Assembly (NCBI GenBank): GCA_021324975.1
Contig: JAJPIA010000111.1
Span: 1 to 38,729 of the forward strand
Origin: Bacillota bacterium
GTDB taxonomy: Bacteria; Sysuimicrobiota; Sysuimicrobiia; Sysuimicrobiales; Segetimicrobiaceae
Length of the DNA stretch: 38,729 bases
Direction of reading: 5' to 3'
Part shown: positions 1 through 38,729 of the stretch, piece by piece
How the letters are laid out: every line of letters starts with the position of its first letter
Numbering within the stretch: the stretch's first letter is position 1
Notes under the pieces: model-generated
What the model was told of the DNA's origin: nothing
What the model saw: the letters and a program-made list of their open reading frames with translations, nothing else
The model's database searches: none
Made by a program: the position numbers and the translations under genes

Positions 1-1059
1 CGGCGGCTGGCGGAGGCCAAGAGCAACCTGCGGCAGTGGGGCGACGGCGCGGGCGTGTACCGCCGCGCGGTCAAGCGCTCCATCGTGACGCTGCCGCGCG
101 TCGTGGCGCACTACGGCATCAGCTCGCTGTTCGAGCCGTACGAGACGCCGGACACACCGCTCTTCAGCTACACGGTGCACCACCGCGACGGGCGCCGCGA
201 GGCGGCCGGCGGCCACGTGCTCGGGGCCGAGCTCGTCACCGTCACCTCCCGCGTCACAGGGGAAACCGCGGACGCGGCGTACGCCGCGCTCCACCTCGGC
301 GGCCACGACCTGCAGTGCGGCGTCCGGCTCGGGGCGACCGAGGCATGGTTCGAGGAGACGAAGCAGGCGCTGGTCGAGGCGTTTCAAGGACAGGGTGCGA
401 GTGCCGCGCTTCGCATGCTGGACGACCGGTTCGGCCGCGGCCTGTTCGGCCTTCCCGACCTCTTTATGGAAGAGCGCCGGAAGATCCTGAGCCTGCTCAC
501 CGAGGACCGGCTCGGCCGCTTCGAGGGTGTGTACCGCGAGCTGTACGAGGAGTCTCGCCCGCTCATTGCCTTCATGCGCGACTCCGACATCCCGATCCCG
601 CCGGCCTTTCTCATGGCCGCGCAGTACACGCTCACACGCGCGCTGGCCCAGGAGATTCGGCGCGCCGCGGAAGAACCGCTCGGCGATCGCGCGTTCGAGC
701 TGGCCGGCGACCTCGACGCGCTCGGGCTCGTGGCGGAGTGGCATGAGGCGGCCTCGCTGCTGCGGCAGGTCCTGGAGGCGTGCGCGGAGGACCTGGCGCA
801 CGATCCGCTGGGACCGCCGCTGGCGCAGACCCACCGGCTCCTCGATCTCGCCGACGCCCTCGGCGTGACCGTGAACCTATGGCAGGTGCAAAACCTCTAC
901 CACGCGGCGGCCGCGCGCCATCGGGACCTGCTCACGGATCCCCCGGCCCCAACCGACGCGGAGGACCATGCCGCCCCCGCGGCGGAGTTTCGCCGGCTCG
1001 GAATCCGCCTCAACTTCAACCTCGACGCGCTCCTGACGAACGCCCAGACGCCCACGTAA
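1..1059 (+). CDS. DUF3536 / GH57-type protein, C-terminal part
   Basis: The reading frame is open from base 1 and ends at TAA 1057-1059, so the 5' end lies outside the window; the visible part is 352 residues. It resembles the C-terminal DUF3536 region found on proteins with a GH57-like alpha-amylase/alpha-mannosidase domain. The recognisable stretches are a DGAGVYRRAV segment, then AHYGISSLFE, and near the C-terminus LWQVQNLYH. The rest is long acidic and hydrophobic helices with no signal peptide or membrane segment. Any catalytic domain would lie upstream of the window, so enzymatic function cannot be judged here. The family call is from memory of the motif pattern; the reading frame itself is certain. 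Confidence 0.6.
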   Translation, partial: RRLAEAKSNLRQWGDGAGVYRRAVKRSIVTLPRVVAHYGISSLFEPYETPDTPLFSYTVHHRDGRREAAGGHVLGAELVTVTSRVTGETADAAYAALHLGGHDLQCGVRLGATEAWFEETKQALVEAFQGQGASAALRMLDDRFGRGLFGLPDLFMEERRKILSLLTEDRLGRFEGVYRELYEESRPLIAFMRDSDIPIPPAFLMAAQYTLTRALAQEIRRAAEEPLGDRAFELAGDLDALGLVAEWHEAASLLRQVLEACAEDLAHDPLGPPLAQTHRLLDLADALGVTVNLWQVQNLYHAAAARHRDLLTDPPAPTDAEDHAAPAAEFRRLGIRLNFNLDALLTNAQTPT

Positions 1060-1069
1060 TCGACGGGCG

Positions 1070-1109
1070 GGCCTGTCCTCCGCTCCACTGGGCCTGCGGC
1101 GCGCGCCAA
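1070..1109. repeat. Dispersed intergenic repeat, family 1, copy A
   Basis: This 40-bp stretch between two convergent gene ends matches 19261-19300 at 35 of 40 positions without gaps. Both copies contain CTCCACT, then CCTGCGGCGCG and GCCAA. In the second copy the left edge lies in a perfect GGGCAGGCCTGCCC palindrome; here that palindrome is imperfect. No transposase is nearby. It is probably a small dispersed palindromic element. Confidence 0.6.
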
Positions 1110-1113
1110 CAAG

Positions 1114-1599
1114 CTAGAGGCGCGCCGCGACGACGACGCCCGTCACGCGGTGCCGCTCCGCGCCCGTGTCCACAACGAAGCTGATCCCGAGGGCCTTGTA
1201 CTCTACGAGGTCGTAGCCCGGCAGATGCAGCACCCCCGACGGGCGCCCGAACGCCTCCTGGACCACGTGGTCGGTGTCGCCGGGGCCCACGCCCTCGCGG
1301 GTGCGGTACCGTTCGTCGTGCGCAACGCTGATCAGGATGACCAGGTTGTCCACGGCCTCCACGGCAATCGACCGCAGCGAGCCCGATGCTTCGCGCCACG
1401 TGTACCAGACGGTCCGAGGATCCCGGTCGACCCTCGCGGGTGCTCCAAGAATGGCTTCCACGTCGTGGACGTGCATGCCGAGCCGGATGGGCCCCATGCC
1501 AATGCCGGGAACTACGAGGTACCGTGCCTGCGCCGGGGCGGCGAATACGGGGAGCGCAACCAGAGCCACTGCGAGGAGCGCGACGACAGATGAGCGCAT
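1114..1599 (-). CDS. Small secreted protein of unknown function
   Basis: A 161-residue protein with an N-terminal signal peptide (basic start, hydrophobic core to about residue 22, Ala-x-Ala-like cleavage region near APAQA). ATG at 1599 is supported by GGAGG eight bases upstream. The mature part begins with a GIGMGPIRLGM segment followed by VEAILGAP, a pattern common in secreted proteins with a small alpha/beta SmpA- or BLIP-like fold, where G-x-x-x-x-G-M-x-x-x-E-V/A precedes a helix. No catalytic motif is visible. It stands alone, converging with the DUF3536 gene, with the helicase gene ending about 130 bases upstream of its start. Function unknown. Confidence 0.7.
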   Translation of the reverse strand: MRSSVVALLAVALVALPVFAAPAQARYLVVPGIGMGPIRLGMHVHDVEAILGAPARVDRDPRTVWYTWREASGSLRSIAVEAVDNLVILISVAHDERYRTREGVGPGDTDHVVQEAFGRPSGVLHLPGYDLVEYKALGISFVVDTGAERHRVTGVVVAARL

Positions 1600-1730
1600 G
1601 TGTGCGACCTCCGTTGCTGCGATGTATACTGCGGCGTACGCGACGACGGTCTTGCGATGAACAACCTATAGTGTCGCGGCCGTGTGTTCGGCAGCCGGGC
1701 CCGGGCGGCCTCCTTCCGCCGTTTCTATGA

Positions 1731-4052
1731 TCAGGGCCGACGGCGGCGAAGTGGCAGAGCCGCCGGGACGCTTGGTCGCCCCGCCGGGCGGGTGCCCGTC
1801 AGGCGGCGCAGCAGGAAGATCGCCGCACCCTTGTCGAGAGGCGTGTTGAGGTTGCCGCACTTCGGCGATTGGATGCAGGACGGGCACCCCGCCTCACAGG
1901 GACAGGCGGCGATCGCCTCCCGCGTCCTTCCCAAGAGAGCCTCCAGTTGCCGGAACCCCTGCTCGGCGATGCCGACGCCGCCTGGGTAGCCGTCATAAAT
2001 GAAGATCGTTGCGTGACCGGTCTGCGGGTGGACCGGGTAGCTCACGCCGCCGATATCCCACCGGTCGCACATGGCTAGGAGGGGCAGCAGCCCGATCGCG
2101 GCATGCTCGACCGCGTGGATGCCGCCGGCGAGGTCCAGGCCGGCGCGCTCCACCGCCGAGACGAGGGCGTCCGGAAGCGCGATCCACACAGCCGTGGTGC
2201 GCAGCTCCTGCTCCGGCATGTCGAGCGGCTCGACCCCGAGCACCGTGTCCGTGACGAGCTGCTTCCGCCGGTATTCGACCACCTGCTGAGACACCCGCAC
2301 GCCGCCAAACCGCGCCTGGGCGGGGCCGATGGGCTCGGCTCCCGACGTGCCTTCGATCGCGAGATCCGTGAACACGCGCGCTTCGGTGTAGTATCCGCCT
2401 GCGTCCGGCTCCACGAACGCCGCGCGCGCGTCGAGGTCGAGCCGCGCCACGCGATACGACTCTCCTTGATGCAGGTAGATGGCCCCCTCGTGCAGTTGCT
2501 CGAACGCGCGCATCGCGTCCACCGTGCCGAGGACACGCCGCGTCCCGGCGCGCACGATCCGGTAGATGTCGCCCGATGCCGCGCGGATGTCCACAGTCCC
2601 CGCGGGGTACGCGCGTCGCGGAGCGTACCAGCGATCACCCCGGCGCGCGAGTGCACCGAGCCCCTCGAGCGCTCGGGCAACGTCGGCCATGCCCGGTCCA
2701 AACACCGGCTCGTCACCGGGCCACAGCGCGATCTCCGAGGCGGCGCACCGCAGATGGCCCGCGAGCACGTACGGGTTGTCCGGATTGACCGCGGCGCGCT
2801 CCACCGCACGCCCGAAGAAATACGCCGGCCGCCGCATGAGATACTGGTCCAGCGGGTCCCCCAGAGCAACGAGGACGGCGACGGACTCGCCGGCGCCCCG
2901 GCCCGCGCGCCCGGCGCGCTGCCAGACGCTCGCCATCGTCCCCGGATAGCCGACGAGGATCGCCGCGTCCAAGCCCCCGACGTCGATGCCGAGCTCGAGC
3001 GCGCTCGTGCTGACGACGCCGGCGAGCTCGCCGTCGAACAGCCGCCGCTCGATCTCGCGGCGTTCGTGCGGCAGATAACCGGCGCGGTACGGGCGGACGC
3101 GCCCGGCCAGCTCGGGCGCATCCTGCAACCCTTCCACCGCGTAGCGGTAGATGAGCTCCGTGATCTTGCGGGCCTTCGTGAACACGATGGTCCGCAGCCC
3201 GTGCCGGAGGAACGCGGTGAACAGGCGGCTTGCCTCCAGGTATGGGCTGCGCCGCGTCATGTCGGCCCGGTCGATGACCGGCGGGTTCCACAGGACAAAC
3301 TGCCTCGGTCCGCGCGGCGCACCGTCCGACGACACGGGGCGGAGCGGCACGCCCGTGAGGCGGCTTCCGAACTCCTCGGGATTGGCGATGGTTGCCGACG
3401 TGCAGATGAACTGCGGGTCGGCGCCGCGAAACCGGGCGAGCCGCCGGAGGCGCCGCAGGATGAGCGCGACATGGCTGCCAAAGACGCCGCGGTAGACGTG
3501 CATGTCGTCGAGGACGACATACCGGAGCGACCGCAGGAAACCGGTCCATCGAGCGTGTTGCGGCAGGATGCCGACGTGCAGCATGTCCGGATTGGTGAGG
3601 AGAATCCGAGCCTCCGCGCGCAGGCGCCGCCGCGTCTCCTGCGGCGTGTCCCCATCGTACGTCCCGAGATGCAGTGGGAGGCCGAAGCCGGCGAGCGCGT
3701 CCATCTGATCCTGCGCGAGCGCTTTGGTGGGATAAATAAACAGCGCGCACGCCGCGGCATCGGCAAGCAGCGCCTCGAGCACGGGCAGCGCATAACACAG
3801 CGTCTTGCCGCTCGCCGTCCCCGTGGTGACGATAACGGACGCGCCGCCGCGGACCGCCTCGAGTACCTCGGCCTGGTGCGTGTACAATCGCCGCACGCCG
3901 AGACGGTCGAGCGCCGATGCGAGGTCCGCCGGCAGCGCCGGATCCTGCGTCCCGAACCGCGCCGCCCGCGCCGGAAACTGTTCGCGGTGGACGATCTGGC
4001 CGCGGTACTGGGGGTCGGACTCGATCGCGTCGAGGACGGGGGCAATCTCCAT
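1731..4052 (-). CDS. mrfA: MrfA-type DEAD/DEAH helicase with DUF1998 zinc domain
   Basis: A 773-residue superfamily 2 helicase resembling Bacillus subtilis MrfA/YprA (about 750 residues), which repairs mitomycin-type DNA damage. Visible in order are a Q-motif-like YTHQAEVLEAV, Walker A TGTASGKT (K83), the DEAH-box position reading DDMH (residues 182-185) followed by VYRGVFGSH, motif III SATIANP, motif VI QRAGRAGR, and a C-terminal DUF1998 part ending in a four-cysteine cluster CPCEAGCPSC with a further PKCG. The start at 4052 gives the MEIAPVLDAI N-terminus; an in-frame GTG at 4169 was rejected because its codons come from a dispersed repeat. The acidic box has Asp where Glu is usual. No MrfB-like exonuclease gene is adjacent. 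Confidence 0.88.
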   Translation of the reverse strand: MEIAPVLDAIESDPQYRGQIVHREQFPARAARFGTQDPALPADLASALDRLGVRRLYTHQAEVLEAVRGGASVIVTTGTASGKTLCYALPVLEALLADAAACALFIYPTKALAQDQMDALAGFGLPLHLGTYDGDTPQETRRRLRAEARILLTNPDMLHVGILPQHARWTGFLRSLRYVVLDDMHVYRGVFGSHVALILRRLRRLARFRGADPQFICTSATIANPEEFGSRLTGVPLRPVSSDGAPRGPRQFVLWNPPVIDRADMTRRSPYLEASRLFTAFLRHGLRTIVFTKARKITELIYRYAVEGLQDAPELAGRVRPYRAGYLPHERREIERRLFDGELAGVVSTSALELGIDVGGLDAAILVGYPGTMASVWQRAGRAGRGAGESVAVLVALGDPLDQYLMRRPAYFFGRAVERAAVNPDNPYVLAGHLRCAASEIALWPGDEPVFGPGMADVARALEGLGALARRGDRWYAPRRAYPAGTVDIRAASGDIYRIVRAGTRRVLGTVDAMRAFEQLHEGAIYLHQGESYRVARLDLDARAAFVEPDAGGYYTEARVFTDLAIEGTSGAEPIGPAQARFGGVRVSQQVVEYRRKQLVTDTVLGVEPLDMPEQELRTTAVWIALPDALVSAVERAGLDLAGGIHAVEHAAIGLLPLLAMCDRWDIGGVSYPVHPQTGHATIFIYDGYPGGVGIAEQGFRQLEALLGRTREAIAACPCEAGCPSCIQSPKCGNLNTPLDKGAAIFLLRRLTGTRPAGRPSVPAALPLRRRRP

Positions 4053-4141
4053 GGGGCGCAGTTCGGTACGATCGCAACGGGCGCCTGCGCCACCGTACGT
4101 GCCGGTGGGCCGTGCCGCTATTGCATCATCGCATTTGTTGG

Positions 4142-4171
4142 CCCTCGTCGCACATACGAGACGCTGCACTA
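4142..4171. repeat. Dispersed hairpin repeat, family 2, copy B
   Basis: These 30 bases are identical to 19494-19523. On the minus strand they read TAGTGCAGCGT followed by a hairpin with CTCGT/ACGAG arms and a 7-base loop. A third, diverged copy with the same layout occurs at 30272-30299. It lies in the leader of the helicase gene and creates a spurious N-terminal extension of that gene's reading frame. Confidence 0.75.
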
Positions 4172-4206
4172 CGGCGGACCCCGCGCCGTGGGAGCGCGGG
4201 GCGCCG

Positions 4207-5112
4207 TCAACGCCCGCGCTTGAGTGTTACCCGCCGTCTCGTCGGCGGGACGCGCCCGTCGATCGCGACGACCTCCCGGCCCTTGTGTTTGTAGATCGCG
4301 GCGGCCTCTCGGCCCTTGTGTTCTTGGATAATATTCCCGCCGTCTACCACGATCGATTGACCGGTCACGTAGCTCGCCGCGTCCGACGCGAGAAAAGCGA
4401 TCACGGCCGCGACCTCGTCGGGCCGCCCCGGGCGTCCCACAGGTGTGTGGCGCCCCCCGGTCTCTACCACCGCCTGCGCGCCCCCCGGCCGCGTCAAGAT
4501 CCAGCCCGGCGCCACGGAATTTACCGTCACGCCGTCCCGCGCGAGCTCCAGCGCCAGCGAGCGGGTCAGGCCGTCCATCCCGGCTTTCGCCGCGGCATAC
4601 GCGCTCCCGCCATCGTATGCCACAAACGGCCCCGTCACCGAGGAGACGTTGATGATCCTCCCGTAGCCGCGCTCGACCATGAGCGGCGCCACTGCCCGCG
4701 TCACGTGGAACGCCGTCGTCAGGTTGCGATCCAGCGTGCGCTGCCATTCGGCCGGATCGAGCTGCACGAACCTGCGCGACCTCGCGGCCTTGCCGACTTG
4801 GGCCAGCCCCGCATTGTTCACCAGGATGTCGACCCGCCCAAAGCGCGCCCGCACCGCCCGCGCGAGCGAGGCGACCTGGTCGATCTGCGTGAGGTCGGCG
4901 ACAAAGGCGGCCACCGTGCCGCCGGCGCCGGACAGCTCGTGCGCACGCTCGTGGATCCGCGCCGTCGTCGACGCGATCGCCACCGCCGCGCCGTGCCCCG
5001 CCAGAACGCGGGCCGTGGCAAACCCTATGCCGGTCGGGTTGCCGCAGCCGGTGACGAGCGCAACCCGTCCTCCCAGAGGTGGCTGTCTTGGATCGCGGAT
5101 TGCGCTCGACAT
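4207..5112 (-). CDS. SDR family NAD(P)-dependent oxidoreductase
   Basis: A 301-residue classical short-chain dehydrogenase/reductase, probably acting like a 3-oxoacyl-ACP reductase or a related alcohol/ketone oxidoreductase; the substrate cannot be read from sequence. It has the cofactor-binding TGCGNPTGIG, the NNAG motif, the active-site set Asn, Ser (NVSSVTG), Tyr and Lys (YAAAKAG), and the VNSVAPGWI and VDGGN elements. ATG 5112 was chosen because a G-run (GGGGGG) sits just upstream; ATG 5136 is the alternative, and longer starts lack any signal. The C-terminus is unusual: after the normal GGNIIQEHKG ending there is a basic tail in which HKGREAAAI is repeated as HKGREVVAI, encoded by a short duplicated DNA segment around 4268-4325. 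Confidence 0.85.
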   Translation of the reverse strand: MSSAIRDPRQPPLGGRVALVTGCGNPTGIGFATARVLAGHGAAVAIASTTARIHERAHELSGAGGTVAAFVADLTQIDQVASLARAVRARFGRVDILVNNAGLAQVGKAARSRRFVQLDPAEWQRTLDRNLTTAFHVTRAVAPLMVERGYGRIINVSSVTGPFVAYDGGSAYAAAKAGMDGLTRSLALELARDGVTVNSVAPGWILTRPGGAQAVVETGGRHTPVGRPGRPDEVAAVIAFLASDAASYVTGQSIVVDGGNIIQEHKGREAAAIYKHKGREVVAIDGRVPPTRRRVTLKRGR

Positions 5113-5309
5113 AAGCCCCCCGTTCTGCGTCTCCATGGGTCCGGCCGTACCGTGCCCGCGATTTTTCGTGTAGGGGATAGTTCCCCGGGCGGTGCTTGGG
5201 GGTCCTCCGGCCGTCGATGGGCCCGCGGTGCTCACGGGCCTCCGCGCGTCGATAAGCTCCCGTCGCACTCGGGGAAAATCGATATGAAGCGGAATGGAGG
5301 TGACCGCCG

Positions 5310-5588
5310 ATGATGAGGCTCGCGGCGCGAAGCGCGCTTGTCCTAGCGGCGTGTTGCGTCTTGATCGGTTTGCCCATCTTGACGCCGGTGCCTGCCCATG
5401 CACAGGGCTTCAATGTCCACTTCTATTTTGGCGGCCCACCGCCGCCGCCGGCGTATGGCCCGTATGGCCCGCCGAACTACGTATCGACCGACTGGTATTA
5501 CTATTGCCGCGAGGCTTACTGGCACCGGGATTGGTACGCGATGCGGCAATGCCGTAGCTACTACTACTGGCATGGGTATGGCTATTGA
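5310..5588 (+). CDS. Small secreted Tyr/Pro-rich protein
   Basis: A 92-residue protein with a clear signal peptide (hydrophobic core from residues 8-27, cleavage near PAHAQ). The mature part is about 60 residues, dominated by Pro, Gly, Tyr and Trp: a PPPPPAYGPYGPP run, then DWYYYCREAYW and a RSYYYWHGYGY end, with two cysteines. GGAGGTGA at 5296-5303 gives good spacing to ATG 5310 (ATG 5313 is also possible). It resembles other short secreted YXY/WH-rich proteins of unknown role, perhaps surface or envelope associated. The gene stands alone and converges on the VirD4-like gene, with 34 bases between the stops. Confidence 0.7.
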   Translation: MMRLAARSALVLAACCVLIGLPILTPVPAHAQGFNVHFYFGGPPPPPAYGPYGPPNYVSTDWYYYCREAYWHRDWYAMRQCRSYYYWHGYGY

Positions 5589-5622
5589 CTTGATTGGCTA
5601 GGAGCACATCAGGCTGGTTACA

Positions 5623-7923
5623 TTAGGAAAGACATTCGCTAGGAGCATCTGCTGGGAGAGCGTCATTGAGTGAAGGTTTGACCGAGGTGGCCGGCACCCG
5701 ATGGGCGGCGGCCACCTCCGCGCACGACCCGGCGGCGGAATCGCCCGAAGTCGTCGGGACGCACTCAGCCCGAAACTGCAGCGGTCCCGCGGCCTCGATC
5801 GCCCGCCGCTCCAACACCAGCACCGGCCGCACGCGTCGCACCCAGCCCAACTCTGCCCAGCGCCGCACTCTGGCCTGCATGGTCTCGGCACCGCCCGCTG
5901 CGCTCGCCGCGACCGATGAATCAACGCGAAGGGTCACGAGGCGGCCCGCCCGCCACACCGCGCGGACCGACCGGCGATCCCCGTCCGGCGGCACGGCGAG
6001 CGCCGCCTGCACGAACTCGCGGAGCGCGCTTCGGTCTTCCGGGGTGGCTGTGACGCTTGGCGACCGGCTGGGCAGAGCGCGATCGGTTGCGCCGACCACG
6101 GACGATGCGCCGCTCTGTCCTGTGCCGGCGGCCGAACCCGGGAGGGCGCGCCGGTCTTTCACGGTGGCTGCTACGCTTGGCGACCAGCTGGGCAGAATGC
6201 GATCGGTTGCGCCGACCACGGACGATGCGCCGCTCTGCCCTGTGCCGGCGGATCGCGCCTGCGTCCACGCTGTGGCTCGGGCACGAAGCGGCGACGCGTC
6301 CTGCCGGCCGTCGGGGGGCATCGGCGTCTCGGGCGGCACTTGGCGGTGCGCCGGATCTTCGCCGGGCGGCGCACCGAGCCGGCGGCTTCGAAGATCGTGG
6401 TACACGGTGATCTCCGCGGTGCTTGGCGGCCGGGCGGGAACGAGGCCAAGATACTCGGGGCGCCGATAGTATGGAGGGCACCACAGGCGTGCCGGCGGCA
6501 CGCCCGCACTGCGGACGAGGGTCTCGTGCGAGGCCGCGTCGACGCCCTGGAGTTCCTGCGGTGAGCACAGCGGCACGCCGATCACGCCCCGGTACGGAGC
6601 CTTCCCAGAGGTGCGCGGGACGGAGTTTTGCCGCACGTCGGGCACGCCGGTCAGCCCGAGCGTCCGGCTCAGCCGCTCCGCATCACCGTCGGCCAGCGGT
6701 GCCAGGTAGATTTTTGTGACGAGGTTGGCGGCCACCGCCGCCCACCCGGCCCGACCGTAGACGTGTTCGCCCTGTGCCTCACTCTGAATCGTCGCCATGA
6801 TCGCCACGCCCCGGCTGCGCAGCGTCGCCAGGTGTTCGGCAAACGCCGGCAGTGCGCCCCACGCGGGCAATTCCTCAAACACCGCAAGCACCGGGACCCG
6901 TTCGTCTGATGCGCGCGGCCGGAGCAGAAGCGAGTTGAGATCACGAAGAAACAGGCGCCACAGCCAGTGGCATCGCTCGAGCGCGGACTGGGGAATCCCG
7001 ACAATGAGCAGGATTGGCTCTCGCCGGAGACGATCCAGCGGCAGGCGGCGATGCGGGGGCGCCGCCCGCGTCGCGGCGCACACCGCGGGATCACTCCACG
7101 CATCCAGCCGCGACGCGATGCCCTGAAGGATGCCCGCTTGGTCCTTCGGCAGCATCGTGCGGTACGCGCCGAGGTGGCGCTCCAACAGCTCGGCGCCGGC
7201 ATGCTCGTGCACGTACGCGCGCACGGCATCCGGGCCGGCCGCGGACAGCGCACGGACACGATCCAGCGCGGCGCCTCCATCGGACGCCACCGCGTAGATG
7301 AGCGTGGCGCACACGTGCCGTTCGACGCCGGCCCAGTACCCGAGATCAGGGCTTCCGTCCCGAGGCTCCTCGAACAGCATCGTGGCAATCCGCTGAGCCG
7401 CCGCTATCGTCCGGCATCCGTCGAGCGGGTTCCAGCACAGCGACGCCGCCTCCAACGGGGCGAACACGCAGACATCCCGGTCGGCGCGCTGCCAAGCTAC
7501 CGCTGCGGAGGCGAGCGTGTCGTCTTCGCCGTACTTGAGGTCGAACACGACCGCGGAGACGCCGTGGCGCGCGGCTTCGAGCAAAACCGGCATCGTGACG
7601 GTACTCGTCTTCCCCGCGCCGGTGAGCCCTACGACCAACACGTGGCGGGCCAAGGCGGCGTTGGGCAGCCGGAGCAGCGGCCCGCACAGCAACCGCCGCA
7701 GCGGCGCAGACCGCCTCCCCACGAGCGCGCGGGCGACTCCCCGCGGCCCGGCGTAGCCGAGAGGGAACCACGCGTCGCGCCCTCGCCGCAATCGCCGTAG
7801 GTCCGCGCGCCCCGCGAACCGTGCGCCGCGCCGCCCGAGCAGGCTTGGAGCGTCGTCGCGCAGGAGCCGCCACGCGGCCGCCGCCGCGGCGAGCACCAGC
7901 GCACCCCACCACGCGAGCGCCAT
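5623..7923 (-). CDS. virD4: VirD4/TraG-like type IV coupling ATPase
   Basis: A 766-residue P-loop ATPase of the VirD4/TraG coupling-protein class, the inner-membrane subunit that presents substrates to a type IV secretion channel. It has one N-terminal membrane segment (residues 2-20), Walker A GLTGAGKTS (K105), a Walker B-like AVFEELPAWG (E350/E351, Glu where Asp is usual) and the ATIQSEAQ segment typical of motif III. The C-terminal third is a low-complexity linker with two copies of a 40-residue repeat (about residues 558-635), then a small domain with a WRAGRLVTLRV core. ATG 7923 is preferred over 7953 because GGTGAG lies six bases upstream. It is the last gene of the secretion operon. 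Confidence 0.82.
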   Translation of the reverse strand: MALAWWGALVLAAAAAAWRLLRDDAPSLLGRRGARFAGRADLRRLRRGRDAWFPLGYAGPRGVARALVGRRSAPLRRLLCGPLLRLPNAALARHVLVVGLTGAGKTSTVTMPVLLEAARHGVSAVVFDLKYGEDDTLASAAVAWQRADRDVCVFAPLEAASLCWNPLDGCRTIAAAQRIATMLFEEPRDGSPDLGYWAGVERHVCATLIYAVASDGGAALDRVRALSAAGPDAVRAYVHEHAGAELLERHLGAYRTMLPKDQAGILQGIASRLDAWSDPAVCAATRAAPPHRRLPLDRLRREPILLIVGIPQSALERCHWLWRLFLRDLNSLLLRPRASDERVPVLAVFEELPAWGALPAFAEHLATLRSRGVAIMATIQSEAQGEHVYGRAGWAAVAANLVTKIYLAPLADGDAERLSRTLGLTGVPDVRQNSVPRTSGKAPYRGVIGVPLCSPQELQGVDAASHETLVRSAGVPPARLWCPPYYRRPEYLGLVPARPPSTAEITVYHDLRSRRLGAPPGEDPAHRQVPPETPMPPDGRQDASPLRARATAWTQARSAGTGQSGASSVVGATDRILPSWSPSVAATVKDRRALPGSAAGTGQSGASSVVGATDRALPSRSPSVTATPEDRSALREFVQAALAVPPDGDRRSVRAVWRAGRLVTLRVDSSVAASAAGGAETMQARVRRWAELGWVRRVRPVLVLERRAIEAAGPLQFRAECVPTTSGDSAAGSCAEVAAAHRVPATSVKPSLNDALPADAPSECLS
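6021..6251. repeat. Two tandem 120-bp repeat units inside the virD4-like gene
   Basis: About 111 bp starting at 6021 recur starting at 6141 with a period of exactly 120 bp. The core from 6076 to 6117 is almost identical to 6196-6237. Because the period is a multiple of three, it encodes two 40-residue protein repeats, each carrying TGQSGASSVVGATDR. The edges of the units are more diverged than the core. Confidence 0.85.
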
Positions 7924-7930
7924 GACGCGC

Positions 7931-8509
7931 TCACCGTACATATGGAATACCATAGCCCTCGGGAACCGCCTGCACGGTCACGGAACACCACGCACCGTTC
8001 CACCGGATGAACAGAAACACCGCGTACCCGTCGCGCTCGTACTCCGCCAGATCGCTGACCCATGGCGCCGCCGTCTTCAGAGCCTCCGCGCCGGCCGACC
8101 CGGGCGTCCGCAGGGAGGCGATGACGGCTGCCAGGGCGCCCGGCACCGGGGCCTCGCGGGACGCGGCTTCGAGCGCGGCGGCAGCCTTGGCCGCCGGGTT
8201 GGCCGTGGGCGGTCCCGTGATCAACATCACGATCGCGCCCGGACCGGGACAGCCGTCCCAGAAGTACGGAACATAGGGTGCGACCGCGATGTCCACTGGT
8301 GCACCCGGCCAGTGCCGGGTCACCTCGACGATCCCGGACGCCGCATCCACGAGGGAGAGCACCGCCGCAGTACTCCCGGCCGGCAGCGCCGCGGCCCTAC
8401 CGGCGCACGGGCCGATGCCTCCGCAGGGGCCGCCGTGCGGCGGCGCGGCGAGCGCAAGCGCGGTCGCGGCAATGCCGGTGGCAATCTTCGCGGTGCGCCG
8501 GGCTCCCAC
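7931..8509 (-). CDS. Exported protein of the secretion operon, unknown function
   Basis: A 192-residue protein with a basic N-terminus and an Ala-rich hydrophobic stretch (signal peptide or anchor, ending near residue 22), then a Gly/Cys-bearing segment GGPCGGIGPCAG and a C-terminal half with GYAVFLFIRWNGAWCSVTV, which suggests a small beta-rich domain. The four cysteines could form two disulfides outside the cytoplasm. GTG 8509 has GAGG seven bases upstream; GTG 8515 is an equally in-frame alternative. It lies between the VirB6-like and VirD4-like genes with gaps of 13 and 7 bases, so it is co-transcribed and probably part of the apparatus. I do not recognise the family. Confidence 0.65.
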   Translation of the reverse strand: MGARRTAKIATGIAATALALAAPPHGGPCGGIGPCAGRAAALPAGSTAAVLSLVDAASGIVEVTRHWPGAPVDIAVAPYVPYFWDGCPGPGAIVMLITGPPTANPAAKAAAALEAASREAPVPGALAAVIASLRTPGSAGAEALKTAAPWVSDLAEYERDGYAVFLFIRWNGAWCSVTVQAVPEGYGIPYVR

Positions 8510-8522
8510 GATCACGCCTCGA

Positions 8523-9560
8523 TCACGACGCCCGGCCCGTCGGCGGCATTACCGTCGCCTCCTGGGCTCCACCGGTAACGCTCCAAACGCCGCCTGCTGC
8601 CGAGTATCCCGTGGCCACGTTGGGCTCGAGGGGGCCGGCGGCCGACCCCTCGATCCACGCGGCGGCGTGACGCTGAAGCCACAGCGGGCCGCCGAAGAGG
8701 CCCTGGCCGAACGCGACCCCTTCAATGAACTGGCCGACCAAGTGCTCGGCGCGAAGCATCGCGTAGACGCCGATGCCCGTCCCGATCAGCATGAGGAACA
8801 GATAGCCGGCAAGATCGAAGACGAGCAGCCCGACGGCCTGCGCCGGGTTCGCACCGGGTTGCGGGAACCCTTCCCGAACGCCGGACGCGACTTGCTGCAC
8901 CGGCACGATCACCGCGAGGTACAGTACCGCGGCGTGCAGGATGCGGACACAAAACACGACGAGCGCCGTGCGCACGACCACCACGGCCCAGCGGGCCGCC
9001 CACCGCTGCGTCGCCGGCGCCGCGAGGAGGGCCATCGCAAGCGGCGCCAAGAAGATGGCGAGCAGCAATGTCAGCTGCGCGAAGAACAGGATCGCGAGGT
9101 AGACCATGATGCCGGCCGCCAGCAAGAGGATCCCGAGCAGCAACCCAACCAGCATCGCGCCGAGCGCCCAGGGATAGGTGAACCAGGGACCGGCGGCGTC
9201 GAAGAACGCGCCCATCTGCGGCACGAGCCAGCTGCGCGTGAACTGATCCCAACTCTGCCCGATCAGGCTGTTGAGCACGGCGGTCCCGGCGTCGCGGAAC
9301 GTATCGAAACCGAGCACGATCGCGTGCGTCACCGGCCCCACCGCCGTGAGGAGCCCGCCCGCAACGATCAACCGCCCGAAGGCTTCGATCAGGTCGAATT
9401 GACGGCCGGGCCGGCTGGCCGCGGCGACGTGCCCGAGCCATAGCACGGTGAGCACGGCCCACGCGAGCCGTGACATCGACGCCGTCGCGCCGGTCGAGAC
9501 CAACCACGCCTCGAGGGTGGTGAAGACGTCCGCGATCGCCTGCTCGATACCGGCTGTCAC
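8523..9560 (-). CDS. VirB6/TrbL-like polytopic membrane protein
   Basis: A 345-residue protein with about six hydrophobic segments (roughly residues 30-48, 63-82, 130-162, 164-186, 198-222 and 250-275) and a hydrophilic Gly/Ala-rich tail. This layout, and the position downstream of the VirB4-like gene, fit the VirB6/TrbL channel component of type IV secretion systems; sequence similarity to well-studied members is low. The start is GTG 9560, with no strong ribosome-binding site visible 14 bases after the previous stop. Charged and aromatic loops such as GFDTFRDAG and QSWDQFTRSW lie between the first and second membrane groups, where VirB6 proteins have their periplasmic loop. Confidence 0.72.
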   Translation of the reverse strand: MTAGIEQAIADVFTTLEAWLVSTGATASMSRLAWAVLTVLWLGHVAAASRPGRQFDLIEAFGRLIVAGGLLTAVGPVTHAIVLGFDTFRDAGTAVLNSLIGQSWDQFTRSWLVPQMGAFFDAAGPWFTYPWALGAMLVGLLLGILLLAAGIMVYLAILFFAQLTLLLAIFLAPLAMALLAAPATQRWAARWAVVVVRTALVVFCVRILHAAVLYLAVIVPVQQVASGVREGFPQPGANPAQAVGLLVFDLAGYLFLMLIGTGIGVYAMLRAEHLVGQFIEGVAFGQGLFGGPLWLQRHAAAWIEGSAAGPLEPNVATGYSAAGGVWSVTGGAQEATVMPPTGRAS

Positions 9561-9574
9561 GAACGCACACGGGC

Positions 9575-10630
9575 TCAGTACAGCGCGGCAAGCGGTAGTT
9601 CGACGTCGGGCTGTTCGTCGGCGCCCGCCAGCATCTCGGTCAAGGCCTGGCCGCCGGCGCGGGCCGCGTCCATGAGCCCGAGCCGCGCGTCGAGCCGCTG
9701 GCGGTCCTGTTCGGCGTCGCGCGCCGTCTGAACAGCGGCCGTCTCGCCCAGCGCCGCCAGTTGCGTGCTCACCGATGCCATCTGTTGGGCGAGGACGGCG
9801 AGACGATCCGCCAACGCGGTGCTGAAATCCGCCTGCGCCTGCATCCCTGCGCCCATGCCGGCGACCAGCATCTCGATCCCGGCGCGCGCGCTCGGGAGTT
9901 GCGGCGCGCCTTGGAGCAGGGCGGCCGCGGCCTGCCGCGCCGCGAGCGCGGCCGCGGGAACGGTGGGATCAGCTGTCACCGCGGCCGCGGCTTGCGAGGC
10001 AACGGCCGACGCCGCATCCTGGCGAACGTCCGCGGCGTCGACCGCGGCGGATGTGACGGCCACGTCGATTGCGTCGTGCGCCAGCTGCGGGCTCGCCGTG
10101 ACGTACTGCTGATGAACGGCCGCCGGCGTGCCGGGCGGCACTGTCCCTTGCCACTGCGCGATGGTGGCGGCGAGCGCCTGGCGCAGCGCGTCCGGTAGTC
10201 CGGCGATGGTCCCCATCAAACTGGAGAGGTCGACGCCGTTCGGCAGATATCCCGGCGCCGCCCAGATGATCTCCCCGATCGCCTGGCGAACCGCGTCGTC
10301 CGCGCTGCGAATCCAGGCGTCCAATTCCTGCAGCATCTGTTGAAGGCCCGTGATGTCGGCGGCGAGATCGCCGGCAACCACCGGCAGGCGCGGTAGCGCC
10401 GCGGCCTCAACGGCATCCCGCCGAGGCGCAGGCGCGCCGGACGCGGCGCTCGCGGGCTCACCCGTCAGCACCATGACCGCGGTTGCCACCGCCGCGACGA
10501 GTCCTGCCACAGCCATCGCGCCCGCCGTGGGCGCCGTGGAGACGGCGCGGATCGCGCGCGCCGTGGACGCGGTGGGGACGGCGCAGATCGCGCGCCGGCC
10601 GGCGATAAGGATAGCTGGAGACACTTTCAT
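9575..10630 (-). CDS. VirB5/TrbJ-like exported helical protein
   Basis: A 351-residue protein with a long basic, Ala/Thr-rich N-terminus leading into one hydrophobic segment (about residues 36-56, then EPASAAS), consistent with export or anchoring. The rest is Ala-rich amphipathic helix with a C-terminal coiled-coil-like region (LADRLAVLAQQMASVSTQL through EQDRQRLDARLG). Position between VirB4 and VirB6 and the helical composition resemble VirB5/TrbJ, the pilus-tip or adhesion subunits, but the match is by architecture only. ATG 10630 is preferred because GGGAGG lies nine bases upstream; ATG 10639 would have the same GGGAGG touching it. The N-terminal CAVPTAST / RAVSTAPT segments look internally duplicated. 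Confidence 0.6.
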   Translation of the reverse strand: MKVSPAILIAGRRAICAVPTASTARAIRAVSTAPTAGAMAVAGLVAAVATAVMVLTGEPASAASGAPAPRRDAVEAAALPRLPVVAGDLAADITGLQQMLQELDAWIRSADDAVRQAIGEIIWAAPGYLPNGVDLSSLMGTIAGLPDALRQALAATIAQWQGTVPPGTPAAVHQQYVTASPQLAHDAIDVAVTSAAVDAADVRQDAASAVASQAAAAVTADPTVPAAALAARQAAAALLQGAPQLPSARAGIEMLVAGMGAGMQAQADFSTALADRLAVLAQQMASVSTQLAALGETAAVQTARDAEQDRQRLDARLGLMDAARAGGQALTEMLAGADEQPDVELPLAALY

Positions 10631-10699
10631 CGGCGTCATCCTCCCGTTCTCGGCTCGACGCTTTGGGCGCGACCTCGTGCCGGGGCACGGACGCGGCCA

Positions 10700-13168
10700 T
10701 CATCCGCGGCGCCGGCGCGCGGCCAGTTGTTGGACCGCCGGCCAGATGCCGATATGGGCGGCGAGGCGTTCTCGTTCCAGGCGCTCCTCCGCGGTGGTGG
10801 TCGCGATGACGTAGTCTTCGGGGATGTCCCTGACGACGGCCACGCCGCCTTCGCGTCCTTCCAGCAGATCCAAAACGATGAGCACCTCGTTGAAGGCGCC
10901 GCGGTGCTGCCCGAGGCTCTTCCACAGCGCGCGATACTGATCGCTCAGGTGCAGGGCGTGCGCGACGCGGTCCACGTTCGCCGTGCGGGCCAGCACTTTC
11001 ATCGGCGCGTTGTCCAAGATGCCCTGCGCGTGCTCGCTTTCGAAGTCTGAGAGCCGCTGGCTGATCGCCATGACGCCCGCGCCGAATTTCCGAAAGCGGC
11101 GGAACATCCCCACCAGCGACTCGGCCGCCACGGGGTTGAGGAGCGCGGTCCAGGTCTCGTCGCTGACCACGTATTTCGGGCGCGCCGCCTCGCTGCGGAT
11201 GCGCCGGTAGACGAGGTGGTTCGCGAGCAGCGCGGCGATCGGCGCGAGCTCCGGGTAGTCCGCGTCGAGCCCCTCGGTGTCGAGACAAACAATCGGCGTG
11301 TGCAGGTCGACCGTGGACGGCCGGTCGAGAAGATGCGCGTACAGGCCGCGGCCGCTCCATCGTTCGAGCCGCCGCGCGATGCCGCGGGCGGCGGCCCAGT
11401 CCTCCGGCCCCGCCTCGTGGCCGCCGACCTGCTCGAACGTGCGAAGCGTATGCACGAGATCACGCAGCATGACCTCCCCGCCCGCGGCGCGCTCGTAGGT
11501 CTGGCGGATCGCCGCTTCGAGCACCGCGAGCTCCTGCCGGTTCAAGCCGGCGCCGGGGTCCACGACCATGAACGCGACGAGGCTGCGGAGCAGCGCGAGC
11601 TGCGCGGGATCCGGCTCCGTCTCGCCGGGGAGCAGCTCGAACGGGTTCACGGCCACACCGGCGCCCGGATCGAGGCGCACATGCTGCCCACCGTACAGCT
11701 CGCAGAACGGGCGGTACGCGCCTCCTTTGTCGACGATTACGATGACCGGGTCGAGGGCGAGCAGGTGGGAGAGCCACGCGATGGCAAAGTGCGTCTTGCC
11801 GCCCCCGGACTCGCCGACGACCACCGCGTTCCATGACGGCAGCCGTGGGTCGAACGGGTCGAGGGCGACGACGCTGTCGCCGCGGGTGAGCAACGGGCAC
11901 ACCGGCCGTGCGGCGCCGCGCCACGGCGCGTACGAGGGGATAAAGTCCGCGGCGTTGCTGCTCAGCATCCGAAGCAGTCGCTCATTCGGGAGCCCGCTGA
12001 ACGGCGCCAGCTGGAAAAACTGTCGCCGCAGCGCCACCGATTCGATGCGCGCGTCCGCGCCGGGAATCTGGCGAAAGGCGTCGAGCGCGTGGCGGGCGGC
12101 TTCCCGCGCCGCCTCGGGCGTGCGCTCCTGCAGCACCACGGCGACGCCGACGCGCATCACGCGCTCCCCGGAGACCTGCATGAGGTCCAGCGCGCTCGCA
12201 ACCTGGCGCTCGACGGCGCGGGCGTTGGAATCGCCGCCGTCTTGGGCCCGCACCGCCTGACGGCTCAGGCGGCTCTTGAGTTCGAGCCGCTTCAATTGAT
12301 CGGAGCGCGGGTCATTCCACGCCTCCATGAGGATCCACCGAGGGCCGCGCAGGGCGAGCAGCGGGGCGAGGATGTTTGGCGACGTCGGGCGGTCCGGAAG
12401 GACGTCGAGCGCGACAACGGCGTGCGCAAACCCATCCATCCAGAGAAAATCCCAGCGCCGATACAGGTCGGACCGCGCCACCACGGTCCGCACCGACGCT
12501 CGCCCGAGACCAGGCCAGGACGCCAAGAGGCGGCGCGGCAACTCCAGCTCCTGGCTGGCCGCCGGCACGGGCGGCGGTCCCCCGAGGCGCTTGCGGCCGG
12601 GGTTGAAATATCGCCAAATGGTCGCCACGAGCCCCTCGTCCGTCATCGGCGACGCCCGGAACCCGGCACGCCCGGCGTGCACCACGAGCGCATCGCGGAG
12701 GAAGCGCAGTTCCTCCAGGTGACGGGCGTACTCCGTGCCGTCCACCGGCGTCCACCAGCGCCTGGTGCGACGCCGAGGATGGTATGAGAGATCGAAGAAA
12801 AGGCGATAGTTGGTCAGCTGCTCGCGTGCGTGCGCTTCGCTCCACGCGGCCACGCGCCGGTGGTGCAGCTCGCGAACCAGCGGCTGCGAAGAGCGGCAGC
12901 CGTCCGCGAACGCCCGCAGCAGTGCGGTGTAGTCGGCATGCACTTCGACGACCACGCGGAGGCACTCGCCTTCGGGGACCGCGGCGCCGAGCATCGTGCG
13001 GAGGTGATCGTTGCTCCTTGCGAGTTGCGCGGCGTCCCACGCCTCAGTGCCGGGAAGCGTGACCTCGAAGCCGAGCCGGTAGCTCCCGTCGCGCAGGACC
13101 ACGGCACCATCACGCACCGTCCAGTATGGGAGCTCTCGCGTCAAGTTCCCCGCAGGGTCGGTACGCAT
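10700..13168 (-). CDS. virB4: VirB4/TraC-like type IV secretion ATPase
   Basis: An 822-residue ATPase that powers assembly and transfer in type IV secretion systems, normally bound to the cytoplasmic face of the membrane. The N-terminal half is the VirB4 CagE-type domain (LPYWTVRDGAVVLRDGSYRLG, WFxxLSYHP-like FDLSYHPR). The C-terminal half has Walker A GESGGGKTH (K458), DKGGAY, the Walker B-like KYVVSDETW (about residue 668), and the AISQRLSDFE segment followed by LDNAPMKVL, typical of this family. ATG 13168 lies 10 bases after the stop of the VirB3-like gene; upstream in-frame starts would overlap that gene and were rejected. It is the most conserved gene of the operon and anchors its identification. 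Confidence 0.92.
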   Translation of the reverse strand: MRTDPAGNLTRELPYWTVRDGAVVLRDGSYRLGFEVTLPGTEAWDAAQLARSNDHLRTMLGAAVPEGECLRVVVEVHADYTALLRAFADGCRSSQPLVRELHHRRVAAWSEAHAREQLTNYRLFFDLSYHPRRRTRRWWTPVDGTEYARHLEELRFLRDALVVHAGRAGFRASPMTDEGLVATIWRYFNPGRKRLGGPPPVPAASQELELPRRLLASWPGLGRASVRTVVARSDLYRRWDFLWMDGFAHAVVALDVLPDRPTSPNILAPLLALRGPRWILMEAWNDPRSDQLKRLELKSRLSRQAVRAQDGGDSNARAVERQVASALDLMQVSGERVMRVGVAVVLQERTPEAAREAARHALDAFRQIPGADARIESVALRRQFFQLAPFSGLPNERLLRMLSSNAADFIPSYAPWRGAARPVCPLLTRGDSVVALDPFDPRLPSWNAVVVGESGGGKTHFAIAWLSHLLALDPVIVIVDKGGAYRPFCELYGGQHVRLDPGAGVAVNPFELLPGETEPDPAQLALLRSLVAFMVVDPGAGLNRQELAVLEAAIRQTYERAAGGEVMLRDLVHTLRTFEQVGGHEAGPEDWAAARGIARRLERWSGRGLYAHLLDRPSTVDLHTPIVCLDTEGLDADYPELAPIAALLANHLVYRRIRSEAARPKYVVSDETWTALLNPVAAESLVGMFRRFRKFGAGVMAISQRLSDFESEHAQGILDNAPMKVLARTANVDRVAHALHLSDQYRALWKSLGQHRGAFNEVLIVLDLLEGREGGVAVVRDIPEDYVIATTTAEERLERERLAAHIGIWPAVQQLAARRRRG

Positions 13169-13178
13169 CCCGGCGGCC

Positions 13179-13499
13179 TTACCGCACGTACGGGTTGGCG
13201 TCGACATCGGACCCGACGGTATAGGCGTGCGGTTCACCCAGGTACTCGAGCAGGTGGCGCAAGTAGTGGCGCGGGGCGCGCTCACGTACGCGGCGCCACA
13301 CGGCAAAGAGCGCGCCGGTCATGAGCAACGAGGCGCCGGCTTCCGCGCGCGGCCAGCCGAACAACCCGCCCACGACGAGGTCGCTGACGCGCGACAGGAT
13401 GACGAAGGCCACGCCCAACCCGAACCAGTCTTCGAGCTCCACGCTGAGCAGCGTCACCGGGGCGTCGAGCTTACGGTAGACGGGATGCTGCGGCAGCAT
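13179..13499 (-). CDS. VirB3-like membrane protein
   Basis: A 106-residue protein starting MLPQHPVYRKLDAPVTLLSV with two hydrophobic segments (about residues 28-45 and 53-67) and a basic C-terminal part (WRRVRERAPRHYLRHLLEYL). The VYRKLxAPVTLLGV-type N-terminus and the location directly before the VirB4 gene are typical of VirB3/TrbD/TraL proteins, which partner VirB4 in the inner membrane and are sometimes fused to it. It lies six bases after the pilin-like gene and ten before virB4, so translation is probably coupled. Assignment rests on both motif and gene order. Confidence 0.78.
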   Translation of the reverse strand: MLPQHPVYRKLDAPVTLLSVELEDWFGLGVAFVILSRVSDLVVGGLFGWPRAEAGASLLMTGALFAVWRRVRERAPRHYLRHLLEYLGEPHAYTVGSDVDANPYVR

Positions 13500-13505
13500 C
13501 GACGC

Positions 13506-13832
13506 TCACCCGTGAATCATGCGGATGATCTGACCACCGAAGAAGAGGACCACCGAACCGATGATGACCCAGAGTGCGTTGCGCACGCCGTTCCGGTGAT
13601 CTGCGACGATCACGGCGCCGGCCACCAGCAAGGCCGCGGTGGCGTAGGCGAGCCCGAACGCACCCGACAGGCTCGAGGCGGCTTCGTTGAACAGGTTCGT
13701 CAACGGCGCGAAAAGATCGCCGCCGGAGGCTGTCTGGGCCCCGGCGGCGGGTGGATATGCCGCGAGCCCGGCCGCCGCGCCCGCGTTCGCTACTACCATC
13801 GCGGCTGCACGCCGCATCGCCCGGCGCGTCAT
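13506..13832 (-). CDS. VirB2/TrbC-like pilin precursor
   Basis: A 108-residue protein with an N-terminal export signal (residues 1-32, cleavage probably at AAGAQ-TASG) and two later membrane segments (about 58-76 and 86-103) separated by a short polar loop ADHRNGVRNA. This is the standard layout of VirB2/TrbC major pilins. Its ATG (13832) is one base from the stop of the VirB10-like gene and its stop is six bases from the VirB3-like gene, as expected for translational coupling. There is no cyclisation motif that I can identify. Confidence 0.72.
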   Translation of the reverse strand: MTRRAMRRAAAMVVANAGAAAGLAAYPPAAGAQTASGGDLFAPLTNLFNEAASSLSGAFGLAYATAALLVAGAVIVADHRNGVRNALWVIIGSVVLFFGGQIIRMIHG

Positions 13833-13833
13833 A

Positions 13834-15132
13834 TCAGGACGCCTCCGTCACGAGGATGACGAGCGGCGCCCCCGCGGGGAGCTCGCTCGTCGCGATCGGC
13901 CCCGAGGGGCCGCCACGCGGCGCCACGGTTCCCGCCAGCGACGATGCAAGATACGCCCACGGCGGCGCGGCCTGGCCCACGGTCGCCTGTCCCCAGCTCC
14001 CGCTGAGCGTCAGGCCCTGCTGTGCAAGCGCCTGCCCGTACGCGGCGGTGGCCTGGGCAGCGGCGATCAACGCCGCCGCGGCGGCCTGCGGCTGCCGTAA
14101 CGTGGTTCGGCCGGCAAGCCCGGGAACCAGATGATCGGGATCCAGGGCGACGCCGTGCGTCGTGCTCCGCCCCTGGGTCAGCGTGAAGCGAATCTCGATG
14201 CGCCCATCCGGACTCAACGTGGCTTCTCCGAGCCACGCCGCGGCCGGATGCTCGGTCTCCGCGATCGCGGGTGACGGCGTCCCGCTCGACGCGACGAGCA
14301 CGCCCGTGGCCAACCGGGCGGTCAGGCGCGCGCCGACGGTCCAGTGTGCGTCCTCTCCGGGGCTCTGCGCACCGTCTGCCGGCGCAGCCGCGTTGCCCCG
14401 CCCGGCCTGCTCCGGCGGGGGTGCGTCGCGCTCATAGACGAGCGGCGACCCCGGCGGGGTCGCCTCGGGAACGGCGGCCGCGCGCAACGCTCCCATCGTC
14501 GAGGACGTGTCCGGCTCCTGATCACGATTGAATACCAGCGGGCTGCGAGGCGGGGCGGGGTCCTGCGCGGACGCGGGGGGCATCACCGTCCATGCCTGGG
14601 GGACCGGCGGCAGCGTGGGCAGGCTGGCTACCGGGCTCGCTACCGATGGAAGCCCGCCGCGGCCCGCGTGCGCGACAAGCGGCGGGCGCCCGGCCTCGGC
14701 GATGAACGAGCGCAGCATCAACGCGTGCGATGCCGGCGGTGCGACTCGGCGGGCGTTCGGCACGGGCGCGTGGTGGCGGACGAGCGAGGACGCGGCCAGT
14801 GAGAGCAGGATGAGGCCGGCCAGTCCCAGCGGAATCGCGGCCGCGACATGGCGTTTGGCGATCAGCCGGTCTCCCGCATCACTCTCGTACTCGCCCCACC
14901 AGAACAACCGCGCGCGCAACACGCGCCACCACCGCGAACGAGCGAGCGCACGCTCGCTGTCGAGCCGGATCTGCGTCCCGGACAGCTCCGCCAGGACGTG
15001 GGAGTAGACGCTCGGAGCTTCGACGGCCAGCCGCGCGAGGACAGACGGCACGGCGCTCGGCGTGAGATCTACGTCGTCGCCGAGCACCTCGCGAATCCGC
15101 TGCGCCGCGCCTGGTGTGAGCGTGATCTCCAT
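13834..15132 (-). CDS. VirB10/TrbI-like protein, divergent
   Basis: A 432-residue bitopic protein: a cytoplasmic N-terminal part of about 95 residues, one membrane segment (about 97-115), a long Pro/Ala-rich linker, and a C-terminal domain beginning near WTVGARLTARLATGVLV and ending LPAGAPLVILVTEAS. VirB10/TrbI proteins have the same order, including a 'hold-open' domain start of the type P-A-G-T-x-I-x-A-x-L-x-T-G and an end of the type VPAGTPFYVFV. The linker carries two copies of a short motif (SPLVFNRD and SPLVYERD). It is the first gene of the operon. Only about 280 bases of linker-plus-domain homology can be argued, so the call is structural, not certain; VirB8, VirB9 and VirB7 partners were not seen. 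Confidence 0.62.
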   Translation of the reverse strand: MEITLTPGAAQRIREVLGDDVDLTPSAVPSVLARLAVEAPSVYSHVLAELSGTQIRLDSERALARSRWWRVLRARLFWWGEYESDAGDRLIAKRHVAAAIPLGLAGLILLSLAASSLVRHHAPVPNARRVAPPASHALMLRSFIAEAGRPPLVAHAGRGGLPSVASPVASLPTLPPVPQAWTVMPPASAQDPAPPRSPLVFNRDQEPDTSSTMGALRAAAVPEATPPGSPLVYERDAPPPEQAGRGNAAAPADGAQSPGEDAHWTVGARLTARLATGVLVASSGTPSPAIAETEHPAAAWLGEATLSPDGRIEIRFTLTQGRSTTHGVALDPDHLVPGLAGRTTLRQPQAAAAALIAAAQATAAYGQALAQQGLTLSGSWGQATVGQAAPPWAYLASSLAGTVAPRGGPSGPIATSELPAGAPLVILVTEAS

Positions 15133-15178
15133 CGGGGTGCGCTGCTCCGTCGCCGCTTCGCCGCGGCCGTCGATCTGC

Positions 15179-15208
15179 GATGTCTAATCTTCTGAACGTC
15201 TAGACATC
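15179..15208. promoter_or_regulatory. Inverted-repeat operator at the secretion-operon start
   Basis: GATGTCTA (15179-15186) is repeated in inverted orientation as TAGACATC (15201-15208), a perfect 8-bp inverted repeat with a 14-bp spacer and half-site centres 22 bp apart, about two helical turns. The repeat begins directly downstream of the predicted -10 box, so a bound dimer would cover the transcription start. The regulator is not identified. Confidence 0.6.
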
Positions 15209-15236
15209 AATATATCCATCGAGGCTTACGCGTCAA
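15209..15236 (-). promoter_or_regulatory. Sigma-70-type promoter of the secretion operon
   Basis: On the minus strand there is TTGACG (-35, positions 15236-15231), a 16-bp spacer, and TATATT (-10, positions 15214-15209); each box matches the consensus at five of six bases. It lies about 77 bases upstream of the VirB10-like start, in the gap to the divergent Lon-like gene. This AT-rich island stands out in the surrounding GC-rich DNA. Confidence 0.65.
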
Positions 15237-15275
15237 GAGGCGAACTGTTGCTCTCCACCGAAGTGCACCTGCACC

Positions 15276-17738
15276 ATGACTGCCTTTCCCCACGATGCCC
15301 GGCAAGTCCCCGCGGATGCGCTCACGTGGCGCTGTGATCCACAGCAGCTTGCGTTCCGATCCACGGAAGAGGTGCCGCCCGACGTCCAGATCATCGGCCA
15401 GACGCGCGCCGTCCGCGCCCTCGGGTTTGGACTGAGCATCGAGCAAAGCGGCTACAACATCTTCGTCAGCGGGGCGCCCGGCACGGGACGCAGCACCTAC
15501 ACGCGGGCGGAGGTGGAGCGGCTGGCGCGCACGCGGCCGGCGCCGCCCGACTGGTGCTACGTCCGCAACTTTGCCAACGCCAGCCAGCCCACGGCGATCT
15601 CGTTGCCGCCGGGACGCGGCGCGACGTTCCAGCACGATGTGGCGGAGATGGTCGCCGAGGTGCGGGAGGGGCTACGGCGGGCGTTTGCGAGCGACGTATA
15701 CGAGCGCCGGAGAACCGAGGTCATCAAGCAGTACGAGCAGACGGTGGGTGCGATCTGGCAGCGCCTCGAGGAGCAGGCGCGTCAGCAAGGACTCCTGCTG
15801 CAGCGCACGCCCGCCGGCGTCGTGACGGTTCCGGTCGATCTCCAGGGCCGTGCAATCTCCGAGGAAGTGTTCCAGCAACTTCCCGAGGCCGACCGCGAAC
15901 GGATCAGGCAGCGCACCCAGGCGCTCCAGGACGCGGTCGCGGAGATGCTCCGCCAAGTTCGGGCCAAGGAACGCGAGGGGCGCGAGGCTCTCCGGGCGCT
16001 GGAGCAGGAGACGGCACGGTACATGATCGACGCGCCGGTGTCGCGCGTCAAGGAGGAGTACGCGGATCACCCGGCCGTCACGGCGTTTCTCGACGCCGCG
16101 CGCCGCGATATGCTCGAGCACCTCTCGGAGATCCGGGGCGACGGCGAGGAGGAGGGCGGGCCTCGACCGGAACTACCGATCCCGCGGCGGGATCCGTTCG
16201 CGCGATACCAGGTCAACCTCTTCGTCTCGCACGCGCAGGAGTCGGGGGCGCCGGTCGTCGTCGAGCCCAATCCCACGTACTACAACCTCGTGGGCAAGAG
16301 CGAGTACCGTGCCGAGTTCGGGGCCATGGTGACCGATTTCACGATGATCAAGCCCGGTGCCCTGCACCTGGCGAATGGCGGCTATCTGATCCTGAACGCA
16401 CGGGACGTCCTGCTCAACCCCATGGCCTACGACGGTCTCAAGCGCTCGCTGCGGAGCGGGCAGGTCCGCATCGAGTCGCTCGCCGAGACCCTCGGCATGG
16501 TGCCAACCGCCACGTTGAGGCCGGACCCGATTCCGCTGAACGTCAAGGTCGTGATGATCGGCACACCCGAGCTCTACCACCTGCTGTACGCGCTCGACGA
16601 GGAGTTCGAGAAGCTGTTCAAGGTGCGTGCGGATTTCGACGTCGTCATGGATCGCACGCCGGAGACGATCCAGGAGTACGCGCGCGCGATCGCCGCGATC
16701 TGCCACCGCCACCAGCTCTGCCACCTCGATCCGACGGCGATGGCGAGCATTCTGGAGTACAGCGCCCGTCTCGCGGCGCGCCAGGATAAGCTCAGCACGC
16801 GCTTCAACGAAGTCGTCGAGATCGTCTTCGAAGCGACAGCGTGGGCGCGCCAAGCGGGCAGCCCGCTGGTGACGCGCGAGCACGTGGCGCGCGCGATCGA
16901 GGAAAAGGCCTCCCGCTCGAACATGGTGGAGGAGAAGATTCGCGAGATGATCACGCAGGGCCAGATCCTCGTGGACACCGCGGGCACCGTCACCGGGCAG
17001 ATCAACGGCCTCTCCGTCCTCCAGCTCGGCGACTACACGTTCGGGCAACCCAGCCGCATCACCGCCCGGGCCTACGTCGGCGGCCGCGGGGTCGTGAACA
17101 TCGAGCGCGAGACGCAGATGTCCGGGCGGATCCACAGCAAGGGCGTGTTCGTCCTCTCCTCCTTTCTGGCCAGCCGGTTTGCGCAGCAGCAGCCGCTGAG
17201 CCTTTCCGCCTCGCTGACGTTCGAGCAGCTCTACTCGGACGTGGACGGCGACAGCGCGAGCTCCACCGAGTTGTACGCGCTCCTCAGCGAGCTCTCCGGC
17301 CTGCCGATCGACCAGGGGATCGCGACCACGGGGTCCGTGAACCAAATGGGCGACCTGCAGCCGATCGGCGGCGTCAACGAGAAGATCGAAGGCTTTTACT
17401 ACGTGTGCAAGGCGAAGGGGCTGACGGGACGGCAAGGGGTCATCATCCCGCATCAAAACGTGTCGCATCTCATGTTGCGGGACGAGGTGGTCACGGCCGC
17501 GCGCGAGGGCCGCTTCCGCGTGTGGGCCGTGCGCAATGTGGACGAGGGAATCGAGATCCTCACCGGCACGCCCGCGGGGATGCCCGACGAGTCCGGCGGT
17601 TATCCCTCGGGATCGGTCAATGCGCGGGTCGCCGCGCGCCTCGCCGAGTTGGCGAGCCGCTATCGAAGGTTTGGGGAACGCGATGGGCGGCCGGAGGATC
17701 GGCCGCCTCAGGGCGGTCCGCCTGCGTCCGACCGCTAG
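15276..17738 (+). CDS. Lon-family (S16) protease with AAA_32-type ATPase domain
   Basis: An 820-residue ATP-dependent serine protease relative of Lon. An N-terminal AAA region has a P-loop FVSGAPGTGRST in which Arg replaces the usual Lys; this group of AAA domains (Pfam AAA_32) includes members with altered P-loops. A helical insertion (about residues 115-300) and the GALHLANGGYLIL segment follow. The C-terminal S16 protease domain carries the Ser-Lys dyad: S660 in DGDSASS and K703 in GVNEKIEG, 43 residues apart as in E. coli Lon (S679/K722). It is divergent from the secretion operon, with 143 bases between starts. ATG 15276 has only a weak ribosome-binding site. Substrates are unknown. Confidence 0.88.
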   Translation: MTAFPHDARQVPADALTWRCDPQQLAFRSTEEVPPDVQIIGQTRAVRALGFGLSIEQSGYNIFVSGAPGTGRSTYTRAEVERLARTRPAPPDWCYVRNFANASQPTAISLPPGRGATFQHDVAEMVAEVREGLRRAFASDVYERRRTEVIKQYEQTVGAIWQRLEEQARQQGLLLQRTPAGVVTVPVDLQGRAISEEVFQQLPEADRERIRQRTQALQDAVAEMLRQVRAKEREGREALRALEQETARYMIDAPVSRVKEEYADHPAVTAFLDAARRDMLEHLSEIRGDGEEEGGPRPELPIPRRDPFARYQVNLFVSHAQESGAPVVVEPNPTYYNLVGKSEYRAEFGAMVTDFTMIKPGALHLANGGYLILNARDVLLNPMAYDGLKRSLRSGQVRIESLAETLGMVPTATLRPDPIPLNVKVVMIGTPELYHLLYALDEEFEKLFKVRADFDVVMDRTPETIQEYARAIAAICHRHQLCHLDPTAMASILEYSARLAARQDKLSTRFNEVVEIVFEATAWARQAGSPLVTREHVARAIEEKASRSNMVEEKIREMITQGQILVDTAGTVTGQINGLSVLQLGDYTFGQPSRITARAYVGGRGVVNIERETQMSGRIHSKGVFVLSSFLASRFAQQQPLSLSASLTFEQLYSDVDGDSASSTELYALLSELSGLPIDQGIATTGSVNQMGDLQPIGGVNEKIEGFYYVCKAKGLTGRQGVIIPHQNVSHLMLRDEVVTAAREGRFRVWAVRNVDEGIEILTGTPAGMPDESGGYPSGSVNARVAARLAELASRYRRFGERDGRPEDRPPQGGPPASDR

Positions 17739-17826
17739 CCACGTGTCGCGTTCCGCCCCGGCCGGCGCATGCGGCGCCGCGGGGCCGTATCCTGTCGTCC
17801 GGAAACCTTCCTACCATGCCGCCGCT

Positions 17827-18351
17827 GTGCCGCGCGACCCCGCGGTCACGGTGCTCTACCGGTGGCGGGCCGCGGCGGCGCGTCTGTGGTCCCGTCTCCC
17901 GCTGTGGGCCCGATACACGCTCGTCTGGTGGTTCAACGCGCACTTTGTGATCGGCGCGGTCGCGGTGGTGCGCGACGATGCCGGGCGCGTGCTCGTCGCC
18001 CGGCACACCTACCGGCGCCGGCGCCCATGGGGCCTCCCCGGGGGCTGGGTTCGGCGTGGCGAGGACCCGGCCGAGACGGTCGTGCGCGAGGTCCTGGAGG
18101 AGTCTGGACTGCGTATCCGGGCGATTCGGCCGATGACGGTGCAGCGGGAAGCACCGCACCACCTTACGGTGGTGTACGCTGCGCGTCCCGACGGCGGCGT
18201 GTTCCGGCCCAGCGATGAAGTGACAGAGATCCGGTACATCGTCCCGGGTGAATGGCCGGAGGGGTTACGGGAAGACCACCGGACGTTGATCCTCGCGTCC
18301 GTCGGGCATCCGTCATTCACGGAGGGGCCCCCAGTCGCCGGCCGTCCGTGA
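17827..18351 (+). CDS. Nudix hydrolase
   Basis: A Nudix-fold pyrophosphohydrolase of about 174 residues. The complete Nudix box is present: G-WVRRG-E-DPAETVV-RE-V-L-EE-S-G-L, matching GX5EX7REUXEEXGU. It is preceded by an N-terminal amphipathic or membrane-associated stretch (LWARYTLVWWFNAHFVIG) and then AVVRDDAGRVLVARH. The substrate cannot be inferred. The start is uncertain: GTG 17827 is given, with GTG 17743 and GTG 17851 in the same frame and no convincing ribosome-binding site for any of them. The gene follows the Lon-like gene by about 90 bases and may be co-transcribed. Confidence 0.8.
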   Translation: MPRDPAVTVLYRWRAAAARLWSRLPLWARYTLVWWFNAHFVIGAVAVVRDDAGRVLVARHTYRRRRPWGLPGGWVRRGEDPAETVVREVLEESGLRIRAIRPMTVQREAPHHLTVVYAARPDGGVFRPSDEVTEIRYIVPGEWPEGLREDHRTLILASVGHPSFTEGPPVAGRP

Positions 18352-18492
18352 TCGCCGTGAAGCCAGCGGCGCGGCACCAACCTCATCCAGACTGACGCGG
18401 CTGATGCGCTACTAGGGACGCGCAGAATGTGTGGCGGTCGTCGACTCGGCTTGGCGGGCGCGCCGGCGATGTGCTAAGGTGATCGAGAAGTT

Positions 18493-18570
18493 GCCCCCAT
18501 CGTCTAGGCCGGCCCAGGACATCGGCCCTTCAAGCCGGTAACGCGGGTTCGAATCCCGCTGGGGGCACCA
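18493..18570 (+). tRNA. tRNA-Glu (anticodon TTC), CCA encoded
   Basis: A complete cloverleaf: acceptor arms GCCCCCA (18493-18499) and TGGGGGC (18560-18566), discriminator A 18567, encoded CCA 18568-18570, a D arm with GTCT and AGGAC, an anticodon stem TCGGC/GCCGG around the loop CCTTCAA, and a T arm GCGGG-TTCGAAT-CCCGC. The anticodon TTC and the GTCTAG/AGGAC D-arm pattern identify glutamate. The base before the anticodon (position 33) is C instead of the nearly universal U. Confidence 0.93.
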
Positions 18571-18795
18571 CGCACTGTTCTGCCTCGGCTGTACCTCGCT
18601 GCTGGAAGGTTCGTCTGGCAAGGCTTCTGGCCCCTCTGCCGAGTAGAATAGGACTGCACGGTGCTGCACGATTCGGAGCGCCGGACAAGAGCAAATTCAG
18701 TTTCGGACATGCGTGTTTTCCGCTCGTCGTGACCCCGCGGTTACGCGGCAATTGAATACTGGAATCCAGCGTTTACCGCTACGGAGGCGGGAACA

Positions 18796-19220
18796 ATGCG
18801 AAATGTGCTTGCTCTGCTCTCGGTTATCACAGCCGCGCTGGCGATGTCCGGCGTGCCGGCCTCTGCCGACACCCCCAGCTTTGCCGTCTACACGGCGCCA
18901 ACCACGACCCAGGCCGGCCCGCCCATGCCTCGGATCGCGGGTCTGCCGCCTGTCGGCTCAATCCGATCCACGACGGGAACGGGCAGCTCCGCATCGTCGC
19001 CAACAGGCATCACGGTGACGTCCGCGAGCCCCCAGACCGGTGCCTACACCGTGCAGACGGCCACCACGCAGCCCTCGCTGCCGGGCGTGACCATGTATGG
19101 GCCGAAGGTGCTGGTGCCGCGCCAAGCAACACGCAGGGGACGTCGCCGAGCCTGGTGCTGTCGGGCCTGCTCCAGAGTGCCTTCCCGCCGGGGACGTACG
19201 TCGTGCTCCCGACGCACTAG
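18796..19220 (+). pseudogene. Secreted Ser/Thr/Pro-rich protein, frameshifted
   Basis: ATG 18796 has GGAGG eight bases upstream and starts a protein with a signal peptide (residues 1-24, PASADTP) and a Thr/Ser/Pro/Gly-rich body. The original frame stays open to 19236, but from about 19122 its codons become Arg/Cys-rich with weak third-position GC (about 19 of 31). The -1 frame from 19122 instead gives SNTQGTSPSLVLSGLL and ends GTYVVLPTH at TAG 19218-19220, with about 30 of 31 third positions G or C. The natural protein is therefore about 142 residues and has lost one base, or there is a sequencing error, near 19115-19125. Function unknown. Confidence 0.6.
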
Positions 19221-19260
19221 TACGTCATCGCATTAGTTCGGCAAGGGTTGGTGCCGGGCA

Positions 19261-19300
19261 GGCCTGCCCTCCTCTCCACTATGCCTGCGGCGCGAGCCAA
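19261..19300. repeat. Dispersed intergenic repeat, family 1, copy C
   Basis: Matches 1070-1109 at 35 of 40 positions. It overlaps the perfect 14-bp palindrome GGGCAGGCCTGCCC at its left edge. Confidence 0.6.
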
Positions 19301-19493
19301 AGCGCCCGACGCCTGACCAATGCCGTACCTGCGCTTCGTTTGCAGCGCCAGCACAGTGGCGCCACGCAGTTGTGGCTATCGCGGGCGTCGACCGGAAGCG
19401 GCCAAGCCGCCGGAGGGGTCGAGGCCCTCATTGGATTGGATTCATGAAGGCCGAGACCAACCCCGCGCCGGCCAGGCCCGCCCGACCCGTCTA

Positions 19494-19523
19494 CCCTCGT
19501 CGCACATACGAGACGCTGCACTA
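19494..19523. repeat. Dispersed hairpin repeat, family 2, copy C
   Basis: Identical over 30 bases to 4142-4171. On the minus strand it reads TAGTGCAGCGT followed by the CTCGT/ACGAG hairpin. It lies about 40 bases downstream of the stop of the RND gene. Confidence 0.75.
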
Positions 19524-19564
19524 GAGCGACGTTGCGGCAGCTTCTGCGGAGTTGCGAGTAGCAG

Positions 19565-22500
19565 TCACTGCGGCGCGGCGGCGCGGCGCCGGCGCGGGAA
19601 ACGCTCCTCAAACAAGACGTACATCAGCGGGATCACCAGGAGGGTGAGCGCCGTCGAGACCGTGAGGCCGCCGATGACGGCGCGCGCAAGCGGCATGTTC
19701 GTTTCCGCCCCCTCACCCAGCCCCAAGGCCATCGGGACCATGCCGAACACGGTCGCGATCGCGGTCATGAGGATCGGGCGCAGCCGGATCCGGCCGGCGC
19801 GAATGATCGCGTCGTGGACCGACAACCCGGCCGCTTGCTGCTTGTTGCCGTAGTCGACCAGCAGGATGCCGTTACTAACCACGATGCCGATCATCATGAT
19901 CACCCCCATGAAGGAGATGATCGAGAGCGTGGTGTGGGTCAGCAGCAGCATCCAGATGACGCCGATGAATCCGAGCGGCACCGTGAACATGATGACGAAC
20001 GGATCCACGAGGGATTGGAACTGAGATGCCATGATCATGTACACGAGCATCAACGCCATGACCATGGCAAATCCGAGGCTGGCAAACGCGCCCGACTGCG
20101 CCTCGGTCTGGCCGGCCATGTGGTATGTGAATCCGGCCGGGAACGGCATGCGGTTCAGCTGATCCTGGATGCCCTGAGAAACGGCGCCAAGCGGCCTGCC
20201 GACGACGTTCGCCGTCACGTCGATCACCCGCTGCTCGTTTTTGCGGTTGATCTGCAGCGGCGAGCTGCCGAGCCTGATCCCCGCCACGTCGCGCAGGCGG
20301 ATCGGGACCATCGGCTGCGGCGGGGCGTTGGCGGCGCCCGGATCCGCCAGCACGTTGAGCGGCACCGCGCCCAGGTCCTCCGGCTGCGACCGATACTGTT
20401 GCTGAAGCTGCACCACCAGGTTGTACTCATTGCCCGTGATCGGGTCGATGAACTGGCTCGCGGTCGCGACGTTCCCGGCGATGGCCGTGTTGATGGCGTT
20501 CGCAACCGTGGTCGGGTTCAATCCCAGCTCCGCGGCCTTTTCTTTGTCCACATCGACGTTGAACGCCGGGGTTTGCCCCCGGGGCGTGATCTGCACGTCC
20601 GCGGCGCCGGGAACCGCCGCCACCATCGCCGCGACCTGTTGCGCGAACTGTTGCCCCAGGGACTGATTGTAGCCGAGCAGTTGAATGTCGATGGGCGCCT
20701 GGGAGCCGAAGTTCACGACGCGGTTCTGCAGTCCGCCGGTCTGGATAAATGTGAGCACGCCGGGGAACCTGCCCGCGATCGCGCGGCGAACGTCGTTCGC
20801 GTACTCATCCGACGACTTCTTCCGGTGCGTCGGCGACACGAGCCGCACCTCGACCTCGCCGTAGTTCTCCCCGGCATTGGATCCGAAGCCGCCGCTGTTC
20901 GTGGGGACGCCCGTGTTCGTGTACACCGCGGTCACGGCGTTCGCCGGGAGGGTCTTGCGCACGATGTTGGCGATCTGCTCGACGAGCGCCGACGTCGCCT
21001 GCACCGCCGTCCCCTGCGGGGCCTGCACCTGCACGGAAAACTGGCTCTCGTCTGTCGCCGGGAAGAACTCCGTGCCGATGCCATGGGCGGCCAGCACGGA
21101 GAGGACGAACACCACGGCGATCGCGCCGAGCACGAGCGCGCGGCGGTCGAGCGTCCACCGGAGCGTCCGCTGATACTGCTCGTCGATGGCGTCCATCGTA
21201 CGCTCACTCCATCGAACCAACCGCGGAATGAGCCCGTGCCCTTGCGCCTCGCCGCCGGTCGTGGACCGCAGCAGCCGCAGGCTCAGGAGGGGATCGATCG
21301 TCATCGACACCACGTACGAGGCGACCAGCGCGAAGATGACCGTCAGCGCCATCGGCAGGAACAGGCGCTGCGAGATTCCGCTCAAAAACACCACGGGGAA
21401 GAACACGGCGATCGTGGTCGAGGTCGACGCGAGCACCGGCAAACCGACTTCCTGCGTCGCCTCGAGGACGGCCTGCAGCACGGGCGTGCCCGGCACGGCG
21501 AGGTGGCGCGTGATATTCTCGCGGACGACGATCGCGTCGTCCACGAGCCGGCCGATCGCGAGGGTCAGCCCGCCCAGCGTAAAGATGTTGAGCGTCTGGC
21601 CTGAGAAGTAGAGCAGCAGGAGCGCGGCCGACACCGACAGCGGGATGCCAATGCTAACGATCACGACACTCCACAGGCTGCGGAGAAACACCAGCACCAC
21701 GAGGAAGGTCAGCAGCGCGCCGATCACCGCCTCGTGGGCAAGCGTGGCGATCGCGGCGCGGATATACTGGGATTGGTCGAAGCCCAAGCCCAGCTGTACA
21801 CCCTTCGGGATTCCCGTCAGCCTCGGCAGCACGGCGCGGACGGAGTTCACCACCTGGATCGTGTTCGCGTCCGGCTGGCGGGCGACGTACAGCAGCACGC
21901 CCGGCTTCCCGTTCACATCCACGATCTGCGTCTGCGTGGCGGCGGCGTCCACGACCTGGGCGATATCGCCCACGTGCACGGGGACGCCGTTGTTGGTGGC
22001 GACGACAACGTGCTGAATCTGCTGTACGTTCTGTAGGAGCGTCGGCACGTTGAGCTGGTAGTTGATCTGAGAGTTCTGGATATTGCCGGCCGGGATCAGC
22101 TGGTTGTAATTGTTGATCGCGGTAATCACGCCCTGGAGCGTTTGCCCGGTGGCCTGGAGCTTGTTCGGGTCAACGTTCACGTTGATCTGCCGAACCAGGC
22201 CCCCGTTCACGCCTGCCTGCGACACGCCGGGAATCCGCTCGAGCTGCGGCTCGATCGTGTTGTAGGCGAGGTCGTAAAGTTGCCGGGCGTCCAGGCCACC
22301 GCCGGCCACCACGACCTGGACGACCGGGATGTTGGAGATGTCGAACTTCAGCACGAACGGCTGGGACACACCCGTGGGCAGGTTTCGCAGCGCTCGCTGG
22401 ACGTTCTGGATGACCTCGATTTCGGCCACGTCCAGGTTCACGCCCCAATCAAACCAAATCTGGATGTTACTGCTGCCCTGCCTGGTCGTGGACAGGATCT

Positions 22501-22735
22501 GGGTCACGCCCGCGACGCGCGTCACGGCCTGCTCGAGCGGATAGGTCACCGTCCGCTCCACGGTTTCGGGGTTCGCCCCATTGTAGTTTGTCTGCACTGC
22601 GATGACCGGAATGGTAATCCGGGGGAACAGGTCGCGGGGGAGCCGCTGCAGCCCGATCTGACTCAGCACGACGACGGCAATACACGCCATCAGCACCAGG
22701 GTCGGGTTGCGAACGGCAGCGCGGGTGAGGAACAC
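19565..22735 (-). CDS. RND efflux pump inner-membrane subunit (HAE1/AcrB class)
   Basis: A 1056-residue resistance-nodulation-division transporter that would use the proton gradient to export hydrophobic or amphiphilic compounds, normally with a membrane-fusion protein and an outer-membrane channel. The N-terminus FLTRAAVRNPTLVLMACIAV, the LPRDLFPRI segment, TYPLEQAVTRVAGV, the proton-relay helix with GRLVDDAIVVRENI (adjacent Asp pair), and the late NGILLVDYGNK and GMVPMALGLGEG elements are all typical. Full length compared with AcrB (about 1050). The start is GTG 22735, supported by AGGAG six bases upstream. No intact fusion-protein gene is in the window; a decayed remnant lies directly upstream. 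Confidence 0.93.
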   Translation of the reverse strand: MFLTRAAVRNPTLVLMACIAVVVLSQIGLQRLPRDLFPRITIPVIAVQTNYNGANPETVERTVTYPLEQAVTRVAGVTQILSTTRQGSSNIQIWFDWGVNLDVAEIEVIQNVQRALRNLPTGVSQPFVLKFDISNIPVVQVVVAGGGLDARQLYDLAYNTIEPQLERIPGVSQAGVNGGLVRQINVNVDPNKLQATGQTLQGVITAINNYNQLIPAGNIQNSQINYQLNVPTLLQNVQQIQHVVVATNNGVPVHVGDIAQVVDAAATQTQIVDVNGKPGVLLYVARQPDANTIQVVNSVRAVLPRLTGIPKGVQLGLGFDQSQYIRAAIATLAHEAVIGALLTFLVVLVFLRSLWSVVIVSIGIPLSVSAALLLLYFSGQTLNIFTLGGLTLAIGRLVDDAIVVRENITRHLAVPGTPVLQAVLEATQEVGLPVLASTSTTIAVFFPVVFLSGISQRLFLPMALTVIFALVASYVVSMTIDPLLSLRLLRSTTGGEAQGHGLIPRLVRWSERTMDAIDEQYQRTLRWTLDRRALVLGAIAVVFVLSVLAAHGIGTEFFPATDESQFSVQVQAPQGTAVQATSALVEQIANIVRKTLPANAVTAVYTNTGVPTNSGGFGSNAGENYGEVEVRLVSPTHRKKSSDEYANDVRRAIAGRFPGVLTFIQTGGLQNRVVNFGSQAPIDIQLLGYNQSLGQQFAQQVAAMVAAVPGAADVQITPRGQTPAFNVDVDKEKAAELGLNPTTVANAINTAIAGNVATASQFIDPITGNEYNLVVQLQQQYRSQPEDLGAVPLNVLADPGAANAPPQPMVPIRLRDVAGIRLGSSPLQINRKNEQRVIDVTANVVGRPLGAVSQGIQDQLNRMPFPAGFTYHMAGQTEAQSGAFASLGFAMVMALMLVYMIMASQFQSLVDPFVIMFTVPLGFIGVIWMLLLTHTTLSIISFMGVIMMIGIVVSNGILLVDYGNKQQAAGLSVHDAIIRAGRIRLRPILMTAIATVFGMVPMALGLGEGAETNMPLARAVIGGLTVSTALTLLVIPLMYVLFEERFPRRRRAAAPQ

Positions 22736-22752
22736 GGTGGGCTCCTACGCCC

Positions 22753-22870
22753 TTACAGGCCGACAGGCAACAACTTCATCGGCTGCTCCTCGCGCACCAG
22801 GGTCGGAGCGGCGGAACGCCGCGAGGTTCGACGGATGGAGGCCCTTCGTGATTTCCACCAGCGAGCCGGA
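22753..22870 (-). pseudogene. Possible remnant of a membrane-fusion-protein gene (3' end)
   Basis: Just upstream of the RND gene the minus strand encodes SLVEITKGLHPSNLAAF in one frame (from about 22870) and, after a +1 shift, PTLVREEQPMKLLPVGL followed by TAA (22755-22753). Both pieces resemble the C-terminal end of RND-associated membrane-fusion proteins (E-I-x-x-GL-x-P-G-D-x-V ... LxxGxPVKxxP). Third positions are almost all G or C in each piece (17 of 19 and 16 of 17). The stop is 17 bases before the RND start, an operon-like spacing. Together they suggest a truncated, frameshifted fusion-protein gene; upstream of 22870 I cannot trace it further. Confidence 0.45.
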
Positions 22871-23208
22871 TGACCACCTCGCAGACCTTCCGGCCGCAAC
22901 GCGTTTCTCTCTTTTACGGACGGCCGCCGGATCCTGTTCCCGGGCGCCGCTCGGACCGCCGCGTCTTCGTCGTTTCCGTCGCATCCGTGACCGATCATCT
23001 CGTACACGGCGAGCACGAACTTCCGGGCGGCATTCTTGCCCTCCGTCCGCGGCTCGCCCCGCGCCGCCGGCCTCGTGGTGCCGCGTGTGCGCCCGAGGTC
23101 GGATGCCTATCTGTGGCAGGAGTGCGGGCGGCTCCCAATAGAAACACCGGGCGCGGCGGGGACGGACGGTGTCTAGGCCGATTCGAAATCCACGGGAGGT
23201 GTGCGGCT
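22871..23208. other. Intergenic region without a supported gene
   Basis: ORFs on both strands are open here, but none has a ribosome-binding site plus recognisable protein content. Part may be further decayed sequence of the fusion-protein gene. The last 15 bases carry GGGAGGT (23194-23200), the ribosome-binding site of the next gene. Confidence 0.4.
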
Positions 23209-23658
23209 ATGGAGAGGAAGCGGTGGGCATGGTTTGGAACGGCAGCGCTGGTCGCGATTGCGGTGATCGCGGGCGCCGCCGCGCTACCCGGCCACTCGCA
23301 GGCGGCGATGACCGTGAACGTCGCAAACGCGACGGTAACCGGGCAATCGCAACCGATCCTCGTCGACGGCAAGGGGCTGGCTCTATACTATCTCACCTCC
23401 GACACAGCCACGACGAGCGCATGCACCGGCGGCTGCGCGGGGTTCTGGCCCCCGCTTACCAGCACCGGCACACCAACCGGGCCTTCTTCTCTGCCGGGCA
23501 AGCTCGCGGTCGTGAAAACGGCGAACGGCTCGCAGGTGAGCTACAGCGGCCACCTTCTCTATCGCTACGCGCCCGACACGAAACCGGGGGACGTTGGGGG
23601 CGACGGAAAGACCGGGCCGCAAAACGGCACGTGGCATGTCGCCACGCCGACGCTCTAG
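23209..23658 (+). CDS. Secreted protein with PF03640-type repeats (COG4315-like)
   Basis: A 149-residue secreted protein. ATG 23209 has GGGAGGT eight bases upstream; residues 1-33 form a signal peptide (ending HSQAAM). The mature part has two related modules of the 'secreted repeat of unknown function' family: ILVDGKGLALYYLTSD with a CTGGCAGFWPPL segment, and VSYSGHLLYRYAPDTKPGD, followed by NGTWHVATP. This arrangement of L-Y-x-(F/L/Y) near a C-x-x-x-C-x-x-x-W-P motif is diagnostic for the family. The biochemical role of the family is not established. The gene ends in an intergenic hairpin. Confidence 0.85.
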   Translation: MERKRWAWFGTAALVAIAVIAGAAALPGHSQAAMTVNVANATVTGQSQPILVDGKGLALYYLTSDTATTSACTGGCAGFWPPLTSTGTPTGPSSLPGKLAVVKTANGSQVSYSGHLLYRYAPDTKPGDVGGDGKTGPQNGTWHVATPTL

Positions 23659-23681
23659 GGCATGTAGGCGGGAACACCGCT

Positions 23682-23697
23682 GCTACGGCCCCGTAGC
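23682..23697 (+). terminator. Hairpin downstream of the PF03640-type gene
   Basis: GCTACGG/CCGTAGC forms a perfect inverted repeat with a two-base centre (in practice a 6-bp stem with a 4-base loop) 23 bases after the stop. There is no following T-run, so its function as a terminator is uncertain. It lies between convergent genes. Confidence 0.35.
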
Positions 23698-23860
23698 CTT
23701 GACGGTGCGCCCCGCGCATAGCGGACGCTACCGTTCGACCGTCAATATTCCTAGGCACATCGGCGGCGACGGGCCACTACTCAGGTACAGTTTCAGGACG
23801 GGAGTCGCGGCGGGCCGGAGAGGGCGCCGGATATGGGCTGCCCCTCCGGCCCGGACGTGT

Positions 23861-24157
23861 CTACAGCTTTATCTTGCCGAGACCCGCTTTCAGGTCATCG
23901 GCGTTCATCACGGGCGTAAACTCCACGGTCGCATTGAGTGCCATGAAGAAGGGCTCCGCGATCCGCGGCAGATCGCTGGAATCCTTGAGGTCGAAGACGA
24001 TGAATCCGCCGCGCTGTCCCCCTCCGAGGGTCGTGAAGTAAGCCGCTTCAGGCTCCAGATCCTGAAGCGCTGATTGAACGATCTTCGGGAGGCTCCCGTC
24101 TCTCAGCGCCTTGTTCCCCTGCTCGACAGGAATCGTGACGCGCATCATCGTACGCAT
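23861..24157 (-). CDS. Small alpha/beta-barrel-like protein (DUF3303-like)
   Basis: A 98-residue cytoplasmic protein. ATG 24157 is supported by AAGGAGGTG seven bases upstream; longer starts run into DNA without signals. It begins MRTMMRVTIPVEQGNKAL and contains PEAAYFTTLGGGQRGGFIVFDL, IAEPFFMALNATVEFTPVM and a LKAGL end. The strand-helix-strand pattern and the F-x-V-F-D and EFTPVM segments suggest a dimeric alpha/beta-barrel fold similar to DUF3303 or GYD-type small proteins. No catalytic residues can be named. It stands alone on the minus strand. Confidence 0.75.
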   Translation of the reverse strand: MRTMMRVTIPVEQGNKALRDGSLPKIVQSALQDLEPEAAYFTTLGGGQRGGFIVFDLKDSSDLPRIAEPFFMALNATVEFTPVMNADDLKAGLGKIKL

Positions 24158-24295
24158 CGGAGCACCTCCTTGGGGTAGAAGCGCCGCATCTTTCTCCTGA
24201 CGCCGGGACTCACCTGCTCGGGGTCGGCATGGCCGGCCACCGCGCCGGCGGTCGCACCCGACGCTTCCGGTCACCGCGTGCGTGAGGTGACAAAA
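24158..24295. other. Intergenic region, divergent leader
   Basis: Contains the AAGGAGGTG ribosome-binding site of the minus-strand gene at its left edge and GAGGTGA (24284-24290) for a candidate plus-strand ORF at its right edge. No promoter stands out. Confidence 0.3.
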
Positions 24296-24517
24296 ATGCC
24301 CGGAAGCGAGGGCCGCGTAAACCTCCCTCGCGCCTCCGGGATCCTAGGTGGGGATGGCGGCGATCCAAGCGTAGGCGGCGCCACACGCCATCCGTCCGTG
24401 GGAACGAGCATCGCGAACTTTGAGCCGGCGGACCGTGGTCGATCCTTGAAGACTCCGGCCGGCTATCGCGTGCTCGTCCGGTCGAGGCGGAGCGCGGCGT
24501 CCGCGCATCCTCCGTAG
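24296..24517 (+). CDS. Candidate small protein, unknown
   Basis: A 73-codon ORF with an ideal-looking start: GAGGTGA five bases upstream of ATG 24296 in an A-rich spacer. It encodes a Gly/Ser/Arg-rich polypeptide with no signal peptide, membrane segment or recognisable motif. Codons 2-15 lie in a strong interrupted hairpin (24299-24340), and the stop overlaps a second hairpin (24517-24535). It may equally be a structured non-coding RNA or decayed sequence. Only the start signal argues for coding. Confidence 0.3.
   Translation: MPGSEGRVNLPRASGILGGDGGDPSVGGATRHPSVGTSIANFEPADRGRSLKTPAGYRVLVRSRRSAASAHPP
24299..24340 (+). other. Strong interrupted hairpin
   Basis: CCCGGA (24299-24304) and GCGAGG (24306-24311) pair with CCTCGC (24326-24331) and TCCGGG (24335-24340), giving twelve base pairs with a small asymmetric internal loop and a 14-base terminal loop. 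It directly follows the candidate start codon at 24296. Confidence 0.45.
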
Positions 24518-24535
24518 GGTCGCTTTTAGCGGCCC
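24517..24535 (+). terminator. Hairpin at the end of the candidate small ORF
   Basis: GGGTCGC (24517-24523) pairs with GCGGCCC (24529-24535) with one G-T pair around a TTTTA loop. There is no downstream T-run. The following 250 bases to 24793 hold no supported gene, only the upstream region of the permease gene. Confidence 0.3.
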
Positions 24536-24793
24536 CGGCGGACCGCCATCCGCGCCATGGCCTAGCGCATACCGATTAAATGGCCGTTAACCCCGGTCGC
24601 GCGCGGCGCAAAGGATTGGCGAAACTTCTCGGTGCCCCCTCGCCCGGCTCGGACCCGCGGCAGCGGGCCCGGACGGTGGGCATCTACCGAGCGCAGCCGG
24701 CGACGGCGCCAGCGGGACCGCCGGATCGGACCACAAATGTGACGCTGATCCCAGTACCACGGGCGTCGCGGGCAGGCCCCGCACACGCTGCGG

Positions 24794-25666
24794 GTGAACA
24801 TAGGGACCGCCATCACGCTGGTTCGGGGGGCGGCTCCAGAGGTGTTCATCGAAATCCTCGCCTTGTCCGTGGTAGCGGGCGTACTCGGCGCCTTGCTCGG
24901 CCTGGGCGGGGGCATCATCGTCGTGCCCGGATTGACGCTGCTTATCGGGCTGCCGATCCGTTACGCCGTCGGCGCGAGCATTGTCTCTGTGATCGCGACG
25001 AGCAGCGGTGCGGCGGCGGCCTACGTACGTGGCGGCATCGCAAACCTCCGCATCGCGATCGCGCTCGAGGTCGCGACCACGGTGGGGGCGCTTTCGGGCG
25101 CGTTCCTCGCCGGCCATGTCTCGCCCCGCTGGCTGTACATCGTATTCGGTGTCTTGCTGGCCTATTCAGCCGTCGCCTTGCTGGGCCGGTTGACGGTCGA
25201 AGTCCCGGGCGAGGTACCGCTTGATCCACTCGCGGAGCGCTTGGGGTTCTCGGGTGAGTACTACGATCGCGCGCTGGGGCAGCGGGTACCGTACACCGCG
25301 ACGGGCGTGATCCCGGGCGGCGCGATGATGTACGTGGCCGGCGTCCTCTCCGGGCTCCTCGGCATCGGGAGCGGCTCCTTCAAAGTGCTTGCGATGGACA
25401 TCGTCATGCGCCTGCCGATGAAAGTGTCGACGGCGACGAGCAATTTCATGATCGGTGTGACGGCCGCGGCCAGCGCGGGGGTCTACTTTGCCCGGGGCGA
25501 CATCCACCCGTTGATCGCTGCGCCCGTCGCGCTCGGCGTGCTTGCCGGCGCGTGGACCGGCACCCACGTGATGCAACGCCTGCGCAACGTAACCATCCGA
25601 AAGTTGTTCATTCCGGTGCTCGCGATCACCGCGGTCGAGATGGTCCTTCGGGGCCTCCATGTCTAG
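24794..25666 (+). CDS. TauE/SafE family sulfite/organic-anion exporter
   Basis: A 290-residue polytopic membrane protein of the TauE/SafE family (PF01925), which exports or imports small anions such as sulfite, sulfoacetate or related compounds. The signature GALLGLGGGIIVVPGLTLL follows the first helix, and it recurs in the second half as YVAGVLSGLLGIGSGSFKVLAMD, reflecting the family's internal duplication. STATSNFMIGVTAAASAG is also typical. About eight membrane segments are visible, with a hydrophilic loop at about residues 138-172. GTG 24794 is given, but GTG 24842 is possible; neither has a strong ribosome-binding site. The stop overlaps the next gene by eight bases. Confidence 0.87.
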   Translation: MNIGTAITLVRGAAPEVFIEILALSVVAGVLGALLGLGGGIIVVPGLTLLIGLPIRYAVGASIVSVIATSSGAAAAYVRGGIANLRIAIALEVATTVGALSGAFLAGHVSPRWLYIVFGVLLAYSAVALLGRLTVEVPGEVPLDPLAERLGFSGEYYDRALGQRVPYTATGVIPGGAMMYVAGVLSGLLGIGSGSFKVLAMDIVMRLPMKVSTATSNFMIGVTAAASAGVYFARGDIHPLIAAPVALGVLAGAWTGTHVMQRLRNVTIRKLFIPVLAITAVEMVLRGLHV

Positions 25667-26081
25667 CGTGGCCGTCGATCGCAGCACCGGCCCGCAGGCG
25701 ACAGCAGGCACCGGCGGCCCCGACGCCTTGATCAGCCGCGTCCTGCGCTGGGGCGTCATGACGGCCGCGGCCATCATCCTGAGCGGCGTCGCCTTGTTCG
25801 TGGCCCATGCCGGCCTGCGCGCCGTCTTGCTCTCGCCGGAGCACCTCTCCGGAATTTCGGAACAGGATCCGCACGCGCTCCGGGTCGTCCTGCACGAGCT
25901 CCTGCCGCCGCAGGCCGCGGCGGTGACGGACGTCGGACTGCTCCTCCTCATGGCGACCCCGGTCGTGAGCGTCGCCATCGCCGCCGTGACGTTTGCGGTG
26001 CGGCGAGATTGGCTGTACCTGGTGCTCGCTGGCTTCGTGTTCACGATGCTCATGATCGGATTCGCGGTCGGCCGCACCTAG
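25659..26081 (+). CDS. DUF1634 membrane protein
   Basis: A 140-residue protein with three membrane segments (about residues 31-52, 88-110 and 115-138): LRWGVMTAAAIILSGVALF, then VTDVGLLLLMATPVVSVAIA and WLYLVLAGFVFTMLMIGFAVG. DUF1634 proteins have this layout and are very often encoded beside TauE/SafE permeases, as here where ATG 25659 overlaps the permease stop by eight bases. It is probably an accessory subunit of that transporter; this is inferred from context. Confidence 0.85.
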   Translation: MSSVAVDRSTGPQATAGTGGPDALISRVLRWGVMTAAAIILSGVALFVAHAGLRAVLLSPEHLSGISEQDPHALRVVLHELLPPQAAAVTDVGLLLLMATPVVSVAIAAVTFAVRRDWLYLVLAGFVFTMLMIGFAVGRT

Positions 26082-26094
26082 CGCCCCGCCCGAA

Positions 26095-26874
26095 TCAACG
26101 GCCGCTCCAGCGGGCCGCCCGCCGCTCGCGAAACGCGGCGATGCCTTCGCGGCAATCCTCGGTCTCGTACAGTTGGCGCTGCAGCCGGCCTTCGAGCTCG
26201 AGCCCCTCCCCCAGACCCCGGGAGATCCCGGCGCGAATCGCCCGCTTCGCGGCGCGGACTGCGAGCGGCGCGTTGGCTGCGATGACCCGTGCCACCTCCA
26301 CGACCGCGGGCACGAGCCGATCCGCGGCCACCACCGCGTCCACGAGTCCGATGCGGTAGGCTTCGTCCGCGGTGACGGGCGCGCCGGTGTATATGAGCGC
26401 CATGGCGCGCGAGGAACCGACCAGCCGCGGGAGCCGCTGCGTCGCGCCCGCCGCCGGGATGATGCCGCGCGTCACCTCGGGGCATCCGAGCACGGCGGTG
26501 TCGGCAGCCCATCGCAGGTCACACCCGAGCGCCAGCTCGCATCCCCCGCCGAGCGCCGGCCCGTTGATGGCGGCGATCGCCGGTACCGGAAGCCGCTCCA
26601 GCGCGTCCGGGATCGCCGCGATGCTGCGGTTGTGCGCCCACAGCGCCTCCAGGGTCGCGCCCTCGCGCTCGCGCAGGTCGGCGCCCGCGCAAAACGCCCG
26701 ACCCGCGCCGGTGAGCACGAGGACGCGTGCTCCGGGATCCGCCGCAACGCGCTCGAGCGCGGCCGTCACCTCCCGGCACAACGCGACGTTGAGCGCGTTC
26801 AGCACCGCCGGCCTGCGCAGGGTCAGGGTAAAGATGCCGTCCTGGCCGTCCAGCGCCGCGCCCGTGTTTTGCAT
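26095..26874 (-). CDS. Enoyl-CoA hydratase/isomerase (crotonase family)
   Basis: A 259-residue crotonase-fold enzyme acting on acyl-CoA substrates, most simply hydration of trans-2-enoyl-CoA. The oxyanion-hole segments FCAGADLRE and NGPALGGGCELALGCD are present, and the two glutamates used by hydratases occur at E113 (GGCELA) and E133 (CPEVTRG), 20 residues apart as in rat mitochondrial hydratase (E144/E164). AGATQRLPRLVG follows. ATG 26874 has a GAGGGGGG run upstream. It lies 14 bases downstream of the aminotransferase stop, so the two are likely one operon; the true substrate is unknown. Confidence 0.9.
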   Translation of the reverse strand: MQNTGAALDGQDGIFTLTLRRPAVLNALNVALCREVTAALERVAADPGARVLVLTGAGRAFCAGADLREREGATLEALWAHNRSIAAIPDALERLPVPAIAAINGPALGGGCELALGCDLRWAADTAVLGCPEVTRGIIPAAGATQRLPRLVGSSRAMALIYTGAPVTADEAYRIGLVDAVVAADRLVPAVVEVARVIAANAPLAVRAAKRAIRAGISRGLGEGLELEGRLQRQLYETEDCREGIAAFRERRAARWSGR

Positions 26875-26888
26875 GCTCTACGCCCCCC

Positions 26889-28244
26889 TCACTCGCTTCT
26901 GCCGCGGCGCCGCCCCGCAAGTCCCCGCAGCGACGCTCCCACGGCCTCCACCAGCCGGCCGAGCTCGTCGTCAGACACCACGAGCGGGGGCGCCATGATC
27001 ACGGGATTGTCGACGAAGCACAGGACCTCGCGGCCGCGGAGGTCCGCCTCGAGCCGGCGCAGGCCCCGCGCGGACAGCCGGGCCGGAGCACGCGTGTGGA
27101 CGTCATCGACGAGCTCGACGGCCGCCATGAGCCCGATGCCGCGGACGTCGCCGACGACCGGACAACCTGCGAGCTCCGCACGGAGACCGTCGAGAAGGCG
27201 GCGGCCCAGGTGCGCCGCGCGGGCCACAAGATGCTCGTCCTCGAGTATCCGCAGCACCGCGAGCGCGGCCGCACACGCAGCCGGGTGTCCACTGTACGTA
27301 AAGCCGTGCGGGACCGCGCGGCCGGCCAGCCGCTCCGCAATGTGGCGGCGCATCACCACCGCGCCGAGGGTCTGGTAGCCGGCCGTCATCCCTTTGCCCA
27401 GCACCAACAGGTCGGGCACCATGTCCCAATGGTCGCACGCGAACCGTCGCCCGCTCCGGCCCCATCCGGTGACGATCTCGTCGGCGACAAGCAGCACCCC
27501 GTAGCGGTCGCACAGCGCCCGCACCGCCGGCCAATACGGGTCCGGGGGCACGATGACGCCGCCGGGCCCCGGCACCGGCTCCGCGAACACGGCCGCAACC
27601 CGATCGGGGCCCGCGCGGACGAGCACGTCTTCGAGCGCGCCGACGCATCCCAGCGTGCACGCGGGCTGCCCCGAGCAATGGGGACAACGATACCGGTACG
27701 GGACCGGCGCGAAGCGGACGCCCCGGAGGCCCGGGCCGACGCCGCGCAGCAATCCCCGGTCGGGATCGCTGAGCGACAGGCCGGCGTACGTGCCGCCGTG
27801 CGCCGAGTATTCCCGGCTGACGATCATCCGGCGCCGGCGATCGCCGCCGGCGTAGTGGAACAGCCGCGCGAACTTGAGCGCGGTGTCCACCGCCTCGGAG
27901 CCGGTCGGCACGAGCGCCACGCCGTCGAGGTCCCCGGGCGCCAGCGCGCCGATGCGGGCGGCGAGTTCCTGCGCCACGGGCGCCACGGCGTCGGTGAGCG
28001 GCGCAAACGACAACGTGCGGAGCTGTGCGCTCACCTCGGCCACGATCTCGTCACGGCCGTATCCGAGCAGGACCGCCCAGAGCCCGGACCGCGCATCCAA
28101 ATAGGCCTGCCCGCGCGAGTCCCAGACGCGGCTGCCACGACCGCGCACGAGCCGCAACGGGCCGCCCGCGCGGGCCAGCGCGGTCTGCACCTGCCCCTGG
28201 TACCACAGCGACGGGGACCTAACATCAAACGCGCGCGGAGGCAT
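26889..28244 (-). CDS. Class III PLP-dependent aminotransferase
   Basis: A 451-residue fold-type I aminotransferase of the omega-amino-acid/4-aminobutyrate group. It contains YLDARSGLWAVLLGYG, PTGSEAVDTALKFAR, SREYSAHGGTYAG, the PLP-contacting VLLVADEIVTGWGRSG and LVLGKGMTAGYQTLG with the Schiff-base lysine K284, followed by GFTYSGHPAACAAALA. An internal cysteine cluster (YRCPHCSGQPACTLGC) is found in a subset of these enzymes and may bind a metal. ATG 28244 is used; the in-frame GTG at 28310 would nearly touch the divergent gene. Amino donor and acceptor cannot be told from sequence. Confidence 0.88.
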   Translation of the reverse strand: MPPRAFDVRSPSLWYQGQVQTALARAGGPLRLVRGRGSRVWDSRGQAYLDARSGLWAVLLGYGRDEIVAEVSAQLRTLSFAPLTDAVAPVAQELAARIGALAPGDLDGVALVPTGSEAVDTALKFARLFHYAGGDRRRRMIVSREYSAHGGTYAGLSLSDPDRGLLRGVGPGLRGVRFAPVPYRYRCPHCSGQPACTLGCVGALEDVLVRAGPDRVAAVFAEPVPGPGGVIVPPDPYWPAVRALCDRYGVLLVADEIVTGWGRSGRRFACDHWDMVPDLLVLGKGMTAGYQTLGAVVMRRHIAERLAGRAVPHGFTYSGHPAACAAALAVLRILEDEHLVARAAHLGRRLLDGLRAELAGCPVVGDVRGIGLMAAVELVDDVHTRAPARLSARGLRRLEADLRGREVLCFVDNPVIMAPPLVVSDDELGRLVEAVGASLRGLAGRRRGRSE

Positions 28245-28312
28245 CGCCGCCGCAGTGTTCTCCCCGAGCGCCGGCCGATCCCGTCTGCGCGGGGGGACCG
28301 GGAGGAGCACCC

Positions 28313-30274
28313 ATGCCCCCGCCGAAACAACGTCCGCGCATGCCGGGTCCTCAAGAAATCGAGATCGTCTGTGACATCCTCGTCGTCGGTGCGGGACTCG
28401 GAGGATGCGCCGCGGCGCTCCGGGCGGCGCGGCTCGGGCAGCGTGTCTGTCTGGTGGAGGAAACCGGGTGGCCCGGCGGGCAGATCAGCACCCAGGGCGT
28501 GTCCTCGCTCGACGAACACCGCTACATCGAGACGTTCGGCGGCACGGGCTCCTACTACGCGCTCCGCAACGCCATCCGCGACTACTATCGCACCCAGTAC
28601 GCGCTCAGCCCGGCGGCGGCGGCCGCGCCGCAGCTGAACCCAGGCAACGCGTGGGTGAGCCGCCTGTCGTTCGAGCCCCGCGCGGGCGCGGCGGTGCTGG
28701 AAGCGATGATGGCCGGGCCGCACGACCGCGGCGAGCTGCAGGTGTTCTACCACACGCGGGCCGTCGCGGCGGAAGTCTACGACGCGCGCGTGGCGTCGGT
28801 GTTGACCCGGCACCGGGACAACGGGACGTTCATCCGCTTCCGGGCCGGCTTCGTGCTCGACGCCACCGATCTCGGCGACGTCCTCGTCTACACGGCGACG
28901 GCCTACGCTCTGGGCCAGGAGTCGCGAGGAGAGACCGGGGAGCCGTCGGCCCCGGAGGTCCCCAACCTTGCCTGTGTGCAAAACTTCACCTTCCCCGTGG
29001 CCGTGGAGTACTGTCCGGGCGAGAACCATACGATCACGAAACCGGACGGGTACGAACGGAATCGCGAGGCGCAGCCCTACACGCTCGTCTACCGTCCCTG
29101 GCTTCCGGCGTCCACGCCCTACAAGATGTTTGCGACGGCGCCGGGCGCCGGCGGTCCGTTTTGGACGTACCGACGGGCGCTCGACGCGCACAACTTCACC
29201 GACCCGCGCGTGCCGCGGGACGTGAGCATCATCAACTGGACGAGCAACGACTTCCGCGGCGGCACGGTCGTCGACCGGCTGCCGGACGAGCAGGACGCGC
29301 GGTACCGCGAGGCGCGGTTGCTGACTCTCGGCTTTTTGTACTGGCTGCAAACCGAGGCGCCGCGCGACGACGGCGGCACCGGCTATCCCGAGCTTCGCCC
29401 CCGGCCGGACATGATGGGGAGCGCCGACGGCCTCTCGCAGATGCCGTACGTGCGCGAGGGCCGGCGCCTCAGAGCACTCTACACGATCATCGAGCAGGAC
29501 ATCGCCGCGCACACGCATCCGGAGTCCCGGGGCGCGCGTTTCGCGGACGCCGTGGGCATCGGATTCTACCCGATCGATCTGCACGGCTGCGGCGAGCGGA
29601 CCACCGATATCGACACCAAGCCCTTTCAGATTCCGCTCCGCGCCATGATCCCGGTCCGCACGCTCAACGTACTGCCGGCCGCGAAGAACATCGGGACCAC
29701 GCACATCACCAACGGCGCGTACCGGCTCCACCCTGAAGAGTGGGCCGCCGGCGACGCCGCCGCCGCGGTGGCCGTGTTCTGCCGGCGGACCGGGATCTCA
29801 CCGCAGGCCCTCGCCGCCCGACCCGACCTGCAGCGCCGCCTGCAATTGCTCCTGCTCGACGAGCAGATCCCGATCTACTGGTACGACGACGTCCCGCTCG
29901 GCCACCCCGCGTTTGTGGCCACGCAGTTGCTGGCCGTGGAGGGCGTCTGGGAAGGCGGCGATGCCGACCTGCACTTTGGACCCGACCTCCCGGTGCGCAC
30001 GGACGAGGGCAAGCGCCGGATCGCGGCCGCCGCGGCGAGCATCGCACGGTGGGGCGGTCCGGCGGATCCCGAGTCCCCGGCGCTGCAGCCGGCGCCGGAG
30101 GACGACGTGCTCCCGCTCCGCCGCGACGCGGCGGCGACGCTCGTTGCGCTCGGCATCACCGGAGCGCGACCCACGGGCGAGGAAGACGCGCAGATCATCA
30201 CACGGGCCGAACTGGCACGCACCCTCGGAGCGCTCGTGCGCACCGCGATCGAGCGTTACACTCCTGCCTCCTAG
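28313..30274 (+). CDS. FAD-dependent oxidoreductase (FAD_oxidored family)
   Basis: A 653-residue flavoprotein of the FAD_oxidored group (PF12831). The N-terminal Rossmann motif CDILVVGAGLGGCAAALRAA and the CLVEETGWPGGQ segment bind FAD. Further conserved pieces are FVLDATDLGDVL, LPAAKNIGTTHITNGAYRLHPEEWAAG and the acidic end. ATG 28313 is supported by GGGAGGAG six bases upstream. It is divergent from the aminotransferase, with 68 bases between the starts, so the two may share a control region. The C-terminal 150 residues have no clear domain. The natural substrate is unknown; the TAG stop is also the first triplet of a dispersed hairpin repeat. Confidence 0.85.
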   Translation: MPPPKQRPRMPGPQEIEIVCDILVVGAGLGGCAAALRAARLGQRVCLVEETGWPGGQISTQGVSSLDEHRYIETFGGTGSYYALRNAIRDYYRTQYALSPAAAAAPQLNPGNAWVSRLSFEPRAGAAVLEAMMAGPHDRGELQVFYHTRAVAAEVYDARVASVLTRHRDNGTFIRFRAGFVLDATDLGDVLVYTATAYALGQESRGETGEPSAPEVPNLACVQNFTFPVAVEYCPGENHTITKPDGYERNREAQPYTLVYRPWLPASTPYKMFATAPGAGGPFWTYRRALDAHNFTDPRVPRDVSIINWTSNDFRGGTVVDRLPDEQDARYREARLLTLGFLYWLQTEAPRDDGGTGYPELRPRPDMMGSADGLSQMPYVREGRRLRALYTIIEQDIAAHTHPESRGARFADAVGIGFYPIDLHGCGERTTDIDTKPFQIPLRAMIPVRTLNVLPAAKNIGTTHITNGAYRLHPEEWAAGDAAAAVAVFCRRTGISPQALAARPDLQRRLQLLLLDEQIPIYWYDDVPLGHPAFVATQLLAVEGVWEGGDADLHFGPDLPVRTDEGKRRIAAAAASIARWGGPADPESPALQPAPEDDVLPLRRDAAATLVALGITGARPTGEEDAQIITRAELARTLGALVRTAIERYTPAS

Positions 30275-30299
30275 TGCAGCATCGCCAAAGGGCGACAAG
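30272..30299. repeat. Dispersed hairpin repeat, family 2, copy D (diverged)
   Basis: Reads TAGTGCAGCATC, eight variable bases, then GCGACAAG, matching the family 2 layout TAGTGCAGCRTC-N8-GCGACRAG with the same spacing. The hairpin is TCGCC-AAAG-GGCGA. Sequence differs from copies B and C but pairing is retained. Its TAG is the stop codon of the FAD-dependent oxidoreductase. Confidence 0.45.
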
Positions 30300-30593
30300 A
30301 GCAAGCGCGAGCCGGAGGGGTCTCGCGTGAGCGGGCGTTCGACGCCCGCGATCTTTGGTGCGAGCGTGGAGCTCCGTTACTTGCAATCCTGACGGATCGA
30401 GTCCAGCAGTTGCCAGAGGCGTCGGGCGTGGAGCGAAGGGGAGGCCCGTCCGGCTCAACCTTTGGCGAACATCCGCGAGCATGCACGAGACGCCCGGCGC
30501 AGCTTGCAGCGCGCCGAGGCCCCGGTCCGCGTCGACAATATCGGGACCGAGGGCCCGCGATTGCTCGCCGTCGCCGCGGGGCGCGCGGAGATG
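30275..30593. other. Intergenic region between convergent genes
   Basis: No gene is supported. It holds the rest of the family 2 repeat, a GC-rich hairpin at 30331-30349 and otherwise featureless GC-rich sequence. Confidence 0.5.
30331..30349 (+). terminator. GC-rich hairpin after the FAD oxidoreductase gene
   Basis: GCGGGCGT and ACGCCCGC form a perfect 8-bp stem around a TCG loop, 57 bases after the stop. It is followed by GATCTTT, a weak T-rich stretch. Located between convergent genes, it may end transcription on either strand. Confidence 0.45.
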
Positions 30594-30935
30594 TTAACGC
30601 TCGAGGTATTCCTTCCGGAGCGGATAGAAGACGTCCAGGACGCGCGCCGGGCCGCGGACCGCCCAGGCGGCATGCCGCGTGCCCCCCGGGATCACGTACG
30701 CGTCGCCCACCCGGAGCGCTCGGCGCTCGTCTCCGATCTGCATCTCGATCTCGCCCGACACCACGACGCCCAGCTGCTCGTGCGGATGCTCATGGAGCTG
30801 CACGCTCGATTCCGGTGCCAGGTCGACACAGGTCAGCATCACGTGCTCGCCGGCGAGCGGGCGCATCGTGACGCCCGGCGCGATTTGCTTGCCCGGGAGC
30901 GCGTCGAGCGACGCAAAGACATGCTCCTTGCCCAT
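30594..30935 (-). CDS. Cupin-domain protein
   Basis: A 113-residue single-domain cupin. ATG 30935 has GGGGAGGA five bases upstream; in-frame starts further upstream lack signals. Motif 1 reads QLHEHPHEQLGVVVSGEIE and motif 2 reads VIPGGTRHAAW, giving three histidines and a glutamate suited to bind a divalent metal. VGDAYVIPGG precedes the second motif. Small cupins of this type occur as dioxygenases, isomerases or sugar/ligand sensors, and the substrate cannot be inferred here. The gene stands alone. Confidence 0.85.
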   Translation of the reverse strand: MGKEHVFASLDALPGKQIAPGVTMRPLAGEHVMLTCVDLAPESSVQLHEHPHEQLGVVVSGEIEMQIGDERRALRVGDAYVIPGGTRHAAWAVRGPARVLDVFYPLRKEYLER

Positions 30936-31158
30936 GATTGTCCTCCCCGGCCGCGGCCGTGGATGGGCCGCCCGGCCATGTGATCTCCGGGTTCGCGAAC
31001 CGCTCGGGCGTCCCTGCCCGCTCATGCATGCGCCGGGCGGATACGTGACGGCGCCGTGGGTGGACACTGGCGCGGCGCGATGCGAGCGGCCGGAGAAGGA
31101 ATTGCTCCGCGCCCCGCGAAGTCGCGGGTGACATCTTGTCGCGAAGGAGGTGAACGCG

Positions 31159-31230
31159 GTGGCACTCGTCGCATTTCTCGCACTCGTCGGCATCACACTG
31201 TGGGCAACCGGCCACCTCATCGTCCGCTGA
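31159..31230 (+). CDS. 23-residue membrane peptide (copy 1)
   Basis: GTG 31159 follows GAAGGAGGTGA (31143-31153) at ideal spacing and encodes only 23 residues before TGA 31228-31230: a single hydrophobic helix (ALVAFLALVGITLWATG) ending HLIVR. The length suits one membrane span with a basic C-terminus. It is below normal gene-calling limits. A second micro-ORF 190 bases downstream ends ATGHMILR, matching ATGHLIVR here, which strongly supports both being real and related. Function unknown; similar sized peptides act as subunits or regulators of membrane complexes. Confidence 0.6.
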   Translation: MALVAFLALVGITLWATGHLIVR

Positions 31231-31418
31231 CCGCGACCCGGCGGAGTACCAAAACGTCTATGTGTCGATGAGGGGGGCATTATTTGTCCTCCTCATCGGC
31301 GTTCTCGAGGGCGCCGGTGACGCTTTGGGATCGGGGGAGAGCGCCGAGGGAACGACGTTTGCGCCCCGGCCGTCCGGGGGAAAGACCTGGGTGGATGGAA
31401 CGAGGGGGGGATGGTTCG

Positions 31419-31484
31419 GTGGTCGTCTTCGTCTTGTTGGCGCTTCTCATACTCGCCGCCACGGGCCACATGATCCTCCGCTAG
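31419..31484 (+). CDS. 21-residue membrane peptide (copy 2)
   Basis: GTG 31419 follows a G-run (31404-31410) by eight bases and encodes 21 residues, VVFVLLALLILAATGHMILR after the initiator, ending at TAG 31482-31484. It is a single hydrophobic helix and shares the ATGH(L/M)I(V/L)R end with the peptide at 31159. ATG 31395 is an alternative start that adds eight residues. The TPR protein gene starts 17 bases after its stop, so the two are likely co-transcribed. The stretch between the two peptides (31231-31418) holds a similar GGGGGG plus hydrophobic segment at 31271-31310, possibly a decayed third copy. Confidence 0.55.
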   Translation: MVVFVLLALLILAATGHMILR

Positions 31485-31501
31485 GCAGGAGTGGAGGGAC
31501 G

Positions 31502-32305
31502 ATGAACATCCGGTGGAACACCGTCATCCTCGTGGCCTGCGCGGTGCTCACGCTCCAGGCGCGCGCGCCGTCGATCGTCGCGGCTCAGTCCTCGCCGGGT
31601 GCGGCGTCCGGCCAACCGTCCAACCAGATCGAATCCGTGACGCTGGCCAAGGGCATCAAATCGGCGTCGCTGTTCGGGAGCGGCACGGTCACCGCGGTCG
31701 ACCCAGCGACGACGTTCGTGAATTCCGACCTGCCCTACGCGATCGTGCGCATCAAGGGGCTGGCGCCGGACACGACCGTCGCGCTGCGTCTGAGCGACCC
31801 GACGGGCGAGGCGTACATGGTGCAGGCGAAGATCCCCCCGCACAAGGGCAACCCCAAGACGTTCGACTTCGCGGCGCCGATCTACATCTTGGGCACGGAC
31901 CTCGAGTCGCACACAGGGACCTGGCACCTGCAGGTCCTGATCAATAACACGCCGGCGAACGAGACGGCATTTCAGTGGCAGGCCGCGACGCCCGCGGACG
32001 TGGCGAAGATCAAGAATGCGGTGGACGCGTCTCCGCTCAGTGCGGACCTGCACTGGCGCTACGGCGCGGCGCTCGCCCTGGTCGGGCGCCTCTCCGACGC
32101 GATCACCGAACTCCAGCGGTCCATTGGCCTCGACCCGCAGTACGCGCTGTACTATATCAGCCTGGGCCGTGTGTATGAAGCGCAGCACCGCGTGACCGAT
32201 GCCACGGCGCAGTTTCAGAAGGCGCTTAACGTGCACGGGAGCGCGTACGACTCCGTGTTTCAGGGTTGGGCGCGCGCCGATCTGTCCCGCCTCCAGGGAC
32301 ATTAA
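31502..32305 (+). CDS. Secreted TPR-repeat protein
   Basis: A 267-residue protein with a signal peptide (residues 1-28, ending SIVAAQSS), a central beta-rich domain (about 45-160, including TTFVNSDLPYAIVRIKGL and HTGTWHLQVLINN) and C-terminal tetratricopeptide repeats (about 175-265: DLHWRYGAALALVGRLSDAI, then YALYYISLGRVYEAQHRVTD). The middle domain resembles an immunoglobulin-like fold of unknown ligand. ATG 31502 has GGAGTGGAGGG upstream; an in-frame GTG at 31262 would swallow the micro-ORF region and was rejected. Located outside the cytoplasm, it probably acts as a scaffold. Confidence 0.78.
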   Translation: MNIRWNTVILVACAVLTLQARAPSIVAAQSSPGAASGQPSNQIESVTLAKGIKSASLFGSGTVTAVDPATTFVNSDLPYAIVRIKGLAPDTTVALRLSDPTGEAYMVQAKIPPHKGNPKTFDFAAPIYILGTDLESHTGTWHLQVLINNTPANETAFQWQAATPADVAKIKNAVDASPLSADLHWRYGAALALVGRLSDAITELQRSIGLDPQYALYYISLGRVYEAQHRVTDATAQFQKALNVHGSAYDSVFQGWARADLSRLQGH

Positions 32306-32354
32306 CCCGGCTCGGTCATCCACTGAGCGCGCGAACGCAGCTCACTAGGCCCAG

Positions 32355-32846
32355 ATGACGGGCGAGCAACGGCTCGCGGCGCCAACCCACCTGCGGACGC
32401 TGTGCTTCATCCGGTACGGCGATCGCGTCCTGCTGCTCCAACGGCGGAACCCGCCGAACCAGGGCCTCTACAACGCGCCCGGCGGCAAGATCGAACGGAA
32501 TGAGGATCCCTACGAAGCCTGTCTGCGCGAAGTCCACGAAGAGACGGGCATCCGGCTCCGCAAGGCCCGGTTGCGCGCCATCCTCACGGTGATCAGCCGC
32601 TCCACCGGCGCGCGCTGGCTGCTCTTTGTCTTCATCGGCGAGCGGCCGTCCGGGAGCGCCGATCCGGTCACCACCGATGAAGGCACGCTCAGCTGGGTGC
32701 CGCTGTCCGAGGTGCCGTCGTTGCCGGTGCCGGCGGACATTCCGCTGATCCTGCCACACCTGTTCACGCCCGACCCCGGCATTTTGATCGGCAAGATCCA
32801 CGCGGACGACGACGTGTTGGTGGATTACGAGTTCCGCATGGCGTGA
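32355..32846 (+). CDS. Nudix hydrolase (MutT/8-oxo-dGTPase-like)
   Basis: A 163-residue Nudix enzyme. The box is intact: G-GKIERN-E-DPYEACL-RE-V-H-EE-T-G-I. The upstream LCFIRYGDRVLLLQRRNPPNQGLYNAPGG segment is typical of MutT-like 8-oxo-dGTP and nucleotide-sanitising members. It ends 40 bases before a second Nudix-type gene and is followed by a DNA glycosylase for oxidised guanine, which supports a role in cleaning the nucleotide pool; this is an inference. ATG 32355 has no strong ribosome-binding site. Confidence 0.85.
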   Translation: MTGEQRLAAPTHLRTLCFIRYGDRVLLLQRRNPPNQGLYNAPGGKIERNEDPYEACLREVHEETGIRLRKARLRAILTVISRSTGARWLLFVFIGERPSGSADPVTTDEGTLSWVPLSEVPSLPVPADIPLILPHLFTPDPGILIGKIHADDDVLVDYEFRMA

Positions 32847-32886
32847 TGCGCAGGAGTTGCCGCCGCCAAGAGACAACTTGAACGGC

Positions 32887-33480
32887 ATGCCCGAGCAGGT
32901 CCTCGTGGTGCCGCGGGAGCGGCTGTTTCCGCACGGCGGGTTTCACGGCTTCACGCGCGAGGGGCTCGCGGCCTACCTCGGGGCCATCGAATCCCATGCG
33001 TTCTTCACGCTGCGCGATCGCGTCGAGGACGACCCGAGTCTCAAGCAGATCATCCCGTACGTGATCCTGCGCCACGGCGGGCAGATTTTTCTCGTGGAGC
33101 GCACACGCGGCGGATCCGAGGCCAGGCTTCGCGACAAGCTCTCCATCGGACTGGGCGGCCACATCAATCCCGGGGACGGCAATCACGCCGCGGACCGTGT
33201 CGCCGCGGGAATGGAGCGCGAGCTCACCGAGGAAGTCGACCTGCCGCCGGGGTGGCGGGCGAAACCGATCGGGCTGCTCAACGACGATGTCGAGGCCGTG
33301 GGGCGCGTCCACTTCGGCCTCGTCTACATCGCCGATCTCCCGTCGCCGCGCGTCCGAATCCGTGAGACCGCCAAGCTTGCCGGCGAATTTGCGAGCCCCG
33401 AAGCGATCCGGGCGGCGTATCCGCGCCTCGAGTCCTGGTCGCAGTTCGTCGTGGACGGGGTAGATCTGCTCGACGTTTAA
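32887..33480 (+). CDS. Nudix-like phosphohydrolase, variant box
   Basis: A 197-residue protein with the layout of a Nudix-superfamily phosphoesterase: PYVILRHGGQIFLVERTRGG, then LGGHINPGDG and, after a spacer longer than normal, MERELTEEVDLP. The Nudix box thus keeps RELTEEV but has Asp where the first Glu is usual and an insertion between the halves, as in one atypical subgroup. ATG 32887 was chosen; TTG 32857 with CAGGAG touching it is less likely. It lies between a MutT-like gene and an OGG1-type glycosylase whose start is five bases after its stop. Confidence 0.78.
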   Translation: MPEQVLVVPRERLFPHGGFHGFTREGLAAYLGAIESHAFFTLRDRVEDDPSLKQIIPYVILRHGGQIFLVERTRGGSEARLRDKLSIGLGGHINPGDGNHAADRVAAGMERELTEEVDLPPGWRAKPIGLLNDDVEAVGRVHFGLVYIADLPSPRVRIRETAKLAGEFASPEAIRAAYPRLESWSQFVVDGVDLLDV

Positions 33481-33484
33481 GCCC

Positions 33485-34474
33485 GTGTGGACGCTCGAGC
33501 CCGCGGGCCTCGATCTCCGGCGCACGCTGGACTCCGGCCAAGCGTTCCGGTGGCGATGGGAGGATGGTCACGGCTGCGGTCCGATCGCCACGGGCATCGT
33601 CGGCCGCCATCGCTTCCGGGTGGCGCAGGACCGCGACGGCATTCGTCTCCTCGCGCCGGCGACGGCCGAGGCGCGCGATGCGATCGCGCGGTATCTTGGC
33701 CTCAGGCCGCGCTCGGACGCTCAACTGGGACGGCTCGTCGGAGCGCCCACGATCACGGGCCGCCGAGCGCCCGCCGTGTTGTGCGACGGTATGCGACCGG
33801 GCCCGCTCCCGGCGTCGCCCACCGGCCTCGCGCGGATCGAGGCCACGCTGGCGGCGGACAGGGTACTCGCGCGCGTCATCCCGCACACACGGGGCACCGG
33901 CCTCCTGATCCAGGACCCCTGGGAAGTCTTGATCTCGTTCATCGTCTCGCAGAACAACAACATCCCCAAGATCAGCAGGTCGATCGACGCCCTCGCGCGG
34001 GCGCTCGGGGATCGGGTCGACGAGAACGGCTACGCGTTTCCGTCAGCGGAGCGGCTCGCCGGCGCGCCGGCCGGAATCCTGCGTGCGTGCCACCTCGGCT
34101 ACCGGGCGCCGTACGTCCGCGCGGCCGCGCGCCTGGCGGCGTCGGGGCGTCTGGATCTCGCGGCGCTCCGGCGGATGCCGGAGCAGGAAGCGCGGGACAC
34201 GCTGCACGCCGTGCCGGGGATTGGCGACAAGGTCGCGGATTGCATCCTGTTGTTCGGTCTCGGGCACACGACGACGTTTCCGGTGGACGTCTGGGTCCGG
34301 CGGGCGATGGAGCGGTTGTACTTCAAGGGCCGGCCGCGGCCGATTTGCGATATTCGCGTCTTCGCGCGGGCCCGCTTCGGTCCGTTTGCGGGGTATGCGC
34401 AGCAGCACCTGTTCGCGTACGCCCGCGAGCATCTCCGGCCTCGCGGCCCTCACATCAGCGCGCGACCACAGTGA
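33485..34474 (+). CDS. OGG1-type 8-oxoguanine DNA glycosylase
   Basis: A 329-residue bifunctional base-excision enzyme of the HhH-GPD superfamily. The N-terminal domain begins with LRRTLDSGQAFRWRW, as in OGG1. The catalytic region has SFIVSQNNNI and HAVPGIGDKVADCILLFGLG with lysine K249, and TTFPVDVWVRRAM with aspartate D268; spacing and even numbering match K249/D268 of human OGG1. A roughly 40-residue insertion (about residues 76-118, RSDAQLGRLVGAPT to ASPTG) sits between the domains and is unusual. The start is GTG 33485, five bases past the previous stop. It excises 8-oxoguanine and nicks the strand by beta-elimination, by analogy. Confidence 0.9.
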   Translation: MWTLEPAGLDLRRTLDSGQAFRWRWEDGHGCGPIATGIVGRHRFRVAQDRDGIRLLAPATAEARDAIARYLGLRPRSDAQLGRLVGAPTITGRRAPAVLCDGMRPGPLPASPTGLARIEATLAADRVLARVIPHTRGTGLLIQDPWEVLISFIVSQNNNIPKISRSIDALARALGDRVDENGYAFPSAERLAGAPAGILRACHLGYRAPYVRAAARLAASGRLDLAALRRMPEQEARDTLHAVPGIGDKVADCILLFGLGHTTTFPVDVWVRRAMERLYFKGRPRPICDIRVFARARFGPFAGYAQQHLFAYAREHLRPRGPHISARPQ

Positions 34475-35507
34475 TCTCGCCCTCGCCGCGGCCGCTCACT
34501 TGACCGATCACGGCCGCCGCCGGCGTCCCCCGCTCCCTGAGCGCTCCCACGAGCCGGTCGACGCGGCTCTCCGGGACGGCGATCAGGAGGCCGCCGGACG
34601 TCTGCGCGTCGCACAGCAGCACCTGGGCGTCGTCCGCCACCCCATCCCAGCGCACCGCATCCCCGAGTGCCGCGCGGTTGCGCTGGGTCCCGCCCGGGAT
34701 GGTGCCGCGTCGCGCCAGGCTCCACGCCTCCTCGAGGATCGGAACGGCGGCGAGGCGGACGCGCGCCTGGACACCGGCCGCGCGGGTCATCTCGTGCAGG
34801 TGACCAAGCAGACCGAACCCGGTGATGTCCGTGGCGGCGGACACGCCCGTCTCGATCATCGCCTCCGCCGCGGCGCGGTTGAGCGCGGCCATGATCCGGG
34901 TCGCCTCGTCCACCGTTTCACGCGACGTGCGTCCCTGTTTGATCCCCGTCGTGATCACACCCATGCCGAGCGGCTTGGTCAGGACGAGCGCGTCGCCTGC
35001 TCGGGCGGCGGCGTTGGTGATGACGCGCTCGGGATGCACGAGGCCCGTGATGGCGAGCCCGTACTTGGGCTCCGGGTCATCGATCGTGTGACCGCCGATG
35101 ATGGTCACGTTCGCCTCGACGCACTTGTCGCTGCCGCCCCGGAGGATCTCGCCGAGGATATCGAGCGACAGCCGGCTGCGCGGGAACGTCGCGATGTTGA
35201 GCCCGAGCCTCGGCACAGCGCCCATCGCGTACACGTCGCTCAGCGCGTTCGCGGCGGCGATCGCTCCGAACCAGTAGGGCTCGTCCACGATCGGCGTAAA
35301 GACATCGACGGTCTGGACGAGCGCCAGGTCCGGCGTGAGACGGTAGACGCCTGCGTCGTCCGCGGTGTTGGTACCGACGAGGACGGCGGGATCGGTGATC
35401 GGTGGCAGGTGGCGCAACACGTGCGCCAGGTCCGTCGGACTCAGCTTGGAGGCTCAGCCGGCGCAGGCCACCATCGTGGTCAGCCGGATCCGGTCACGCT
35501 CCGTCAT
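34455..35507 (-). CDS. selD: Selenophosphate synthetase SelD, selenocysteine-containing
   Basis: Makes selenophosphate, the selenium donor for selenocysteine and selenouridine. The reading frame from 35420 down is 321 residues, but homology demands about 29 more N-terminal residues. From ATG 35507 (with GAGGTGA upstream) the frame reads MTERDRIRLTTMVACAG, then an in-frame TGA (35456-35454), then ASKLSPTDLAHVL. This places the TGA at the catalytic position (E. coli C17, K20; here U18, K21), so it is read as selenocysteine. Downstream are TNTADDAGVYRL, PMxGGDxA-like segments, GGHTIDDPEPKYGLAITG and the C-terminal AIRS-type domain. A short GTCC/GGAC hairpin about 15-25 bases after the TGA may be part of a SECIS element. 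It implies that selA, selB and tRNA-Sec are elsewhere in the genome. Confidence 0.88.
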
Positions 35508-35617
35508 GGGCTCACCTCAGCGGGCCGGCGCCGCCTCTATGCGGACGCGCCGGTTTCATAGACTCCTTCCATTCTAGCATCCGGCCGGCGCCCTTCCTCA
35601 CAGGGAGGCGCCCCTGT

Positions 35618-35623
35618 TATAGT
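35618..35623 (+). promoter_or_regulatory. Possible -10 box of the LysR gene
   Basis: TATAGT lies 19 bases before the start of the LysR gene. The -35 region at 35594-35599 (TTCCTC) is a poor match with an 18-bp spacer. Only the -10 element is convincing. Confidence 0.3.
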
Positions 35624-35642
35624 AAGACCCGGGGACGGCTCG

Positions 35643-36557
35643 ATGGCCATCAATCTGCACCAGCTGAAGATTTTTCATACCGTCGCGAAGTCGGGGAGCT
35701 TCTCGCGCGCGGCCGCGGAGCTCAAAATCAGCCAGCCGTCGGTGAGCATTCAAGTCGGGGACCTCGAGCGGCAGTTTGGCGTCGAGCTGTTCGAGCAGGC
35801 CGGGAAATCGGTCCGGATGACCGAGGCCGGCCGGATCCTCGACGATTACGCGGGCCGCATCCTCGCCCTGATCGACGAGACCCGGCGCGCGATCGACGAC
35901 GTCAAGGGTCTCGGGCGCGGGCGGCTCGCGATCGGCGCAACCCCGACACCGGGCGCCTATTTGCTCCCGGGCCTGCTGCGGCGGTTTCGCGAGGAACACG
36001 CCCGCGTCGAGCTGGCGCTGCGCGTGGCGGGAACGCGCCGCATCCAGGAATGGCTCCTCGGGCGCGAGATCGACCTAGGCGTCGTGGGGTGGCGGGTGAC
36101 GTTTCCGGACCTCGAGACGGTGCCGATCGCCACGGATGAGCTGGTGCTCGTGGCCGCGCCGGAGCACCGCTTCGCCTCGATGCCCTCGGTGCGAATCCCG
36201 GACCTGGCCCACGAACCTTTTATCCTGCGCGAGCGGGGATCCGGCACCCGCGACGTCGTGGACGACGCCCTGCACCGCGCCGGCATCCACATCGCACCCG
36301 CCATGGAGCTCGAGGGCGGCGAGATGGTCAAACAAGCCGTGGCCGCGAACCTCGGCGTCTCGATCCTCTCCCGCCAAGCCGTGCACGCGGACGCGGCGGC
36401 GGGGCGCCTGCGCGTGATCCCCATCGAGGGACTGCGGATCGAACGGGACATCCTCCTCGTGTATCATCGTGACCGGCGGCTGCCGCGCATTGCCCGGGCG
36501 TTCGTGGACATGGTGACGCCGCCCGCCGCCGTGCTCGACGCGGAGCACCGGCCGTAA
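35643..36557 (+). CDS. LysR-family transcriptional regulator
   Basis: A 304-residue LysR-type regulator. The N-terminal winged helix-turn-helix includes LHQLKIFHTVAKSGSFSRAA and LKISQPSVSIQVGDLER, followed by the linker helix with TEAGRIL and a co-inducer domain of the type-2 periplasmic-binding fold (IGATPTPGAYLLPGLLRRF, LRERGSGTRDVVDDAL, GVSILSRQAV). This resembles the CysB/CbbR/CysL-like subgroups, with G-T-P-x-x-G-x-Y-L-L-P. It is divergent from selD, with about 135 bases between starts, so selD or the downstream genes may be targets. The co-inducer is unknown. Confidence 0.92.
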   Translation: MAINLHQLKIFHTVAKSGSFSRAAAELKISQPSVSIQVGDLERQFGVELFEQAGKSVRMTEAGRILDDYAGRILALIDETRRAIDDVKGLGRGRLAIGATPTPGAYLLPGLLRRFREEHARVELALRVAGTRRIQEWLLGREIDLGVVGWRVTFPDLETVPIATDELVLVAAPEHRFASMPSVRIPDLAHEPFILRERGSGTRDVVDDALHRAGIHIAPAMELEGGEMVKQAVAANLGVSILSRQAVHADAAAGRLRVIPIEGLRIERDILLVYHRDRRLPRIARAFVDMVTPPAAVLDAEHRP

Positions 36558-36763
36558 ACACCGGCCCCGAGCCGGGCACCCCCATCGGCGGCGTCGGGCG
36601 ATCAGGAGAATGAAGCCATCCCCATCTTTTCGAATACGACGTTGGCGCATGAGTATCTCGTACAGGCGTTGCGGCCATCTCCACCGGTGCGCGCCTGGAC
36701 AGCCTCAGCGGCGGGCGACAAATAAGCGTTGGCACGGCCGCACTTCCGCAGTTCGCAAATGAT

Positions 36764-36775
36764 TCGACGCGTCGA
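36764..36775. promoter_or_regulatory. 12-bp palindrome upstream of the phosphatase gene
   Basis: TCGACGCGTCGA is a perfect palindrome 34 bases upstream of the TATAAT box. It may be a regulator site; no regulator can be assigned. The rest of the 299-base gap from 36558 holds no supported gene. Confidence 0.25.
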
Positions 36776-36809
36776 GGCAAGAGCGGGCGAGAACCATCAA
36801 GCCGTCTGC

Positions 36810-36815
36810 TATAAT
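36810..36815 (+). promoter_or_regulatory. Consensus -10 box of the phosphatase gene
   Basis: A perfect TATAAT lies 41 bases before ATG 36857, in otherwise GC-rich DNA. No good -35 box is seen at 16-18 bp distance, so the promoter may need an activator. Confidence 0.4.
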
Positions 36816-36856
36816 TCCCACGGGTTGGCGATAGATGAGCAACCCAGCGAGAACCC

Positions 36857-37309
36857 ATGGAGATCTACGAGATCCTCGAAGGGCAGCTCTTTCAGAGCGG
36901 CGCGCCGGAGGACGCCGCGGAATGGGCGTCGATTCACGCCCGCGGGATCGACGCCGTCGTCGATCTCTACGGGACCTTGGATCCCGGCGTCCCGACGGCG
37001 CCCAACTCGATCCTCTACATCTTTTGGCCGATCGAGGATGGGCCCGCGCTCCCGGACCTGGGGATCCTCGAGGTGCTGGTGGACACGGTGGTCCACCTGA
37101 TCCAGCGTGGCCACAAGGTGCTTGTCCACTGCCACCGGGGCAAGAGCCGTTCAGGCCTGGTGAACGCGCTGGTGGCCATGAAGATGCTCGGCATCAGCGG
37201 GCCGGAGGCGATCGAGTTGGTACGCCGCCGCCGGGCCGGCGCCCTTGGCAACGCCGTGTTCACGGCCTACCTCGAGGCGCTCCCCGCGCCGTCCGGGACG
37301 GCCGTCTGA
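36857..37309 (+). CDS. Dual-specificity-type protein phosphatase
   Basis: A 150-residue cysteine-based phosphatase. The active-site loop is VHCHRGKSRSG with C92 and R98 (CX5R), and the likely general acid is D61 in WPIEDGPALPD. The N-terminus EIYEILEGQLFQSGAPEDA matches the start of small bacterial and archaeal dual-specificity phosphatases, where the Leu-Phe-x-S/G-G/S-x-P motif leads into the first helix. The C-terminus (GISGPEAIELVRRRRAGAL) is the standard helix after the loop. It probably removes phosphate from tyrosine or serine residues or from small phosphoesters. The ribosome-binding site is weak. Confidence 0.87.
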   Translation: MEIYEILEGQLFQSGAPEDAAEWASIHARGIDAVVDLYGTLDPGVPTAPNSILYIFWPIEDGPALPDLGILEVLVDTVVHLIQRGHKVLVHCHRGKSRSGLVNALVAMKMLGISGPEAIELVRRRRAGALGNAVFTAYLEALPAPSGTAV

Positions 37310-37313
37310 GCGT

Positions 37314-38729
37314 TCACCGCTCCGTCAACCACGTCGTCCGAAACCCGATGTACGATGTGTTGAGCCAGTGGCGGTAGCCGTGGACGTTCCGGCGCACGGC
37401 CTCGTACTGCGTGGAGTGGAACAAGAAGACCATCGGCACGGTCTCCTGCAGCCGCAACTGGGCCTGCTGGTACAGCGCGCGCCGCTTCGACTCGGCGGTC
37501 ACGAGGCGCGCCTGCTCCACGAGCTTGTCGAACTGCGGGTCGGAGTACCCGACGAAGTTGTTGCCCGCGCCGGTATGGAAGTTGTTGTACAGGTAGTCGT
37601 CGGGATCGGTCTGCCCCGAGGTCCCCAGGATCGTCAGCGTGAAGTGCTTTTGGAACACGGTCGGCAGGTACACGCTCCAGTCGGCCGCGACGATCTTGGT
37701 TCGGATGCCGATCCTGGCGAGCTGCGCCTGGACCAACTCCGCCGGCGCCCGGAGAAAGTCATACGTGCTCGTCACGTATAGCTCCGCGTCGATGCCGTTC
37801 GGGAACCCGGCCTCGGCGAGGAGGCGCTTTGCCCGGTCGACATCGACCCTGTCATAGACGTTTTTGGTGAGCGCGTAGTAGCCGCCCGGCGGGATCGCGG
37901 TGCCCGTCGCCACCACCCCGCCCACGCCGAACAGCGCGGTGTCGACAATCTCTTTGCGGTTGATCGCCCAGGCCATCGCCTGCCGCACCTTGACGTCCTT
38001 GAACGGCGCCACGGCGTTGTTGATGTACAGGGCGCGGAAGTTCGCGGAGAGCCCGCCGACGACCGTCACGTTTGGATCGCCACGCAGGCTCTGCACGTCG
38101 GAGGCGGGCACGTACTCGATCCAGTCCACGTTGCCGGTGCGCAGCGCGGTCGACCGCGCGACCGCATCGGGGTAGAAGACAAACTCGATGCGGTCGATGT
38201 ACGGCAGCCGGCGCCCCGTGGCGTCGCTGCCCCAGAAGTCGCCGCTGCGGACGAGGATCAGACGCTGCTGCGGCGTGTATCCCACGAACCGGAAGGGTCC
38301 CGTCCCCACGGGTGCCTTGTTGAGGTCCCCGTCGCGCTCCACGATCTCATGGGGCACGATGACGTTCGTGGACAGCGCGAGCTTGGCGAGCAGCGGCGAG
38401 AACGGCTGCTTGAGCCGGATCGCCACCGTGAGCGGCCCCGCGGCCGAGACGTTGTCCACGACCGCGAAGTCGGACGCCCGGGGCGACTTGGTCTTGGGAT
38501 CGCGGATCCGGTTGAGCGAGTACACGACGTCATCCGCGGTCATCGTGCGGCCGTTGTGGAACTTGACGTTCGGCCGAAGTCGGAACGTCCAGACGAGGCC
38601 GTCCGTGGACGTGGTCCACGACGCCGCGAGGCTGGGCTGCACCCGCAGCATCGGGTCGACGGTCACGAGCGTGTCGTAGACGTTTTCCATCATGTTCCGC
38701 GTCGCGGTCGCCGTCGTGGTGTGCGGGTC
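37314..38729 (-). CDS. ABC transporter solute-binding protein, family 5 (partial)
   Basis: Peptide/nickel-type (SBP_bac_5) solute-binding protein of an ABC importer. The frame stays open to the right edge of the window, so the N-terminus and signal peptide are missing; 471 residues are visible. Upstream of the first ATG pair the frame reads DPHTTTATATRNMMENVYDTLV, the normal start of the mature fold. Further signatures are PSLAASWTTSTDGLVWTFRL, FHNGRTMTADDVVYSLNRI, NKAPVGTGPFRFVGYTP, VRQAMAWAINRKEIV and YSDPQFDKLVEQARL. It would bind oligopeptides or another small solute outside the membrane; the permease genes are not in the window. Confidence 0.9.
   Translation of the reverse strand, partial: DPHTTTATATRNMMENVYDTLVTVDPMLRVQPSLAASWTTSTDGLVWTFRLRPNVKFHNGRTMTADDVVYSLNRIRDPKTKSPRASDFAVVDNVSAAGPLTVAIRLKQPFSPLLAKLALSTNVIVPHEIVERDGDLNKAPVGTGPFRFVGYTPQQRLILVRSGDFWGSDATGRRLPYIDRIEFVFYPDAVARSTALRTGNVDWIEYVPASDVQSLRGDPNVTVVGGLSANFRALYINNAVAPFKDVKVRQAMAWAINRKEIVDTALFGVGGVVATGTAIPPGGYYALTKNVYDRVDVDRAKRLLAEAGFPNGIDAELYVTSTYDFLRAPAELVQAQLARIGIRTKIVAADWSVYLPTVFQKHFTLTILGTSGQTDPDDYLYNNFHTGAGNNFVGYSDPQFDKLVEQARLVTAESKRRALYQQAQLRLQETVPMVFLFHSTQYEAVRRNVHGYRHWLNTSYIGFRTTWLTER

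Follow-up and report, generated by a model that had tools for sequence, protein, structure and literature searches.

A Vertically Inherited Chromosomal Type IV Secretion Operon in the Segetimicrobiaceae Related to MOBC-Type Conjugation Systems

The uncultured soil bacteria of the family Segetimicrobiaceae carry a type IV secretion system (T4SS) operon that is a vertically inherited chromosomal trait and not an ICE. Sequence comparisons relate it to the MOBC-type conjugation apparatus of Thermus and Deinococcus plasmids and some relatives. The best explanation, to which we give about an even chance, is that the operon is a domesticated conjugation machine on the family's chromosome for moving DNA, whose DNA-processing functions are encoded in trans. 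We put forward more tentatively that the family domesticated this machine as a permanent DNA-exchange system of two vertically inherited chromosomal loci, one with the T4SS and VirD4 and the other with a MOBC-like gene, a second VirD4 and, in most genomes, an SSB.

The Operon and Its Components

The window (the whole stretch analyzed, 38,729 nucleotides) is one complete contig (G000:C97) of a MAG affiliated with the Segetimicrobiaceae, so nothing beyond its ends is visible in this assembly. An Omp85 homolog was found, which indicates a diderm host. Positions 5623–15132 hold an eight-gene T4SS operon on the minus strand, and all eight open reading frames (ORFs) are present as originally predicted:

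13834–15132, minus strand: VirB10-like protein, 432 aa; cytoplasmic N-terminus, one transmembrane (TM) segment (~96–114), Pro-rich linker, C-terminal domain
13506–13832, minus strand: VirB2/TrbC pilin, 108 aa; signal sequence and two hydrophobic helices; PF04956 at 2.7e-9, above cut-off
13179–13499, minus strand: VirB3-like inner-membrane protein, 106 aa; positioned between VirB2 and VirB4; one TM segment
10700–13168, minus strand: VirB4 ATPase, 822 aa; Walker A GESGGGKT at residue 452; PF19044 (P-loop_TraG) at 2.3e-21, above cut-off
9575–10639, minus strand: VirB5-like exported, helix-rich protein, 354 aa; positioned between VirB4 and VirB6
8523–9560, minus strand: VirB6/TrbL-like polytopic membrane protein, 345 aa; PF04610 (TrbL) at 0.0021, below cut-off
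7931–8515, minus strand: unk8, conserved exported protein, 194 aa; two invariant Cys and a C-terminal VPEGYGIPxVR
5623–7953, minus strand: VirD4/TraG coupling ATPase, 776 aa; N-terminal TM segment; Walker A GLTGAGKT at residue 109

Successive intergenic gaps from the VirB10-like gene to virD4 are 1, 6, 10, 60, 14, 7, and -23 bp. Orthologs of all eight ORFs were found in the same order in relatives, which shows that they are real genes and not chance ORFs. The most likely start of VirB4 is the ATG at 13168 (822 aa); an upstream TTG at 13306 is less likely because it would overlap virB3.

The family evidence for these genes is uneven, and of the VirB/VirD4-like identities originally predicted those of VirD4, VirB4, and VirB2 are firm by Pfam. 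VirD4 matched PF02534 (T4SS-DNA_transf; 4.4e-28), PF12696 (2.2e-16), and PF10412, all above cut-off, and a profile search of the PDB with VirD4 recovered TrwB and Cag5. The equivalent search with VirB4 recovered VirB4/TrwK, and VirB4 also matched TIGR02746 (the F-type TraC model; 1.1e-51) and TIGR00929 (8.5e-30), both under the curated cut-offs. VirB2 is conserved in other families too. The VirB6-like protein, with its sub-threshold Pfam match, has five TM-like segments by hydropathy. Identities of the remaining VirB-like proteins are suggested by position, architecture, and homologs. The VirB10-like protein is homologous to its counterpart at this locus of the Thermus plasmid (hmmsearch 3e-38; hhalign 99.5%), and its architecture, together with weak matches of the TrbI model in three relatives (0.004–0.006), points to VirB10. 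The VirB3 and VirB5 assignments are likewise suggested by position, topology, and Thermus homologs: the VirB3-like protein is homologous to the Thermus gene at the VirB3 position (hhalign 92%; TraL match at 0.3), and the VirB5-like protein, which had no match in the Pfam scan, shows weak homology to the Thermus protein at the VirB5 position (hhalign 81%). The system is compact and divergent from well-studied models, as predicted. hhalign found no match of the VirB10-like protein to the VirB10 proteins of R388 (TrwE) or F (TraB).

No match to unk8 was identified in Pfam or NCBIfam, and no R388 or F protein matched it. Profile searches of the PDB with unk8, the VirB10-like protein, and the VirB5-like protein returned nothing credible (helical-bundle and low-complexity matches), and the structures that AlphaFold2 predicted for unk8 and the VirB10-like protein from three-sequence alignments were unusable (mean pLDDT 40 and 36, respectively). 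At E ≤ 0.001, homologs of unk8 were detected in 16 of 291 genomes, all 16 within the host's order, and 15 of the 16 encode it in this type of operon; stand-alone paralogs occur in two genomes.

Pfam scans of 40 window ORFs, which are essentially every plausible gene, detected no relaxase, integrase, VirB8, VirB9, VirB11, or lytic transglycosylase, in agreement with the original prediction; VirB7, which had also been listed as absent, is too small for such a scan to exclude. Of the diderm MPF-T/type IVA outer-membrane core (VirB7-VirB9-VirB10) and the accompanying VirB8 and VirB11, the VirB10-like protein alone was recognized in the window. Neither plasmid genes nor a recognizable effector gene were identified in the window.

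Conservation and Vertical Descent

VirB4 was found in 11 of 12 family genomes and, in each of these 11, the operon adjoins LonB and/or an MrfA-type helicase, the outcome of a gene-order comparison that had been proposed along with the prediction. The operon is conserved over four genera, and nine gene trees, built from genes of both loci described here and of their neighbors, recover the same genus groups. The shared LonB/MrfA address and the congruent trees indicate vertical descent at both loci. LonB is present across the order, whereas MrfA and DUF3536 do not adjoin LonB in the other families sampled. In G006, a rearrangement separated the B10 gene, still next to LonB, from the remainder of the operon by ~65 kb; both parts are retained.

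The operon is also under purifying selection. Values of dN/dS were 0.085–0.098 for VirB4 and 0.056 for VirB3, compared with 0.074 for LonB; VirB2 is also strongly constrained. The value for unk8 was 0.16–0.18, and VirD4 is the fastest-evolving gene of the operon (0.36).

These data bear on two readings that involve a mobile element. The first, in which an integrated conjugative plasmid or ICE has left a decaying remnant, would fit a site that lacks a relaxase gene, the loss of VirD4 in one family genome (G001), and a frameshift in the second VirD4-like gene of the window genome (G000). However, the reading frames of the operon are open with low dN/dS within genus, the operon has persisted over four genera at one address across the family, and the window has no integrase or plasmid genes, which makes this reading very improbable. 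The second, an ordinary integrated element that is still mobile with its relaxase and integrase elsewhere, draws on the existence of a Replic_Relax gene in the genome, but the two loci hold fixed positions and their trees are congruent, and we consider it slightly less probable still. Of the marks of a self-transmissible element, no linked relaxase, no integrase in the window, and no variable location across the family were found. Likewise, where the window contig ends and a relaxase or integrase just outside might have overturned the prediction, longer contigs of relatives (~410 and 242 kb) carry housekeeping genes. The ICE and decaying-remnant readings were rejected on synteny, trees, and dN/dS. 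The operon is not part of a mobile element and looks specialized, the latter as originally suggested.

A Second Conserved Locus and the Relaxase

The virB10-like gene has a small Replic_Relax (MOBC-type) gene directly beside it in Thermales and Deinococcus plasmids and in the sister loci of G029, G036, and G005:C11, but no such neighbor was found in any of the family's operons, nor in G015 or G017. Because this gene adjoins virB10 in both plasmid and chromosomal sister loci, the lack of a relaxase gene at the operon would most simply reflect a derived loss, which argues against the ancestral-type system originally entertained.

The description of the operon as lacking a relaxase holds for the locus and not for the genome. 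A second conserved locus, comprising a longer Replic_Relax gene and a VirD4-like gene, was identified in 12 of 12 family genomes, including that of the window, where the Replic_Relax gene lies on contig G000:C64 (2.8e-22, above the Pfam cut-off). The encoded protein combines a winged helix with a PD-(D/E)xK-like domain; membership in PF13814 (Replic_Relax) is no proof of nicking, and we regard it as a relaxase candidate. The search for relaxases used targeted profiles of the MOBC, MOBP, and MOBF families; MOBP (PF03432) was absent from all 12 genomes, the window genome among them, and MOBF (PF08751) was detected in one of the 12 and was absent from the window genome.

SSB is encoded directly next to the Replic_Relax/VirD4-like pair in seven of the 12 genomes. 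A pilus-type operon as the context of the second VirD4 was ruled out, as its neighbors are SSB, Replic_Relax, and housekeeping genes. The SSB near this locus could be the housekeeping SSB.

Cooperation between the two loci, DNA as the substrate, and the direction of transfer are all inferred. Since the loci are unlinked, their cooperation would rest on family-wide co-occurrence, which is confounded by ancestry, and on one contiguous arrangement, that of G036, where T4SS, SSB, second VirD4, and Replic_Relax lie together.

Substrate and Direction of Transfer

In the proposed mechanism, a T4SS core (VirB2-3-4-5-6-10 plus unk8) with a VirD4 motor, fixed on the chromosome, would send a substrate, most likely single-stranded chromosomal DNA, to neighboring cells or the medium. 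Export through a channel of VirB3, VirB6, and VirB10 would be driven by VirD4 and VirB4, VirB2 and VirB5 would form a pilus, and the Replic_Relax protein, the second VirD4-like ATPase and, in most genomes, SSB would process DNA in trans.

VirD4 is retained in all family genomes except G001, where an MFS gene replaces virD4 at the operon. VirD4-like and Replic_Relax genes were undetected in G015 (94% complete) and G017 (72% complete). All three genomes retain the seven-gene core (B10-B2-B3-B4-B5-B6-unk8).

This pattern supports the main rival, a protein-secreting or adhesive-pilus T4SS in which VirD4 is optional and unk8 is a surface component or substrate of the VirB core. VirD4 is the least constrained operon gene, unk8 occurs specifically in this T4SS clade, a coupling protein is missing from Bordetella Ptl and Brucella VirB, and co-option has been argued for the chromosomal T4SSs of Patescibacteria, most of which have no relaxase (PMC12102498). 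However, VirD4 and the second VirD4-like/Replic_Relax module are retained in the other family genomes, the nearest relatives look conjugative, and the window has no recognizable effector gene. We judge this rival to be rather unlikely.

Helicobacter ComB is a domesticated T4SS used for DNA import, as is proposed in a further reading, in which the operon is an uptake apparatus like ComB or archaeal Ced. VirD4 appears dispensable in the three genomes above, and Ced, which imports DNA, belongs with Ted to chromosomal VirB2/VirB4/VirB6 systems without a relaxase (PMC9905601). Ced and Ted are described with only these three homologs, however, whereas the operon keeps VirB10-, VirB5-, and VirD4-like parts, and the pairing of a second VirD4-like gene with Replic_Relax hints at DNA processing on the export side; we consider uptake improbable.

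Protein export, DNA release, or uptake had originally been suggested instead of ordinary conjugation. DNA transfer stays the leading reading because Replic_Relax and VirD4-like genes lie elsewhere in the genome. Counting for a domesticated machine that moves DNA are the LonB/MrfA synteny, the congruent trees, purifying selection, retention of both halves in G006, the near absence of MOBP and MOBF, the small Replic_Relax gene next to virB10 in relatives, the second locus in all 12 genomes, and the arrangement in G036, and Ced/Ted (PMC9905601) and the gonococcal genetic island (GGI; PMC4207684) may serve as precedents. Counting against it are the loss of VirD4 in G001, its non-detection in G015 and G017, the frameshift in G000, and the lack of linkage between loci.

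Comparison With Known Systems

The nearest known relatives of the operon are Thermus/Deinococcus plasmid T4SSs (pTA69, pTTJL1802, T. thermophilus NAR1 plasmid 3, and Oceanithermus pOCEPR01). Of these, pOCEPR01 is typed as conjugative, MOBC, and pTA69 was read as a conjugation system in the T. aquaticus genome paper (PMC4605624). They share the order VirB2-VirB3-VirB4-(VirB5)-VirB6-VirD4, a homologous VirB10-like protein, and a VirB4 with as much as 33% identity over 95%. In contrast to the chromosomal operon, they are plasmid-borne and lack unk8. In most of them virB10-like is divergent with the small Replic_Relax gene beside it, whereas virB10 is co-directional here; in those from Thermus, further genes for lytic transglycosylase and AAA/T4SS-ATPase follow, which the operon lacks.

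Ced and Ted resemble the operon in being conjugation-derived and chromosomal, with a VirB2/VirB4/VirB6 core and no relaxase at the locus, a likeness for which we claim no orthology; the operon differs in its VirB10-like, VirB5-like, and VirD4 proteins, its Replic_Relax gene elsewhere, and its diderm host. The GGI is a chromosomal T4SS that releases single-stranded DNA (PMC4207684) and pairs relaxase and coupling protein in their own operon, like the second locus here. It is, however, F-type, and a single acquired 57-kb island encodes its MOBH relaxase and ~20 proteins related to T4SSs, whereas the gene set of the Segetimicrobiaceae is small, its Replic_Relax gene is MOBC-type, and the two loci are unlinked and occur family-wide. 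Chromosomal T4SSs are also widespread in Patescibacteria, mostly without relaxases and often with unlinked VirD4 (PMC12102498), but belong to another lineage, have their relatives in the MPF-FATA class of monoderms, and essentially lack VirB10.

If the domesticated-machine reading is true, conjugation machinery would have become part of the housekeeping equipment of a diderm bacterial lineage, as it has in hyperthermophilic archaea. This would also offer a testable evolutionary series, from a plasmid system with an adjacent relaxase gene, to a chromosomal one whose relaxase candidate is supplied in trans, to a core without a coupling protein. With VirB10-like alone in the locus and no recognizable VirB7, VirB8, VirB9, or VirB11, few envelope parts may suffice for a selected diderm T4SS, of which unk8 would be a new conserved exported component.

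Composition of the Operon

The window genome is a MAG of 4.43 Mb in 144 contigs (96% complete), and the window spans its contig C97 from end to end. The host, which we place in CSP1-3/Sysuimicrobiota and probably in the Segetimicrobiaceae, is a diderm as judged by Omp85, which is present in 12/12 genomes of the family. Eight minus-strand genes (15132-5623), with intergenic gaps of 1, 6, 10, 60, 14, 7, and -23 bp, constitute a single operon. Profile searches of the products firmly identified VirD4, VirB4, and VirB2 (Pfam and NCBIfam) as originally predicted; the VirB6 match was below cut-off. The putative VirB3 and VirB5 labels come from gene order, topology, and homology to the equivalent operon positions of Thermus plasmids; the same considerations, together with weak TrbI matches in three relatives, point to VirB10. 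Of the 40 window ORFs scanned, none matched a relaxase, an integrase, VirB8, VirB9, VirB11, or a lytic transglycosylase, which bears out the original prediction for these genes.

Between the virB6-like gene and virD4 is encoded unk8, a 194-aa exported protein with two invariant cysteines, a near-invariant C-terminal VPEGYGIPxV motif, and no Pfam or NCBIfam match. Homologs were found only in the window organism's order, normally inside the operon, and our guess is that unk8 is a periplasmic or surface accessory. Genomes G001 and G005 encode stand-alone paralogues. Those at L080:790-1782 and L081:9043-9948 have extended C-termini, no adjacent VirB4, and two conserved exported-looking neighbors.

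Other features of the window, in which no integrase was found, include:
18493-18570: gene for tRNA-Glu, separated from the operon by 3 kb
26889-38693: metabolic genes (class III aminotransferase, FAD oxidoreductase, cupin, LysR regulator, family 5 solute-binding protein)
33485-34474: 8-oxoguanine glycosylase-like gene

Vertical Descent and Plasmid Relatives

VirB4 was identified in 11/12 family genomes (the remaining genome is 64% complete) and, beyond the family, in four of the order's 31 further genomes, namely G015, G017, and G029 (46-48% identity) and G036, which is more distant. Comparison of gene order revealed an address common to all 11 family genomes with VirB4, where the operon lies between genes for LonB and an MrfA-type helicase or adjoins at least one of them. 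Following a rearrangement in G006, virB10 still adjoins LonB and the remainder, approximately 65 kb off, adjoins MrfA, both halves being retained. Trees of VirB4, VirD4, VirB6, unk8, LonB, MrfA, Replic_Relax, the second VirD4, and M48 recover the same genus groups, some nodes being weakly supported. Pairwise dN/dS (NG86, G000 versus G002) of the operon genes lay between 0.056 and 0.36; VirB4 gave 0.085, compared with 0.074 for LonB. The operon is vertically fixed in the family.

In the VirB4 tree, which includes several long branches, the order's sequences fall in a single clade (98/96), separate from those of the Thermales. Closest among plasmids are those of Thermus (VirB4 about 33% over 95%), whose genes run virB2-virB3-virB4-(virB5)-virB6-virD4; T. 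aquaticus pTA69 has been read as a conjugation plasmid (PMC4605624). With the VirB10-like profile, the one genome outside the order to give a match among 386 was G061; its VirB4 clusters with that of T. thermophilus. Myxococcus stipitatus plasmid pYRE (L119), typed non-mobilizable, encodes a T4SS with a related VirB4 and a VirD4-like gene, possibly a further branch of the same system.

Putative Relaxase Genes and Their Location

A small Replic_Relax-like gene adjoins the virB10-like gene in plasmid loci of Thermus, Deinococcus, Allomeiothermus, and Oceanithermus and in the sister loci of G029, G036, and G005 (C11), its product conserving the signature vEyDxGxY...K. The annotation 'replication-relaxation family' is attached to two plasmid genes, of which one lies on a plasmid typed as conjugative and as MOBC; most plasmid PF13814 scores are below the curated cut-off. 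A profile built from nine such proteins, G036 left out, recovered the G036 protein at 2e-19 and, at E 0.05, had no match in the window, any family operon, G015, or G017. Because the small gene adjoins virB10 in plasmid and sister loci and is absent from these operons, derived loss is the simplest account suggested by the sequences, and the ancestral-type reading of the original prediction is disfavored. Searches for MOBP and MOBF relaxases yielded no MOBP in family genomes and MOBF in a single one. The sister-type T4SS with the small gene in G005 (C11, L038) is a second, divergent system in that genome, which also has a third VirB10-like copy (C28).

A relaxase-type gene is lacking at the operon but not genome-wide: a Replic_Relax protein of greater length (about 290 aa), a candidate relaxase, is encoded elsewhere in 12/12 family genomes. 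Its N-terminus is winged-helix-like, and PDA, ExDxGT, and K are conserved in it. The MOBC relaxases are relatives of PD-(D/E)XK restriction endonucleases, and their prototype TraX has a winged-helix domain (PMC12857230). The neighbors of the gene encode a VirD4-like protein and housekeeping functions (TatD, DAO oxidoreductase, M48 protease). In the window genome the module is:
G000:C64:39567-42033 (locus L094): Replic_Relax/VirD4-like module, the VirD4-like gene split by a frameshift, possibly an assembly error

SSB directly adjoins the module in seven family genomes and lies about 8 kb off in one more (G011 left out); the contig ends before any SSB in G000 and G005, and none was found nearby in G007. 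T4SS, SSB, second VirD4, and Replic_Relax form one cluster in G036.

Proposed Mechanism

In the likeliest mechanism, the Replic_Relax protein, acting in trans and with SSB, would nick and bind DNA. A VirD4 would pass this DNA to a VirB3/4/6/10 channel combined with a VirB2/VirB5 pilus, through which it would leave for other cells or for the medium. We give this mechanism as a whole even chances. It builds on the observed genes, their conservation and selection, the missing adjacent gene, and the trans locus. Cooperation of the two loci, DNA as substrate, and direction of transfer are what we infer. A rather unlikely alternative is that the core serves protein export or as a pilus. An MFS transporter gene occupies the virD4 position in G001 (L025:13491-14822), a member of the window genome's genus, and G015 and G017 retain the seven-gene core with VirD4-like and Replic_Relax genes undetected. 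Since the operon's VirD4 is replaced or undetected in these three genomes, and the second copy in G000 is frameshifted, the core may function without a coupling protein, which leaves room for such a role.

All parts of the proposed DNA export system are of known kind except unk8. What is new is the arrangement: a family-wide, chromosomal, small diderm set with unk8 and with the relaxase gene missing from the locus. Domestication as in archaeal Ced has been stated as not reported elsewhere (PMC9905601). Were chromosomal DNA exchanged by the present system, Ced would have a counterpart in bacteria.
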